Part shown: positions 1-64,000 of the stretch, one piece after another
Position numbering within the stretch: the first letter of the stretch is position 1
Layout: each line of letters starts with the position of its first letter
DNA from: Anaeromyxobacter sp. Fw109-5
GTDB taxonomy: Bacteria; Myxococcota; Myxococcia; Myxococcales; Anaeromyxobacteraceae
Assembly (NCBI RefSeq): GCF_000017505.1
Contig: NC_009675.1
Location: 744,001-808,000, forward strand
Length of the DNA: 64,000 nucleotides
Direction of reading: 5' to 3'
Notes under the pieces: generated by a model
Databases searched by the model: none
Seen by the model: the letters and a program-made list of their open reading frames with translations, nothing else
Told to the model about the DNA's origin: nothing
Position numbers and translations under genes: made by a program

Positions 1-48
1 CGGCTCGGCGACATGGTCGACGAGATGGTGGACTCCATCCTGTGGTGA
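1..48 (+). CDS. 3' end of an unidentified gene (partial)
   Basis: The window opens inside an open frame that ends at TGA 46-48. Only 15 residues are visible, acidic and methionine-rich and ending in ILW. This is too little to assign a family. It lies about 120 bp upstream of the YebC gene on the same strand. Confidence 0.5.
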   Translation, partial: RLGDMVDEMVDSILW

Positions 49-91
49 GGGCGGGCGAGCCGGCCCCCGGGCGCTGGCCCCCCCCGTTCGC

Positions 92-121
92 TTGAAGACG
101 CCGGGGAGCGCGTGCTACCTC
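92..121 (+). promoter_or_regulatory. possible sigma-70 promoter for the YebC gene
   Basis: TTGAAG (92-97) is followed after 18 bp by TACCTC (116-121), about 50 bp upstream of the chosen start codon. The -35 box is good and the -10 box weak. This is a visual match only. Confidence 0.3.
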
Positions 122-171
122 CGGTGAGATCCCCGCCCGCTGGGCGCGGGGCCGCCGAGGGAGCGTCCTGC

Positions 172-918
172 ATGTCCGGCCACAACCGATGGTCCAAGAT
201 CAAGCGCAAGAAGGAGGCGCAGGGCGCGGCCAAGGGCAAGCTCTTCTCCAAGGTCATCAAGGAGATCACCGTCGCCGCGCGCATGGGGGGAGGCGACCCC
301 GCCGGCAATCCGCGCCTCCGCGCCGCCATCGACGCGGCGAAGGAGGCGAACATGCCGCAGGACAACATCACCCGCGCCGTGAAGAAGGGAACGGGCGAGC
401 TCGAGGGCGTCTCCTACGAGGAGGTGGTCTACGAGGGGTACGGTCCGGCGGGCGTGGCGATGATGGTCGAGTGCCTCACGGACAACCGGAACCGCACCGC
501 CGGCGACGTGCGCTCCTCGTTCTCGAAGGGCGGAGGGAACCTCGCCGCCGAGGGCGCGGTGGCGTGGAACTTCGAGAAGCGCGGCGTCGTGGAGGTGCGG
601 CCCGGGCCCACGGAGGACCGGGTGACGGAGGCCGCCATCGAGGCCGGCGCGGAGGACGTCGTGAGCCTCGGCGCGGACGGGTTCGAGGTCCGCACCCACC
701 CGAACGACCTCCACGCGGTGGCGGCCTCCCTCGAGAAGACGCTGAAGCTCGGCGCGCGCCGCATCACCTTCGTCGCGAAGGAGACGGTGCGGCTCGCGGA
801 TCCCGACCGGGCGCGCGCCGTGCTGAAGCTGGTGGACGCGCTCGAGGATCTCGAGGACGTGCAGAGCGTCCACGCGAACTTCGAGATCGACGACAAGCTC
901 ATGGAGCAGCTCGCGTGA
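172..918 (+). CDS. YebC/PmpR family DNA-binding protein (TACO1-like)
   Basis: A 248-residue protein starting MSGHNRWSKIKRKK, the hallmark N-terminus of the YebC/PmpR family. Members are known as transcriptional regulators and, more recently, as helpers of translation through difficult sequences. The family segments NPRLRAAIDAAKEANMP and NITRAVKKG follow around residues 44-72. The frame stays open upstream to a GTG at 112, but the family N-terminus fixes the start at ATG 172. The length is normal. In many bacteria the gene sits near ruvC; here the downstream neighbours are nucleoside phosphorylases, so context gives no target. Confidence 0.93.
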   Translation: MSGHNRWSKIKRKKEAQGAAKGKLFSKVIKEITVAARMGGGDPAGNPRLRAAIDAAKEANMPQDNITRAVKKGTGELEGVSYEEVVYEGYGPAGVAMMVECLTDNRNRTAGDVRSSFSKGGGNLAAEGAVAWNFEKRGVVEVRPGPTEDRVTEAAIEAGAEDVVSLGADGFEVRTHPNDLHAVAASLEKTLKLGARRITFVAKETVRLADPDRARAVLKLVDALEDLEDVQSVHANFEIDDKLMEQLA

Positions 919-939
919 CCCCCCGGGGAGCGTGACCGC

Positions 940-2244
940 GTGCGCGCCTACGAGATCATCCACCGCAAGCGCGACGGACGGGCCATCCCGCCCGCCGCGA
1001 TCGCCGCGCTCGTGGACGGCTTCACGACGGGCGAGATCCCCGACTACCAGATGGCCGCCTTCTGCATGGCGGTGTTCTTCCGCGGCATGGACGAGGTCGA
1101 GGTGCGCGCCCTCACCGAGGCGATGCTGCGCTCGGGCGACGTGCTCGATCTCTCGGACATCCCCGGCGCGAAGGTCGACAAGCACTCCACGGGAGGCGTC
1201 GGCGACAAGGTCTCGCTCGCGCTCGCGCCGCTCGCCGCCGCCTGCGGCGTCAAGGTCCCCATGATCTCCGGGCGAGGCCTCGGCCACACCGGCGGGACGC
1301 TCGACAAGCTGGAGGCGATCCCGGGGTTCCGCGTGGACCTGCCGGTGGGGAGGTTCCGCGAGCTCGTCCGCGACGTGGGCGCCTGCCTCGTCGGCCAGAC
1401 CGAGCGGCTCGCCCCGGCGGACCGGAAGCTCTACGCCCTGCGCGACGTCACCGCGACCGTCGAGTCGATCCCCCTCATCGCCGCGTCGATCATGTCGAAG
1501 AAGCTCGCGGAGGGGATCGACGCGCTCGTCCTCGACGTGAAGGTCGGCTCCGGCGCGTTCATGAAGCGGCTCGACGACGCGCGGACGCTGGCGGCGACGC
1601 TCGCGGGGATCGGGCGCCGGATGGGCAAGCGCGTCTCGGCGCTCCTCACGCGCATGGACGAGCCGCTCGGCCGCGCCGTCGGCAACGCCCTCGAGGTGGC
1701 GGAGACGGTGGCGCTCCTCTCCGGCGGCGGCCCCGAGGACCTGCGCGAGGTGACCGTGGAGCTCACCGCCGAGATGCTCGTGCTCGGTGGCGCCGCGGCG
1801 GACCTCGCCGCCGGCCGGGCGCGGGTCGCGGCGGCCATCGCCGACGGGCGGGGGCTCGCGAAGCTGGAGGAGATCGTGCGCGCGCAGGGGGGTGACGCCG
1901 CCGTGCTCCGCGATCCGGAGCGGCTGCCGCGCGCGCCCGTGCGGTACGACGTCCCCTCGCCCGCGGCGGGGTTCGTCGCCGAGCTCGACGCCGAGGCCAT
2001 CGGGCTGGCCGCCGTCGCGCTCGGGGCCGGCCGCGCGCGCGTCGAGGACCGGATCGACCCGGCGGTGGGCGTCGTCGTGGCGAAGAAGCTCGGCGATCGG
2101 GTCGAGCGGGGTGAGCCGCTCTGCACGGTGCACGCGGGAGAGGGCAGCGAGTCCCGGGAGCGGGTCACCGCTCGGCTCGCCGGCGCGTACCGGATCGGGC
2201 CGGTCGCGCCGGCCCAGCGGCCGCTGGTGCTCGAGCGGCTCTGA
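940..2244 (+). CDS. pyrimidine-nucleoside (thymidine) phosphorylase
   Basis: A 434-residue protein that cleaves pyrimidine (deoxy)nucleosides with phosphate to give the base and (deoxy)ribose-1-phosphate. The family glycine-rich signature KHSTGGVGDKVSL lies near residue 83. It is followed by the phosphate/base-binding region around SGRGLGHTGGTLDKLE, and the C-terminal domain carries the family's GVVVAKKLGDRV segment. The start is GTG 940, with GGGGAG about 11 bases upstream and the initial sequence MRAYEIIHRKRDG typical of the family. The purine phosphorylase follows by 47 bp on the same strand. Thymidine versus broad pyrimidine specificity cannot be decided from sequence alone. Confidence 0.93.
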   Translation: MRAYEIIHRKRDGRAIPPAAIAALVDGFTTGEIPDYQMAAFCMAVFFRGMDEVEVRALTEAMLRSGDVLDLSDIPGAKVDKHSTGGVGDKVSLALAPLAAACGVKVPMISGRGLGHTGGTLDKLEAIPGFRVDLPVGRFRELVRDVGACLVGQTERLAPADRKLYALRDVTATVESIPLIAASIMSKKLAEGIDALVLDVKVGSGAFMKRLDDARTLAATLAGIGRRMGKRVSALLTRMDEPLGRAVGNALEVAETVALLSGGGPEDLREVTVELTAEMLVLGGAAADLAAGRARVAAAIADGRGLAKLEEIVRAQGGDAAVLRDPERLPRAPVRYDVPSPAAGFVAELDAEAIGLAAVALGAGRARVEDRIDPAVGVVVAKKLGDRVERGEPLCTVHAGEGSESRERVTARLAGAYRIGPVAPAQRPLVLERL

Positions 2245-2291
2245 CCGCTCGTGGAACCCCGAACCAGGACTCGCCGTCCCGAGGGAACGTC

Positions 2292-3140
2292 ATGCCCCAT
2301 CGCGCCGACCTCTCCACGCGCCTCTCGTACGCGCTCGCCTGGGTGCGCGGGAAGACGGACCTCGCGCCGGCGGCGGGCCTCGTGCTCGGCTCGGGGCTCG
2401 GCGACTTCGTGGATCGGCTCGAGCGCGCCGTCTCGATCCCGTACGAGGAGATCCCGTCGTTCCCCGTCTCCCGCGTCCCGGGGCACGTGGGGCGGCTCGT
2501 GATCGGCGAGCTCGTGACCTCGGAGGGCACGGTGGCCGTCGCCGCCATGCAGGGGCGGGTACACGGATACGAGGGGTGGAGCGGCGAGGAGGTCGCCTTC
2601 GGGGCGCGCGTGCTGTGCGCCCTCGGCGTGAAGCTCCTGCTCGTCACCAACGCCGCGGGCGGCGTGAACCCGACGTACGCGCCGGGTGACCTCGTCCGGA
2701 TCGTCGACCACCTGAACCTCTCCGGGGTGAATCCGCTCGTGGGGGCGAACGACGAGCGGCTCGGTCCGCGCTTCCCCGACCTGTCGGAGGCCTACGACGC
2801 TCGGCTGGGCGCCCTGCTCGAGGAGGCGGCCGCGCGCGCCGGCGTGACGCTCCGTCGAGGGGTGTACGCTTGCATGCCAGGCCCGTCCTACGAGACCCCC
2901 GCCGAGATCCGCATGCTGCGGCTCCTCGGGGCCGATCTGGTCGGCATGTCCACCGTGCCGGAGGTGATCGCCGCCCGTCACATGGGCGTCCCGGTGGCGG
3001 GCCTCTCCGTGGTCACCAACTTCGCCGCCGGCCTGTCCCGCCGCCCCCTGTCGCACGAGGAGGTGGCCGAGACGGCCGGGCGGGTCCGCGACCGGCTGGC
3101 CGCGGTCGTGGAAGGGTTCCTCCCCGGAGCGGTTCGTTGA
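2292..3140 (+). CDS. purine-nucleoside phosphorylase (trimeric PNP/MTAP family)
   Basis: A 282-residue member of the trimeric PNP/MTAP family, which splits purine nucleosides phosphorolytically. Visible motifs are GLVLGSGLGDF near residue 29 (phosphate loop), MQGRVHGYEGW near 86, TNAAGGVNP near 119 and the purine-site region CMPGPSYETPAEIRM near 195. Normal length. ATG 2292 follows GAGG at a suitable distance. With the pyrimidine phosphorylase upstream and cytidine deaminase downstream it forms a nucleoside salvage group. Confidence 0.93.
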   Translation: MPHRADLSTRLSYALAWVRGKTDLAPAAGLVLGSGLGDFVDRLERAVSIPYEEIPSFPVSRVPGHVGRLVIGELVTSEGTVAVAAMQGRVHGYEGWSGEEVAFGARVLCALGVKLLLVTNAAGGVNPTYAPGDLVRIVDHLNLSGVNPLVGANDERLGPRFPDLSEAYDARLGALLEEAAARAGVTLRRGVYACMPGPSYETPAEIRMLRLLGADLVGMSTVPEVIAARHMGVPVAGLSVVTNFAAGLSRRPLSHEEVAETAGRVRDRLAAVVEGFLPGAVR

Positions 3141-3166
3141 AGAGGGTGGCCCCGCGCTGCTAGCCT
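3137..3166 (+). promoter_or_regulatory. possible sigma-70 promoter for the PilZ gene
   Basis: TTGAAG (3137-3142) and TAGCCT (3161-3166) are separated by 18 bp. They overlap the stop codon of the PNP gene. The predicted start of transcription near 3173 leaves a short leader that contains the ribosome-binding site GGAGG before ATG 3187. Confidence 0.4.
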
Positions 3167-3186
3167 CGCGGTACGGAGGGCCGAGC

Positions 3187-3558
3187 ATGGACGACCGTGA
3201 CCTGCCGTTGAACGCCGTCCCCGACCCGGATCCCGCCGGGCGCGAGCACGACGAGCGCCGCGACAGCGAGCGCATCCCCATCCACCTGCTGGTGCGCGAC
3301 GCCGCCCTGGGCGGCTCGTTCGAGGCACACGAGGGCAACCTCGGCCTCGGCGGCGTGTTCTTCGGCGGCCTGCACCCGCCTTCGGGCAACCGCCTCGAGG
3401 TCCGCTTCCTCATCCCGGGAACGAGGCAGGAGGTCGAGGCGGTCGGCGAGGTGCTGCGGGTCTCCCGGAACGGACAGCGCTTCGGGGCGCACGTGAAGTT
3501 CGTGGACATGCCGCTCGCCTCCGAGCTCGCCATCGCGCGCTTCCTGCAGGACGAGTGA
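3187..3558 (+). CDS. PilZ-domain protein
   Basis: A 123-residue single-domain protein resembling the myxobacterial type of PilZ domain. The basic RRDSER stretch near residue 26 corresponds to the RxxxR motif that binds cyclic di-GMP. The second motif, usually (D/N)xSxxG, appears as NLGLGG near residue 54, so the serine is glycine. Beta-strand segments such as LEVRFLIPG and GQRFGAHVKFVDM complete the barrel. It is probably a cytoplasmic second-messenger receptor or a degenerate relative. GGAGG precedes ATG 3187. It is unconnected to the pil operons except by proximity. Confidence 0.8.
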   Translation: MDDRDLPLNAVPDPDPAGREHDERRDSERIPIHLLVRDAALGGSFEAHEGNLGLGGVFFGGLHPPSGNRLEVRFLIPGTRQEVEAVGEVLRVSRNGQRFGAHVKFVDMPLASELAIARFLQDE

Positions 3559-3640
3559 TGGCGCCGCCCACCTGCGTTGAGCGTCGCGAGGCGCTCGATG
3601 CCGTCGCCGAGCGGGGCACACGACGACCGAGCAGCGCAGG

Positions 3641-3657
3641 CGTGCCTGGAAGGCACG
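3641..3657. other. small hairpin between the PilZ and cdd genes
   Basis: CGTGCC and GGCACG form a perfect 6-bp stem around a 5-base loop in the 178-bp gap between the PilZ gene and cdd. No T-run follows, so it is not a convincing intrinsic terminator. Nothing else is recognisable in the gap. Confidence 0.35.
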
Positions 3658-3736
3658 TCGAGCAGCACAGGGAGGAGTCTGCCCCGCGCAGGCAGGCAGC
3701 GTGCGCCGCAGCAGCTCAATGCGAGTGGGTGTCGCC

Positions 3737-4153
3737 ATGACAGCGCGGGCGCCGAGGAGGGGGAGCGCGGACGCCGCGCTGGCGCGGGCCGCGCGCGCCG
3801 CGCGCAAGCGGGCGTACGCTCCGTACTCGCGGTTCCGGGTCGGCGCGGCCGTGCGCGCGGGCGGGGCCGTTCACTCGGGGTGCAACATCGAGAACGCGAG
3901 CTACGGGCTCACCGTGTGCGCCGAGCGCGTGGCGGTGGCCGCGGCCGTCGCCGCGGGGGCGCGCCGCATCGAGGCGGTCGCGGTGGCGAGCGGGACGGAC
4001 GAGCCGACCCCGCCGTGCGGGATGTGCCTGCAGACCCTCGCCGAGTTCGCCGGGCCGGAGCTGCCGGTCCGGCTCGTGGGCGCCCGCGGCGGCACGCTCG
4101 ACACGACGCTCGGCGAGCTCCTGCCGCGCGCGTTCACGAAGCGCTTCCTGTGA
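3737..4153 (+). CDS. cdd: cytidine deaminase
   Basis: A 138-residue zinc enzyme converting cytidine to uridine, of the short tetrameric type. The zinc and catalytic motifs are both present: CAERVAVAAA (CxE) and PPCGMC (PCxxC). The substrate-binding segment YSRFRVGAAV and the NIENASYG motif precede them. The frame is open to GTG 3701 and ATG 3719. ATG 3737 is preferred because it gives the usual family length; earlier starts would add only non-conserved residues. It completes the salvage set with the two phosphorylases upstream. Confidence 0.92.
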   Translation: MTARAPRRGSADAALARAARAARKRAYAPYSRFRVGAAVRAGGAVHSGCNIENASYGLTVCAERVAVAAAVAAGARRIEAVAVASGTDEPTPPCGMCLQTLAEFAGPELPVRLVGARGGTLDTTLGELLPRAFTKRFL

Positions 4154-4179
4154 CGGCCGCCGGCGGGGCCGGCGCCCGT

Positions 4180-4208
4180 TTGACGGGGCCGGGCGCGGGG
4201 CCTATGTA
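4180..4208 (+). promoter_or_regulatory. sigma-70-type promoter for ribF, probably leaderless
   Basis: TTGACG (4180-4185) and TATGTA (4203-4208) are separated by exactly 17 bp. The -10 box ends 6 bases before ATG 4215, so transcription should begin at or next to the start codon. No Shine-Dalgarno sequence and no room for an FMN riboswitch are visible. Confidence 0.55.
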
Positions 4209-4214
4209 GGCCCG

Positions 4215-5183
4215 ATGGACGTCCACCGCTCGCTCGAAGAGGCTCGCGCCGCGGGTCGCCTGCGCGGCTGTGCCGTCGCCGTCGGGAACTTCGACGGCGT
4301 GCACCTCGGCCACCAGCGGCTCATCGCGCTCGCGCGGGCGCTCGCGCACCCGCGCGGCGCCGCGGCGGCCGTCCTCACCTTCGAGCCGCACCCGGTGCGC
4401 GTGCTCCGCCCGAGCCTCGCGCCGCCGCTGCTCGCGACCCTGCCGCGGAAGCTGGAGCTGCTGGCCGCGGCCGGCGCCGACGCGGTGGTCCTCCAGCCGT
4501 TCGACCTCCCGTACGCGGCGACCCCCGCGTCGGCGTTCGTCGCCCGGGACCTCGTCGGCGGGCTGGGCTGCTCGGACGTGGTCGTCGGCTACGACTTCAC
4601 CGCCGGGCACGAGCGGGCACGGGTGGACGCGCTGCGCCCGCTGCTCGCCGCCCACGGCGTCCGGCTGCACGTCGTCGAGCCGGTGACCATCGACGGGCTC
4701 GTGGTCTCGTCCACCAAGGTGCGCGAGTTCCTGCTCGAGGGGAACGTGGAGGCGGCCGCGCTGCTCCTCACCCGGCCGCACGACGTGGACGGGATCGTCG
4801 CGCGCGGCGCCGGGAGGGGGCGGGGCTTCGGGTTCGCGACCGCGAACGTGCAGACGGCGGCTTTGCTCCCCGCGAACGGGGTGTACGCGGTCCGCGCCTG
4901 GCTGGGCGGCCAGCCCGGGCCGCAGGGCCTCGAGGGCGCGGCCCTGCACGAGGGTGTGTGCAACGTGGGCGTGAAGCCCACGGTCGAGGCGAACGCCGCG
5001 CTCACCGCCGAGGCGCACCTGTTCGACTTCATGGGCCGGGATCTCTACGGCGAGCGGATCCGCGTCGCCTTCGTCGCGCGGTTGCGGGACGAGCGTCGCT
5101 TCGCGTCGGTCGACGCGCTGCGGGCGCAGATCGCCGAGGACGCCGCGCGCGCGCGGGAGCTCCTCGCGCAGGCGCCGATGTAG
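4215..5183 (+). CDS. ribF: bifunctional riboflavin kinase / FAD synthetase
   Basis: A 322-residue enzyme making FMN and then FAD from riboflavin. The N-terminal nucleotidyltransferase half shows VGNFDGVHLGHQ near residue 21 and the SSTKVREFLLEGN segment near 170. The C-terminal flavokinase half shows GRGRGFGFATAN, a variant of the usual GRxLGFPTAN loop, then GVCNVGVKPT and EAHLFDF. Length is typical of prokaryotic RibF. It appears monocistronic, with a promoter so close to the ATG that a leaderless transcript is likely. No riboswitch-like leader is present. Confidence 0.94.
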   Translation: MDVHRSLEEARAAGRLRGCAVAVGNFDGVHLGHQRLIALARALAHPRGAAAAVLTFEPHPVRVLRPSLAPPLLATLPRKLELLAAAGADAVVLQPFDLPYAATPASAFVARDLVGGLGCSDVVVGYDFTAGHERARVDALRPLLAAHGVRLHVVEPVTIDGLVVSSTKVREFLLEGNVEAAALLLTRPHDVDGIVARGAGRGRGFGFATANVQTAALLPANGVYAVRAWLGGQPGPQGLEGAALHEGVCNVGVKPTVEANAALTAEAHLFDFMGRDLYGERIRVAFVARLRDERRFASVDALRAQIAEDAARARELLAQAPM

Positions 5184-5237
5184 GGCCGGGTCCGCGATTT
5201 ACCCTCTCGAATCGCGTACTTACGGGCGGTCGCTTCC

Positions 5238-5266
5238 TTGACCCCTCGGCGAGCGGCCTGTTAAGT
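5238..5266 (+). promoter_or_regulatory. sigma-70-type promoter for the pilB operon
   Basis: TTGACC (5238-5243) and TTAAGT (5261-5266) with a 17-bp spacer lie about 50 bp upstream of pilB ATG 5317. It would drive pilB-pilT-pilC-pilS-pilR. Confidence 0.5.
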
Positions 5267-5316
5267 TCGCCGGGCTTCGCGGCCTGTCGCGCGCTCGACC
5301 ACGGGGACCCTCACGC

Positions 5317-7023
<1,707 letters not shown>

Positions 7024-7054
7024 GCTCCTCGCAGGCACGAAGGCGGACCGAGAT

Positions 7055-8152
7055 TTGGCGAACCTGCACCAGCTCCTCAAGGCGATGGTCGAGAAGGGGG
7101 CCTCCGACCTCCACGTGACGACCGGGTCGCCGCCCCAGCTCCGCATCGACGGCGCCCTCGTGCCGCTCAAGACGCCGCCGCTCACGCCCGTCGAGACGAA
7201 GCAGCTCTGCTACTCCATCCTGACGGACTCGCAGAAGCACAAGTTCGAGGAGGAGAGCGAGCTCGACCTCTCCTTCGGCGTGAAGGGGCTCTCGCGCTTC
7301 CGGGCGAACATCTTCATGCAGCGCGGCGCCGTGGCCGGCGCGTTCCGCACCATCCCGTTCAAGATCCTGACCTTTCAGGAGCTCGGGCTGCCGCCCATCG
7401 TGACCGAGCTCGCGAAGAAGCCGCGCGGCCTCGTGCTCGTGACCGGCCCCACCGGCTCCGGCAAGTCGACCACGCTCGCGTCGATCATCGACAAGATCAA
7501 CACGGACCGGCACGAGCACATCATCACGATCGAGGATCCGATCGAGTACCTCCACCCGCACAAGAACTGCGTGGTGAACCAGCGCGAGGTCGGGGCCGAC
7601 ACCCAGTCGTTCAAGAAGGCGCTCAAGTACATCCTCCGCCAGGATCCCGACGTGGTCCTCGTGGGCGAGATGCGCGACCTCGAGACCATCGAGGCGGCGC
7701 TGGTCATCTCCGAGACCGGCCACCTGGCCTTCGCGACGCTGCACACGAACAGCGCGGTGCAGACCATCAACCGCATCCTGGACGTGTTCCCGCCCTACCA
7801 GCAGCCGCAGGTGCGCGCGCAGCTCTCGTTCGTGCTCGAGGGCGTGCTCACCCAGAACCTGCTGCCTCGGGCCGGCGGTCCCGGGCGCGTGCTCATCATC
7901 GAGGTGATGGTCCCGAACCCCGCCATCCGGAACCTGATCCGCGAGGACAAGATCCACCAGGTGTACTCGCAGATGCAGGTCGGCCAGGCCAAGTTCGGGA
8001 TGCAGACCTTCAACCAGAGCCTCGCGGCGGCGTTCTCCCGGCGGCTCATCACGCTCGAGGACGCGATGGGCCGCTCCCCGGACCCCGAGGAGCTGAAGAA
8101 CCTGCTCTCGAGCGGCGCGGCCCTGCGCCCCGCCGCGCCGCCGTCCCGCTGA
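7055..8152 (+). CDS. pilT: type IV pilus retraction ATPase PilT
   Basis: A 365-residue retraction motor that depolymerises the pilus and drives twitching motility. Walker A GPTGSGKST lies near 131-139 and Walker B DPDVVLVGEMRD near 205. The AIRNLIRE motif near residue 290, specific to PilT-type retraction ATPases, is intact. There is no zinc tetracysteine site, unlike PilB. The start is TTG 7055, fixed by the family N-terminus ANLHQLLKAMVEKGASDLH. The gene lies 31 bp after pilB and shares its operon. Confidence 0.96.
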   Translation: MANLHQLLKAMVEKGASDLHVTTGSPPQLRIDGALVPLKTPPLTPVETKQLCYSILTDSQKHKFEEESELDLSFGVKGLSRFRANIFMQRGAVAGAFRTIPFKILTFQELGLPPIVTELAKKPRGLVLVTGPTGSGKSTTLASIIDKINTDRHEHIITIEDPIEYLHPHKNCVVNQREVGADTQSFKKALKYILRQDPDVVLVGEMRDLETIEAALVISETGHLAFATLHTNSAVQTINRILDVFPPYQQPQVRAQLSFVLEGVLTQNLLPRAGGPGRVLIIEVMVPNPAIRNLIREDKIHQVYSQMQVGQAKFGMQTFNQSLAAAFSRRLITLEDAMGRSPDPEELKNLLSSGAALRPAAPPSR

Positions 8153-8160
8153 ACCAGGTT

Positions 8161-8190
8161 TTCGACCCGCGGGCGACCCTCGGCTAGGAT
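8161..8190 (+). promoter_or_regulatory. possible internal promoter before pilC
   Basis: TTCGAC (8161-8166) and TAGGAT (8185-8190) are separated by 18 bp in the 61-bp gap between pilT and pilC. A GAGGAG ribosome-binding site follows. A weak visual match. Confidence 0.3.
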
Positions 8191-8213
8191 CGCCCGGCAC
8201 CCGCGAGGAGCTC

Positions 8214-9473
8214 ATGGCCCAGGCCGCAGCCGCGAACGCGAAGACGAAGGCCGCGCCCGCGCCGAAGGAGGCGCCGGTCTGGAAGTGGTCGGCCAAGACC
8301 AAGCAGGGGGAGATCAAGTCCGGCGAGATGGAGGCCGGAGACGCGGCGGCGGTCGAGGCCCGGCTCCGGCAGATGGGGCTCGAGCCGACGAAGGTCCGGA
8401 GGAAGCCGAAGGACATCGTCATCCCCGGCCTCGGCCCGAGCGTGAAGACGAAGGACATCCTCGTCTTCACCCGCCAGTTCTCGGTGATGATCGACGCCGG
8501 CCTGCCGCTGGTGCAGGCCCTCGACATCCTCGCCACGCAGTCGGACAACCCCGCCTTCAAGAAGGTCCTCACCGCGGTGAAGGTGCGCGTGGAGTCGGGC
8601 TCCACCTTCGCCGACGCGCTCGGCGAGCACCCCAAGGCCTTCGACGACCTCTTCGTGCAGCTCGTGCGCGCCGGCGAGATCGGCGGCATCCTGGACACCA
8701 TCCTCCAGCGGCTCGGGGCGTACATCGAGAAGAACGAGAAGCTGAAGCGGCGCGTGAAGAGCGCCATGGTCTACCCGTCCATCGTCCTCACCGTGGGCGT
8801 GGGCGTGACCGTCGTGCTGCTCGCGTTCGTGACGCCGACGTTCGAGAAGATGTTCAAGGACTTCGGCGGCGCGATGCCCGCGCCGACGCAGTTCCTCATC
8901 GACCTGTCGCACGGGCTGCGCGACTACTGGTACTGGTACGTCGCCGTGCCGACGGTCCTCGTCATCGCCTTCAAGGTGTTCACGAGCAACCCGCGCGGCC
9001 TGGAGAAGTGGCACGCCTTCGTGCTGAAGATGCCGCTGTTCGGCTCGCTCGTGCGCAAGGTGGCCGTCGCCCGCTTCACCCGCACGCTCGGCACGATGCT
9101 CTCCTCCGGCGTCCCCATCCTCGACGCGCTCCAGATCGTCGCGCGCTCCGCGGGCAACAAGATCATCGAGAAGGGCGTCATGTACGTCCGCGCCAAGATC
9201 TCGGAGGGCAAGACCATCGCCGGTCCGCTCGCCGAGACGCAGGTCTTCCCGCCGATGGTCGTGCAGATGATCGGCGTCGGCGAGGCCACCGGCGCGATGG
9301 ACGCCATGCTCAACAAGATCGCCGACTTCTACGACGACGAGGTGGACGTCGCCGTCGCCGGCCTCACCGCCATGATCGAGCCGGTCATGATGGTGTTCCT
9401 GGGCGGCATGGTCGGCGGCTTCCTCGTCGCGATGTACCTCCCGATCTTCAGCATCGCCGGCAACATCCACTGA
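8214..9473 (+). CDS. pilC: type IV pilus inner-membrane platform protein PilC
   Basis: A 419-residue GspF-family protein that couples the PilB/PilT motors to pilin insertion and extraction. An alanine/lysine-rich N-terminus is followed by two GspF domains starting near KTKDILVFTRQFSVMIDAG and AVARFTRTLGTMLSSGVPI. Hydrophobic helices are visible near residues 185-205, 240-255 and at the C-terminus (MMVFLGGMVGGFLVAMYLP). GAGGAG precedes ATG 8214. PilS follows after only 3 bp. Confidence 0.96.
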   Translation: MAQAAAANAKTKAAPAPKEAPVWKWSAKTKQGEIKSGEMEAGDAAAVEARLRQMGLEPTKVRRKPKDIVIPGLGPSVKTKDILVFTRQFSVMIDAGLPLVQALDILATQSDNPAFKKVLTAVKVRVESGSTFADALGEHPKAFDDLFVQLVRAGEIGGILDTILQRLGAYIEKNEKLKRRVKSAMVYPSIVLTVGVGVTVVLLAFVTPTFEKMFKDFGGAMPAPTQFLIDLSHGLRDYWYWYVAVPTVLVIAFKVFTSNPRGLEKWHAFVLKMPLFGSLVRKVAVARFTRTLGTMLSSGVPILDALQIVARSAGNKIIEKGVMYVRAKISEGKTIAGPLAETQVFPPMVVQMIGVGEATGAMDAMLNKIADFYDDEVDVAVAGLTAMIEPVMMVFLGGMVGGFLVAMYLPIFSIAGNIH

Positions 9474-9476
9474 TCC

Positions 9477-11129
9477 GTGGAGCCGCCGGTGCTCGCCCCC
9501 GCCTCCGCCGCCGCCCTCGCGGCGGAGCCGTCGGCGCCGCCGCTGCACGACGGCCTGCAGCGCAAGCTGCGCTGGCTGACGGTCTTCCGGGTGGTGACGG
9601 TGACGGTGCTCCTCGCGGGCACGGTCCTCGTGAACCTCGAGCTCGGCGCGACCGTCGAGCGCGACCTGCTGCCCGTGTACGCCGCCGTGGGCGCGACCTA
9701 CCTCGTCGCGCTCGCCACCGCGCTCGCGCTGCGCGGCCGGCGCGGGCTGGTGTCGCTCGCGTACGCCCAGGTCGTGCTGGACGTGCTGTTCGCCGGCGCC
9801 GTCGTGGCCGTCACCGGCTACTCGGCGTCGGTGTTCGTGGTCCTGTTCTCCATCGGGATCGTCAACGGCAGCATCCTGCTGTTCCGCCGCGGCGCGATCG
9901 TCGCCGCCGCGCTCGCCGTCCCGGCGTACCTGCTCCTCGCGGTGCGCGTCGATCCCCAGGGGGGGGACGTCTCGCGGGCCACGCTGCTCGTGCACGCGGC
10001 CTCCTTCCTCGCGGTGGCCGTGCTCTCCTCCTACCTCGCCGAGCAGCTCCGGTCCGCCGGCGAGCGGCTCGCGGCGCAGGAGGGCGCGCTCGCGGAGATC
10101 ACGGCGCTGCACGAGTCCATCGTCGCCTCGCTCACGAGCGGCCTCCTCACCGTGGACCTCTCCGGCCGGGTCACGTACCTGAACCCCGCCGGCGAGCAGC
10201 TCACCGGCCTGCGCCTCGCGGAGGTGCGCGGGCGGCCGACGGCGGAGCGCTTCGGGGCGTTCCGCGAGGCGACGCCGCGCGGGGAGGAGGAGTGGGAGGC
10301 GCCCGGCGGACGGAAGCTCCGGCTCGGGTACTCGGCGTTCCCCCTGCGCGGCCCCGGCGGATCGCCCATCGGGAGCGCGGTCATCTTCCAGGACCTCACG
10401 GCGCTGCGAGAGCTCGAGGACGCGATGCAGCGCAGCCGCCGCCTCGCCGATCTCGGGCGCGTCGCGGCCGGGCTCGCGCACGAGCTGCGCAACCCCCTCG
10501 CCGCGATGGCGGGCTCGCTGGAGCTGCTGCAGTCGAACGCCTCGCTCCCTCCCGACGACCGGCGGCTCATGGACATCGTGCTGCGCGAGGCCTCCCGGCT
10601 GAACGGGCTCGTCACCGATCTGCTCGAGTACACGCGGCCGGCGCCGCTCCGGCGCGTCCCGACCGATCTCTCCGTGCTCCTCGACGAGGCGCTGCAGGTG
10701 TTCGCGAACGATCCCGCGGCCGCGCGGGTGCGCGTGGAGCGGGACCTCACGCCGGTGTCCATCGCCTGCGATCCGGACCAGACGCGCCAGGTGTTCTGGA
10801 ACCTGGTCGTGAACGCCGCCCAGGCGGCGGCGCGGGAGGGCCGAGCGGGCCGCGTGCGCGTGGCGTGCCGCCCGGACGCGCGCGGCGCGCGCATCGTGGT
10901 CGAGGACGACGGGCCCGGCATCCCGGCCGCCGATCTCCCGCGCATCTTCCTCCCGTTCTTCACGACCAAGCAGAACGGCACGGGGCTCGGGCTGCCCACC
11001 GTGCAGCGGGTCGTCGACGCGCACCACGGCAGCGTCGCGGTCGAGTCGTCTCCCGGTCGAGGGACGCGCTTCGTCGTGCAGCTCCCGCGCGCGGGCGCGG
11101 AGGAGGGCGCGGCGCCGGTCCCGGGTTAG
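9477..11129 (+). CDS. pilS: PilS-type sensor histidine kinase
   Basis: A 550-residue membrane sensor kinase. About six hydrophobic segments occupy residues 35-190. They are followed by a PAS region (ITALHESIVASLTSGLL onwards), a HisKA domain with phospho-acceptor His335 in LAHELRNPL, and an HATPase domain with N, G1 (DDGPGIP) and G2 (GTGLGLPT) boxes. In other bacteria PilS senses membrane pilin levels and phosphorylates PilR to control pilA. It starts at GTG 9477, 3 bp after pilC, and is followed by pilR. Confidence 0.92.
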   Translation: MEPPVLAPASAAALAAEPSAPPLHDGLQRKLRWLTVFRVVTVTVLLAGTVLVNLELGATVERDLLPVYAAVGATYLVALATALALRGRRGLVSLAYAQVVLDVLFAGAVVAVTGYSASVFVVLFSIGIVNGSILLFRRGAIVAAALAVPAYLLLAVRVDPQGGDVSRATLLVHAASFLAVAVLSSYLAEQLRSAGERLAAQEGALAEITALHESIVASLTSGLLTVDLSGRVTYLNPAGEQLTGLRLAEVRGRPTAERFGAFREATPRGEEEWEAPGGRKLRLGYSAFPLRGPGGSPIGSAVIFQDLTALRELEDAMQRSRRLADLGRVAAGLAHELRNPLAAMAGSLELLQSNASLPPDDRRLMDIVLREASRLNGLVTDLLEYTRPAPLRRVPTDLSVLLDEALQVFANDPAAARVRVERDLTPVSIACDPDQTRQVFWNLVVNAAQAAAREGRAGRVRVACRPDARGARIVVEDDGPGIPAADLPRIFLPFFTTKQNGTGLGLPTVQRVVDAHHGSVAVESSPGRGTRFVVQLPRAGAEEGAAPVPG

Positions 11130-11138
11130 GATGCGCGC

Positions 11139-12512
<1,374 letters not shown>

Positions 12513-12584
12513 TGGCCGTGCCCGCTTCGCCGGGCCGGGCGCGCGCGTTCGTCCCCCAGGCTCACGCGAGCGGCGGCCCCTGAT

Positions 12585-12616
12585 CCGCTCGCCCCGATCC
12601 GTCGAGGGGCGAGCGG
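12585..12616. repeat. hairpin repeat (type B) between pilR and pilY1
   Basis: A perfect 11-bp inverted repeat, CCGCTCGCCCC and GGGGCGAGCGG, around a 10-base loop, lies between two converging genes. It resembles the second hairpin unit inside pilQ (33580-33610). It may serve as a bidirectional terminator or be one copy of a REP-like family. Confidence 0.6.
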
Positions 12617-12631
12617 GCGAACCCGGCGGGC

Positions 12632-15600
12632 TCACTTGCAGGACGTCGGTGCGGTGTCCTTGTGCCTGCAGTCGTGCAGATCCTTCGAGATCTGGATGAC
12701 GCCGTAGCTCGGGACCGGGTCACGGCTCACCGCGGTCGGGACGTTCGACGCGCCCTTCTCCGGGTTCACGGAGGTCAGGCCCACCTGGACCTGGCCCTTC
12801 TGGTTCACGAACACGGTGGGCTGGTCGCCCATGGTCGGCACGAGCGTGTTCTGCGCGCGCGCGAACACCTTGGTGCCGCCCTCCTCGAGCACCGGGCTCC
12901 CCTTCACCGGATCCACCACGTAGTGGTAGGCGACGCGCCGGTTCTCGGCCGTGCACTTCGCCGTCCGGCAGCTGCTGCCATTCCGTCGCGTGACGATGGG
13001 GCTGGTGGCGGTCTGGATGGTCTTCCAGGAGAGCCACCGGTAGATGGCGGTCGTCGAGGAGGTGCGCTCGTCGTAGCGCGAGACCGTGTACGTGTGATCG
13101 TCCGCGGTGACCGTGCCGCCGTGGTTGTAGTAGAGCGCCCAGCCGTCGCTCGATCCGGTCGCGTAGGTCGGGGTGCTGGTGGTGCTCGGGTTCCCGTCGA
13201 TCTTCACGAGCGTGGTGGTCGTGTCGGCGACGCCGGAGAGCGTCAGGCGCGCGGCGTCGTAATCCTTCGCGTCTTGCTCGGTGCGGAAGATGGCGCGATC
13301 GCCGCTGTCGTCGAACACGCGGATCGAGACGAACCAGTTGTCGCGCTCGATGGGGGTCGCGGCCTCGTCGAGGTTCACCGGGAGGCCGTTCGAGCCCGAG
13401 CGCGTGCAGGCGAGGCCGTTCGCCGAGTCCGAGCAGGTGACCTGGACGTTCTTGACCGTGTCGTTGTTTCCGGTGCAGTCGATCGCGACGTTGGCCTGGC
13501 CGCTCAGCGTGCACGCCGCGGCGCTCGGGTCGGTGGAGCTCGCGCCGGCGGAGTAGGACGTGCACGCGTTCAGCGTCGTGCTGCCCTCCGCCTTTCCGAG
13601 CCCGGTCGACCAGAGGTAGTTGGAGGCGCTGGACACGGTGACGGAGCACCCGCGCTGCGCGCACGCCCGGATGTTGTCGGGGCCGCACTTGCCGCCGAAC
13701 GTGTCGAGGAGGTTGTACCGGTCACCCGTGCCGGCGTACGTGCGCAGGATCCCGCCCGGGATGGCGGCGTTCGAGGTGATGTAGAAGAAGGGCTGGCTCG
13801 CGCACCCCTGGAGCTCGAACGCGCGGGCGCCGTACCAGTTCGTCACCCTCTTCGTGCCGGAATCCAGCCTGCCGGGGTCGCTGAACCGCAGCACCCAGAG
13901 CTGACCGGCCGCGTCGCCGAACGTCGCGGTGTCGAAGTAGCCCTGGTTCGGGGAGGACTGCGTCCGGCGCATCTCCTTGCCCCACACGATCATCCCCACG
14001 GTCGCCGGGATGGGGGCCTTCAGCGCGCGGCGGGGATCGTCCGTGGCGACCGTCCCGGTGGGATAGCCGAAGTCGAACAGCTCGTGCCCGGTCCAGACGT
14101 CCACCATGTGGACCCCGCGCCCGCGCACGTACTGCGGGTCGAACCCTCCGGAGAGCATGGTCACCCAGCGCTCGTGGTACCGCTTCGAGACCATCGTGCT
14201 GGGGGTCGTGTCGCTCGGCACGTCCATCGTCAGCGCCGACTGGGCGACGCCGAAGAGGGTGTCGGAGGTGCCGTCCGACTCGATCCGCACCGGGCCGATG
14301 GGCGGGCCGTTCGGCAGGAAGTCGGCGTACGTGGCGCCGAACGCGAGCGACTCCGCGTCGTCCGGCTGCGGGTAGATCCAGAGGAACTTCGGGGGCAGGT
14401 GGCCCGTCTCGCTCGGGAGCTTCGTCGCGTCGCTGAGATCCAGCGCGAAGTAGTGGCTGCCGCCGCGCCGCTCGGCGACGACGGCGACGGTGTGGAACTC
14501 GGTCTTCTCCTTCTTCCCGTCCGCGTGGCCCGACCCGATCCCGTTCGACGTCCCGTCCACCCAGACGTCGCGCACCATCGGGGAGCCGTCCACGAACAGC
14601 TGGTGTCCGACGACGAGGAGGCCGAGCTTCGGGAGCAGATCCGGCGGCACGAATCCCCACAGCTCCGCGCCGGTGCCCCGGGTGAAGTAGCCGTTGAACG
14701 GCGGCTTGTCCTCTTCGATGCCGCTCGTCGTGGGATCGTCCTCGTCCGCGACCCACGCGCCGCCGTCGAACGCGTGCAGCATCCCGTCGTTCGCCCCGAC
14801 GAGCACGACCTTGCGCCGGTCCTTGTAGGGGGCGCTCTTCGCGTACCCGGCGTAGGCGTCCTCGGTGCTCGAGTAGTCGGGGACGGGCGTCTCCCACAGC
14901 GAGGTGAGGCACTGGTTGTGGAGGCCGTTCGGGCACAGCACGCCGTCGGGAGGGAGGGGAGGATCGACCACCACCGGCGCGGAGTGGAAGATGTCGCCCA
15001 GCATCACCTTGCGCTTCGGGAGCGTGTCCTGCGCCGCGTCCGTCGCGTCCTTCGGCCAGACCCCCAGGTCTTCGGACTCGTTGTCGTTGAAGACGTCGGC
15101 GCCGAGCACGTAGCGGACGAGCGTCTTCGCGCAGAACCGGCGGGCCGTGAGCGTCGTCCCCGCCACCGCGGCGGCCGTGTCCGGGTCGCCGCGGGCGCTG
15201 ATGCGGCTCGCGAGGTCGCCGCAAACGCCGCCCTCGAGGGCGAGGTACGGGATCAGCTTGTCGGCGACCGCGTCGGTGGGCTCGAGGCGGAAGACCGTGT
15301 CGCGAGCGTCGATCTTGCCGTCGGGCGTCCCCTCGGTCGGACCGGAGTCGTCCACGACGGTGTAGACCCTGCGCTGCGACCGCCAGCTCGGCGTCTGGAG
15401 CGCCGTCTGCGCGTCCCAGTACTCCTTCGCGGCGCCCGTGCCGGCCACGGCGCAGGTCTTCCCCTCGACGTCCTTGCACGCGGCTGCCTGGTAGCAGGGC
15501 GCGCGGTTCTCCGGGTCGTTCTTGCGGAACGCGCCGGTCCCGTCCTCCTGGATGAAGTCGCCATCGGCGTCCTGGAGGAACACGCTCAAGCACTTTCCGT

Positions 15601-17632
15601 CGCAGTCGAGGTCTCCGTCGCCCGACCCGTCCGCCGTCTCCTTGCACTCGTTGATGAACTCGCTGTAGAGCTCGTACCGGAACAGGTGGCCCTTCCACAT
15701 CCGCTCGGCCGGCGACGCCGGCTCGAAGCGCGGCACGATCACCGACTGCCCCGAGGTCGTCTGGAGGGTGGAGACGGTGGCGACGCTGAACGAGGTGGAG
15801 CGCTGGTTGATGGCCACGAGCGCCTCGTCGAGCTTCCCGCGGAGCGTCGGTGCGTCGTCGGCGGCCTTGAAGAGCCCGCCGCCCATCTTCGCCATGGACT
15901 CGAGCATCGTCGCGGCGTCGCCGGTCGCGCCGAGGCCGATGGTGTAGATGTCGAGGAGCTGCTTCCCACCCATCGCCGCGCAGTCCTCCGTGTTCTCCGA
16001 GTTCTGGCGAAGGTCGAAGTTGTGCAGGTACCAGGAGACGCGGATGGGGTTGTTGAGCCAGTCCTTCTCGGCGGGGAAGCGCGTGCACTCGCGGCACAGG
16101 CTCTGCGGGATGCCGGAGCCGCCACCCGTGGCGCTCGCGCGGATGCCGGTGTCGGTGGACCCCGCGTACGTGGTCTCCGTCTCGCCCTCCTCCACGGTCC
16201 CCACGGGCAGGTTGTTCCCGTCGCTCGGTCCGGGGGCGCGATCCACGAGGACGATCGTCGAGCTGACCTGGCACGCGTAGCACATGGTCTGGTTCGAGCC
16301 GCCGGTGGCGGCGTTCCAGGTGTTCGGGAGGTTGAACCATTGCAGCGAGGGCGTGTGGTAGTACTGGCCGACGTCCAGGAGGGCGCGCGCGAGCGGGACC
16401 TCCCTGTCGAAGTGGAAGGTGTTCACCCTGGACATGAACGTGCTGCGGCTGCTCGTCCACTGCGCGTCCGGCTGATCGCACGCTGGCTTCAGCTCGACCC
16501 ACTGGTTCGACGTGTGGTCCGCCCCGACGTCGCCGAAGTGCGCGAGGCCCATGCGCACGTTCAGCTTGTCCATGACGAAGTCCTTCAGGACCTTGCGGGC
16601 GATGAGGAACTTCGGCGGGTAGAAGTTGAGCCAGTTCCCGGTGAAGAAGATCGAGGGGTAGCTCTGATCCGGAACCCCGTCGACGGTGGTCTTGAACTCG
16701 CGGCCGTCCAGCAGGAAGCCGCGCTTTCGCAGGCACGACGCGCAGATGTCCTTCTTCAGGAGCAGCCCCTGGTTCGCGTTGTTGCCGTACAGCGACGAGC
16801 AGAAGTTGTCGATCGCCAGGATCGTGTCGTTCTTGCGGGCCGCGGGGTTGAGGCTCAGCGCGGTCCAGCCGTCCGCGGGGGAGTTCGCGGGCGGGTTCAC
16901 CACCGTGTCGTGGAAGACCAGGTCGCTGTCGAAGAAGTTCTTCGTGTTCGGACAGTCGACCTTGTCTCCGGTGCTGCCGCAGTAGAAGTCGGGATCGTAG
17001 CCGCCCGGGTGGCTCGGGTCGTTCGCGGGCACGATCGACCCGGAGGTGGAGCTGCCCTGCGTGTAATACGGGCAGGCCTTGGAGGCCGCGGCGTAGTCCA
17101 TCGGCGTTCCGTCCGCTTTCAACGGTTGGTAGATGTTGCCCAGCGTTCCAGGCTCGCTCGAGGCGCCGCAAGCGGGCTGGAACGTACGCGAGCGCAGCCA
17201 GTGAATGAGCGTGCCTTCCCCGGCAAAAGCGGCGGAGGCGGGATCGTCTCCGCAGCCCATCACCGGGCAGCCGGTGAGGGCATCGCAGTCCGCGTTGAAG
17301 GCGCTGAGCGCGGGAACGGGATCGAGCGGGTTCACCAGCGGCGGCCGCTGGCCGGGGTACGAGGACGGGCCGTTGGGGGGCAGGCGGCGCATCGACGTCG
17401 AGTTCCCGAGCAGGAAGAAGACGTTCGGGATGCCGCCGGAGGTCGTGAAGAAGCTCGCGTCCTCGAGGTCCGCGCCGTTGAGCTGCGTGTCCATGTAGCT
17501 CGTCGCGACGAGACCGCGCGCGGCGGACGGCGTGCTGCAGGTCTGCGCCGGGGCGTCGGTCGCGGGCAGCACCAGCGCGATGACCGCCGCGACCGCGAGG
17601 AGCCGGAGGGCGCGTGAGGGCCTGGGGGGCAT
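12632..17632 (-). CDS. pilY1: PilY1-type tip adhesin / pilus assembly factor
   Basis: A 1666-residue exported protein starting at ATG 17632, with a signal peptide of about 30 residues ending APAQ and AGGAG at the ribosome-binding site. The N-terminal two thirds is variable, with many cysteines and a von Willebrand A-like stretch (IVLVDRAP, LLDIYTIGLGATGD). Asp-rich loops resembling calcium sites occur, such as DGSGDGDLDCDG and TPDGKIDARD. The C-terminal third is the PilY1 beta-propeller, with VLVGANDGMLHAFDGG. In known systems PilY1 sits at the pilus tip with minor pilins, and calcium binding in the propeller controls extension and retraction. It is the last gene of the minor pilin run. Confidence 0.9.
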   Translation of the reverse strand: MPPRPSRALRLLAVAAVIALVLPATDAPAQTCSTPSAARGLVATSYMDTQLNGADLEDASFFTTSGGIPNVFFLLGNSTSMRRLPPNGPSSYPGQRPPLVNPLDPVPALSAFNADCDALTGCPVMGCGDDPASAAFAGEGTLIHWLRSRTFQPACGASSEPGTLGNIYQPLKADGTPMDYAAASKACPYYTQGSSTSGSIVPANDPSHPGGYDPDFYCGSTGDKVDCPNTKNFFDSDLVFHDTVVNPPANSPADGWTALSLNPAARKNDTILAIDNFCSSLYGNNANQGLLLKKDICASCLRKRGFLLDGREFKTTVDGVPDQSYPSIFFTGNWLNFYPPKFLIARKVLKDFVMDKLNVRMGLAHFGDVGADHTSNQWVELKPACDQPDAQWTSSRSTFMSRVNTFHFDREVPLARALLDVGQYYHTPSLQWFNLPNTWNAATGGSNQTMCYACQVSSTIVLVDRAPGPSDGNNLPVGTVEEGETETTYAGSTDTGIRASATGGGSGIPQSLCRECTRFPAEKDWLNNPIRVSWYLHNFDLRQNSENTEDCAAMGGKQLLDIYTIGLGATGDAATMLESMAKMGGGLFKAADDAPTLRGKLDEALVAINQRSTSFSVATVSTLQTTSGQSVIVPRFEPASPAERMWKGHLFRYELYSEFINECKETADGSGDGDLDCDGKCLSVFLQDADGDFIQEDGTGAFRKNDPENRAPCYQAAACKDVEGKTCAVAGTGAAKEYWDAQTALQTPSWRSQRRVYTVVDDSGPTEGTPDGKIDARDTVFRLEPTDAVADKLIPYLALEGGVCGDLASRISARGDPDTAAAVAGTTLTARRFCAKTLVRYVLGADVFNDNESEDLGVWPKDATDAAQDTLPKRKVMLGDIFHSAPVVVDPPLPPDGVLCPNGLHNQCLTSLWETPVPDYSSTEDAYAGYAKSAPYKDRRKVVLVGANDGMLHAFDGGAWVADEDDPTTSGIEEDKPPFNGYFTRGTGAELWGFVPPDLLPKLGLLVVGHQLFVDGSPMVRDVWVDGTSNGIGSGHADGKKEKTEFHTVAVVAERRGGSHYFALDLSDATKLPSETGHLPPKFLWIYPQPDDAESLAFGATYADFLPNGPPIGPVRIESDGTSDTLFGVAQSALTMDVPSDTTPSTMVSKRYHERWVTMLSGGFDPQYVRGRGVHMVDVWTGHELFDFGYPTGTVATDDPRRALKAPIPATVGMIVWGKEMRRTQSSPNQGYFDTATFGDAAGQLWVLRFSDPGRLDSGTKRVTNWYGARAFELQGCASQPFFYITSNAAIPGGILRTYAGTGDRYNLLDTFGGKCGPDNIRACAQRGCSVTVSSASNYLWSTGLGKAEGSTTLNACTSYSAGASSTDPSAAACTLSGQANVAIDCTGNNDTVKNVQVTCSDSANGLACTRSGSNGLPVNLDEAATPIERDNWFVSIRVFDDSGDRAIFRTEQDAKDYDAARLTLSGVADTTTTLVKIDGNPSTTSTPTYATGSSDGWALYYNHGGTVTADDHTYTVSRYDERTSSTTAIYRWLSWKTIQTATSPIVTRRNGSSCRTAKCTAENRRVAYHYVVDPVKGSPVLEEGGTKVFARAQNTLVPTMGDQPTVFVNQKGQVQVGLTSVNPEKGASNVPTAVSRDPVPSYGVIQISKDLHDCRHKDTAPTSCK

Positions 17633-17649
17633 GACGGGCTCCTGTGAGG

Positions 17650-18153
17650 CTAGAAGAGGGCGAACCGCATCGCGAACTCGACCTCCAGCTCGCGGTTGCG
17701 CGCGTCCGTGCAGCGGGCCACCGCGCGGTAGGCGCGGCCGGAGGTGAGCGCGTCGGGCGAGGCGCTCCGGTTCGTGAGATCCACGACCGGCATGGGCGCG
17801 CCGTCGCTGACCGCCTTGTCGACGGCGAGCACGACCTGGTTCACGGTCATCGAGGTGGTCGAGCCGTAGTGCGCGGGCGCCTGGAGCGTGCCGACGCCCG
17901 TGATGTCGAGCGGCGCGGTGAGCTGGTTCGCGCTCGACAGGTAGCGCGGGCCGTACCGGGCGATCTCCGCCCAGATCTTGGCCCGCGCCGCCTGCGCGCA
18001 CGCCGCGAGCGCGTCCACGCGCGACTTCGCGGCGGCGTTCCGGCGCTCCTGGGACGAGAGCAGCACCGCCGCGCCGCCGATCACCGAGAGGACGGCCAGC
18101 AGGATGAGGGCGATGACGAGCGTGCTGCCGCGGTCCTGCGCACGAGGGGGCAT
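17650..18153 (-). CDS. pilX: PilX-like minor pilin
   Basis: A 167-residue prepilin-like protein. The leader MPPRAQDRG is followed by STLVIALILLAVLSVIGG, a hydrophobic pilin helix. Position 5 of the mature protein is Ile rather than Glu, as in PilX and GspK proteins, which sit at the top of the tip complex. The rest is short with two cysteines. It lies between pilW and pilY1, which supports the assignment. The start is ATG 18153, 8 bp after the pilW stop. Confidence 0.8.
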   Translation of the reverse strand: MPPRAQDRGSTLVIALILLAVLSVIGGAAVLLSSQERRNAAAKSRVDALAACAQAARAKIWAEIARYGPRYLSSANQLTAPLDITGVGTLQAPAHYGSTTSMTVNQVVLAVDKAVSDGAPMPVVDLTNRSASPDALTSGRAYRAVARCTDARNRELEVEFAMRFALF

Positions 18154-18161
18154 GGCGGCTC

Positions 18162-19424
18162 CTAGAAGTAGACCATGCCCTGCGAGAGCATGTTGGGGAG
18201 AGGGATCGTCGCCTCGAAGGCGACGCGCTGGTAACCGTCCTTGGCGTCCGCGTCGCCCACCCAGGCCGCCGGCGCGGACTGGTTCAGGCGCAGCATCGGC
18301 GGCGAGCTCTGGCGCGTGAAGTCCGGCTCGGGAGAGCGGGCGACGATCGCGATCCGGACCGCCCGGACGTTCGCCTGATGATCCGTGAGCCGCTCGGGGT
18401 CGGCGGGCGGACCCATCGTGTAGCGGTACCAGCTGGTCGGCGAGTAGACGCTCTCGTCGGGCGCCGGCGCCGGGCCCGGGAAGACGAGCTGGGTGAGCGT
18501 GTCGGTGGTGCCGGGGGCGCCCGGGAAGCCGGCGTTGAAGGTGATGCCGGTGCCGGACGTCGCGCCGACCACCTTCCCGTTCGCGAGCACGTAGGCGACC
18601 TGCATCGACTCGATGCCCTCCGCGACGAACTCCTCGTCCGCCTCGGTGACGGCGCCGCCGGTCCCGACGGAGTCCACCCCGCGATCGAGGACGAGGAACG
18701 GGTCCACCCGATCGCCCACCGCGACCGGCCGCACGTGGAGCCGGTAGCGATCGATCAGGAACACGCGCGCGGCGCCGCTGCGGAAGCACTCGTCGCCGGC
18801 GGCGTCCTGGCGCTTGAAGGGGTTCGCCGAGTCCACCGCCTCGAGCTCGATCTGGAGCGGCCCGTCGACGGCCACGGGCGCCGAGGCCGGCGCCCTGGCG
18901 GCAACCGTCACGTAGACGTACTGGCTCGCGCCCTCGCAGACCGCCTGCAGGATCTGTCCCTTGAGGAACGTGTCGCCGGCGCGGGCGTTCAGGTGCAGGT
19001 GCGTGGCGGTGATACCGGAGCTGGTCACGCTCCACGTACGGCCCGCCATCCCGGTGCCCGAGGGTTGCAGCCAGTACGACGGATTGCGCGCGTAGAACAC
19101 GAGCTCGTCGGAGTCGTCCGTGCGGTCGCGCTTGCAGGCGCCGCTGACCTGCAGCTGCGCGGGGCACGGACCGCTCGTGTACCGATCGAGGTCGAGCGCG
19201 AGAGAAGGCGCCATCCCGTACCCCGCCAGCGGCAGCTTCTGCTCCAGGAACAGCAGCGCGTTCCGGGCCGAGGCCTGCGCCGCGCGCACGCGGTGGCCGT
19301 CGGCGTAGGCCTGCTGCTGGGACGTCACGATCCCCACCATCGCGACGAGCACGAGGGACGAGACCGCCATCGCGATCAGGAGCTCGACGAGGGTGACGCC
19401 GCGGACGGCGGGTCGGGGAGGCAT
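18162..19424 (-). CDS. pilW: PilW-like minor pilin
   Basis: A 420-residue prepilin. The leader MPPRPAVRG precedes VTLVELLIAMAVSSLVLVAM, with Glu at mature position 5. Its size and the long variable C-terminal region match PilW proteins. The frame is open upstream to 19700, but that extension overlaps pilV and lacks a prepilin leader, so ATG 19424 is chosen. It is co-transcribed with pilV, which ends 5 bp upstream. Confidence 0.85.
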   Translation of the reverse strand: MPPRPAVRGVTLVELLIAMAVSSLVLVAMVGIVTSQQQAYADGHRVRAAQASARNALLFLEQKLPLAGYGMAPSLALDLDRYTSGPCPAQLQVSGACKRDRTDDSDELVFYARNPSYWLQPSGTGMAGRTWSVTSSGITATHLHLNARAGDTFLKGQILQAVCEGASQYVYVTVAARAPASAPVAVDGPLQIELEAVDSANPFKRQDAAGDECFRSGAARVFLIDRYRLHVRPVAVGDRVDPFLVLDRGVDSVGTGGAVTEADEEFVAEGIESMQVAYVLANGKVVGATSGTGITFNAGFPGAPGTTDTLTQLVFPGPAPAPDESVYSPTSWYRYTMGPPADPERLTDHQANVRAVRIAIVARSPEPDFTRQSSPPMLRLNQSAPAAWVGDADAKDGYQRVAFEATIPLPNMLSQGMVYF

Positions 19425-19429
19425 GGGGA

Positions 19430-20017
19430 TCACCGGTAGGCCGCCGCGAAGGAGAGCGCGAGGCCGGGGTTCGAGCGCTGCGTGAGCACCACCACCTCCC
19501 GCGGGCTGGCGTTCCCACGCTCGTGGTAGACGACCGAGACGGCCACGACCTTCGTCGCCGCCGCGCCGCTCGCGGACCCGTCGCCGACGTAGTCCCAGAC
19601 CGTCCAGCGGCGGCGGTAGAGCGGCTGCGACCCGTCGAGCGGGTCGGCCTCGATCGCGGAGTCGAGGCGCGCGCCCGGGACCGCCTCGCCGTCGCTCCAC
19701 GTGCGGATCTCGTCCGCGGTCGTGTCCGCGCCGAGGAGCGATCCGAAGGTCGACGGGGGCGTGGAGGAGAGGGTTCCGGCGAGCCGCCCGTCGTCGAAGG
19801 GCAGCGCCTCCAGCGCGCCGGCGAGCTCGGTCGCGAGCTGGGCGGCGGTGGTGTGCGCCCGGGCGCCGGCGTTGGAGGTGATCCCGATGATCTGGAGCTT
19901 CATCATCCCGAGGAGCCCCACCGCGAGGATGGCGAGCGCCACCATCGCCTCGAGGAGGGTGGTGCCGCGCTGGCCGCGCGGGTGCGGAGGACGGCGCTCG
20001 AGCCCTTGGGCGTGCAT
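19430..20017 (-). CDS. pilV: PilV-like minor pilin
   Basis: A 195-residue prepilin. A longer basic leader ends in QRG and is followed by TTLLEAMVALAILAVGLLGM, with Glu at position 5 and the LLEAMVALAIL pattern usual for PilV. It is preceded by the fimU-like gene (8-bp gap) and followed closely by pilW. The upstream ATG of the longer frame lies inside fimU, so ATG 20017 is used. Confidence 0.87.
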   Translation of the reverse strand: MHAQGLERRPPHPRGQRGTTLLEAMVALAILAVGLLGMMKLQIIGITSNAGARAHTTAAQLATELAGALEALPFDDGRLAGTLSSTPPSTFGSLLGADTTADEIRTWSDGEAVPGARLDSAIEADPLDGSQPLYRRRWTVWDYVGDGSASGAAATKVVAVSVVYHERGNASPREVVVLTQRSNPGLALSFAAAYR

Positions 20018-20025
20018 GGCGGCTC

Positions 20026-20664
20026 CTAGTTCGTCACGAACGTCCGGACGATGCCGGCGGGGAAGGCGACCACCAGGCCGCGGCGATCGGCGGCGGGCGA
20101 GTCCACGCTGGTCGTGAGCGCGAAGGCATATCCCGGCTTCCCGGTCGCGCCCTCGGCCGAGACGGTCCCGTCTCGCCCGAAGCGGATCGCGAAGCGGCGC
20201 TTGCCGGCGATGGTCGCCGTCAGCGCGGAGTCGAACATCGGGATCGCGGCGAACGGGGCGGGGGGAACGCCCGTGACGCCGGGGTACAGCCGTACGCCGC
20301 GCGGCATCGCCACGTGGTCCACGTACGCGGCGTTGGTGCCCGGGCTCGTCGGGTTGAAGCCGGCGAGCGTCCAGGAGGCGTTCGGGTTCCGCAGGACGTA
20401 GTAGCGCGTGCAGCGCCCCTGCACGAAGGCGCTGCACGCCGCCGGGTCCGTGCCGTCGAGGAGCACGACCAGGTAGTCGTCCTGGTCCGAGATCGCCTGC
20501 GCCTTGAGGCCCGACAGCTTCAAGGCGAGCTCGAAGGTGGCGCTGCCGAGGTTCGCGTTCGACTGCGCGGCCTGGGACACGCCGAACGCCACGCCCGCGA
20601 GGATGGCGACGATCGCGAGGACCACCATCAGCTCGATCAGCGTGAACCCGTGGCGCCGGTGCAT
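20026..20664 (-). CDS. fimU: FimU/FimT-like minor pilin (GspH family)
   Basis: A 212-residue prepilin with the short leader MHRRHG followed by FTLIELMVVLAIVAILAGVAFG. The C-terminal part fits the GspH fold, ending with segments around FAIRFGRDGTVSAEG. It heads the minus-strand run fimU-pilV-pilW-pilX-pilY1. The frame extends to 20709, but the prepilin leader fixes ATG 20664. A sigma-54-like promoter lies immediately upstream. Confidence 0.87.
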   Translation of the reverse strand: MHRRHGFTLIELMVVLAIVAILAGVAFGVSQAAQSNANLGSATFELALKLSGLKAQAISDQDDYLVVLLDGTDPAACSAFVQGRCTRYYVLRNPNASWTLAGFNPTSPGTNAAYVDHVAMPRGVRLYPGVTGVPPAPFAAIPMFDSALTATIAGKRRFAIRFGRDGTVSAEGATGKPGYAFALTTSVDSPAADRRGLVVAFPAGIVRTFVTN

Positions 20665-20676
20665 GCGCTGGCACCA

Positions 20677-20692
20677 AGCAAGCCGCGGGCCC
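20677..20692 (-). promoter_or_regulatory. possible sigma-54 promoter for fimU-pilY1
   Basis: On the minus strand GGGCCCG (-24), four bases and TTGCT (-12) have the exact GG-N10-GC spacing. The predicted transcription start falls within a few bases of fimU ATG 20664, which would give an almost leaderless mRNA. The -12 box is perfect and the -24 box has two mismatches. Confidence 0.4.
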
Positions 20693-20921
20693 GCTCCGGC
20701 GAGGCGCACCTCTGTATTCTCGGTGGCTTGGCGCGACGGGCCGGCGGCTTCCGCGCCGTCGGCACGTCACTTCTTGCAGCGGTCGCTACAGTTTGCATGT
20801 GGGCGTTCCGGCGCGGATGACGCGTGGGTCGGTACGCTGGCGGCGGGACCTCGCGCGGCGTCACGCGACGGCAGGGCGAACCTTTGCGCCACGGGCGCCG
20901 CTCTGCAACGATGCCGGCGCC

Positions 20922-22667
20922 GTGAACGACGAAATAGAGAAGTCGCAGGGGTGGACAGCTGGAGGCGGCACGCTCGGCGGCGAGCCTTTCGCCGACGGGG
21001 GGAGCGACTGGGCTCACCGGTACCCGCTGGCGGTCGTCTGGCTCCTCGCGCTGCTGGCCTACTCGAGCTCGTTCACCGGGGCGTTCGTCTTCGACGACCT
21101 CCACCACGTTCGAGACAACCTGGCCATCCGCGATCTCGGGGCGTTCCTGAGCTGGAGCGGGTACGAGCTCGCGCCCCAGCGGTACGTTGGCTACGTCACG
21201 TTCGCGGTGAACTACGCGCTCGGGAAGCTCAATCCGCTCGACTATCACGTCGTCAACTTCCTCATCCACGCGATCAACGCGGGCCTGGTGTACGGTCTCG
21301 TGCTTCTGTGCTTCAGGACCCCCCGGCTCTGCGGCTCCGCAGTGGCCGGGTCCGCGCAGGCGATCGCCTTCTTCGCGGCGGCGGTCTTCGCGACGCACCC
21401 CGTCCAGACCCAGGCCGTCACCTACGTCGTCCAGCGCTTCACCTCGCTCGCCACGCTCTTCTACCTGCTCACCGTGGTGCTGTTCCTCCGCTGGAGGCTC
21501 GCCCGGGAGCGGGGCGACGCGAGCCGGACGAAGCACGTCGCGTTGTATGCCGGCGTGCTCGCGAGCGCGGTGCTCGCGATGAAGACGAAGGAGATCGCCT
21601 TCACCGCGCCGATCGCGGTCGTGCTGTGCGAGCTCTCCTTCTTCGGGCCGTCGTCGTGGCGCAGGCGGCTGTTCCTCGTCCCGATCGCCGCGACGATCCT
21701 GATCATCCCGTTCACCATGCTGGGCCCCGCCCTCACCAGCCCGGCGGCGATCGCCCAGGCGACGCGGGTGCAGACCACCCTGTCGCGGCTCGACTACCTG
21801 CTGACGCAGGCTCCCGTGATCGCGACGTACCTGCGCCTGCTCGTGTGGCCGGCCGGGCAGAACCTCGACCACGACTTCCCGCTGGCGCACGCGCTGCTCG
21901 AGCCGCGGGTGCTCGCGGCGACGCTGCTGCTCGCCGCGCTGGCGTCGGTGGCTGCGCTTCTATACCGCCACACGTCGGCTCGCGCCGATGGGCGGCCCCT
22001 GGACCCGGCGGCGCGCCTCGCCGGGTTCGGCATCGCCTGGTTCTTCCTCGCGCTGGCGGTCGAGTCGACGCTGGTGCCGATCGTGGACGTCATCTACGAG
22101 CACCGCGTCTACCTCCCCTCCGTCGGACTCTTCTGCGGTGCCGGAGTGCTCGTGGCGCTGGGGCTGCATCGGCTCCAGCCGCGCCACGCCGCCCGCGGGC
22201 TGGTGGTGGGCGCTGCGGTGGTGGCCGTGGTCCTCGGGGCCGCCACGTTCAAGCGCAACCGGGCCTGGGCCAGCGAGCTCTCCATCTGGTCGGACGCGGC
22301 CGAGAAGTCACCGAACAAGTCGAGACCGCACCTCAACCTCGGGACGGTGCTCGTGCAAGCCGGGCGCCTCGAGGATGGGTCCGTCGCGCTGCGGCGGGCC
22401 GTCGAGTGCGATCCCGCGTCCTTCTACGCCCGCGCCCAGCTCGGCGCCGCGCTCCTGTCGCTCGGACGGATGGGGGAGGCGGAGGGCGAGCTCCGCGAGG
22501 CCGTTCGACTGGCGCCTCGCGATCCGGAGGCCCTGTTCAACCTCGCGATGGTGCTGCTCCGGACCGGCCGCAAGGGCGAGGCGAGGCCGCACCTGACCCG
22601 GTTCCTCGAGGTGGCGCCGGCCAGCTACTCGAGCGCGCGAAGCCTCGCCGAGCGGGCGGTACGCTAG
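20922..22667 (+). CDS. multi-span TPR membrane protein, TMTC/O-mannosyltransferase-like (candidate glycosyltransferase)
   Basis: About 581 residues from GTG 20922 (alternatives ATG 20817 or 20793). Ten or more hydrophobic segments fill residues 30-440. The first outer loop has FVFDDLHHVRDN near residue 58, matching the acidic DD motif of GT-C glycosyltransferases. YEHRVYLPSVGLF, a family signature, lies near residue 390. The C-terminal 110 residues contain TPR repeats (NLGTVLVQAGRLEDGS, LGRMGEAEGELREAV). The family is annotated as TPR or O-mannosyl/O-GlcNAc-type transferases. Its position between the minor pilin and pilin operons suggests glycosylation of a pilus protein; that is inference. 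Confidence 0.7.
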   Translation: MNDEIEKSQGWTAGGGTLGGEPFADGGSDWAHRYPLAVVWLLALLAYSSSFTGAFVFDDLHHVRDNLAIRDLGAFLSWSGYELAPQRYVGYVTFAVNYALGKLNPLDYHVVNFLIHAINAGLVYGLVLLCFRTPRLCGSAVAGSAQAIAFFAAAVFATHPVQTQAVTYVVQRFTSLATLFYLLTVVLFLRWRLARERGDASRTKHVALYAGVLASAVLAMKTKEIAFTAPIAVVLCELSFFGPSSWRRRLFLVPIAATILIIPFTMLGPALTSPAAIAQATRVQTTLSRLDYLLTQAPVIATYLRLLVWPAGQNLDHDFPLAHALLEPRVLAATLLLAALASVAALLYRHTSARADGRPLDPAARLAGFGIAWFFLALAVESTLVPIVDVIYEHRVYLPSVGLFCGAGVLVALGLHRLQPRHAARGLVVGAAVVAVVLGAATFKRNRAWASELSIWSDAAEKSPNKSRPHLNLGTVLVQAGRLEDGSVALRRAVECDPASFYARAQLGAALLSLGRMGEAEGELREAVRLAPRDPEALFNLAMVLLRTGRKGEARPHLTRFLEVAPASYSSARSLAERAVR

Positions 22668-22698
22668 GCCCGGCCCCGTCGCGGGTCCTGAGGGCGGT

Positions 22699-23457
22699 TC
22701 AGCGGAAGTCGCGCCGCTCGAGCACCGCCGCGCCGAGGGCGAGGGCGATGGCGGCGTGGGCCATCGCGAGGAGGCAGCTCAGTCCCAGCGCAGCCGGGAG
22801 CGCGGTGCGGTAGACCACCGCGTCGTTCGTGGTGAGGCCGCCCAGGTCCGGCAGCGCGTACCAGATTAGGGTGGCGATCCAGGCGTGGTCGCCCTCCCAG
22901 AGGGCGCGCAGCTCGCTCGTGAGGTAGCCGGCGACGGTCAGGCTGAGCGTGAAGATCGCCGCCAGGGTGGTGTTGGTGAAGGTGGAGAAGAGCGCCGCGA
23001 TCGCTGCCACGGTGAGCACCTTGAGCAGCAGCGCGCCGAGCGCGCCGGCCAGCGCGGGCGTGAGCGGCGCCAGCGAGCCCGCGTCGAGGACGAAGAGCGC
23101 GGAGAGCATGAGCGCCATCGCGAGCAGGTTCAGCGCGAGCGCGGCGGACAGCCCGAGATAGCGCCCCAGCAGGTACTGCGTGCGGGAGACGGGCTTCGCC
23201 GCGATCGGGTAGATGACGCGGCGCTGCACGTCCCCGGCGACGAGGTCCGCGCCCAGGAACGTGGCGAGGAGGATCGAGACGAGCTCCATCCCCGAGAGTC
23301 CCAGGTCCGCGAGGATGCGGTGTGAGTACCCGACCGTGAGGAGCGTGGCGACGTACGCCGCGACGAGCAGGAGCGCGGCGAACACGAGCAGCGTCACCTG
23401 GATCTTGCGGCTCAGCGCCTCGCGGAGGGTGACCGCGGCGATGGCGAGGATCTTCAT
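22699..23457 (-). CDS. pilI: ABC transporter permease PilI
   Basis: A 252-residue membrane protein of the ABC-2 permease type, with six hydrophobic segments and FLGADLVAGDVQRRVIYPIAAKPVSR in the cytoplasmic loop. M. xanthus PilG, PilH and PilI form an ABC system needed for pilus assembly or export. The ATG overlaps the pilG stop by 4 bases (ATGA), which implies translational coupling. Its ATPase partner pilH is on the opposite strand about 1.9 kb away. The name rests on family type and neighbours. Confidence 0.82.
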   Translation of the reverse strand: MKILAIAAVTLREALSRKIQVTLLVFAALLLVAAYVATLLTVGYSHRILADLGLSGMELVSILLATFLGADLVAGDVQRRVIYPIAAKPVSRTQYLLGRYLGLSAALALNLLAMALMLSALFVLDAGSLAPLTPALAGALGALLLKVLTVAAIAALFSTFTNTTLAAIFTLSLTVAGYLTSELRALWEGDHAWIATLIWYALPDLGGLTTNDAVVYRTALPAALGLSCLLAMAHAAIALALGAAVLERRDFR

Positions 23458-24365
23458 CGGGGCGTCGCGCCTTTCAAGGTCGAGCCGAGTCGCTGCTGCG
23501 ACTCCTGGCGTTCCGAGTGGGTCATCGGCCTCAGGATGCGGCGGTCGTGCACGGACGAGTGCGTTCGCCCCTCGCCGTCGACGATCCACGACCCGCCGTA
23601 CGGATCGGGCGGGATGTCGTCGATCAGGCCCGCGAACCGCACCTCCTCGACGGCGAACGGCAGCCGGACGAACCGCTCGCGGAACGCCTGCACCGCCTCG
23701 TCGAGGCGCAGCGCGATCCGCTCGAGGCGAGCCTGCTGGAGCTGGGCCTCGAGCGCCTGGCGGGACTCGGCGTCCTCGCTCGACTCGATCATGTACGTGA
23801 GGAAGCGGATCGCGGCGTCGGCTTGATCGGCCTTCACGTACATCGCCATCACCGCCTCGCGGGTGTGGAGCGGCGCGCCGGGCGACCTGGCGGCGCGCTC
23901 GAACCAGGACGCGGCCGCTGCGTAGTCGCCCGCGTAGAGGAACGCGTTCACTCCGCGGTGGTAGGGGAGGATGTAGCGATCGGGCACGTTCGCCGTCCCC
24001 TTCTCGAGGAGCCGGTTCGACTCGTCCACGAGCCCCGACGCGGCGAGGATGTTCGCGCCGACCTGGTAGGCGTAGCCGTGGCGGGGGTCGAGGTCGGTCA
24101 CGAGCTCGAGGACCGGGTAGAGCTTCTCCCAGCCTCGTTCATTCGCCTTCGGGTCACCCATGTACTGGACGGCGCGCAGCCAGAAGAGGTTGGCGGCGAG
24201 CGTCGGGTGGCCGAGCGAGACCCATCGCACCGATGCGGCGCTCGGGACGTACGCGAGGTCGTAGGGAGCAAGGACGCTCTGAGCGTCGAGGCGGTGCCCG
24301 ATGGCCACCTTGGCGGTCGCGAGCGCCGCCGCGAGGGCGATCAGGGCGAGGGTGCGCCGTTTCAT
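23454..24365 (-). CDS. pilG: PilG-like accessory protein of the PilGHI system
   Basis: A 303-residue protein with an N-terminal hydrophobic signal/anchor (LALIALAAALATAKVAIG) and TPR-like helical repeats through the middle (YAYQVGANILAASG, FLYAGDYAAAASWFERAARS). No catalytic motif is seen. Its place between pilA and pilI matches the M. xanthus order pilA-pilG-pilH-pilI, with pilH missing from this strand. It is probably transcribed by read-through from pilA past a hairpin terminator. GTG or other upstream starts are not needed; ATG 24365 gives a clean signal. Confidence 0.75.
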   Translation of the reverse strand: MKRRTLALIALAAALATAKVAIGHRLDAQSVLAPYDLAYVPSAASVRWVSLGHPTLAANLFWLRAVQYMGDPKANERGWEKLYPVLELVTDLDPRHGYAYQVGANILAASGLVDESNRLLEKGTANVPDRYILPYHRGVNAFLYAGDYAAAASWFERAARSPGAPLHTREAVMAMYVKADQADAAIRFLTYMIESSEDAESRQALEAQLQQARLERIALRLDEAVQAFRERFVRLPFAVEEVRFAGLIDDIPPDPYGGSWIVDGEGRTHSSVHDRRILRPMTHSERQESQQRLGSTLKGATPR

Positions 24366-24375
24366 CGTCGTTCGG

Positions 24376-24415
24376 AAAAGCGGATGGCGCCCTCGACTCG
24401 GCCGAGGGCGCCATC
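24376..24415 (-). terminator. intrinsic terminator / attenuator between pilA and pilG
   Basis: A perfect 13-bp stem (24383-24395 with 24403-24415, arm CGAGGGCGCCATC) and a 7-base loop are followed on the minus strand by CGCTTTTCC. It lies in the pilA-pilG gap and should stop most pilA transcripts, so that pilG-pilI are made at a lower level. Confidence 0.8.
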
Positions 24416-24449
24416 AGAGTGCCACAACTCTGCCTGGGCCTCTAATTCG

Positions 24450-25046
24450 CTAGAAGACGCTCTCGTCCTGGATGATCGGAGCGCCCGTCCTGGTCGCGTC
24501 GAACACCAGCGCCGTCTCGCACGCACCGTCCGGCGGCGTGGACGTCACGTCGCCCAGAGAGCCGAGCTGCGGCTTGAAGAGCGCGACGCAGCGCAGGACG
24601 CCGTCGCCATCGACGTCCGACCGCGCTGTGACCGTCAGCGCCACGCCGGAGTTGGCGACGATGGTTCCAGTGGTCGGCGCCGTGACGTCCGACTGGTACC
24701 GACCGTACGTGGCGCCCTCGACCGCCCAGTCGATGTTGCGCGCGACCACCACGTCCCCGGGCGTCCACGCGATCTTGCTCGTGCCCACGTCGTTCGGAGC
24801 AACAGGCGTCGGGACCGCCGCGAACTGCCAGTACTGGCCGATCGCGCCCTCCGGGTTCGAACGCTCGCTCTGGCGCATCGCCTCCTGCGACTTGAAGATG
24901 CTGGTGACGTTCTCGTTCAGCTCGCTGACCTTGGCGCGGAGCTGGTACCGCATGAAGTTCGGGATGGCGATGGCGGCGAGGATGCCGATGATCGCGACCA
25001 CGATCATGAGCTCGATGAGCGTGAAGCCCTTGGACGTCTTCTTCAT
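24450..25046 (-). CDS. pilA: major type IVa pilin precursor PilA
   Basis: A 198-residue prepilin. The leader MKKTSKG is cleaved before [20 protein letters not shown], with Glu at mature position 5, by PilD. The conserved helix continues [18 protein letters not shown]. Two cysteines in the C-terminal region (RCVALF and GACETAL) can form the disulfide-bounded loop. ATG 25046 follows GGAGG. A longer frame begins at 25082 but adds nothing pilin-like. It is transcribed from a sigma-54 promoter divergently from pilH and followed by a strong hairpin terminator, as expected for an abundant structural protein. Confidence 0.96.
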
Positions 25047-25144
25047 GATGCCTCCGTGGTGTGGCGTACGCGGGGGGACCACCGTGGCGCCACCGTCTTC
25101 GGGCTCGTGCTGATCCCTGGCCCGTTGTCTTGGGCCGGCACGAA

Positions 25145-25160
25145 GCAGGACCCATGCCAG
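25145..25160 (-). promoter_or_regulatory. sigma-54 promoter of pilA
   Basis: On the minus strand CTGGCATG (25160-25153), four bases and CTGC with the next T (-12 GC at 25146-25145) match the sigma-54 consensus TGGCACG-N4-TTGCT with two mismatches. The predicted start near 25133 gives a leader of about 87 bases. Two PilR-type activators are encoded in the window. Confidence 0.72.
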
Positions 25161-25244
25161 CGAGCCGCGTCGCGTAACCGGCCGGAACCGCGGGCTGGCG
25201 CCGCCGCGCGCGTTGACGATCCTGGGCGGTCCGGGTGAGCCCGA

Positions 25245-25261
25245 CTGACGGATTTCGTCAG
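25245..25261. promoter_or_regulatory. inverted repeat, candidate PilR enhancer site
   Basis: CTGACG-N5-CGTCAG is a perfect 6-bp inverted repeat centred about 120 bp upstream of the predicted pilA start. That is the usual distance for a sigma-54 activator site. It lies within the 310-bp pilA-pilH gap, which holds no gene. Confidence 0.4.
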
Positions 25262-25318
25262 CGCTGCGTGCGGCGGTGCGGGCGGGTGTGTGCCACGGGT
25301 CCGGGAGGCGCCGTGCCT

Positions 25319-25347
25319 TTGACAGCGCCCGGCGACGCCCGGATCAT
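25319..25347 (+). promoter_or_regulatory. sigma-70-type promoter for pilH, near-leaderless
   Basis: A perfect TTGACA (25319-25324), a 17-bp spacer and GATCAT (25342-25347). The -10 box ends 9 bases before pilH ATG 25357, so the leader would be only 2-4 bases. Confidence 0.55.
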
Positions 25348-25356
25348 GCGCTCGAC

Positions 25357-26307
25357 ATGATCCTCCGAACCGAGGGGCTCACGAAGGTCTTCGAGCTCCG
25401 CCCCGGCAAGCGCGTCACGGCCGTCGACGACCTCACCTTCTCGGTCCAGGAGGGGGAGATCTTCGGGTTCGTCGGCCCGAACGGCGCGGGCAAGACCACC
25501 ACCATCAAGATGCTGATGGGGCTCATCTTCCCCACGCGCGGCCGAGCCTTCATCTTCGACACGCCCATCCCCTCGGAGGCGTCGAAGGCGCGCATCGGCT
25601 ACCTGCCCGAGAACCCCTCGTACCACGAGTTCCTCACCGGGATGCAGGCGCTCCGGTTCTTCGCCACCCTCGCCGGCGTGCCGCGCCGGGAGCGGGGGAA
25701 GCGCTGCGAGGAGCTGCTCGGGATGGTCGGGCTCGAGGCCGCGGCGGACCGCCAGCTCCGCAAGTACTCGAAGGGCATGCAGCAGCGGCTCGGCATCGCG
25801 CAGGCGCTCGTGGGCGACCCCGCCTTCGTCGTGCTCGACGAGCCCATGAGCGGGCTCGACCCCGTGGGCCGCAAGGAGGTCCGCGACCTCATCCTCGAGC
25901 TGAAGCGGCGCGGCAAGACCGTCTTCTTCTCGACGCACATCCTCCCCGACGTGGAGACGCTCTGCGACCGCGTGGGCGTGATCCTCGGGGGCAAGCTCCG
26001 GGACGTCGGCCGGATCGACGACCTCCTCTCGGCGAACGTCCGCTCCGTCGAGCTGAGCGCGGTCGTGCCGCCCGCCGCCGCGCCCGCCCTGGCCGCGGGG
26101 CGGATCGTGCGCGCCGACGCCGAGCGGGTCACCGTCGCGTTCGACGACGAGGGGCACGCCGACGCCGCCGTGGCCGCCATCGTCCGCGCCGGCGGGCGGG
26201 TGCTCTCCCTCACGCCGCACCGCGACACGCTCGAGGACTTCTTCGTGCGTCGGCTCGCGGAGACGCAGGGAGCGCCGGCCCCTGCGCCGACGCGCAAGGC
26301 TTCGTAG
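25357..26307 (+). CDS. pilH: ABC transporter ATPase PilH
   Basis: A 316-residue ABC ATPase. Walker A GPNGAGKTT lies near residue 39, the signature KYSKGMQQRLG near 137, and Walker B FVVLDEPMSGLDP near 158. The H-loop is in VFFSTHILPDVETLCDR. A C-terminal extension is typical of ABC-2 exporters of the CcmA/NatA type. It should pair with the PilI permease and PilG on the opposite strand. The frame is open upstream to 25276, but the family N-terminus ILRTEGLTKVFEL supports ATG 25357. pilD follows by 3 bp. Confidence 0.88.
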   Translation: MILRTEGLTKVFELRPGKRVTAVDDLTFSVQEGEIFGFVGPNGAGKTTTIKMLMGLIFPTRGRAFIFDTPIPSEASKARIGYLPENPSYHEFLTGMQALRFFATLAGVPRRERGKRCEELLGMVGLEAAADRQLRKYSKGMQQRLGIAQALVGDPAFVVLDEPMSGLDPVGRKEVRDLILELKRRGKTVFFSTHILPDVETLCDRVGVILGGKLRDVGRIDDLLSANVRSVELSAVVPPAAAPALAAGRIVRADAERVTVAFDDEGHADAAVAAIVRAGGRVLSLTPHRDTLEDFFVRRLAETQGAPAPAPTRKAS

Positions 26308-26310
26308 CCC

Positions 26311-27183
26311 ATGGCGCCCGACCCGAGCGTCCCGGCCGCGTTCGCCGCGGCGTGGTTCACGGTCCTGGGCGCCGTCGTCGGCAGCTTCCTCAACGTGGTG
26401 ATCGCGCGCGTCCCGGCGGGCCTCTCGATCGTGAGGCCGGGGTCGCGCTGCCCTCGCTGCGAGAAGCCGATCGCCTGGTACGACAACCTCCCCGTGGTCT
26501 CGTGGCTCCTGCTGCGCGGCCGCTGCCGCCGCTGCGCGCTGCCCATCTCGATCCGCTACCCGCTCGTCGAGCTGCTCGGGGCGGCCGCCGGGTACCTGGC
26601 GTGGCGCCGGCACGGTCTCTCCGGCGAGGCGGGCGCGGAGCTGGCCTTCGTCGCGACGCTCGTGGCGCTCGCCTTCATCGATCTCGACACCTGGCTCCTC
26701 CCGCACGTGATCACCTGGCCCTTGCTGGCGGCGGGCCTCCTCGCCTCGCTGCTCGGCTGGAGCGCGGCCTCGACGTTCCCCTCGTCGCTCTGGGGCGCCG
26801 CGGTGGGCTGGGGCGTGTTCGCGGCGCTCTCGTGGGGGGGAGAGAAGGTCCTCAAGAAGGAGGCGCTCGGGTTCGGAGACGTCTGGCTCCTCGGCGGCCT
26901 CGGCGCGTGGCTCGGGCTCGGCGCGCTGCTGCCCGTGGTGCTGCTCGCCTCGATCCAGGGCAGCGTGGTGGGGATCGCGCTGGTGCTGCTCGGGAAGGCC
27001 GAGACGGGAGAGCGGCGGGCGAACGAGGCTCCCGCGGCGGACGAGAGCGCCGCCGACGAGGACTGGGTCCCCCCCAGGAACGCGGTCCCGTTCGGACCGT
27101 TCCTCGCGCTCGGCGCCGTCGAGTGGCTCTACGGCGCCGACCTGCTCGCCCGCGCGTTCCCCGCGCTCGGCGCGTTCCGGTGA
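26311..27183 (+). CDS. pilD: prepilin leader peptidase / N-methyltransferase PilD
   Basis: A 290-residue membrane aspartic protease that cleaves and N-methylates prepilins. The cytoplasmic zinc loop has two CxxC pairs, CPRC and CRRC, near residues 49-75, linked by the family pattern PIAWYDNLPVVSWLLLRG. The catalytic aspartates lie in AFIDLDTWLLP and in the GFGD motif (GFGDVWLLGGLG). About eight hydrophobic segments are present. It would process PilA and the four minor pilins encoded here. It overlaps nothing and is tightly spaced with pilH and pilS2. Confidence 0.95.
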   Translation: MAPDPSVPAAFAAAWFTVLGAVVGSFLNVVIARVPAGLSIVRPGSRCPRCEKPIAWYDNLPVVSWLLLRGRCRRCALPISIRYPLVELLGAAAGYLAWRRHGLSGEAGAELAFVATLVALAFIDLDTWLLPHVITWPLLAAGLLASLLGWSAASTFPSSLWGAAVGWGVFAALSWGGEKVLKKEALGFGDVWLLGGLGAWLGLGALLPVVLLASIQGSVVGIALVLLGKAETGERRANEAPAADESAADEDWVPPRNAVPFGPFLALGAVEWLYGADLLARAFPALGAFR

Positions 27184-27186
27184 GCC

Positions 27187-28329
27187 GTGGGCCGCGGGGT
27201 CCGGACCGTCCTCCTGCTCGATCTCGCCGCCGCCGGCGCGGGCGCCGCCGCGGTGACGCTCGCGATCGGCCTCCCGCTCGCCGCCCGCGGCGGGCTCTCT
27301 CCGCGCGCGCTCGCCGTCGTCGTCCTCGTGGGCGGCGCCGCGGGCGTGGCGCTCGGGGCGGCGCTGCTCTTCCGGGCGGTGGCGCGTCCGGTGGATCGGA
27401 TCGTCTCCGCCGCGGAGCGCCTGGGAGCAGGCGCCCGCGCCGACGCGCTGCCCTTGCTCGCCCCGCCCGGCGACGCCGCCACGGAGAGGCGCGGCGCGGC
27501 GGGAGCCGCGGTGGCCTTCGAGCGGCTCGCGGGCGCGCTCTCGGAGGAGCGGAGCCGGCTGGCGGAGAAGGTGAGCGAGCTCGAGCGGGCGAACGGCGCG
27601 CTCCTCGAGGCGCGCGAGTCGCTCGTCCGCGCCGAGCGGCTCGCCACCGCGGGCCAGCTCGCCTCCGGCATCGCCCACGAGGTGGGCAACCCGCTCGGCG
27701 CCATCACCGGCTACGCGGAGCTGGCGCGCTCGCGGCTGCGCGACGGCAGCCCGCCCGCGCTCGCGCAGGCCGCGGAGTTCGCGGAGCGGATCGCGGCGGA
27801 GACGGCGCGGATCGACCGGATCGTGCGGGACCTGCTCGATCTCGCGCGCCCGAGCGCGCCGGTGGTGCGCCCGATCGACGTGCGAGGGCCGCTCGAGGCG
27901 GCGCTCCGGCTCGCGCGCGCGCAGCCCCGGTTCCGTGCCGTCGAGGTGACCGAGGACCTCCCGGCGGCGCTGCCGCGGGCCCTCGCGGACGAGCAGCGGC
28001 TCGCGCAGGTGCTCCTCAACCTGCTGCTCAACGCGGGTGATGCGATGGGGGGCGCGGGCGCGGCGCGGGTGAGGGCGCGCGCGGCGGGCGGCTTCGTCGA
28101 GCTCGCGGTGGAGGACGCCGGCCCGGGATTCGACACGGCGGACCTCTCGCGCGTCTTCGAGCCGTTCTTCACGACCAAGGGGGCGGGGCAGGGGACCGGC
28201 CTCGGCCTCGCGATCTGCCGGAGCATCGTGGAGGCGCTGGGCGGCGACATCCGCGCCGAGAACGCGCCGGGCGGAGGCGCGCGGGTCGTCGTCCGGCTCG
28301 TGAAGGCCGGAGAGCCCGCGGAGGCCTGA
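27187..28329 (+). CDS. pilS2: sensor histidine kinase, PilS2-like
   Basis: A 380-residue kinase with two N-terminal transmembrane segments (about 10-30 and 37-60) and a HAMP-like linker around RPVDRIVSAAERL. The HisKA domain has His164 in IAHEVGNPLGAITGY, and the HATPase domain has VEDAGPGF and GTGLGLAI. Unlike the first PilS it has no PAS domain and only two membrane spans, so it likely senses a different signal. It starts at GTG 27187, 3 bp after pilD. Its response regulator follows. Confidence 0.87.
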   Translation: MGRGVRTVLLLDLAAAGAGAAAVTLAIGLPLAARGGLSPRALAVVVLVGGAAGVALGAALLFRAVARPVDRIVSAAERLGAGARADALPLLAPPGDAATERRGAAGAAVAFERLAGALSEERSRLAEKVSELERANGALLEARESLVRAERLATAGQLASGIAHEVGNPLGAITGYAELARSRLRDGSPPALAQAAEFAERIAAETARIDRIVRDLLDLARPSAPVVRPIDVRGPLEAALRLARAQPRFRAVEVTEDLPAALPRALADEQRLAQVLLNLLLNAGDAMGGAGAARVRARAAGGFVELAVEDAGPGFDTADLSRVFEPFFTTKGAGQGTGLGLAICRSIVEALGGDIRAENAPGGGARVVVRLVKAGEPAEA

Positions 28330-28377
28330 CGGGCGCGTGGCCGGGCAGGGTGGTGGACGCGTGATAAGGTGCGCCCC

Positions 28378-29748
<1,371 letters not shown>

Positions 29749-29756
29749 CGTCGACC

Positions 29757-29785
29757 GCTCGTGGTGAGCCTGTCGAACCACGAGC
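29757..29785. repeat. hairpin repeat (type A) after pilR2
   Basis: GCTCGTGGT and ACCACGAGC form a perfect 9-bp stem around an 11-base loop, 8 bp after the pilR2 stop. It is the reverse complement of the unit inside pilQ (33533-33565), including the loop. It may also act as a terminator. Confidence 0.7.
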
Positions 29786-29841
29786 CGGGGAACGGGGGCG
29801 CCGGCGAGGTCATCCTCCGTCAAGCTCTCGCCCAGGACCTA

Positions 29842-29870
29842 GAGTGAAACCTATCAATTAGATATCACTC
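29842..29870. promoter_or_regulatory. A/T-rich inverted repeat, candidate operator of the XRE gene
   Basis: GAGTGA at 29842-29847 mirrors TCACTC at 29865-29870, with TATC and GATA arms inside. This is an unusually A/T-rich stretch for the window, located about 100 bp upstream of a small helix-turn-helix gene. It is a plausible binding site for that protein. Confidence 0.4.
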
Positions 29871-29926
29871 GATCTCCGCGACGCATCCTTTCCCCACACC
29901 TGCCGACTCGCGCACAGGTCGCTTTC

Positions 29927-29956
29927 TTGATCCCTTCATCGGGCTTGGCTTAGCGT
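29927..29956 (+). promoter_or_regulatory. possible sigma-70 promoter of the XRE gene
   Basis: TTGATC (29927-29932) and TAGCGT (29951-29956) are spaced by 18 bp. The -10 box ends 8 bases before ATG 29965, again predicting a leaderless or near-leaderless message. Confidence 0.35.
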
Positions 29957-29964
29957 GCGCTCGC

Positions 29965-30222
29965 ATGCCTGCTCGACCGTCCAGACAGCGGACCGACGCG
30001 ACCCGGCGCGCCTCGAACAACGTGCAGCGGCTGCGGGAGGAGCAGCTCCTCACCAAGGCCGAGCTCGCGCGCAAGGCCGGGGTGTCGCCGCTCACCGTCG
30101 CGCGCGTCGAGAGCGGCCTCGACTGCCGCATGGACACGCAGCGCAAGATCATCCTCGCCCTCGGCCTCACGCCGTCCGATCGCTTCAAGGTGTTCGCGCG
30201 CGGCCGCGGGGGGCGCGCGTGA
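29965..30222 (+). CDS. small XRE-family helix-turn-helix regulator
   Basis: An 85-residue DNA-binding protein. The Cro/CI-type helix-turn-helix spans about residues 19-72, with LTKAELARKAGVSPLTVARVE as the two core helices and KIILALGLTPSDR as the following helix. There is no other domain. It lies alone between pilR2 and pilM, with its own A/T-rich control region and inverted repeat upstream and a hairpin downstream. It may regulate itself and pilM-Q. I know of no named equivalent in the M. xanthus locus. Confidence 0.85.
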   Translation: MPARPSRQRTDATRRASNNVQRLREEQLLTKAELARKAGVSPLTVARVESGLDCRMDTQRKIILALGLTPSDRFKVFARGRGGRA

Positions 30223-30238
30223 GCCACCGTCCACCTCG

Positions 30239-30257
30239 GGCCGGGCGCCGCCCGGCC
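30239..30257. other. perfect hairpin before pilM
   Basis: GGCCGGGC and GCCCGGCC form a perfect 8-bp stem with a 3-base loop, 20 bp upstream of pilM ATG. No T-run follows. It could slow transcription or stabilise the pilM-Q message end. Confidence 0.45.
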
Positions 30258-30277
30258 GTCGCCTGAAGGGAACCGCC

Positions 30278-31333
30278 ATGGCGAAGAAGAAGCTCGCCGT
30301 CGGCCTCGACATCGGCTCGTCCGGCGTCAAGCTCGTCCAGCTGAAGGAGAAGAAGGGCGGGTACGCGCTGCAGGCGTTCGGGACGGCGCCCCTGCCGCCG
30401 GAGGCGATCGTCGACGGTGCGCTCATGAACTCCGGCGCGATCGTGTCGGCGATCCAGGACCTCGTGGCCGAGCACAAGGTGAAGGCGAAGGACGTCGCCA
30501 TCGGCATCGGCGGTCACTCCGTCATCATCAAGAAGATCTCCATGCCGCGGATGACGCAGGAGGAGCTCGACGAGTCGATCCAGTGGGAGGCGGAGCAGTA
30601 CATCCCCTTCGACGTCAAGGACGTGAACATCGACACGCAGATCCTCTCGCCCGAGGCGAACGCCGCCGGGCAGATGGACGTCCTGCTCGTCGCCGCCAAG
30701 AAGGACATGATCAACGACTACACGTCGGTCTGCGCGGAGGCGGGGCTCACCGCCACCGTGGTCGACGTGGACGCGTTCGCCGTCCAGAACGCCTTCGAGG
30801 CCAACTACGACCCCGACGGCCAGACGGTGGTGCTCATCAACGTCGGGGCGGCGGTCTCCAACATCAACATCCTCTCCGGCGGCGCGACGAGCTTCACCCG
30901 CGACATCACCATGGGCGGCAACGCCTTCACCGAGGAGATCCAGAAGCAGCTCAACATCTCCTACGAGGAGGCGGAGGCCCTCAAGATCGGCGGCCAGGGC
31001 GAGACCGACGCCGTCGTCCCGCAGGAGGTCGAGCGGGTCATCCAGGCCGTCGCCGAGCAAATGGGCGGCGAGATCCAGCGCTCGCTCGACTTCTTCGCGT
31101 CCACCTCCGGCGACGCGCGCATCGGGCGCGTCTACGTCTCCGGCGGCACCGCCCGCATCCCCGCCCTCCAGAAGGTGCTCGAGGCGCGGGCGGGCGTGCG
31201 GGTCGAGCTCTTGAACCCCTTCAAGAACGTGGACGTGGACAACCGCAGGTTCGATCCCGCCGTCCTCCTCGCCGCGGCGCCGTCCGCGGCGGTCGGCGTC
31301 GGGCTCGCGCTGCGCAGCGCGGGGGACAAGTAG
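30278..31333 (+). CDS. pilM: type IV pilus assembly protein PilM
   Basis: A 351-residue actin-like ATPase on the cytoplasmic side of the alignment complex, which binds the PilN N-terminus. The phosphate-1 loop GLDIGSSGVKLVQL lies near residue 10. SMPRMTQEELDESIQWEA and the C-terminal VYVSGGTARIPAL loop are characteristic. Normal length. It begins the tightly packed pilM-N-O-P-Q operon, with 2 bp between pilM and pilN. Confidence 0.95.
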   Translation: MAKKKLAVGLDIGSSGVKLVQLKEKKGGYALQAFGTAPLPPEAIVDGALMNSGAIVSAIQDLVAEHKVKAKDVAIGIGGHSVIIKKISMPRMTQEELDESIQWEAEQYIPFDVKDVNIDTQILSPEANAAGQMDVLLVAAKKDMINDYTSVCAEAGLTATVVDVDAFAVQNAFEANYDPDGQTVVLINVGAAVSNINILSGGATSFTRDITMGGNAFTEEIQKQLNISYEEAEALKIGGQGETDAVVPQEVERVIQAVAEQMGGEIQRSLDFFASTSGDARIGRVYVSGGTARIPALQKVLEARAGVRVELLNPFKNVDVDNRRFDPAVLLAAAPSAAVGVGLALRSAGDK

Positions 31334-31335
31334 CC

Positions 31336-31917
31336 ATGGTCCGCATCAACCTCCTCCCGGTCCGCGTCTCCAAGAAGAAGGAGGCCGGCAAGCAGCAGCT
31401 GATCCTCTTCGCGCTCGTGCTGGTGCTCGGCGTCGTCGTGAACTACCTGTGGGCCGCCTCTCGCGCCGACGCGCTCGCCACGAAGCAGGCGGCGGTGAAG
31501 CGGACCAAGGACGAGATCGCCCAGCTCGATCGCATCATCGGCGAGGTGAAGAACATCAAGGAGCAACAGGCACAGCTCAGGGAGAAGCTCGAGGTGCTCG
31601 CGCAGCTGAAGACCGCGCGCACCGGACCGGTGAAGATGCTCGACGAGCTCGCCACGCTCACCCCGAAGCGGCTCTGGCTGCGGAAGCTGGAGGAGAAGGG
31701 CGGGGCGGTCACGATCGACGGGACCGCCTCGACGATCGACGACGTCTCGGAGCTCATGACGGCCCTCGGCGGATCCACGCAGTTCCGCAACGTCGAGCTG
31801 AAGAAGACCGCCTCGAAGACCGATGGTGGATTCCGGACCGTGGACTTCACGCTCACGGCGACCGTCGCGTATGCCGCCAAGCCCGCCTCCGGCCCCGCGG
31901 CCGGAAAGAAGGGGTAG
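31336..31917 (+). CDS. pilN: type IV pilus assembly protein PilN
   Basis: A 193-residue bitopic protein. The cytoplasmic N-terminus MVRINLLPVR contains the INLLP motif that docks to PilM. One transmembrane helix (about 22-42) follows, then a coiled coil with EEIAQLD-like heptads and a small ferredoxin-like periplasmic domain. It pairs with PilO. ATG 31336 is fixed by the INLLP motif. Confidence 0.94.
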   Translation: MVRINLLPVRVSKKKEAGKQQLILFALVLVLGVVVNYLWAASRADALATKQAAVKRTKDEIAQLDRIIGEVKNIKEQQAQLREKLEVLAQLKTARTGPVKMLDELATLTPKRLWLRKLEEKGGAVTIDGTASTIDDVSELMTALGGSTQFRNVELKKTASKTDGGFRTVDFTLTATVAYAAKPASGPAAGKKG

Positions 31918-31923
31918 TACTCC

Positions 31924-32553
31924 ATGGACCAGCTCATCGAGCGCGTCGCGAAGGCGCCGGTCGGGGCGAAGATCGCCGCGGTGGCGGTCGCGGTGCTCCT
32001 GCTGTCCGTGCTGAACTACTTCGTGATCTCCATGCGCCTCGGGCCGTCGATCTCCGAGGTGAACGAGCGCATCGTCCGGGCAGAGCGAGACCTGGCGAAG
32101 CTCGACAAGGAGTTCACGGAGAAGACGGCCATCGCGAACAACCTGAACCAGTTCCGGCGCGAGAAGGAGCTCCTAGAGCAGCAGCTCCGCGAGGCGCTCG
32201 CCGAGCTTCCGGAGGAGAAGAAGGTGGACGAGCTCCTCCAGCTCTTCCAGGACCGGGCGAAGAAGGCGGGCCTCGAGATCGGGACCATCGAGCCGAGGTC
32301 GCCCGTGAACGAGAAGTTCTACGCTCGCCTGCCCATCCCGATGTCGGTGACCGGGAACTTCCACGAGATCGCGACCTTCTTCGACTCGCTGGGTCGCATG
32401 CGCCGCATCGTGAACGTCAATGACATCGTCCTGGACTCGCCCAAGGACGTGAGCGGGAAGATGGTCCTGAACGCGAAGTTCCTCGCCACCGCCTTCATGT
32501 TCGTCGAGCCCGCGGCACCCGTGGCGGCGAAGCCTTCAGGAGCGAAGCGATGA
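31924..32553 (+). CDS. pilO: type IV pilus assembly protein PilO
   Basis: A 209-residue bitopic protein with one transmembrane helix (about 18-36) and a long coiled coil (residues 45-105). The C-terminal periplasmic domain has PIPMSVTGNFHEIATFFDSLG, typical of PilO. It forms the PilN-PilO dimer that links PilM to PilP and PilQ. Its stop overlaps the pilP start (ATGA). Confidence 0.93.
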   Translation: MDQLIERVAKAPVGAKIAAVAVAVLLLSVLNYFVISMRLGPSISEVNERIVRAERDLAKLDKEFTEKTAIANNLNQFRREKELLEQQLREALAELPEEKKVDELLQLFQDRAKKAGLEIGTIEPRSPVNEKFYARLPIPMSVTGNFHEIATFFDSLGRMRRIVNVNDIVLDSPKDVSGKMVLNAKFLATAFMFVEPAAPVAAKPSGAKR

Positions 32554-33092
32554 GCGCGCGACGAAGCGCAATCCCGGTCTTGGCCGCCGTGCTCCTGGCT
32601 GCGTGCGGGGAATCTCCCGCGCCCGCCGCACAGCGCGCGGCGCGGCCCGGCGGGCTCGCCCCCGCGGCCGCGCCGCAGCAGGCGCCCGCCGCTCAGGCAA
32701 CCAAGGCACCCGAGAAGCCTCCCGAGCCGTCGTACTCCTCGGTAGGGAAGCGCGATCCGTTCCGGAGCTATCTCTCCGAGCTGTCGAAGCAGGGCAGCGA
32801 GCTCGCCACCCGCTGCGCCACCCCGCTCGGCAAGTTCGAGCTCGAGCAGCTCCAGCTCGTCGCGGTCGTGACCGGGCTCGAGAACCCCGTCGCGATGGTG
32901 CAGGCGCCGAACGGCGTCGGCTACTCCCTGCGCCGCGGGGCCTGCATCGGGAAGAACGGCGGGACCGTGGCCGCGGTCCGCTCCGGCGAGGTGGTCGTCG
33001 CCGAGTGGGTGGTCCGCGCCGACGGCACCCGCGACAGGACCCAGACCGTCATCCGCCTCCCGCGCGAGGCCGCGTTGAACCTCGAGGAGTAG
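32550..33092 (+). CDS. pilP: type IV pilus lipoprotein PilP
   Basis: A 180-residue lipoprotein with lipobox LLAAC at residues 15-19, followed by an Ala/Pro-rich linker to about residue 60. The compact PilP beta-domain has KRDPFRSY, FELEQLQLVAVVTGLENPVAMV and GYSLRRGACIGKNGG. It links the inner-membrane PilNO dimer to the PilQ secretin. It overlaps pilO by 4 bases and precedes pilQ by 5 bp. Confidence 0.94.
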   Translation: MSARRSAIPVLAAVLLAACGESPAPAAQRAARPGGLAPAAAPQQAPAAQATKAPEKPPEPSYSSVGKRDPFRSYLSELSKQGSELATRCATPLGKFELEQLQLVAVVTGLENPVAMVQAPNGVGYSLRRGACIGKNGGTVAAVRSGEVVVAEWVVRADGTRDRTQTVIRLPREAALNLEE

Positions 33093-33097
33093 CGCCC

Positions 33098-35779
<2,682 letters not shown>

Positions 35780-35787
35780 GAGCTGCC

Positions 35788-36408
35788 ATGAAGACGAGAC
35801 TCGCGACCCTCGCCCTCGCCAGCGTCGCGCTCGCCTGCGCGGACAACGGCGCCTCCCTCCAGCCGTTCGCGATCTGCTCCCCGCCGGACAGCGCGACCGA
35901 GTGCGTCTTCGACGACGCCTGCGAGACGGTGCACATGGGGCCGCTCATGATGGACCCGGGGCTCGCGTCCATGTCCGTCTTCCTCCAGGTCAACAACCAG
36001 CTGCCGAACAACGAGGACCTGTCGGCCGGCCGCCTCAACACCAACGACGCCTACGTGACGGAGTACGAGGTCGAGTGGGAAGGCCCCGCGACGATCGGGG
36101 ACGTCGTGGGCCAGACGCAGGCCATGGTCCCTGCGGGTGGCAGCACCATCGTCGGGCTCCTCCTGCAGCGCCCGGCGGCCGCCGGACAGGTCGTGGCGAA
36201 GCTGCGGCTGAAGGGGCATTACGCGGACCAGTCGGAGTTCGAGACCGCCGCCTACGAGACGCCGCTCATCGTCGGAGCCGTCCCGCCGCCGGTGTGCCCC
36301 ACGGGCGAGTTGCTGAAGGGCACCTGCGGCGGGAGCGTCGGGCAGGTTCCGCTCGGCTTCGAGTGCGAGGCGCCGGACACCACGACGACCACCCCCACGA
36401 CGCCTTGA
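35788..36408 (+). CDS. lipoprotein of unknown function downstream of pilQ
   Basis: A 206-residue protein. The signal ends in lipobox VALAC, giving Cys19 as the likely lipidated residue. The mature part has paired cysteines (AICSPPDSATECVFDDAC, VCPTGELLKGTCGG, FECEAP), a beta-rich middle and a Thr-rich tail DTTTTTPTTP. I recognise no family. It starts 9 bp after the pilQ stop with AGGAGC upstream, so it is probably co-transcribed with pilQ. It could assist the secretin at the outer membrane, but no TPR or known pilotin fold is seen. Confidence 0.75.
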   Translation: MKTRLATLALASVALACADNGASLQPFAICSPPDSATECVFDDACETVHMGPLMMDPGLASMSVFLQVNNQLPNNEDLSAGRLNTNDAYVTEYEVEWEGPATIGDVVGQTQAMVPAGGSTIVGLLLQRPAAAGQVVAKLRLKGHYADQSEFETAAYETPLIVGAVPPPVCPTGELLKGTCGGSVGQVPLGFECEAPDTTTTTPTTP

Positions 36409-36431
36409 CGCGCCGCGTTCCGGCCGAACGC

Positions 36432-36460
36432 TTGACGTTGCACGCGCGGGCGGGCTAAGT
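36432..36460 (+). promoter_or_regulatory. sigma-70-type promoter before the roadblock gene and efp
   Basis: TTGACG (36432-36437) and CTAAGT (36455-36460) with a 17-bp spacer. The leader of about 60 bases contains a TACGAGC/GCTCGTA stem (36460-36466 with 36484-36490), followed by GGAGGTTTTT. Confidence 0.5.
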
Positions 36461-36525
36461 ACGAGCCCGCTCCGCGCGTCCGTGCTCGTAATGACGGAGG
36501 TTTTTGGCCGGCGGAGCCACCGCAC

Positions 36526-36888
36526 ATGAGCTTCCGCGCCCATCTCGAGCAGGTCTGCCGGAGCGTCGACGGAGCCGTCGCGTGCTCGCTCATGGGCATG
36601 GACGGGATCGAGATCGACACGCACCTCACCGGCGAGGGCGACGTCGCGGACGTGCGCTCGCTCCTCGTCGAGTACTCGGGCGTCCTGCGCAGCGCGCGCG
36701 AGGCGGCCGAGGCGCACGAGGCGGGCGGCGTGGCCGAGGTGGCGATCGCGACCGACAAGCTGCTCGCCGTGGCCCGGCAGGTCTCGCCGGAGTACTTCAT
36801 GGTGGTCGCGCTGACGCCCGGGGGGAACCTCGGGAAGGCGCGCTACCTGCTCCGCGTCACCGCGCCGAAGCTCGAGGAAGAGCTCTAG
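36526..36888 (+). CDS. roadblock/LC7-domain protein
   Basis: A 120-residue single-domain protein of the roadblock/LC7 fold, with VDGAVACSLMGMDGIEI, a central helix LLVEYSGVLRSAREAAEAHEAG and the strand pair LAVARQVSPEYFMVVALT. Family members such as MglB regulate small Ras-like GTPases. In myxobacteria these control cell polarity and pilus activity. No GTPase gene is adjacent. It lies between the pilQ operon and efp, close to a SgmX-like gene. Confidence 0.82.
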   Translation: MSFRAHLEQVCRSVDGAVACSLMGMDGIEIDTHLTGEGDVADVRSLLVEYSGVLRSAREAAEAHEAGGVAEVAIATDKLLAVARQVSPEYFMVVALTPGGNLGKARYLLRVTAPKLEEEL

Positions 36889-36983
36889 GGACGGGCGGCC
36901 GACCGTCGGGACAGGCAGCCGCCGCTGCCGCAGCGCGGCGGGCGGATCACTCTCACCCAGACCTTCGAAGGAGCGACACAGCA

Positions 36984-37556
36984 ATGGCAGAGACGCTCGA
37001 CACCTCGGCGTTCCGCCGCGGCCTCAAGATCGAGATCGATCGGGAGCCGTGGGAGATCATCGAGTTCCAGCACGTGAAGCCGGGGAAGGGCTCGGCGTTC
37101 GTGCGGACGCGCATCAAGAACCTCATCACCGGGCGCACGATCGAGAAGACGTTCAAGTCCGGCGACGTGGTGGGCAAGCCCGACATCGACGAGAAGGAGA
37201 TGCAGTTCCTCTATCGCGAGGGCGACCACTTCAACTTCATGGACAACAAGACCTACGACCAGACGTTCCTCACCGAGGAGCAGATGGGCGAGGCCAGGAA
37301 CTTCATCAAGGACAACACCACCACGCACATCCTGTTCTTCAACGGGAAGGCGATCGGCGTCACGCTGCCGAACGCGATGGACCTCAAGGTGGTGAAGTGC
37401 GACCCGGGCATCCGCGGCGACACGGTGTCCGGCGCCACGAAGCCCGCGACCCTCGAGACCGGCTACGTCGTGAACGTGCCGCTCTTCATCAACGAGGGCG
37501 AGATCCTCCGCATCGACACCCGCACCGGCGAGTACCTGACCCGCGTCGCCGGCTAG
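36984..37556 (+). CDS. efp: translation elongation factor P
   Basis: A 190-residue three-domain factor that relieves ribosome stalling at polyproline. Domain I carries the modification loop HVKPGKGSAFVR, with the lysine at position 35 (equivalent to Lys34 of E. coli). The C-terminal GDTVSGATKPATLETGYVVNVPLFI is the EF-P signature. AAGGAG precedes ATG 36984. No lysyl-modifying enzyme (EpmA/EpmB) is encoded nearby. Proline-rich proteins encoded here, such as the TonB-like protein and the SgmX-like protein, are natural clients. Confidence 0.96.
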   Translation: MAETLDTSAFRRGLKIEIDREPWEIIEFQHVKPGKGSAFVRTRIKNLITGRTIEKTFKSGDVVGKPDIDEKEMQFLYREGDHFNFMDNKTYDQTFLTEEQMGEARNFIKDNTTTHILFFNGKAIGVTLPNAMDLKVVKCDPGIRGDTVSGATKPATLETGYVVNVPLFINEGEILRIDTRTGEYLTRVAG

Positions 37557-37592
37557 CCCGCCGCACCTCCCCGCAACGAAGGAGATCCCCCG

Positions 37593-38156
37593 ATGGCGAC
37601 CCGCCCGCTGAAGCAGCAGCCCCACGTAGCGCAGGAGCCCGCCCGCACCTCCGACACCGCCGCGGGGCAGGGCTTCTCGATGGAGGACGTGAAGAAGCTC
37701 GTGGCGCTCGTCGAGAAGAGCGACGTCACGCACATCGCGTGGCAGCGCGGGGTCGAGAAGGTCGTCATCCGCCGCGGCGCCGTCGCCGCGCCGGCGCCGG
37801 CCGCGGCTCACCCCGCGCCGGCCCTCCACGCCGCCCCGGTGGCCGCCCCCGTCCCGGCCCCGGCCGCCGCCTTGGCGCCTGCGGGCGCGAAGCCGGAGGC
37901 GAAGAGCGACAAGCCGGGCACCATCGTGAGCTCGCCCTTCGTCGGCACGTTCTACCGCGCGCCCTCCCCCGACTCCCCGCCGTTCGTGGAGGTCGGCCAG
38001 AAGGTCAAGAAGGGCCAGACGCTCTGCATCGTCGAGGCGATGAAGCTCATGAACGAGATCGAGTCGGAGGTCGACGGGACCGTCGCCGAGATCTTCGTCC
38101 AGAACGCCACGCCGGTGGAGTTCGGCGAGCAGCTGTTCCGCGTCGTCCCGGGCTAA
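37593..38156 (+). CDS. accB: biotin carboxyl carrier protein of acetyl-CoA carboxylase
   Basis: A 187-residue protein that carries biotin for acetyl-CoA carboxylase, the first step of fatty acid synthesis. The N-terminal helical part ([19 protein letters not shown]) is joined by an Ala/Pro linker to the lipoyl/biotinyl domain, where Lys151 in VEAMKLMNE is the biotinylation site. The strong site GAAGGAG precedes ATG 37593. accC follows 18 bp later. Confidence 0.95.
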
Positions 38157-38174
38157 CCCCCGCCGGAGCCCCGA

Positions 38175-39554
<1,380 letters not shown>

Positions 39555-39641
39555 CCGAGAGCGGCGCCGTGCGCGCCCGCGCGGGCGCGCCGGGGCTGCG
39601 CAGATTCCCGAATTCCTATGTGGGTTCGCGGGGGTGGCTCC

Positions 39642-39670
39642 TTGACCGCCCCCCGGCCTTCCATTACGCT
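39642..39670 (+). promoter_or_regulatory. sigma-70-type promoter for the SgmX-like gene
   Basis: TTGACC (39642-39647) and TACGCT (39665-39670) with a 17-bp spacer, about 90 bp upstream of ATG 39764. It lies in the 209-bp gap after accC. Confidence 0.58.
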
Positions 39671-39763
39671 CGACGCCGCCCCTGGGCCCTTCGACGCCGG
39701 CGCTGGTGCGCCGCCGCGCACTCGTCCGAGGGCCCCCCCAGCGCAGCGAGATGCCTCGGCCCG

Positions 39764-42445
39764 ATGGCTGTCGACAAGAACAAGATCATCGCCGAGGCGA
39801 CGAAGCTCGTTCAGAAGGGGGCGTACGACAAGGCGATCAAGGCCTACGAGAAGATCCTGGCGGAGGACGCCAAGGACGTCCGCATCCTCCTCAAGATCGG
39901 CGAGCTTCACCAGAAGAAAGGCGACGACAAGGCCGCCGCGGCCGCCTTCCAGAAGGTCGCCGAGACCTACGCCGAGCAGGGCTTCTTCCTCAAGTCCGTC
40001 GCCGTCTACAAGCAGATCGTGAAGCTCGACCCGGACGACGTCCGGGCCAACGAGCGGCTCGCGGCCCTGTACCAGCAGCTGGGCCTGATGAGCGACGCCA
40101 TGGCGCAGCTCCAGACCGTGGCGGCCGCGCACGAGAAGGCCGGCGACCTGGGCCGGCTCACCGAGATCCTCCGGCGCATGGTGGACCTCGACCCGGAGAA
40201 CATCGCCTCCTCGATCAAGCTCGGCGAGATGCAGGCGCGGGCCGGCCACCCGGCGTCGGCGCTCGAGTGCTTCCGCCGCGCGGCCGACTACCTGAAGCGG
40301 AACGGCCGCGCCGACGAGTACCTCAGGGTCGCGGAGCGGATCGCGGTGCTCACGCCGGACGATCACGCGCTCACCCGCGAGCTCGCCCACGTCTACCTGG
40401 GGAAGGGCGACACGAAGCGGGCGCTCGCGAAGCTCCAGCTCTGCTTCAAGGTCGACCCGAAGGACGTCGAGACGCTGCAGCTCCTCGCGCAGGCGTTCCG
40501 CGACCTCGGCCAGACCGCGAAGACGCTCTCCGTCTGGAAGGAGCTCGCGCGCCTCCACGAGGAGCGGGGCCGCGCCGGCGACGCGCGCGCCGCGTGGCGC
40601 AAGGTCCAGGAGCTCGCGCCCGACGACGCGGACGCCGCGGCGGCGCTCGGCGCGGGGTGGGCGCGCTCGCCGGCCCCCGCCCACCCGCCGCCGCCCGCGC
40701 ACCCGGCGGCGACGCCGCTCGCGTTCGGTCCGGCCTTCGACCCGCCGCCGGTCCCCGGCCGCGTGCCGCAAGGCCCTCCCCCGGGAGCGCGCGTCTCGCC
40801 GGCCGTCGTGGCGCCGCCGCCCGCCCCGGCGGGCGTGGCGCCCCCGCCCGCGGGAGGCCCGGCCGGCATCCCGAAGCTCCTCACCGAGACCGACGTCTAC
40901 GTGAAGTACGGGCTGCACGACAAGGCGCTCGATCACCTGCGCAAGGTGCTCGCGATCGATCCCGACTGCCCGGAGGCGTATGAGCGCATCCGCGACGTCC
41001 ACGACGCCGCGGGGCGTGCCTCCGACGCCGCCGCGGCGGGCGTCCGCGCGGCGCGCTCGCTCCTCGCGCGCGGCCAGGAGGAGCGTGCCCGCGAGGCGGT
41101 GACCCGTCTCGGCCAGCTCTCGCCCGGGCACCCCGAGCTCGCGAGCCTCGCCGCGGCGGCGGGCGGAGGCGCCGACGAGGTGGAGCTGGTGCCCCTCGAG
41201 GCCGAGGAGCTCGTCGAGGCGGATCCGGTCGAGGACGACGCGCTCGCGCTGGCCGCCGCCGGCCACGAGGGCGACGACGTCGTCGAGGACGAGCCGGTGG
41301 GGCCCGCGCCGGCGCGCGAGGAGCACGCCGGCGTCGAGATCGAGGTCGCCGAGAGCGAGCTGGACGCGGCGGGCGACGCGCTCGCCGAGGCCGCGGCGCT
41401 CGCCTCCGCGGCCTCGGAGGAGATCGTCGAGGAGGAGCCTCCGCGGGCCCGCGCCCCCGCACCGGCCGCGTCGGCCCCGCGCCGGGACGGCGCGTCGAGG
41501 TCGCCCGCCGGGAGGCCCGCGCCGGCGCAGGCGGCGGCCCCGGCGTGGACTCCCGCGCCCGTCGCGCCGCCGCCGCCCCCGGCGGCCAGGCCTCCCGCTC
41601 GCGCCGCCGGCGGGGACGTGCCGGACCTCTCCGACGAGCTCGAGGAGACCGAGTTCTTCCTCCAGCAGGGCCTGCTCGACGACGCGCGCGACGCGCTGCA
41701 CGCCCTCCTCGCCGCGCACCCGCGCCACCCCGTGCTCGAGGCGCGCCTCGCAGAGGTCGAGCGGCGTGCCGGCCGAGCTGCGCCGGCGGCGGCGCCTTCC
41801 GGCGCGCGCGAGACGCGCCCGCTCGAGGTCTCGGGACCGGACGAGAGCTTCGACATCGCGCGCGAGCTCGCGGACGAGCTCGCCGGCGAGGCGCCCCCCA
41901 CCGTCGACGACGAGTTCCAGTACTCGGTCGAGGACGTCTTCGCGCAGTTCAAGAAGGGCGTCGAGCAGACGGTCCGCCCCGAGGACAGCGCGACGCACTA
42001 CGACCTCGGCATCGCCTACAAGGAGATGGCGCTCCTCGACGACGCGATCCAGGAGTTCGAGGTCGCGCTGCGCGGCGCGGACAAGCGGCGCGCCATCGAC
42101 TGCCTCTCGATGGTCGGCCTCTGCCGCATGGCGAAGGGGGAGCCTCGCGAGGCGATCCGCGCCTTCCGCCGCGCGCTCGCGTCCGAGGCGCTGACCAAGG
42201 AAGCGGCGAAGGCGATCCAGTACGAGCTCGGCGCGGCCCACGAGGCGGTCGGGGAGGCGGAGGTCGGGCTCTGGTTCCTGCAGCGCGTGGCGAAGCTCGA
42301 TCCGGCGTTCCGCGAGGTCGGCGCCCGCATCGGCGCGCTCGGGGGCGGACCGGGCCGGCCGCCGGCGGACGCGAGCCGCGGCGCGCGGCCGGCGCAGGCC
42401 CCGCGGCCGCCCGCCGGCGTGAAGAAGAACATCGGGTACCTGTAG
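39764..42445 (+). CDS. sgmX: large TPR protein, SgmX-like polar regulator of type IV pili
   Basis: An 893-residue cytoplasmic protein with no signal peptide. About seven TPR motifs occupy residues 1-285, followed by a Pro/Ala linker (290-365). Further TPR-like pairs lie near 368-430 and 622-665, separated by acidic and Pro-rich linkers. A final TPR block runs from about 720 to 865, beginning VEDVFAQFKKGVEQ and ATHYDLGIAYKEM. M. xanthus SgmX, a TPR protein that links the GTPase MglA to polar pilus formation, occupies the equivalent locus as I recall. Architecture and neighbours support the name; no alignment was done. The start is ATG 39764, since the in-frame region upstream is noncoding accC overlap. 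Confidence 0.68.
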   Translation: MAVDKNKIIAEATKLVQKGAYDKAIKAYEKILAEDAKDVRILLKIGELHQKKGDDKAAAAAFQKVAETYAEQGFFLKSVAVYKQIVKLDPDDVRANERLAALYQQLGLMSDAMAQLQTVAAAHEKAGDLGRLTEILRRMVDLDPENIASSIKLGEMQARAGHPASALECFRRAADYLKRNGRADEYLRVAERIAVLTPDDHALTRELAHVYLGKGDTKRALAKLQLCFKVDPKDVETLQLLAQAFRDLGQTAKTLSVWKELARLHEERGRAGDARAAWRKVQELAPDDADAAAALGAGWARSPAPAHPPPPAHPAATPLAFGPAFDPPPVPGRVPQGPPPGARVSPAVVAPPPAPAGVAPPPAGGPAGIPKLLTETDVYVKYGLHDKALDHLRKVLAIDPDCPEAYERIRDVHDAAGRASDAAAAGVRAARSLLARGQEERAREAVTRLGQLSPGHPELASLAAAAGGGADEVELVPLEAEELVEADPVEDDALALAAAGHEGDDVVEDEPVGPAPAREEHAGVEIEVAESELDAAGDALAEAAALASAASEEIVEEEPPRARAPAPAASAPRRDGASRSPAGRPAPAQAAAPAWTPAPVAPPPPPAARPPARAAGGDVPDLSDELEETEFFLQQGLLDDARDALHALLAAHPRHPVLEARLAEVERRAGRAAPAAAPSGARETRPLEVSGPDESFDIARELADELAGEAPPTVDDEFQYSVEDVFAQFKKGVEQTVRPEDSATHYDLGIAYKEMALLDDAIQEFEVALRGADKRRAIDCLSMVGLCRMAKGEPREAIRAFRRALASEALTKEAAKAIQYELGAAHEAVGEAEVGLWFLQRVAKLDPAFREVGARIGALGGGPGRPPADASRGARPAQAPRPPAGVKKNIGYL

Positions 42446-42457
42446 CAAGGACGCTGC

Positions 42458-43354
42458 GTGAACTACCTCGAGTACTACGAGCTGTCGCAGGAGCCGTTCT
42501 CGAACGCGCCCGTCTCGCGCTTCTACTACTCGTCGGCCCAGCACGCCCAGGCGCTGCTCCGGCTCACGCACGCGGTCTCCGGGATGAAGGGGCTGGCGGT
42601 CCTGGTCGGCGACATCGGCGCCGGCAAGACGACGCTCGCGCGCCGCATGCTGGACGCGCTCCCGGAGGAGGAGTACGAGGCGGCGCTCCTCGTCATCATC
42701 CACTCCGGCATCACCGCGAGCTGGCTCCTGAAGCGCATCGCGCTGCAGCTCGGGGTGGAGAGCCCGGCGGACGAGAAGCTGGCGCTCCTCTCCCAGCTCT
42801 ACCAGCGGCTCGTCCGGATCTACGAGCAGGGCAAGAAGGCCGTGGTCCTCATCGACGAGGCCCAGATGCTCGCCACGCGCGAGATCATGGAGGAGTTCCG
42901 CGGCCTGCTGAACCTCGAGGTCCCGGAGCGGAAGCTCCTCTCGTTCGTGTTCTTCGGCCTGCCGGAGATCGAGCAGAACCTGAAGCTCGACCCGCCCCTC
43001 GCCCAGCGGGTCGCCCTCAAGTACCGGCTCGAGCCCCTCTCCGCGGAGGCCACCGGGGCGTACGTCCGACATCGGCTCCGGCTGGCGGGGGCGCCGCGCG
43101 TCCCGTTCACTCCGGGCGCGGTCGCGCGCATCCACGCCTACACGCGCGGCACGCCGCGACTCATCAACACCTTGTGCGACAACGCGCTCTTCGAGGGCTT
43201 CGTCGCGCGGGCCCGGGAGCTCGACGAGGGGTTCGTCGATCGCGTGGCGCGCGATCTCGGTATCGACCTCCCGGCCTCGGACGCCCGCCCGCCGGAGCCC
43301 CCGGCGCGGCTCGACCTCGCCGAGATCGATCGCTACCTCGAGTCGCTGAAGTAG
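42458..43354 (+). CDS. ExeA/GspA-like AAA ATPase
   Basis: A 298-residue ATPase. The N-terminus YLEYYELSQEPFSNAPVSRFYY is typical of ExeA-type proteins. Walker A GDIGAGKTT lies near residue 52 and Walker B VVLIDEAQML near 130, with a C-terminal helical lid. There is no transmembrane segment or peptidoglycan-binding domain, unlike ExeA/GspA of type II secretion, which aid secretin assembly. It starts at GTG 42458, 12 bp after the SgmX-like gene. A role in PilQ assembly or pilus polarity is possible but unproven. Confidence 0.8.
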   Translation: MNYLEYYELSQEPFSNAPVSRFYYSSAQHAQALLRLTHAVSGMKGLAVLVGDIGAGKTTLARRMLDALPEEEYEAALLVIIHSGITASWLLKRIALQLGVESPADEKLALLSQLYQRLVRIYEQGKKAVVLIDEAQMLATREIMEEFRGLLNLEVPERKLLSFVFFGLPEIEQNLKLDPPLAQRVALKYRLEPLSAEATGAYVRHRLRLAGAPRVPFTPGAVARIHAYTRGTPRLINTLCDNALFEGFVARARELDEGFVDRVARDLGIDLPASDARPPEPPARLDLAEIDRYLESLK

Positions 43355-43365
43355 CCGCCGCCCGC

Positions 43366-43394
43366 TTGGCCGCGCGCGCACGCCGGTGGAGAAT
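43366..43394 (+). promoter_or_regulatory. possible promoter of the tamB-omp85 pair
   Basis: TTGGCC (43366-43371), a 17-bp spacer and GAGAAT (43389-43394). The -10 box ends 8 bases before GTG 43403, predicting a near-leaderless mRNA. Confidence 0.38.
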
Positions 43395-43402
43395 CCAGGC
43401 AG

Positions 43403-46400
43403 GTGAAGAAGCGCACCGTCGCCCTGGCGTTCCTCGCGCTGATCGTGGCCCTCGTGGGCGGCACGATCGCGGCCCTGCGCACGCGCTGGGCGGCGGAGCT
43501 CACCTGCGAGCTCGCGGTCGGGCGCGTCGAGCGCGCGACGGGGCTCGAGCTCGCGGTCGCCGCCTGCCGGATCCGCCCGCTCGCGCTGGAGCTGGAGGCG
43601 GAGGGGGTGCGGCTCGGGCCGGCCGAGGCGCCGCTCTTCACGGCCGACGCGCTCTCCGCGCGGCTCGCGCCCATCCAGGCGCTCGGCCGCCAGCTCCACC
43701 TCCGCGAGCTGCGCCTCGTCCGGCCCCGGCTGGTGATCCCTCCCCGCCAGGCGACGCCCGGCGGCGCGGGCGGGCCCGCCTGTCCGCCGGCGCTCCTGTC
43801 GCGCTTCGAGGTACGCCACCTGGACGTCGAGGCGGGCTCCCTGGACGTGGCGTTCGGGGCGGGCCGCCGCGTCGTCGTCGACCGGCTCGACGTGCGCTCC
43901 AGGCCGCCCGCGCGATCGCTCCGCTCCCTGGGGACGCCGCTCCGGCGCGCGCGCGTCGAGCTCGCCGCCGGGCCGGTCCGGCTCTCGGAGCCGGGACGGG
44001 CCCTCGCCGTGTCGGCGCTCTCCGCGGACGTCGAGGTCGCGCTGGATCTCTCGAGCGCCGTGCTGCACGGCGCCGAGGCCGCGCTCGGGGGCGTGCGCGT
44101 CGCGGCGCGCGGGGAGGTGCGCGACCTCTGCGATCCCACGCTGGACCTCGCCGCGACCGCGCACGGCCGGGTCGCGGACGCGCTCGCGCTCGCGGGGATC
44201 ACGGCGGACGCGGAGGGCAGCGCCGAGGTGGTCGTGCAGCTGCGCGGCGCCGCGCGGGCGCCGCAGGCGACCGCCACGGCGGCGTGGTCCGGCGTTCGGA
44301 TCGGGGCTCAGCGCGCCGGCGACGGTCAGGCGAGCCTCCGGCTCGCGCCGGGCGAGCTCGTCGTCGAGCGGCTGGAGGTCCCGCTCGACGAGGGGAGGGC
44401 GGTGGCGCGCGGCACCGTAGGGCTGGTGCGCGGAGCGCCCGTCGTGGCGGAGGTGGAGCTCCACGGCGCGGAGCTCGCGGAGGTGCTGGACCGCCTCGGC
44501 GTGCGCGACCCATGGGTGAGCCTCAAGCTCGACGGCCGCGCCGCCGTCTCCGGCACGCTCTGGCCGCCGGCGCTCGCGGGGGAGCTCGCGACGGAGCTGC
44601 GCGAGCTGCGGGCGCTCACCCGTCCGTATCGCGAGGCGAAGGGCGATCCCGGGGTCGTCGCGTTCGGGCGGGGCCGGCTCGAGTCGGCCGTCCGCGTCGA
44701 CCGCGAGGGGCTCTTCTTCGACGGCGGGCGGCTTTCGGTGGGCCGCGGGACGCTCGCGGCCGACGCCGCCGTCCACTTCTCGGAGGCGGGCGGCTTCTCG
44801 GTGCAGGCGCGCGGCGAGGCGGACCTGGACGCCCTCGGCCGTGTCGCCGAGATCCCGTGGTCCGGCCTCGCACGCGTCGAGGCGACCATCGCCGCCGCGC
44901 CCTACGGCAACCCGCACGTCGCCGGCCGGGCGCGCGTGGACCGCTTCCGGTTCCTCGACGTCGACCTGGGGAACGTCAGCTCGGACTTCCGCTACGACGA
45001 CTTCCTGCTCCGCCTCTCCCGCGCCGAGGGTCTCCGCAACGTGTCCCGCTGGCGGGGCGAGGGGATCGTGGATCTCGAGCGCACCCCGGCGCACGTCGTC
45101 TCCTCGCGCTTCGAGGCGAAGGGTCGGATCCGGGACCTGCTCGACGCCGTCCGCGACTGGCTCCCCCGCACGCGCTGGATGCGCGACGTCGTCGACGGCG
45201 ACGTCGAGGTGTCGGGCACCGCCAACGGGCCCGCCGACGCGGTGGACGCCGAGTTCGAGGCGCGGCTCGGGGCGGGGACGATCTACGGCCGGCGGTACGA
45301 CTCGGGCCGCGCGGAGGGGCGCATCCACCGTGGCGTCGAGACGCGGCTCGACCGCGCGGAGGTGCGCCGCGGCACCGGCGTGGTCCGCGCGAGCGGGACC
45401 TGGAGCGCGCTGCCGCCGTTCCCGTGGGACGTCGGCGTCACCTTCTCCGGCGTGCCGCTCGAGGCGCTCGAGCTCTCCAGCGGACAGTGGGCGGGCACCG
45501 TCGCCGGCACGGCGAAGCTCGACGGCTCCGTCGACCACCCCCGCGTGCGCTTCGCCGCGAGCGGCGACGCGGTGCACGCCGCCGGCGTCGGGGTCGGCAC
45601 CGTGCAGGTCGGCGGCACGCTCGACGGCGAGCGGCTCGTCGTGACGGGCGGGGCGGACGGCGTCTCGTTCGAGGGGGAGGCCACGCTGGCCGGGCGCATG
45701 CCGTTCCGCGCCCGCGCCCGGCTGGCGATGCACGACGTGTCCCGGCTCCTGCCCGAGGGCGCGCCAGCGGGCCTCCGCGCGCGGGTCGCGGGGGAGGGGA
45801 GCGCGGAGGGCGAGCTCGCGGACCTCTCGCACGCCCGCGCGCGCGTGCGACTCGACGAGGTGCAGGTCGGGTACGCCGACTTCCGGGTGCAGTCGGCCCA
45901 GCCCGCGGTGCTGGAGCTGGATCGGGGACGTGTCGAGGTGCAGGGGCTCGTGCTGCGCGGCGCGAACACCGAGCTCGCCCTCTCGGGCGCGCGCGCCGCG
46001 TCCGGGCAGCTCGACGTGTCGGCGCGCGGGAACCTCGACCTGCGCCTGCTCGGCGGGCTCGCGCCGACGCTGCGCCGCCCGGCGGGGCGGCTCACCCTCG
46101 AGGCGCACGTCGGCGGCACCGCCGAGGAGCCGGTCCTCGTCGGGGCTGGGCGCCTGGCGGACGCCGGGTTCGAGCTGCGCGACGTGACGCTCGCCCTGAC
46201 CGGGCTGCGGGGGGACCTCGCCTTCTCGCAGAACCGCGTGCTGTTCGAGGGGCTGGAGGGGGCGGTGAACGGCGGGCGCGCCCGGCTCGAGGGGGAGGTG
46301 GAGCTCGCCTCGTTCCGCCCGTCGCGCCTGCGGGTGGAGGCGAAGCTGGACGAGATCCCGGTGGCGATCCCCGCCTACCTGCCCGCCACGCTCTCGGGCC

Positions 46401-47335
46401 GCCTCGAGGCGGTGGGCACCCCGCAGGCGACGACCGTCACCGGTCGCGTCCACGTCGTGCGCGCCCGCTACACCGCCGACGTGGACCTCGAGCGCAGCCT
46501 GCTGGAGGTGCGGCGGCGGGCGGTGGCGCCGCCCCGCGCCTACGACCACGCGGGGGAGTGGCTCCGCTTCGACGTCCAGCTCGCGGTGGACGGCGACGTG
46601 CGCATCGAGAACGATCTCGTCCGCGGGCCGCTCTCGGGCGAGCTGACCCTCACGGGCTCGCTCGCGGCGCCCGGCCTCGTCGGGACGCTCGCGATGGCGG
46701 AGGGGAGCCGCGCGATCTTCCGCGGGAACGAGTTCCAGCTCACGCACGCGGTCCTGGAGCTCACCGATCGCAACCGGATCGCGCTCGCGCTCGACTTCCA
46801 CGGCGAGTCGCAGGTGCGGGACTACCAGGTCTACATGCACGTGTTCGGGCCCTTGAGCGACCCGCAGATCACGCTCACCAGCGCGCCGGCGCTCGCGCAG
46901 CCCGACATCATCACGCTGCTCTCGCTCGGGTTCACGCGCCGCGACGCCGCGGCGGGGGCGGGCGTGGGCGGGGTGGCCACCGCCGCCGCCGCGCAGGCGC
47001 TCTTCTCGGCCTCTGGCCTGGACGAGCAGGTGAAGCGCTTCCTCCCCCGCGGCGGCGTGGTGCGCGATCTCTCCGTCCGCATCACGAGCGCCTACTCGGA
47101 GGGGAGCGGCCAGGTGGAGCCGCGCGCCGAGTTCGAGTCCTGGTTCCTGCGCGACAGGCTGCGCCTCCGCTACCAGGCGCCGCTCGCCGGCGCGCGGGGC
47201 CAGAAGGCCCAGGCCGAGCTCCGGCTCGGTAACCATACGGCGGTGCAGTACCAGTGGGACAACGACAACCCCGACGTGGCCACCGGCGATCACGGCGTGG
47301 ACCTGAAGCTGCGGTGGGAATGGACGGACGACTGA
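43403..47335 (+). CDS. tamB: TamB-like translocation and assembly module protein
   Basis: A 1310-residue AsmA-like bridge protein anchored by an N-terminal hydrophobic helix (about residues 6-26). A very long run of beta-strands with repeating segments such as LVVERLEVPLDEGRAVARG forms the periplasmic groove. The C-terminal DUF490 domain (about 1000-1310) includes LVGTLAMAEGSRAIFRGNEF, DIITLLSLGFTRRD and the final RLRYQAPL region. TamB proteins link the inner membrane to an Omp85 partner and are thought to move lipids or help insert outer-membrane proteins. The stop overlaps the Omp85 start (TGATG). Confidence 0.9.
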   Translation: MKKRTVALAFLALIVALVGGTIAALRTRWAAELTCELAVGRVERATGLELAVAACRIRPLALELEAEGVRLGPAEAPLFTADALSARLAPIQALGRQLHLRELRLVRPRLVIPPRQATPGGAGGPACPPALLSRFEVRHLDVEAGSLDVAFGAGRRVVVDRLDVRSRPPARSLRSLGTPLRRARVELAAGPVRLSEPGRALAVSALSADVEVALDLSSAVLHGAEAALGGVRVAARGEVRDLCDPTLDLAATAHGRVADALALAGITADAEGSAEVVVQLRGAARAPQATATAAWSGVRIGAQRAGDGQASLRLAPGELVVERLEVPLDEGRAVARGTVGLVRGAPVVAEVELHGAELAEVLDRLGVRDPWVSLKLDGRAAVSGTLWPPALAGELATELRELRALTRPYREAKGDPGVVAFGRGRLESAVRVDREGLFFDGGRLSVGRGTLAADAAVHFSEAGGFSVQARGEADLDALGRVAEIPWSGLARVEATIAAAPYGNPHVAGRARVDRFRFLDVDLGNVSSDFRYDDFLLRLSRAEGLRNVSRWRGEGIVDLERTPAHVVSSRFEAKGRIRDLLDAVRDWLPRTRWMRDVVDGDVEVSGTANGPADAVDAEFEARLGAGTIYGRRYDSGRAEGRIHRGVETRLDRAEVRRGTGVVRASGTWSALPPFPWDVGVTFSGVPLEALELSSGQWAGTVAGTAKLDGSVDHPRVRFAASGDAVHAAGVGVGTVQVGGTLDGERLVVTGGADGVSFEGEATLAGRMPFRARARLAMHDVSRLLPEGAPAGLRARVAGEGSAEGELADLSHARARVRLDEVQVGYADFRVQSAQPAVLELDRGRVEVQGLVLRGANTELALSGARAASGQLDVSARGNLDLRLLGGLAPTLRRPAGRLTLEAHVGGTAEEPVLVGAGRLADAGFELRDVTLALTGLRGDLAFSQNRVLFEGLEGAVNGGRARLEGEVELASFRPSRLRVEAKLDEIPVAIPAYLPATLSGRLEAVGTPQATTVTGRVHVVRARYTADVDLERSLLEVRRRAVAPPRAYDHAGEWLRFDVQLAVDGDVRIENDLVRGPLSGELTLTGSLAAPGLVGTLAMAEGSRAIFRGNEFQLTHAVLELTDRNRIALALDFHGESQVRDYQVYMHVFGPLSDPQITLTSAPALAQPDIITLLSLGFTRRDAAAGAGVGGVATAAAAQALFSASGLDEQVKRFLPRGGVVRDLSVRITSAYSEGSGQVEPRAEFESWFLRDRLRLRYQAPLAGARGQKAQAELRLGNHTAVQYQWDNDNPDVATGDHGVDLKLRWEWTDD

Positions 47336-50300
47336 TGCTGCGGCGCACGATCCCGGGCCTGCGTCCCTCGGCTCCGGCTGTGCTGCGCACGTCCTACGCT
47401 CGGGATGAGCGGGCGACGTCCTGGCTCCCTGCGCCTGCGGCCCTGGACTCGAGCCTGCCCGGGCTTGGTCGAGGGACGGTCTCCTGCGCCTCGCGCCCGC
47501 TCGCGCGCCGCTCCGTCCGCGCGCGGTGGCTCGCCGCCCTGCTCGCCGCGCTCCTCGCCTGCGCCGCCCTCCCCGCGGCCGCGCAGGAGCCCCCGCCGCG
47601 CGTCGTCGGCGTCGAGCTGCGCGTCCCCGAACGCGAGGATCGCGTCGCGCTCGCCGCCCTCGTGGACGTGGCGCCGGGAGAGACGCTCTCCCGCCGCGCG
47701 CTCCGCCGCACCGTGCAGCGGCTCTACCAGACCGGGCGGTTCCGCAACGTCGTGGTCCGCGCCGCGCCCGCCGCCCCGCCGCCCGGCCAGTCCGGTGCGT
47801 GGGTCTCGCTCGTCGTCGAGGCGCTCCCCGTCCGCCTGCTGGCGACCCTCGAGCTCCGCCTGGAGGGCGCGCCGGTGCTCGACGCCGACCAGGTGCGCGC
47901 CGCCGCGCGGCTCCCGACCGGCGAGCCGTTCGACGATCCGGACCTGGAGGCCGCCGCCGCGCGGGTCGCGGCCGTGCTCGCGCGCCGCGGCTACCGGGAG
48001 GCGGTCGTGGAGGCGCGCGAGGTGCGCGACGGCGCCGTCGAGCTCCGCGTCGTGCCGGGCGAGCCGGTGCGCATCCGCTCGGTGCGCCTCGCGGGCTCCG
48101 GCGAGGCGCCGCGGCTCACCGCCGCCCTCCGCTCGCGCGCAGGCGCGCCGCTCGACGAGGACGTCCTCGCCGCGGACGTGCGCGCGGCCCGCGCCGCGCT
48201 GCACGCGAGCGGGTATCGCCGCGCGCGGGTGGGCGCGCCGGAGATCCGGCTCGAGGGGCGGCTCGCGGACGTGGAGCTGCCCGTCGACGCGGGCCCGCGC
48301 CTCGCGTTCCTCTTCCGCGGCAACGGGCGGATCGCGGCCGCGGTGTTGACGCGGCAGCTGGGGTTCGAGGACGGCCAGCCCGTCGACGCGCCGGCCATCG
48401 CCGCCGCCGCGGAGCGCATCCGCGCCTTCTACCGCGCCCGCGGGTTCGCGACGGCGCGGGTGGAGGTGGAGGAGGTGCGGCGCGGCCGCGTCGCGGCGGT
48501 GGTCTTCCACGTCGAGGAGGGGCGCCGCTACCGCCTGGAAGAGGTGCGGCTGGAGGGAGTGGAGCAGCGAGACGCGACGACCCTGCGCGCGCAGCTCGCC
48601 GCGATCCTCGACGAGGAGGGCGGGAGACGTGACGACGGGGCGATGGACCGCGCGCGCGCGCTGATCGTCTCGATCCCCGGCGTGCGGCCGCCCCCCGCGC
48701 CCCCGGCGGCGCTCCCGCCCAGCGAGGTGTGGGACGAGGCCGCCTGGGCGCGCGCCGCGGAGCGGATCGTGGACGACTACCGCGCGGCGGGCTGGCTCGA
48801 GGCGGTGTACCTCGGCGCCTCCGTGTCGCTCGACGCCCGGCGGCGCGCCGCGGACGTGACGGTCCGCTTCCGGGAGGGTCCCCGCACGCACGTGGAGGCG
48901 ATCTCGTTCGAGGGGAACCGCGTGCTCTCGCTCGCCGAGCTCGCACGCGAGTCGCGGCTCGCGCCGGGCGATCCCCTCGTCTTCGAGCGCATCGAGGAGA
49001 CCCGCTCGGCGATCCTGCGCCGCTACCTCGCGCGCGGCCACCTCTACGCTCGCGTCGACGCGCGCGAGCAGATCGAGCCCGGGCTCCACACGGTGGCGAT
49101 CCGGTTCGTCGTGGACGAGGGGCCGCAGGTGCGGATCGGGCGCGTCCAGCTGTCGGGCAACCGCCGGACCCGCGAGGAGGTCGTGCGGGGGGCGCTCGCG
49201 TTCGCCGAGGGCGACCTGTACGACCCGGACGCGATCGCGAAGAGCCAGGCGGCCCTCCTGCGCCTGGGCGTCTTCCGCTCGGTGTCGATCCGCGTCCAGG
49301 AGCCGGAGGCGCCGCACGAGACGAAGGACCTCGCGGTGGAGCTCACCGAGCGGCCGTGGGCCACGCTCGCGCAGGGCGTCGGCTTCTCGATCGCCGACGG
49401 TCCGCGCGCGTTCGTCGAGTACGGCGAGCCGAACATCCTCGGCCGGGCGCTCGAGCTGGGCGCGCGCGCGAAGGTGAATTACCCCGTCGAGACCCCGTGG
49501 GTGGACCGCCCGGACCTCGCGGACAAGCCTCCGGCGGACCGGGTGGAGGGGAGGGCGGAGGTCGGGCTGCGCACGCCGAACCTGGGCTTCCTGCCGTTCC
49601 CGGCGAGCGGCCGCGCCAACGTCATCGGCGAGATCCTCCACCGCAAGGCGTACGCGCTGCGGCGCGCCTCGGCGATCGCCGGCGTGGACGTCGGGCTCAC
49701 CTCGCGTCTCTCCACCTCGCTGCAGTACGAGCTCGAGGTGGATCGCATCGACCGCACCGACGCGGTGGGCTTCCTCACGCAGGCGGACCTCGAGCGGCTC
49801 CGCTTCGACGAGGGCATCACCACCCTGCACGCGCTCCGCCCGTCGATCTCGATCGACTACCGCGACAACTCCGCTCACCCCCACTCCGGCTGGTTCGCCA
49901 CCGGCGCGCTCGAGTACGCCCGCTCGCTCGGGGTCGAGCGTCCGGGGCCCGACGGGCGGCCGCTGCTCGGGCTGCTCCCGGCGAGCGGCATCCACACGAA
50001 CATGCTCAAGCTGTCCGCGGCGGGATCGGGGTACCTGCCCATCGGCCGGGGGAGCGTGGTCGCGCTGTCGCTGCGCGGCGGCCGGGTGTTCCCGCTCGAC
50101 CCTCGCTCGCAGACCATCATCCCTCGCCGCTTCTTCCTCGGCGGCGCCTCGTCGATGCGCGGCTACGGCGAGGAGGAGATGATCCCGGAGGACGTCCGCG
50201 ACCACCTCGCCTCGGAGGCGCGGCACTGCGCGTCGAGCCCCACGCAGGTGGGCTGCACGGAGCGCGGGGCGCGCATCGCGGACGGCGAGCGCCCGGTCTC

Positions 50301-50571
50301 GGAGGGAGGGGAGGCGTTCCTGCTCGCCAAGGCCGAGCTGCGCGTCCCCGTCCGCCGGACCCTCGAGGCCGGGCTGTTCGTGGATCTCGGCAACCTCTGG
50401 CTCGACCCCCTCCGCTACCGGCTCGTGGACCTCCGCGCGAACGCCGGCGTGGGCCTGCGCTTCGTCACGCCCATCGGCCCCGCCGCGCTCGACCTCGGCT
50501 TCAACCTGAACCCGGACGGCGACGTGAACGAGCGGGTGTTCGCGCCGCACTTCACTATCGGGTTGTTCTGA
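47335..50571 (+). CDS. Omp85/BamA-superfamily outer-membrane protein with seven POTRA domains (TamA-like partner)
   Basis: A 1078-residue protein from ATG 47335. A 60-residue basic lead containing a repeat copy precedes a signal-like segment WLAALLAALLACAALPAAAQ. About seven POTRA domains follow (residues 85-700), each ending in a pattern like YRRARV or FRSVSIRV. The C-terminal Omp85 barrel runs to the end and finishes in a beta-signal ending in Phe (FTIGLF). The barrel motif FFLGGASSMRGYGEEE, with the conserved RGY, is clear. TamA has three POTRAs and BamA five, so this is a longer form. Overlap with tamB implies a working pair. Confidence 0.87.
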   Translation: MLRRTIPGLRPSAPAVLRTSYARDERATSWLPAPAALDSSLPGLGRGTVSCASRPLARRSVRARWLAALLAALLACAALPAAAQEPPPRVVGVELRVPEREDRVALAALVDVAPGETLSRRALRRTVQRLYQTGRFRNVVVRAAPAAPPPGQSGAWVSLVVEALPVRLLATLELRLEGAPVLDADQVRAAARLPTGEPFDDPDLEAAAARVAAVLARRGYREAVVEAREVRDGAVELRVVPGEPVRIRSVRLAGSGEAPRLTAALRSRAGAPLDEDVLAADVRAARAALHASGYRRARVGAPEIRLEGRLADVELPVDAGPRLAFLFRGNGRIAAAVLTRQLGFEDGQPVDAPAIAAAAERIRAFYRARGFATARVEVEEVRRGRVAAVVFHVEEGRRYRLEEVRLEGVEQRDATTLRAQLAAILDEEGGRRDDGAMDRARALIVSIPGVRPPPAPPAALPPSEVWDEAAWARAAERIVDDYRAAGWLEAVYLGASVSLDARRRAADVTVRFREGPRTHVEAISFEGNRVLSLAELARESRLAPGDPLVFERIEETRSAILRRYLARGHLYARVDAREQIEPGLHTVAIRFVVDEGPQVRIGRVQLSGNRRTREEVVRGALAFAEGDLYDPDAIAKSQAALLRLGVFRSVSIRVQEPEAPHETKDLAVELTERPWATLAQGVGFSIADGPRAFVEYGEPNILGRALELGARAKVNYPVETPWVDRPDLADKPPADRVEGRAEVGLRTPNLGFLPFPASGRANVIGEILHRKAYALRRASAIAGVDVGLTSRLSTSLQYELEVDRIDRTDAVGFLTQADLERLRFDEGITTLHALRPSISIDYRDNSAHPHSGWFATGALEYARSLGVERPGPDGRPLLGLLPASGIHTNMLKLSAAGSGYLPIGRGSVVALSLRGGRVFPLDPRSQTIIPRRFFLGGASSMRGYGEEEMIPEDVRDHLASEARHCASSPTQVGCTERGARIADGERPVSEGGEAFLLAKAELRVPVRRTLEAGLFVDLGNLWLDPLRYRLVDLRANAGVGLRFVTPIGPAALDLGFNLNPDGDVNERVFAPHFTIGLF
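47364..47414. repeat. type C repeat copy inside the Omp85 gene 5' end
   Basis: This stretch aligns over about 50 bases with the reverse complement of the intergenic repeat at 58391-58433. It shares CCCTCGGCT near one end and TACGCTCGGG-TGAGCGGGC at the other. It lies between the start codon and the signal peptide region of the Omp85 gene. Confidence 0.6.
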
Positions 50572-50577
50572 TCTCAC

Positions 50578-50616
50578 GGGGACTGCGTCCCCGCCCCAGC
50601 GGCAGAGCCGCTGGGG
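50578..50616. repeat. type D double-hairpin repeat after the Omp85 gene
   Basis: GGGGACTGCGTCCCC (6-bp stem) is followed by CCCCAGCGGC and GCCGCTGGGG, a perfect 10-bp stem with a 3-base loop. A closely similar pair occurs at 58232-58274. It lies between two converging genes in a 203-bp gap and may terminate both. The rest of the gap, to 50774, holds further GC-rich inverted repeats and no gene. Confidence 0.65.
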
Positions 50617-50774
50617 CCCGGCTTCTTGCCGGGGGACGCACACGACGCGTCCCCCGGACCCCCGGCTCGCTCCGGCGCAGCCTCATCCGGCTGCGCCTGC
50701 GCTCGCGTTCGTGCTGGGCAGCAAGCCGTCGCGCGGGGGCCTCCCCCAAGGGCGCGCTGCGGACGCGGGAGTCC

Positions 50775-51428
50775 CTACCGCGGAAACCGCGCCATCACCT
50801 CGTCGAAGGTCTCGAACACGTCGTGGCGGATCCGGCGCTCGGCGCAGTAGCGCACGAGGCTCGAGCCGGCGCGGGCGAAGACGTGATCGGCGGCGTCGGC
50901 GGCGTGGCGGTCCCCCGTCCCGTCGCCGCAGAGGACCACCTTGTTTCCCGCGCGCTGCAGCTCCCGGACGACCTCGCCCTTGCAGAACCCGCAGAAGCCG
51001 CAGTCGGCGCCGTGGAAGCGCACCGAGAGGCCCGAGGGCGAGAGCTCGGCGCGGTTCGCGCGGACCTCCACGTGAGCGCGCAGCGCGGCCGGCAGGCGCT
51101 CGAGGACGGGCTCGATGTAGGCGTCGAGCCCGGAGGAGACGACGAGGAACGGGCGGCCGCTCTCGCGGCAGGCCTCGACGAACGCCTCGAACCCCGGTCG
51201 CAGCACCGCGTGCTCGCGGGCGAAGGCGGCGATCTCGTCGCGCGCCGCCGTGATGGGCGCGAACACCTTCGCGAGGAGCACGCTGAACGGGAACTCGCCC
51301 CGCTGGTAGAGGTCCGCCGCGGCGCGGTAGTTGGCCTCCCCCGCGAACCGGTAGGCGACGAGGTCGCCGAGGTCCTCGGTGAGGGCGGTGCCGTCGAAGT
51401 CGCAGACGATGGCCCAGGGCGCACGCAT
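50775..51428 (-). CDS. HAD-superfamily phosphatase (phosphoserine phosphatase/MtnX-like)
   Basis: A 217-residue HAD hydrolase with motif I DFDGTALTEDLGD near residue 9, motif II VVSSGLD near 105 and motif IV GDGTGDRHAADAAD near 172. A cysteine cluster CGFCGFCKGEVVREL near residue 145 resembles the CxxC-K segment of MtnX-like phosphatases. The substrate is unknown. ATG 51428 is chosen over an upstream start in the same frame. It is the last gene of the tol-ppx run, 14 bp after the methyltransferase. Confidence 0.83.
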   Translation of the reverse strand: MRAPWAIVCDFDGTALTEDLGDLVAYRFAGEANYRAAADLYQRGEFPFSVLLAKVFAPITAARDEIAAFAREHAVLRPGFEAFVEACRESGRPFLVVSSGLDAYIEPVLERLPAALRAHVEVRANRAELSPSGLSVRFHGADCGFCGFCKGEVVRELQRAGNKVVLCGDGTGDRHAADAADHVFARAGSSLVRYCAERRIRHDVFETFDEVMARFPR

Positions 51429-51442
51429 CGGGGCCGACGGTT

Positions 51443-52105
51443 CTACTCCGGCCGGACGGCGATTGCCATCACCCCGTACCCGGAGAGCACCGGCCACGCG
51501 CGCGCCTCGACGAACCCGGCGTGGGCGAGGAGCGCGGGGAGGCTCGCCTCGTCGTAGCGCCGGTGGAGGCGCGACATGCTGCGCCAGAGGGCCATCGCGA
51601 CGCCGTTGCGGGGGCCGGCCCGCAGCGCGTCGCGGAGCCGGGCGCGGCCGGCGCGCGGCTCGAGGAACGCGACCCGCCCGCCGGGCCGCACCGCGCGCCG
51701 CACCTCCCGGAGCGACGCCGCGGCGTCGTCGAGGAGGTACAGGAAGCTGTGGCCGGTGGCCGCGTCGAACGCGCCCTCGCGGACCGGCAGCGCCAGCACG
51801 TCCGCCCGCAGGAGCGGCAGGGCGACCCGCTCCGCCCGCGCGCGCCCCGCCGCGCGGCGGAGCATGGCGGCGGAGAGGTCGAGCCCCACGTGCCGGCGGC
51901 TGGGATCGGCCCGCGCCATCTCCAGGGCGCTCGTGCCCGGGCCGACGCCGAGGTCGAGGACGCGCGGGCCTCCGACCAGCTCCGCCATGTCGCGGCAGTC
52001 GCGCCGCCAGGCCTCCTGATCGGTGAGGAGCTCGTAGATCGCCGCGGCTCGCCCGAACGCCAGCGCCGCGTAGGCGCGGCCCGCCTGGGCGCGGAGGCGG
52101 CTCAT
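51443..52105 (-). CDS. class I SAM-dependent methyltransferase
   Basis: A 220-residue methyltransferase with SAM-binding motif I VLDLGVGPGTSALEMA near residue 49, motif II-like HVGLDLSAAML, and RADVLALPVREGAFDAATG leading to motif IV. It looks like a small-molecule or quinone-type enzyme; the substrate cannot be read from sequence. Its ATG overlaps the ppx stop by 4 bases, so the two are translationally coupled. Confidence 0.85.
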   Translation of the reverse strand: MSRLRAQAGRAYAALAFGRAAAIYELLTDQEAWRRDCRDMAELVGGPRVLDLGVGPGTSALEMARADPSRRHVGLDLSAAMLRRAAGRARAERVALPLLRADVLALPVREGAFDAATGHSFLYLLDDAAASLREVRRAVRPGGRVAFLEPRAGRARLRDALRAGPRNGVAMALWRSMSRLHRRYDEASLPALLAHAGFVEARAWPVLSGYGVMAIAVRPE

Positions 52106-53025
52106 CGCTGCGGGACGCGATCGTGGAGGAGGCCCCAGCGCACGCCGCGATCCGAGACGATCAGCCGATCGAACCCCGCCGTCCGCAGCGCCTCCACGAC
52201 CACGATCGCGCCGGCGAGGATCACGTCCGCGCGCTTCGGCTCCATCCCGGGGAGGGCCGCCCGCTCGCGCACGGTGAGCGCGGCGAGGCGCGCCACGAGG
52301 GCGTCGGCGCTGGCCAGCGTCAGGGTGGCTCCGTGCACCCGCTCCGCGTCGTACGCAGGCAGCGCCTGCTCGACCGCCGCGAGGGTGGTCACCGTCCCGG
52401 CCACGCCGACGAGCCGCGCCTGCCCGGGGGGCGGGGCCATCGTCGCGATGGGCTGGAGCGCCTCGCGCGCCGCGCGCCGTAGCGCCCCCACCTCGGCGGC
52501 CGTCGTGGGGTCGCCGCGGACGTGGCGCTCGGTGAGCCGCACCGCCCCGACCTGCAGGCTGGTGCGCGCCCGCGGCGCCGGCCCGTCGCCCACGGTGAAC
52601 TCGGTCGAGCCGCCCCCGACGTCGAGCACCGCGAGCGGGCCCGCGCCGCCGAAGTCGCGCCACGCGCTCGCGTAGACGAGGCGGGCCTCCTCGTCGCCGG
52701 AGATCACCTCCGGCGCGAGCCCCGCCGCGCGCCGCGCGGCCTCGAAGAACTCCGCCCCGTTGCCCGCGTCGCGCGCCGCGCTCGTCGCCACGCAGGCGAC
52801 GATCTCGGCGCCCAGCGCGCGGGCCTCGCCGGCGTAGGCGGCGAGCACGGCGACGGTGTCCCGGATCCCTCCGGGATCGAGGCGTCCGGTCGCGTCGACG
52901 CCGCGGCCGAGCCGGGTGATCTCGGCCCGCTCCACGAGCGGCGCGAGCGAGGCGCCGCGCCGCTCCGCGACGGTGAGGAGGACGGTGTTCGTCCCGACGT
53001 CGATCGCGGCGAAGCGCTCGGCCAC
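52102..53025 (-). CDS. short Ppx/GppA-type phosphatase (exopolyphosphatase family)
   Basis: A 307-residue member of the ASKHA-fold Ppx/GppA family, which hydrolyses polyphosphate and/or pppGpp. The phosphate-1 motif AAIDVGTNTVLLTV lies at residue 6, EEARLVYASAWRD near 115 and the phosphate-2 loop LAVLDVGGGSTEF near 132. It lacks the C-terminal HD-like domain of the long E. coli enzymes. The start is GTG 53025, 7 bp after the tolB stop, in the same operon. Confidence 0.87.
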   Translation of the reverse strand: MAERFAAIDVGTNTVLLTVAERRGASLAPLVERAEITRLGRGVDATGRLDPGGIRDTVAVLAAYAGEARALGAEIVACVATSAARDAGNGAEFFEAARRAAGLAPEVISGDEEARLVYASAWRDFGGAGPLAVLDVGGGSTEFTVGDGPAPRARTSLQVGAVRLTERHVRGDPTTAAEVGALRRAAREALQPIATMAPPPGQARLVGVAGTVTTLAAVEQALPAYDAERVHGATLTLASADALVARLAALTVRERAALPGMEPKRADVILAGAIVVVEALRTAGFDRLIVSDRGVRWGLLHDRVPQR

Positions 53026-53032
53026 GGGCGCG

Positions 53033-54346
53033 CTACTCCACCAGCGGACCCCAGGCGGGCGCCGACAGCTCGCCGCCGCCGCCCCCGGTGACCACGGTCT
53101 GCTTCTCGCCGCGGGCGTCGGACACGACCACCTGGAAGCTGGCGCCGGCGCGGTCGGTCTTGAGCGCCATGAGCCGCCCGTTGGGCGCCCAGGTCGGCTC
53201 CTCGTTGGTGCGCCCCTGGTCCTGCGTGACGCGCTGGATCTTGCCGTTCTCGGGGGAGACGACGAACACGTCGAAGACCTTGCGCTCGTCGCGCGCGGTG
53301 AAGGCGATCGCGTCGCCGCGCGGGCTCCAGGCCGGGGTCTGGTTGTAGTTGCCCTGGAAGGTGAGGCGGCGCGGGCTCGAGCCGTCCGCGCCCATCAGGT
53401 AGATCTGCGGCGTACCGCTCCGGTCGGAGACGAAGGCGAGCCGCGTGCCGTCCGGCGACCAGCTGGGGGAGAGGTCGAGGGCGGGCTCGCGCGTCAGCCG
53501 CTTCGCGCCGGTCCCGTCCGCGTTCATCACCCAGACGTCGCTGTTCGCGCGGTCGGTGATGGTGAAGGCGACGCGGGTGCCGTCCGGCGAGTAGACCCCG
53601 CCGTACGCGTTCGGGATGGCGGCGAGCCGGCGGAAGCCCCGGTCGGCGAGGGTGTAGAGCCAGAGCTCCGGGCGGCCGGAGCGGTAGCTCGTGAGGAGCA
53701 CCGCGCGGCCGTCGGGCCGCCAGCACGGCGCGAGCAGGATGGTGCGCTCGGACAGGAGGACGCGCGGGTTCTTCCCGTCCACGTCGAACATCACGAGCTC
53801 CCAGTGGCCGCGCAGCTTCCGGATGGCCACGAGCTTCGTCGAGAAGATGCCCGGCTCGCGCGTGTAGTAGCGGACGATCTCGTCGGAGATCCGGTGCCCC
53901 AGCGCGCGCGGATCGGACGCCGCGGCGCGGAGCCGCTTCACGAGCACCTCCCGCCCGGCGCGGACCTCGTAGAGGTGCAACTCGGCCTCGAGCTCGTCGC
54001 CGGCCTGCCTCATGCGCGCCTTGACGAGCCCCTCGGCGCCCACGTCCGACCAGCGCGCGAAGCGGATGGTCGGCGCGGCCCAGCCCTCGGACGGATCGGC
54101 GAGGAAGCCGCGCGGGTCGAGCACGTCGAACAGTCCGGACAGGCTGAGGTCGCCGCGGACCACCTCCGTCACCCCGGCGGCGCGGGCGTCGCCGCCCTCG
54201 CCCTGGAACTGCGCCACGGCGATGGGCAGCGGCTGGAAGCTCGGCGAGCCGATGGTGAGGGTCGGGCGCTCCTGGGCGAGCGCGGGCAGCGCGGCCGCGA
54301 GGGCGGCGAGGGCGAAGGTGCGGGCGAGGATCATGGGCGCGATCAT
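53033..54346 (-). CDS. tolB: Tol-Pal system periplasmic protein TolB
   Basis: A 437-residue periplasmic beta-propeller. The signal peptide (residues 1-28) ends ALAQ, and the N-terminal domain (about 30-175) is alpha/beta. The propeller contains repeated YSPDGTRVAF, SWSPDGTRLAFVSDRSG and PAWSPRGDAIAFT units. It transduces Tol energy to Pal during outer-membrane constriction. ATG 54346 overlaps the upstream stop (ATGA); a second ATG at 54334 is possible. No pal gene follows. Confidence 0.94.
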   Translation of the reverse strand: MIAPMILARTFALAALAAALPALAQERPTLTIGSPSFQPLPIAVAQFQGEGGDARAAGVTEVVRGDLSLSGLFDVLDPRGFLADPSEGWAAPTIRFARWSDVGAEGLVKARMRQAGDELEAELHLYEVRAGREVLVKRLRAAASDPRALGHRISDEIVRYYTREPGIFSTKLVAIRKLRGHWELVMFDVDGKNPRVLLSERTILLAPCWRPDGRAVLLTSYRSGRPELWLYTLADRGFRRLAAIPNAYGGVYSPDGTRVAFTITDRANSDVWVMNADGTGAKRLTREPALDLSPSWSPDGTRLAFVSDRSGTPQIYLMGADGSSPRRLTFQGNYNQTPAWSPRGDAIAFTARDERKVFDVFVVSPENGKIQRVTQDQGRTNEEPTWAPNGRLMALKTDRAGASFQVVVSDARGEKQTVVTGGGGGELSAPAWGPLVE

Positions 54347-55104
54347 CCGATCGTGAAGTTTACCGTCAGGCCGCGGCGGCGGTAGTCCTCTCGCGCGCCG
54401 TCCGGCGGGGGCGGGACGCGGGTCTTGCGCAGCGTGCGCTCCAGGGCGGCGTCGAAGGCGGAGTTGCCCGAGGGCGTCTCGAACTGCCACCGGGTGATGC
54501 GCCCGTCGGGCTCGATGTACACGACGACCGTCGCCTTGAGGTACATCCGCTCGCGGTCGGAGATCGTCGCGGGGACGTCGTAGTTCGCCTGGATCTCCCG
54601 GTTGACGAGCGCGAGGTACCGGTCGCCCTCGGAGCCCTCCTCGGAGTCTCCGAGCGGATCGCCGTCCGGATCCCCGTACTGCGGGTCCGCGGCCGCCGCC
54701 GTCGCCCGGACCTTCGAGAGCACCGACGCGAGGCTGTTGCTGGTGGCCTTGCCGGGGTTCGGGCTCTTGGCCGTGGGCGTCGCCGGCTTCGGGTCGACCT
54801 TCGCGATCGCGGCGATCGGCGCCGCGGGGGCGGCCGGCGCCGGAGCCGCGACGGGCGCCGGGGCCGCCTCCGCCGGCGCGGGGGGCGGCGGCGCCTCCTT
54901 GCGCGGGAGGTACTCCGGCGGCTTCTTCGGGCCGAGGCGGACCAGCTTCGCGACGATCGGCTTCTGGTTCAGGTCGATGGCGGGCGCCGGCACTCGGACG
55001 ACCACCCACACGATGAGCGCCGCGTGCGCGGCCGCGGAGAAGGTCACCGCCGGCCAGAGCCGGTCCTTCCGGCGGAGCGCGGTGATGACCGGGATCGCCG
55101 CCAT
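54343..55104 (-). CDS. tolA: TolA/TonB-like energy-transducing protein
   Basis: A 253-residue protein with one N-terminal transmembrane helix (WPAVTFSAAAHAALIVWVVV), a Pro/Ala-rich periplasm-spanning region (about 65-140) and a C-terminal TonB/TolA-type domain. That domain has YLKATVVVYIEPDGRITRWQFETPSG, the ALERTLRKTRVPPPP segment and VNFTIG at the end. By position between tolR and tolB it acts as TolA, although the C-terminal domain resembles TonB. It follows tolR immediately. Confidence 0.88.
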   Translation of the reverse strand: MAAIPVITALRRKDRLWPAVTFSAAAHAALIVWVVVRVPAPAIDLNQKPIVAKLVRLGPKKPPEYLPRKEAPPPPAPAEAAPAPVAAPAPAAPAAPIAAIAKVDPKPATPTAKSPNPGKATSNSLASVLSKVRATAAAADPQYGDPDGDPLGDSEEGSEGDRYLALVNREIQANYDVPATISDRERMYLKATVVVYIEPDGRITRWQFETPSGNSAFDAALERTLRKTRVPPPPDGAREDYRRRGLTVNFTIG

Positions 55105-55563
55105 CTACCGCCGGCCCTCCTGGCTCTTGTCTCGCACCTTGTCCGCGGCAGGGTTCGTGATCATGCCGACGTTCACGATCCCCGCCCGCTGCACGGTCGC
55201 CATCACGTCGACCACGAAGCCGTAGGGCAGCGCCTTGTCCGCCATGAGGTACAGCTCACGGTCCTTCATCGCGCGCGTGTTCGCGCGGAGCTTGTCCTCG
55301 AGCGCGTCGTAAGGCACCCGCGCGGCGTCCTCGCTCGTGCCGAGGTAGAGCGACTTGTCCGACTTGATCGAGAGGACGAGCTTCTGCTCCTCCGCGTCGA
55401 CCGCCTTCGCGCGCGCCTCGGGCAGGCTCACCTCGACGCCCTGCTGGATGAGCGGCGCGGTGACCATGAAGATGATGAGGAGCACGAGCATCACGTCCAC
55501 GAGCGGCGTGACGTTGATCTCGGTGAGGGTCTGGCGGCCGGAGCCGCCGCTCGAACCTGCCAC
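55105..55563 (-). CDS. tolR: TolR/ExbD-family proton channel subunit
   Basis: A 152-residue protein with one transmembrane helix. The start [22 protein letters not shown] includes the essential Asp of the proton path. The periplasmic domain continues [13 protein letters not shown] and [20 protein letters not shown]. It pairs with TolQ. The stop is immediately before the tolA start. Confidence 0.94.
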
Positions 55564-55575
55564 GGGCGATGGCTC

Positions 55576-56316
55576 CTAGCTGAAGAAGTGACGCCGGACG
55601 ATGTTGAGGAAGTCGTTCGAGAAGTTCGTCATCTCGCTGTCGAGGACGCGGATCTTCGACACGAAGTAGTTGTAGGCCACGACCGCCGGGATGGCCGCGA
55701 AGAGCCCCACCGCGGTCGCGATGAGCGCCTCGGAGATGGGCTTCGCCACGGTGGCGAGGTTCGCGTTGCCCGCCTGGTAGATGTCGTGGAAGGCGCGCAT
55801 GATGCCCCACACCGTGCCGAACAGTCCCACGAACGGCGCCGCGCTCGCGGTGGTGCCGAGGAACGGGACCTGCGCCTCGAGGTGCGTCACCTCGGACGCG
55901 GCGGCGCGCTTGAGCGCGCGCTCGACGTTCTCGATCCCGCCGAGCTCGTCGCTCATGCTGCCCTCGCCGCCCTCCTTCTTCTGGGCGGTGACCTTGGACA
56001 GCTCGACGTAGCCGGCGCGGAACACCTGGCTGATGGGGGAGGCGGACAGGGACTCGGCCGCCTGGTAGATGGCGTCGAGCCGCTTCGACTGCCAGAAGGT
56101 CTCGAGGAACTTCACCGACTCGTCCTGGGCGCGCCGGATCTGGAGCCACTTCTTCACGATGATGGCCCAGGACACGGCGGAGGCGCCGAGGAGGAGCAGG
56201 AGCACGCCGATCCCGATGGGACCGGAGTTCTTCGCGATCTCGAAGTAGTCGAGGCCATCGCCGCCGGCGGCGGCGAGCGGGAGGGGCAGCGGCAGGGGCG
56301 TCAGGAGGTTCATCAT
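55576..56316 (-). CDS. tolQ: TolQ/ExbB-family proton channel subunit
   Basis: A 246-residue protein with three transmembrane helices: residues about 30-52, then [12 protein letters not shown], then [23 protein letters not shown]. The family signature [20 protein letters not shown] is intact. It forms the proton-driven motor with TolR. ATG 56316 is chosen; GTG 56322 and ATG 56313 are also possible. It heads a minus-strand run of seven genes to 50775. Confidence 0.94.
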
Positions 56317-56372
56317 GAGCACCGATAGATGGTTCGCTTGTGTAGCACGGGCGAGCCCCGCACGAAGGAAAC

Positions 56373-56389
56373 GCCCGAGCGGGCTTTTT
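56373..56389 (+). terminator. small terminator-like hairpin upstream of tolQ
   Basis: GCCC-GAGC-GGGC followed by five T on the plus strand lies in the 266-bp gap between the divergent tolQ and lipoprotein genes. No plus-strand gene reads into it. The rest of the gap, to 56582, shows no gene I can support. Confidence 0.35.
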
Positions 56390-56582
56390 CTGCCCCGATC
56401 GTGCGCCTACATGTCGGCACCTTGGGGTGTGAGAGCCTGTCACGCCGTCGCCAGCCGGCAACCCGACGGAGGGGGGCGACTGCATGAATTCGCGGCCTCG
56501 CGCGTCTGCACGGCGTGGCACATCGGTTGCTCGTTCCCTCGCTCGACTGCCGCGAGCCCGCTGACACCGCTCGGAGGATGAC

Positions 56583-57362
56583 ATGAGACGCCTCGCCCTG
56601 ACCCTCGCCACCGCCGTCCTCGCCTCCGGCTGCATCATCGGGGACGACGACGACGACCACCTGCCGCCGCCCTCGGGCGCCGGGTCCGTGATCGTCTACT
56701 GGGAGTTCCTCCGGAACGCGCCGGCCCAGCCGCAGGGGGCCGTGCTCTACGACGCGGACCTCGTGGGGCCCGGGACGGGGCCGTGCGCGCAGTCGGCCGT
56801 CGAGGTGGTGACGATCGACGTCGGCGGGGCGCCGCAGTTCGTGGTCGACTGCGTCTACCAGGGCGTGCAGGGCGCGACGCTCGACCTGCTGCCCACGGGG
56901 CCGCAGGCGGCGCGGATCCGCGGCTGGCGCGGCGACTTCGCCGTGTACGACAGCAGGGTGACGCTGGACGTCTTCCAGGACCAGGTGACGGAGCAGCCGC
57001 TGGTCGACGTGGAGGGGGTGCCGGCGCCGATCGACCTGTTCGGCGATCTCGCGGCGGGCGCCACGTTCTACGCCTCGTGCGCGCAGGCCGACGTCCCGAA
57101 CATCTCCTTCGAGCTGTGGGACTCCTACGGCACCTTGATCGACGACGGGGTCGCGGGCTGCTCCGACCCGCTGCCGGCGCCGGTCTTCGCAGGCGACCTC
57201 GATCTCGACAACTACACCGTCCGCATGCAGGGGACGGCGACGCAGGGCCCGAACTCAGGACGCGTCGTCTTCGACTCGTGCGACCAGGTGTTCGACCACT
57301 TCATCGCGCAGATCGGGACGGGGGGGATCGCCGTGACGCTGCAGACGCCGCCGGGGTGTTAG
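56583..57362 (+). CDS. lipoprotein of unknown function
   Basis: A 259-residue protein with signal MRRLALTLATAVLASGC, lipobox LASGC and lipidated Cys17. The mature part starts IIGDDDDDH, a strongly acidic tract, then a Pro-rich linker. A beta-rich region with repeated phrases such as VVTIDVGGAPQFVVDC and GAGC/SSCDQ-type cysteines suggests a carbohydrate-binding-like beta-sandwich. I recognise no family. It is transcribed away from tolQ and is 87 bp upstream of murI. Confidence 0.7.
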   Translation: MRRLALTLATAVLASGCIIGDDDDDHLPPPSGAGSVIVYWEFLRNAPAQPQGAVLYDADLVGPGTGPCAQSAVEVVTIDVGGAPQFVVDCVYQGVQGATLDLLPTGPQAARIRGWRGDFAVYDSRVTLDVFQDQVTEQPLVDVEGVPAPIDLFGDLAAGATFYASCAQADVPNISFELWDSYGTLIDDGVAGCSDPLPAPVFAGDLDLDNYTVRMQGTATQGPNSGRVVFDSCDQVFDHFIAQIGTGGIAVTLQTPPGC

Positions 57363-57449
57363 TAGCGCGGCGAGGCCATCGCGCAGGCGCGGCGCCGGCC
57401 CGGGCGGCCGGCGCTTCGCATTTCTCCCGGAACGAGTAGACTCCGCGCC

Positions 57450-58229
57450 GTGTCACGCATCGGCATCTTCGACTCCGGGGTCGGCGGCCTCACCGTGCAG
57501 CGCGCGATCCTCGAGGCCCTCCCCTCGGTCGACACCGTCTACCTCGGCGACACCGCCCGCGTGCCCTACGGCACGAAGTCGGCCGACACCGTCACGCAGT
57601 ACTCGCTCCGCAACGCCCGGCTGCTCGCGCGCCACGAGATAGACCTGCTCGTCGTGGCCTGCAACACCGCCTCGGCGGTGGCGCTCCCGGCGCTGCGGGC
57701 GGAGCTCGCCGTCCCGGTGCTCGGCGTGGTCGAGCCGGGCGCGCGGGCGGCGGCGCGCGCCTCGCGGGGCGGGCGCATCGGCGTCATCGGCACGCAGGGC
57801 ACCGTCTCGAGCGGCGCGTACCAGTCGGCCCTCCGCGCGGCCCGCCCCGACGCCGAGGTCGTCGCCCGCGCCTGCCCGCTCTTCGTCCCCCTCGCGGAGG
57901 AGGGCTGGACGGACCCCGGCGACCCCGTGGTGCGCGGCGCCGTGGCGCGCTACCTCGCGCCGCTGCGCGAGGCGCGGATCGACACGCTCGTCCTGGGCTG
58001 CACGCACTATCCGCTGCTGCGCGAGGCGATCGCCCGCGAGCTGCCGGAGGTGGTGCTCGTGGACAGCGCCGAGGCGATCGCCGCCGAGGTGCGGGCCCGC
58101 ATGGGCGAGGAGCGCGGGCGGGAGGGCTCCCACGCGTTCCTCGTCACCGACGCGCCCGAGAAGTTCCTCGCCGTCGCGGGCCGGTTCCTGGGCCGCGCGG
58201 TGACGTCGGCCGAGCACGTGGACGTTTGA
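57450..58229 (+). CDS. murI: glutamate racemase
   Basis: A 259-residue enzyme making D-glutamate for peptidoglycan. The two catalytic cysteines lie in VVACNTASA near residue 70 and LGCTHYPLL near 183. FDSGVGGLTV and YLGDTARVPYG at the N-terminus are family motifs. It starts at GTG 57450. TAGACT (57437-57442) ends 7 bases upstream with no clear -35 box, another possible leaderless start. A repeat-rich 280-bp gap follows. Confidence 0.95.
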   Translation: MSRIGIFDSGVGGLTVQRAILEALPSVDTVYLGDTARVPYGTKSADTVTQYSLRNARLLARHEIDLLVVACNTASAVALPALRAELAVPVLGVVEPGARAAARASRGGRIGVIGTQGTVSSGAYQSALRAARPDAEVVARACPLFVPLAEEGWTDPGDPVVRGAVARYLAPLREARIDTLVLGCTHYPLLREAIARELPEVVLVDSAEAIAAEVRARMGEERGREGSHAFLVTDAPEKFLAVAGRFLGRAVTSAEHVDV

Positions 58230-58231
58230 AC

Positions 58232-58274
58232 GGGGGCTGCGCCCCCGCCCCAGCAGCGGGAGCCGCTCGGGCCC
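58232..58274. repeat. type D hairpin repeat after murI
   Basis: GGGGGCTGCGCCCCC (6-bp stem) is followed by CCCCAGCAGCGGGAGCCGCTCGGG, an imperfect stem. The order and sequence match the unit at 50578-50616. Confidence 0.6.
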
Positions 58275-58300
58275 GCACTCGGCGGTCGTCAGCGGCCGGT

Positions 58301-58433
58301 CACCCCGAGCGTAGCGTCCGCGCGAGCGGACGCGGCGTCGAGGGGTCGCGCCCGCTCCGCGGGACCGTTCCCCGCTTCCAACAGCCCGCTCACCCCGAGC
58401 GTAGCGACGCGCAGCGGTCGCGAAGCCGAGGGG
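58301..58433. repeat. two direct copies of a type C repeat
   Basis: CACCCCGAGCGTAGCG starts each copy (58301 and 58391), and (T/C)CGAGGGG ends each (58338-58345 and 58425-58433). The first copy contains a perfect 8-bp stem, GCGTCCGC and GCGGACGC. A related inverted copy is in the Omp85 gene. These copies fill most of the 280-bp gap after murI, in which no gene is seen. Confidence 0.65.
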
Positions 58434-58471
58434 CACCCTTCCCGCGGTGGCCCCGCGAGGCCGTCACCGAT

Positions 58472-58500
58472 TTGATGGCGCCAGCGCGGGGCGGTAGTCT
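58472..58500 (+). promoter_or_regulatory. sigma-70-type promoter before the conserved hypothetical gene
   Basis: TTGATG (58472-58477), a 17-bp spacer and TAGTCT (58495-58500). The -10 box ends 9 bases before ATG 58510, so the leader would be 2-4 bases. It may drive the ftsEX-envC run too. Confidence 0.45.
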
Positions 58501-58509
58501 CGGAGCCCG

Positions 58510-59058
58510 ATGGCCGGCGACGCGAAGAAGATGGCGGTGGGCTTCAACCACAACATCAAGCACAAGGGGAAGCCGTACCACATCCAGACCGAGGACTCCG
58601 GCCTGGACAACCCGCACATCATCACGCACCTGTTCGTCGGCGGGAACATCCTCGCGTCGAAGAAGACCTCCTACGCGGACATCGTCGGCGCGGAGAACCT
58701 GGCCCAGGTCGTCCGCGAGCTCATGGAGGAGCAGCACAAGGAGATGCTGCGCAACCTCGTGAACGGCGTGTACGACGACATCGACGCCGCCTACAGCGCG
58801 CAAGCCCAGGCGTACCAGCCCGGCCAGCTCCGCGCGGAGCGCGCGCCCGACGTCCGCCTCCAGGCCGGCGTCGCGATCCCTCGCCCGCCGGCGGCGCACC
58901 AGCTGCCGCCCGAGGTGGTCGCCGCGCGGGGCGCCCCCGCCCCGCCGCTGCGGGGCGACGGGGCCGAGACGCTCTTCGGGGAGGACCTCGTCAGCGAGAA
59001 GAGCCTCGACGAGGTGATCCTCTCGTACCTCGCCGACGACCTCGGCGACCGCAAGTGA
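58510..59058 (+). CDS. conserved hypothetical protein upstream of ftsE
   Basis: A 182-residue cytoplasmic protein. The N-terminal block (about residues 8-95) reads like a compact conserved domain: VGFNHNIKHKGKPYHIQTED, HIITHLFVGGNILASKK, and a helix VRELMEEQHKEMLRNLVNGV. A Pro/Ala-rich variable middle follows. The conserved-looking tail is LFGEDLVSEKSLDEVILSYL. I recall similar proteins in other deltaproteobacteria but know no function. It ends 16 bp before ftsE, so co-transcription with the division genes is likely. Confidence 0.78.
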   Translation: MAGDAKKMAVGFNHNIKHKGKPYHIQTEDSGLDNPHIITHLFVGGNILASKKTSYADIVGAENLAQVVRELMEEQHKEMLRNLVNGVYDDIDAAYSAQAQAYQPGQLRAERAPDVRLQAGVAIPRPPAAHQLPPEVVAARGAPAPPLRGDGAETLFGEDLVSEKSLDEVILSYLADDLGDRK

Positions 59059-59074
59059 GCCCTCACCCCCCCGC

Positions 59075-59758
59075 GTGATCCAGCTCTTCCACGTCACGAA
59101 GGAGTACCCGGGCGACGGCCCGGCGCTCCAGGACGTGTCGCTCACGGTCGACAAGGGCGAGTTCGTCTTCCTCACCGGCGCGTCCGGCGCCGGGAAGTCC
59201 ACCCTGCTGAAGCTCGTCTTCTGCGAGGAGGCGGCGACCTCCGGGCAGCTCCTCCTCTTCGGGAAGAACGTCGCCAAGATCTCCCAGGCGGCCATCCCCT
59301 TCGTGCGGCGCAACATCGGCGTCGTGTTCCAGGACTTCAAGCTGCTGGCGAACCGCACCGTCGCGGAGAACGTGGCGCTGCCGCTCGACGTGCGAGGCCT
59401 CCCGCAGAAGGAGATCCGGCGGCGGGTGCGCGGGCTCCTGCGCTCGGTCGGGCTCGAGCACCGCGCGGACAAGTTCCCGCCCTCGCTGTCCGGCGGAGAG
59501 CAGCAGCGCGTCGCGGTCGCGCGCGCGCTCGCCCCCGATCCGGCGCTCCTCCTCGCCGACGAGCCCACCGGCAACCTCGATCCCGAGCGCACGCTCGAGG
59601 TCATGGACCTGCTCCACGGCGCCAGCGCGCGCGGCACGACGGTGGTGGTCGCCACCCACGACCGCTCGCTGCTCGAGCGCTACAAGCGGCGGGTCGTGGT
59701 CCTCGACGCCGGGCGGCTCGTCTCGGACGGCGACTCCGTCCGGCGCGCGGTCTCCTGA
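59075..59758 (+). CDS. ftsE: cell division ABC transporter ATPase FtsE
   Basis: A 227-residue ABC ATPase that works with FtsX to activate septal peptidoglycan hydrolases. Walker A GASGAGKST lies near residue 36, the Q-loop VVFQDFKLL near 86, signature SLSGGEQQRVAVARA near 140, and Walker B LLLADEPTGNLDP near 161. It starts at GTG 59075. ftsX begins 2 bp after the stop. Confidence 0.95.
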   Translation: MIQLFHVTKEYPGDGPALQDVSLTVDKGEFVFLTGASGAGKSTLLKLVFCEEAATSGQLLLFGKNVAKISQAAIPFVRRNIGVVFQDFKLLANRTVAENVALPLDVRGLPQKEIRRRVRGLLRSVGLEHRADKFPPSLSGGEQQRVAVARALAPDPALLLADEPTGNLDPERTLEVMDLLHGASARGTTVVVATHDRSLLERYKRRVVVLDAGRLVSDGDSVRRAVS

Positions 59759-59760
59759 CC

Positions 59761-60645
59761 ATGTCGCTCCGCCCTCTCCGCGCCGCGCGCCGCGCGCTCG
59801 AGTCGATGGCCCGCGGCCCCTACGTCGCCCTCGTCGGCGCGGCGACGGTGTTCGTCGCGGTGTTCGCGACCGGTCTCTTCGCGGGCGCGCTCGGCGGCGC
59901 CGAGCGGCTCCTCGCGGCGTGGGCCGGCGAGGTGCGCCTGTCGGTGTACCTCGCGCCCGGCGCGGACCTCGAGCGCGCCCGCGCCGCCGCCGTCGCGCTC
60001 GCGCCGGGGCGGCGCGTCGAGGCGGTGCCTTCGGAGGTGGCGCTGTCGCGCCTCGCGGAGTCGCTGGGCGCGGAGGCGCACCTGCTCGACGGCGTCGGGC
60101 CGGGCGCGCTGCCGGACGCGGTCGAGATCGAGGCGCCCGGGATCTCGCTCCTGGACGCCCGGGAGCTCGCGGCGCGGCTGCGCGCGGTCCCGGGGGCCGA
60201 CGACGTGGACTACGGCACCGCCTGGCTGGAGGGGCTGGAGCGCTTCGTGACGCGCGCGCGCGCGGCGGGCTTCGTGCTGTTCGGCGCGCTGGCGCTGGCC
60301 ACCGCGATCCTCGTCTCGAACACGCTGCGGCTGGCGGTCTTCGCGCGCCGCGAGGAGATCGAGATCATGAAGCTCGTGGGCGCGACCGACGCGTTCGTCG
60401 CGGCGCCGTTCCTGCTCGAGGGGCTCCTGCAAGGGCTCCTCGGGGCGGGCGCGGCGGTGCTCGCGCTCGTCGGCGTGTACGGGCTCGTGGTGCCGCGCCT
60501 CGCCGCGGCGGTGTCGGCCGCCGGCGGGCTCACGCTCGCCGACACGCTGCCGCCGGCGCTCCTGCTGGCGCTCCTCGGCGGCGGCGCGGGCATCGGGCTC
60601 CTCGCGAGCGCGCTCTCCGTCGCCCGGGCGCTGCGCCGGACCTGA
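59761..60645 (+). CDS. ftsX: cell division permease-like protein FtsX
   Basis: A 294-residue protein with four transmembrane helices, at about 22-45, 165-185, 215-240 and 262-285. Between the first two is a large extracytoplasmic loop (LSVYLAPGADLERARAAAVAL). The FtsX hallmark EEIEIMKLVGATDAFVAAPFLLEG lies near residue 200. It passes the ATP-driven signal of FtsE to a hydrolase activator, probably the envC-like protein encoded next. Confidence 0.93.
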   Translation: MSLRPLRAARRALESMARGPYVALVGAATVFVAVFATGLFAGALGGAERLLAAWAGEVRLSVYLAPGADLERARAAAVALAPGRRVEAVPSEVALSRLAESLGAEAHLLDGVGPGALPDAVEIEAPGISLLDARELAARLRAVPGADDVDYGTAWLEGLERFVTRARAAGFVLFGALALATAILVSNTLRLAVFARREEIEIMKLVGATDAFVAAPFLLEGLLQGLLGAGAAVLALVGVYGLVVPRLAAAVSAAGGLTLADTLPPALLLALLGGGAGIGLLASALSVARALRRT

Positions 60646-60648
60646 ACG

Positions 60649-61761
60649 GTGACCGTGCCCGCCGCGCTCGCCCTCCTCCTCGCGCTCTCCGCGGCGGATC
60701 CGCGGGCCCAGCTCTCGGCGCTCGAGGCCAGGCGCCGCGCGGAGGAGGCGGCGGCGCGCCTCCTCGCGCGGCAGGAGCGCTCGGTGCTCGACACGCTGGG
60801 CGAGGCGGAGGCCGCGCTCGCGACCGCGCGCGCCGAGGTCCGCCGCGTGGAGGCGGAGCGCGCCGGCGCGCGGGCCGGGCTCTCCCGCGCCAGGGAGGCG
60901 GAGGCCGCCGCGCGGGGGCGCCTCGGCGCGCGCCTCGCCGAGCTCCGCCCGCGGCTCGTCGCGCGGGCGAGGATGGGGCGGGCCGGCGAGCTGCGCCTCC
61001 TGCTCGCGAGCGGCTCCCTCGCGGACCTCGTGAAGCGCCGGTACCTCCTCGAGCGGATCCTCTCCCGCGACGCGGTGCTGCTGGCGGAGGCGCAGGAGGC
61101 GGCGCGCGCGGCGGAGGCGGCCCGCGCCGAGCACGGCCGCGAGGCGGCGCGCCTCGAGGCGCTCGCGACGGAGGCGGTCGAGCGCCGCGCCCAGGCGGAG
61201 GCGCGGCGCGAGGAGCGCGAGACGCTCATCGCCGCGCTGCGGAGCGCGCGCGGGTTCCACGAGCGCGCGGCGCGCGAGGCCGCCGTCCAGGCGCGGAAGC
61301 TCGGGGAGTTCGTCGCGACGCTCCCGCCCCCGCGGGCAGGGGGTGCCCTGCCCGGCGGGTTCGCCGCGCGCAAGGGCCGGCTCCCCGCCCCCGCGCCGGG
61401 GCAGGTCGCGGTGGCGTTCGGCCGGATCGTGAACCCGAAGTTCAACACCGTCACCGTCCAGAACGGGCTCGACATCGCCGCGCGCGCGGGCGCGCCCGTC
61501 CGCGCCGTCGCGCCGGGCCGGGTGGTGCACGCCGGCTGGTTCAAGGGGTACGGCAACCTCGTCATCGTCGACCACGGCGAGGGCTACCACACGCTGTTCG
61601 CCCACCTCGGCGCGATGCGGACCGCGATGGGCGAGCTGGTCGAGGCGGGCGCCGTCCTCGGGACCGTCGGCGACTCCGGGTCGCTCAAGGGGGCGTACCT
61701 CTACTTCGAGCTCCGCGAGCGAGGGCGGCCGGTGGATCCGCGGCCCTGGCTCGCCCCGTGA
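60649..61761 (+). CDS. envC: EnvC-like murein hydrolase activator (degenerate LytM domain)
   Basis: A 370-residue exported protein with a short hydrophobic N-terminus. A long Ala/Glu/Arg-rich coiled coil covers about residues 18-225, and a C-terminal LytM/M23 domain covers about 250-368. The first zinc histidine of active M23 enzymes is replaced: the region reads QNGLDIAARAG. Thus it is likely an activator, not a peptidase, as in E. coli EnvC. The domain keeps VDHGEGYHTLFAHL and YLYFELRERGRPVDPRPWL. It starts at GTG 60649, 3 bp after ftsX. Confidence 0.86.
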   Translation: MTVPAALALLLALSAADPRAQLSALEARRRAEEAAARLLARQERSVLDTLGEAEAALATARAEVRRVEAERAGARAGLSRAREAEAAARGRLGARLAELRPRLVARARMGRAGELRLLLASGSLADLVKRRYLLERILSRDAVLLAEAQEAARAAEAARAEHGREAARLEALATEAVERRAQAEARREERETLIAALRSARGFHERAAREAAVQARKLGEFVATLPPPRAGGALPGGFAARKGRLPAPAPGQVAVAFGRIVNPKFNTVTVQNGLDIAARAGAPVRAVAPGRVVHAGWFKGYGNLVIVDHGEGYHTLFAHLGAMRTAMGELVEAGAVLGTVGDSGSLKGAYLYFELRERGRPVDPRPWLAP

Positions 61762-61838
61762 TCCGCGGGCCTCCCCGAGGCGCCCCGAGGCCCGGCCCGC
61801 CAGCGCCCTCCGCCGCGCGGTTCGGGTATGCTCCCCGG

Positions 61839-63218
61839 ATGACGCGCCGGTCCGTCCTCTCCCGCGTCGCCCTCGTCGGCGCGCTCGCGGTGGCGTTCCT
61901 CGCCGGGCTCGGCGTGGAGCACGTCGCGACGGCGGCCCGCCGCGGCGCCGCCCAGCCGTACCGGCCGCTCGACGTCTTCGCCGAGGTCCTCGAGAAGGTC
62001 GAGAACGAGTACGTCGACGACGTCGAGGAGCAGGAGCTGGTGTACGGCGCCATCGACGGGATCGTCGGCAGGCTCGACCCGCACTCGGCGTTCATGCGGC
62101 CGGACGTCTACCGTCAGCTGCGGGAGGACACGACGGGCGAGTTCGACGGGCTCGGCATCGAGGTGGCGATCCGGGAGGGCGTCCTCACGGTGGTGTCGCC
62201 GCTCGCGGACTCGCCGGGCGAGCGCGCCGGGATCCGCCCCGGCGACCGGATCCTGGCCATCGACGGTGCCCCCACGAAGGAGATGCCGCCGGGCGAGGCG
62301 ATCCGGCGGATGAAGGGGCCCGTCGGGACCCGGGCGACGCTGGAGGTGATGCGCGACGGATTCACGTCCCCGCAGTCCCTCACGCTCGTGCGCGATCGGG
62401 TGCGGACGCAGAGCGTGGAGCTGCACGTCGCCGACGCCGAGCGGCGCTTCGCGCACGTGCGGGTGAAGGCGTTCCAGGAGCGGACGGAGCGGAGCGTTCG
62501 CAAGGCGCTCGACGAGGCGCGCGCGCGGGTCGGCGGCGAGCTGCGCGGGCTGGTCCTGGATCTGCGGAGCAACCCCGGCGGCCTGCTCGACCAGGCGGTG
62601 CGCGTCGCCGATCTGTTCCTGTCCTCCGGCGTGATCGTCACGACCGAGGGGCGCGACCGGCGCGACGTCCAGGTGGAGCGCGCCCGCGAGAAGGAGACCG
62701 AGCCCCCCTACCCGGTGATCGTGCTCGTGAACAAAGGAACCGCCAGCGCCAGCGAGATCGTCGCCGGCGCGCTGCAGGACCACGGACGCGCGGTGATCCT
62801 GGGGACGTCCACGTTCGGGAAGGGCTCGGTGCAGACGATCGTCGAGCTCGAGGACGGCTCCGGCCTGAAGCTGACGGTCGCCCGCTACTACACCCCGAAG
62901 CACCGCTCCATCCAGGAGAAGGGCATCGCGCCCGATGTGGTGATCGAGGATGGCCCGCCCGTCGCTGCGGGTGGGAGCGCCGCGCCCGACGCCGCCCGCC
63001 CGCATGGGGTCCACGGCACCGGCACCCCACTCTCGGTCGCAGCTCCCCTCGGGGCGCCCGGCGAGGCGCCGCCCGGGGCGGATCGGGCGCTCCGCGCCGC
63101 CCTCGACCACCTGCGCGCGCTCGACGACCGGCCCGCGCGTCGCGCGGCGCCGCAGCGAAGCGCGACCGAGCCAGGGGGTTCCAGGGCGGCCGCTGCGGGC
63201 GAGCTCCCGGTGCGCTGA
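61839..63218 (+). CDS. ctpA: carboxy-terminal processing protease (S41 family)
   Basis: A 459-residue exported serine protease with an N-terminal signal/anchor (ALVGALAVAFLAGLGVEHV). A PDZ domain spans about 105-185 (VVSPLADSPGERAGIRPGDRI). The S41 core has catalytic Ser in NKGTASASEIVAGAL near 307 and Lys in FGKGSVQTIV near 332. The Pro/Ala-rich C-terminal 80 residues are variable. The start ATG 61839 is set by the signal sequence. TATGCT (61827-61832) ends 6 bases before it, with no good -35 box. It follows envC by 77 bp, as in many bacteria. Confidence 0.93.
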   Translation: MTRRSVLSRVALVGALAVAFLAGLGVEHVATAARRGAAQPYRPLDVFAEVLEKVENEYVDDVEEQELVYGAIDGIVGRLDPHSAFMRPDVYRQLREDTTGEFDGLGIEVAIREGVLTVVSPLADSPGERAGIRPGDRILAIDGAPTKEMPPGEAIRRMKGPVGTRATLEVMRDGFTSPQSLTLVRDRVRTQSVELHVADAERRFAHVRVKAFQERTERSVRKALDEARARVGGELRGLVLDLRSNPGGLLDQAVRVADLFLSSGVIVTTEGRDRRDVQVERAREKETEPPYPVIVLVNKGTASASEIVAGALQDHGRAVILGTSTFGKGSVQTIVELEDGSGLKLTVARYYTPKHRSIQEKGIAPDVVIEDGPPVAAGGSAAPDAARPHGVHGTGTPLSVAAPLGAPGEAPPGADRALRAALDHLRALDDRPARRAAPQRSATEPGGSRAAAAGELPVR

Positions 63219-63295
63219 GAGGCGCGTGGGTGAGGCGAGGTAACCTGCCTGGAGCGATCCCGTTTTCGCCAGTCGGGGCGCAGGTTTTGGTCTGA

Positions 63296-63323
63296 TTGAC
63301 TTCGCAGACGGGGAGGCTATAGT
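63296..63323 (+). promoter_or_regulatory. sigma-70-type promoter of the glycosyltransferase gene
   Basis: TTGACT (63296-63301) and TATAGT (63318-63323) with a 16-bp spacer. This is one of the best matches in the window. The leader is about 60 bases. Confidence 0.62.
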
Positions 63324-63389
63324 CCGCCCGGTTTTCCAGGTCCCCGCCAGGGGAGCGAGCTCCCCGCCGCAGCCCGTACAAACGGACAG

Positions 63390-64000
63390 ATGAGCGCCAT
63401 CGAGCTATCGGTCGTCGTCGCCTACGCCCTCCTGCTGCTTCTCCTCTCGGTGTACGGCTCGCACCGGTACGCGATGGCGTACCTGTACTACCGGCACAAG
63501 TATCGGCTCCCCACGCCGAAGGGACGCTTCGAGCAGCTGCCGCGCGTCACGATCCAGCTGCCCATCTTCAACGAGATGTACGTGACGGAGCGGCTCATCG
63601 ACGCAGTCGCGAAGATGGACTACCCGCGCGACCTCCTCGAGATCCAGGTCCTCGACGACTCCACCGACGAGACGCAGGGCATCGCCCGCGCCTGCGTGGA
63701 CCGGCACCGCGCGTCGGGGCTCGACATCCACTACGTGCACCGCACCAACCGCCAGGGCTTCAAGGCGGGCGCGCTGGAGCACGGGCTGACGCTCGCGAAG
63801 GGCGAGCTGGTGGCGGTCTTCGACGCGGACTTCATCCCCGAGCCCGACTTCCTCCGCCGCACCGTGGACTTCTTCACGGACTCCCGGATCGGGATGGTCC
63901 AGACGCGCTGGGGGCACCTCAACCGCTCGTACTCGCTGCTCACCGAGGCCCAGGCGATCCTGCTCGACGGCCACTTCGTCATCGAGCACACCGCGCGGAA
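63390..64000 (+). CDS. family 2 glycosyltransferase, cellulose-synthase-like (5' part only)
   Basis: The first 203 residues of a processive GT2 enzyme that runs off the window. A transmembrane helix (residues about 7-24) is followed by the GT-A domain. Its elements are [21 protein letters not shown] near 53, LDDSTDET near 90, [17 protein letters not shown] near 120, DxD in [12 protein letters not shown] near 148, and [18 protein letters not shown] near 173. This resembles CslA/ceramide glucosyltransferase-like proteins that make membrane or surface glycans. The product is unknown. Confidence 0.85.

Follow-up and report, generated by a model that had tools for sequence, protein, structure and literature searches.

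A TMTC-like GT-C protein of an Anaeromyxobacter pil cluster as a probable pilin glycosyltransferase, apparently exchanged with pilin alleles

Among the pilin-modifying enzymes described so far, TfpW of Pseudomonas was reported to be a pilin arabinosyltransferase of the GT-C type (Kus 2008, as quoted by PMC11841053 and PMC12369383), and pilA of Pseudomonas is described as being replaced as a cassette together with tfpW/tfpX or tfpO (PMC12369383). According to PMC12369383 and PMC11127046, the decaprenyl-phosphate arabinose pathway supplies the TfpW-dependent pilin arabinosylation of P. paraeruginosa. In eukaryotes, TMTC1-4 are protein O-mannosyltransferases of the GT-C type that pass mannose from dolichyl-phosphate-mannose to cadherin-like domains and have a published topology of 11 transmembrane (TM) helices, and full-length TMTC homologues in prokaryotes, Deltaproteobacteria included, were already noted without a function (PMC7801869). 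No link of these prokaryotic proteins to pili was found in the literature covered, which included few subscription journals, and pilin glycosylation by the bacterial TMTC branch is a function not assigned in the literature found. From the fold, the active-site residues, the TPR domain, the pil-cluster clade, the replacement by other GT-Cs and the co-segregation with pilA/pilG/pilI, all of them computed, we infer that a TMTC-like protein of the soil bacterium Anaeromyxobacter sp. Fw109-5 is probably a polyprenyl-phosphate-sugar:pilus-protein glycosyltransferase that works in the periplasm and has PilA as its main acceptor.

The window, a stretch of 64,000 nucleotides, covers positions 744001-808000 of a single contig of 5,277,990 bases. 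The candidate glycosyltransferase (GT) gene at 20922-22667 on the plus strand has a GTG start and codes for 581 aa; its frame is open further upstream, to a TTG at 20793. A chance reading frame is contradicted by 56 homologues, which align with many near-invariant residues, and by the high-confidence model obtained from them; together with the fold matches, they identify a TMTC-like GT-C gene. The protein contains FVFDDLHHVRDN, VIYEHRVYLPS and TPRs at the C-terminus. One side of the gene is occupied by fimT-pilV-pilW-pilX-pilY1 (minus strand, 12632-20709), including a fimT-type minor pilin recognized by domain models (20026-20709) and a pilY1-like gene whose start is not fixed (12632-17629; weak PF05567 match and synteny). 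On the other side lie pilI-pilG-pilA (minus strand, 22699-25082), and pilI converges with the GT gene across a 31-base gap. The DD loop, EHRVYLPS, the TPRs and this location between the minor pilin/pilY1 and pilA genes had been pointed out in a sequence-only reading and are all present.

The three latter genes comprise a pilI-type ABC permease (22699-23589; ABC2_membrane_2), a pilG-type gene (23454-24365) and the major pilin gene pilA (24450-25082; N_methyl and PilA_Myxo models). They are followed on the plus strand by a pilH-type ABC ATPase (25276-26307; ABC_tran), the prepilin peptidase gene pilD (26311-27183) and pilS-pilR (27187-29748). In relatives, pilH-pilD is a further insertion point for GT genes and pilS-pilR one for GT or donor genes. 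The names PilG, PilH and PilI rest on the gene order of M. xanthus and not on its sequences. An NtrB/NtrC-type two-component pair is found directly beside pilY1 (window 9477-12512), and the position of the NtrC-type gene is kept in several relatives.

Pfam, NCBIfam and PDB sequence searches of the protein returned TPRs only and left the GT part undetected. An AlphaFold2 model built from the alignment of the 56 homologues reached a pLDDT of 93.3 and a pTM of 0.92. The Foldseek ranking was headed by TPR proteins, as TPR matches fill the list, and the GT-C fold emerged on re-alignment with VIA-align. The top solved match was yeast Pmt1-Pmt2 (6p25_B, Z 21.2, 365 residues, rmsd 4.5), followed by Pmt4 (21.0), archaeal AglB (20.4), yeast STT3 (19.8) and ArnT (18.5), with PglB also among the top matches. 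The modeled structure is thus that of a GT-C protein, as the earlier reading had anticipated, while an identity of ~10% to the solved structures means that the matches speak for the fold and not for the sugar. The matched region, residues ~25-460 (20994-22301, plus strand), holds 11 TM helices by the hydropathy of the model helices: 30-52, 107-129, 142-158, 170-192, 203-220, 224-240, 252-267, 328-350, 364-384, 399-418 and 422-444. Helix 289-308, mildly hydrophobic and within the long TM7-TM8 loop, was taken as non-spanning by analogy with TMTC. The resulting arrangement agrees with the TMTC topology of PMC7801869. The positively charged loops are mostly on the cytoplasmic side, and from this topology the C-terminal TPR domain (residues ~461-581, 22302-22664, plus strand; Pfam TPR models and model helices) is presumably periplasmic.

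In the homologue alignment, conservation reaches 90% or more at D58, D59, R87, K223, D316 and R395. Asp58-Asp59 (21093-21098, plus strand) in the first periplasmic loop would form the catalytic or metal site, and Arg395, within EHRVYLPS (22098-22121, plus strand) right before TM10, is the presumed contact of the donor phosphate. Their equivalents in TMTC1 are D52/D53 and R404, the latter in 'AERV' (PMC7801869). The TMTC-type architecture proposed earlier is hence found in the 11-TM GT-C domain, the loop-1 DD, the Arg before TM10, the long TM7-TM8 loop and the C-terminal TPRs. The DUF1736 model of Pfam, however, did not match the protein even with E values of up to 10 allowed, and we call the enzyme TMTC-like rather than a TMTC member for this reason; it also differs from TMTCs in being bacterial and pil-linked.

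PMT enzymes carry a MIR domain. Pmt1, Pmt2 and Pmt4 provide the closest solved fold (Z 21, ~10% identity), but the window enzyme has TPRs where PMT has MIR. The GT-C fold is shared with STT3/AglB/PglB as well (Z 17-20), and an STT3-like gene occurs in pil clusters of relatives, though STT3 family models were not among the Pfam and NCBIfam matches of the window protein. TfpO and PglL, the Wzy_C-type pilin oligosaccharyltransferases, have pilin O-glycosylation in common with the proposed function, and TfpO is pilA-linked; a domain search of the window protein gave no match to the Wzy_C model. The suggestion that known pilin-glycosylating enzymes differ in fold is correct for TfpO and PglL but not for TfpW, itself a GT-C pilin glycosyltransferase. 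TfpW of P. (para)aeruginosa group IV, encoded beside pilA and exchanged with it as a cassette, offers a close parallel (PMC11841053, PMC12369383). No TPR tail is described for TfpW in the parts of these papers covered, the likeness being one to the published description and not to the TfpW sequence, and TfpW uses a D-Araf donor whereas DprE1 was not found in the window genome.

The location of the gene in pil clusters across genera is not random. Within the genus, the order fimT-GT-pilI-pilG-pilA is kept in four genomes (G001, G002, G006, G008). In other genera, the GT gene lies beside pilI (G015), between pilH and pilD (G014, G018) or beside pilD (G019), and in G013 (L136/L083), where the contig is short, its neighbors are minor pilins. 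In a 72-row tree, the pil-linked copies of the family form one clade with support of 100/99, of which 11 of the 13 rows are pil-linked, the two others (L125, L127) belonging to genus g4. The earlier expectation of a non-random position was therefore borne out by a well-supported clade of pil-cluster copies from several genera. In G016 a clade member is present but away from the pil cluster, and a 51% paralogue of the window genome (L130 8840-10813), outside any pil cluster, falls outside the pil-linked clade, as do the other paralogues. Homologues are commonly encoded elsewhere than in pil clusters, so the family at large is not devoted to pili. The pil cluster of G008 has two tandem GT copies, which are well diverged (L121 8396-11900).

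The pil clusters of relatives that have no window-type GT were found via PilG and PilM and then mapped. Some GT-C occurs in the pil cluster of 19 of the 24 genomes (G013 counted); apparently complete clusters without a detected GT-C were seen in G010, G016 and G022, and those of G020 and G021 are interrupted by contig ends. An STT3/AglB-like protein, matching AglB_L1 PF18079 and, below its cut-off, TIGR04154, is encoded in the clusters of seven genomes: in the pilH/pilD gap (G005), in the pilS/pilR gap (G012, G015), adjoining pilD (G009) or pilR (G007), upstream of pilA (G003), and in G023 beside pilS on one contig and beside pilR on another. Such STT3/AglB-like genes of bacterial pil clusters include L170 4960-7176, L167 6331-8592, L168 4249-6375, L171 6001-8340 and L197 2507-4675. 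A second, more distant TMTC-like group (B) adjoins pilI in G011 and G017 and occupies the pilR/pilS gap in G004, and YfhO proteins are found in G003, G011 and G012. In G003, four GT-C-like genes surround pilA (PMT_2 with TPR, YfhO, STT3-like and YfhO; L171 1654-8340 and 12000-14357).

The closest relatives are G005 and G008. Identity to the window is high for PilM (97 and 93%), PilR (89 and 92%), PilD (85 and 83%) and PilY1 (73 and 72%), against 48 and 53% for PilI, 38 and 53% for PilG and 54% in both for PilA. The presence of the window-type GT requires 3 changes on the PilG, PilI and PilA trees (~1-12 of 500 shuffles as low), 4 on the PilH tree (~56 of 500) and 5-6 on the PilD, PilS, PilR and PilM trees (~100-300 of 500). 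The co-segregation signal, limited to pilA-pilG-pilI, comes from 17-18 genomes with a label picked after the maps were seen, and physical linkage alone would yield co-transfer. Because the GT type tracks the pilA-pilG-pilI alleles and not the flanking pil genes, the GT and the pilin appear to be transferred together as a cassette, a pattern resembling the replacement of Pseudomonas pilA with tfpW/tfpX or tfpO. On balance we lean towards pilA-pilG-pilI being swapped as a block with GT-Cs of several families (TMTC-like with TPRs, the second TMTC-like group, STT3/AglB-like and YfhO-like), sometimes together with UbiA-DprE1-DprE2, and towards the TMTC-like proteins being bacterial pilin glycosyltransferases.

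Both PilA and PilY1 had been named as plausible targets. PilA is favored since the GT type follows the PilA/PilG/PilI alleles and does not follow PilY1. An unlikely competitor is a TMTC-like O-glycosyltransferase whose targets, instead of PilA, are mainly PilY1 or minor pilins, or exported proteins in general: the GT gene neighbors fimT-pilY1 in the window and adjoins minor pilins in G013, and the existence of paralogues away from pil loci implies that there are other acceptors. Yet PilY1 and the minor pilins are similarly alike (68-85%) in G005, of the STT3 type, and G008, of the TMTC type, so the GT type does not follow them, and the site of the gene in other genera is pilH-pilD, away from pilY1. 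It is more doubtful still that the GT-C decorates a surface polysaccharide or a lipid-linked glycan, with its place in the pil locus reflecting a recombination hotspot. Many GT-Cs do use polyprenyl-phosphate donors to decorate O antigen or glycans of the cell wall (PMC11127046), and the pil locus is insertion-prone in this bacterial family, but no polysaccharide gene cluster was recognized beside the GT in the window-type pil clusters mapped, the insertion points are inside the pil gene array, the GT type follows pilA/pilG/pilI, and the same locus holds different GT-C families including STT3-like proteins, STT3 enzymes being protein glycosyltransferases. A catalytically dead GT-C/TPR membrane protein serving as a pilus assembly scaffold is very improbable, for although the TPR domain resembles docking domains and TfpY and like accessory proteins aid pilus assembly without glycosylation (PMC11841053), the catalytic and donor-binding residues are near-invariant, and the other GT-C families as replacements and the donor-synthesis genes co-located in relatives argue for catalysis.

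As a pilin glycosyltransferase, the inner-membrane GT-C would take a sugar from a polyprenyl-phosphate donor at the periplasmic face and link it to hydroxyls of a pilus protein. PilA is the most likely acceptor, and the transfer would precede pilus assembly or accompany it. The loop-1 DD may activate the acceptor or bind a metal, and Arg395 may bind the phosphate of the donor. The TPR tail, on the periplasmic side, could be where the pilin or the assembly machinery docks. No Ser/Thr unique to cassette-A PilA was seen, and consequently no acceptor site could be proposed. The GT would be part of a pilin cassette (pilA-pilG-pilI plus GT) exchanged between lineages, different cassettes carrying different GT-Cs, and phage or predator pressure might drive the exchange.

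Information on the donor comes mainly from relatives. In G004 the GT gene is followed by DprE2-, DprE1- and UbiA-type genes, all between pilR and pilS, and in G009 a UbiA-DprE1-DprE2 trio is also placed between pilR and pilS; the matches of UbiA, DprE1 and DprE2 to models of the decaprenyl-phosphate arabinose pathway score below the curated cut-offs. These donor genes point to D-arabinofuranose for a sister enzyme. DprE1 was found in 5 of the 24 genomes of the family and not in the window genome, and a different donor is therefore expected for the window enzyme. Within the window, no gene for donor synthesis was recognized. A search with a DPM1-like GT2 encoded at a pilin/GT locus of Nitrospirota gave two matches elsewhere in the window genome and none in the window, for which reason no donor enzyme was assigned. 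UbiA-DprE1-DprE2 inserts between pilS and pilR span L163 2352-5352 and L196 7057-10010. In G017, UbiA-DprE1-DprE2 is accompanied by a TMTC-like gene at a site ~30 kb away from the pil cluster (L210 8815-14133), and this gene comes in addition to the TMTC-like one beside pilI.

Taken together, these results suggest that these bacteria exchange the pilus protein and the pilus sugar coat as one package. The proposed function gives a testable role to an uncharacterized bacterial TMTC branch and would extend cassette pilin glycosylation from Pseudomonas and Neisseria to Myxococcota and Nitrospirota. A general rule may be that each pilin allele travels with its own glycosyltransferase, and swapping of pilin and GT could be a means by which environmental bacteria escape phages and vary their surface.

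Homologues outside the family are mostly not near pilins, which indicates that the wider family also serves other purposes, and in other Myxococcota families (L212-L226) no pilin motif was present within their short flanks. Pilins were located within 1.5 kb of the GT in 8 of 12 cases vs 3.1 expected (13 of 5000 shuffles with random positions on the same contigs). In Nitrospirota, L086 and L084 show the order pilin-GT-pilin-GT2, with the GT frame interrupted in L084, and L065 contains two pilins, a GT2, another ORF and three GTs. In L064 the order is pilin-GT-pilin-GT-pilin (1118-7823), and its first two pilins have identical ends.
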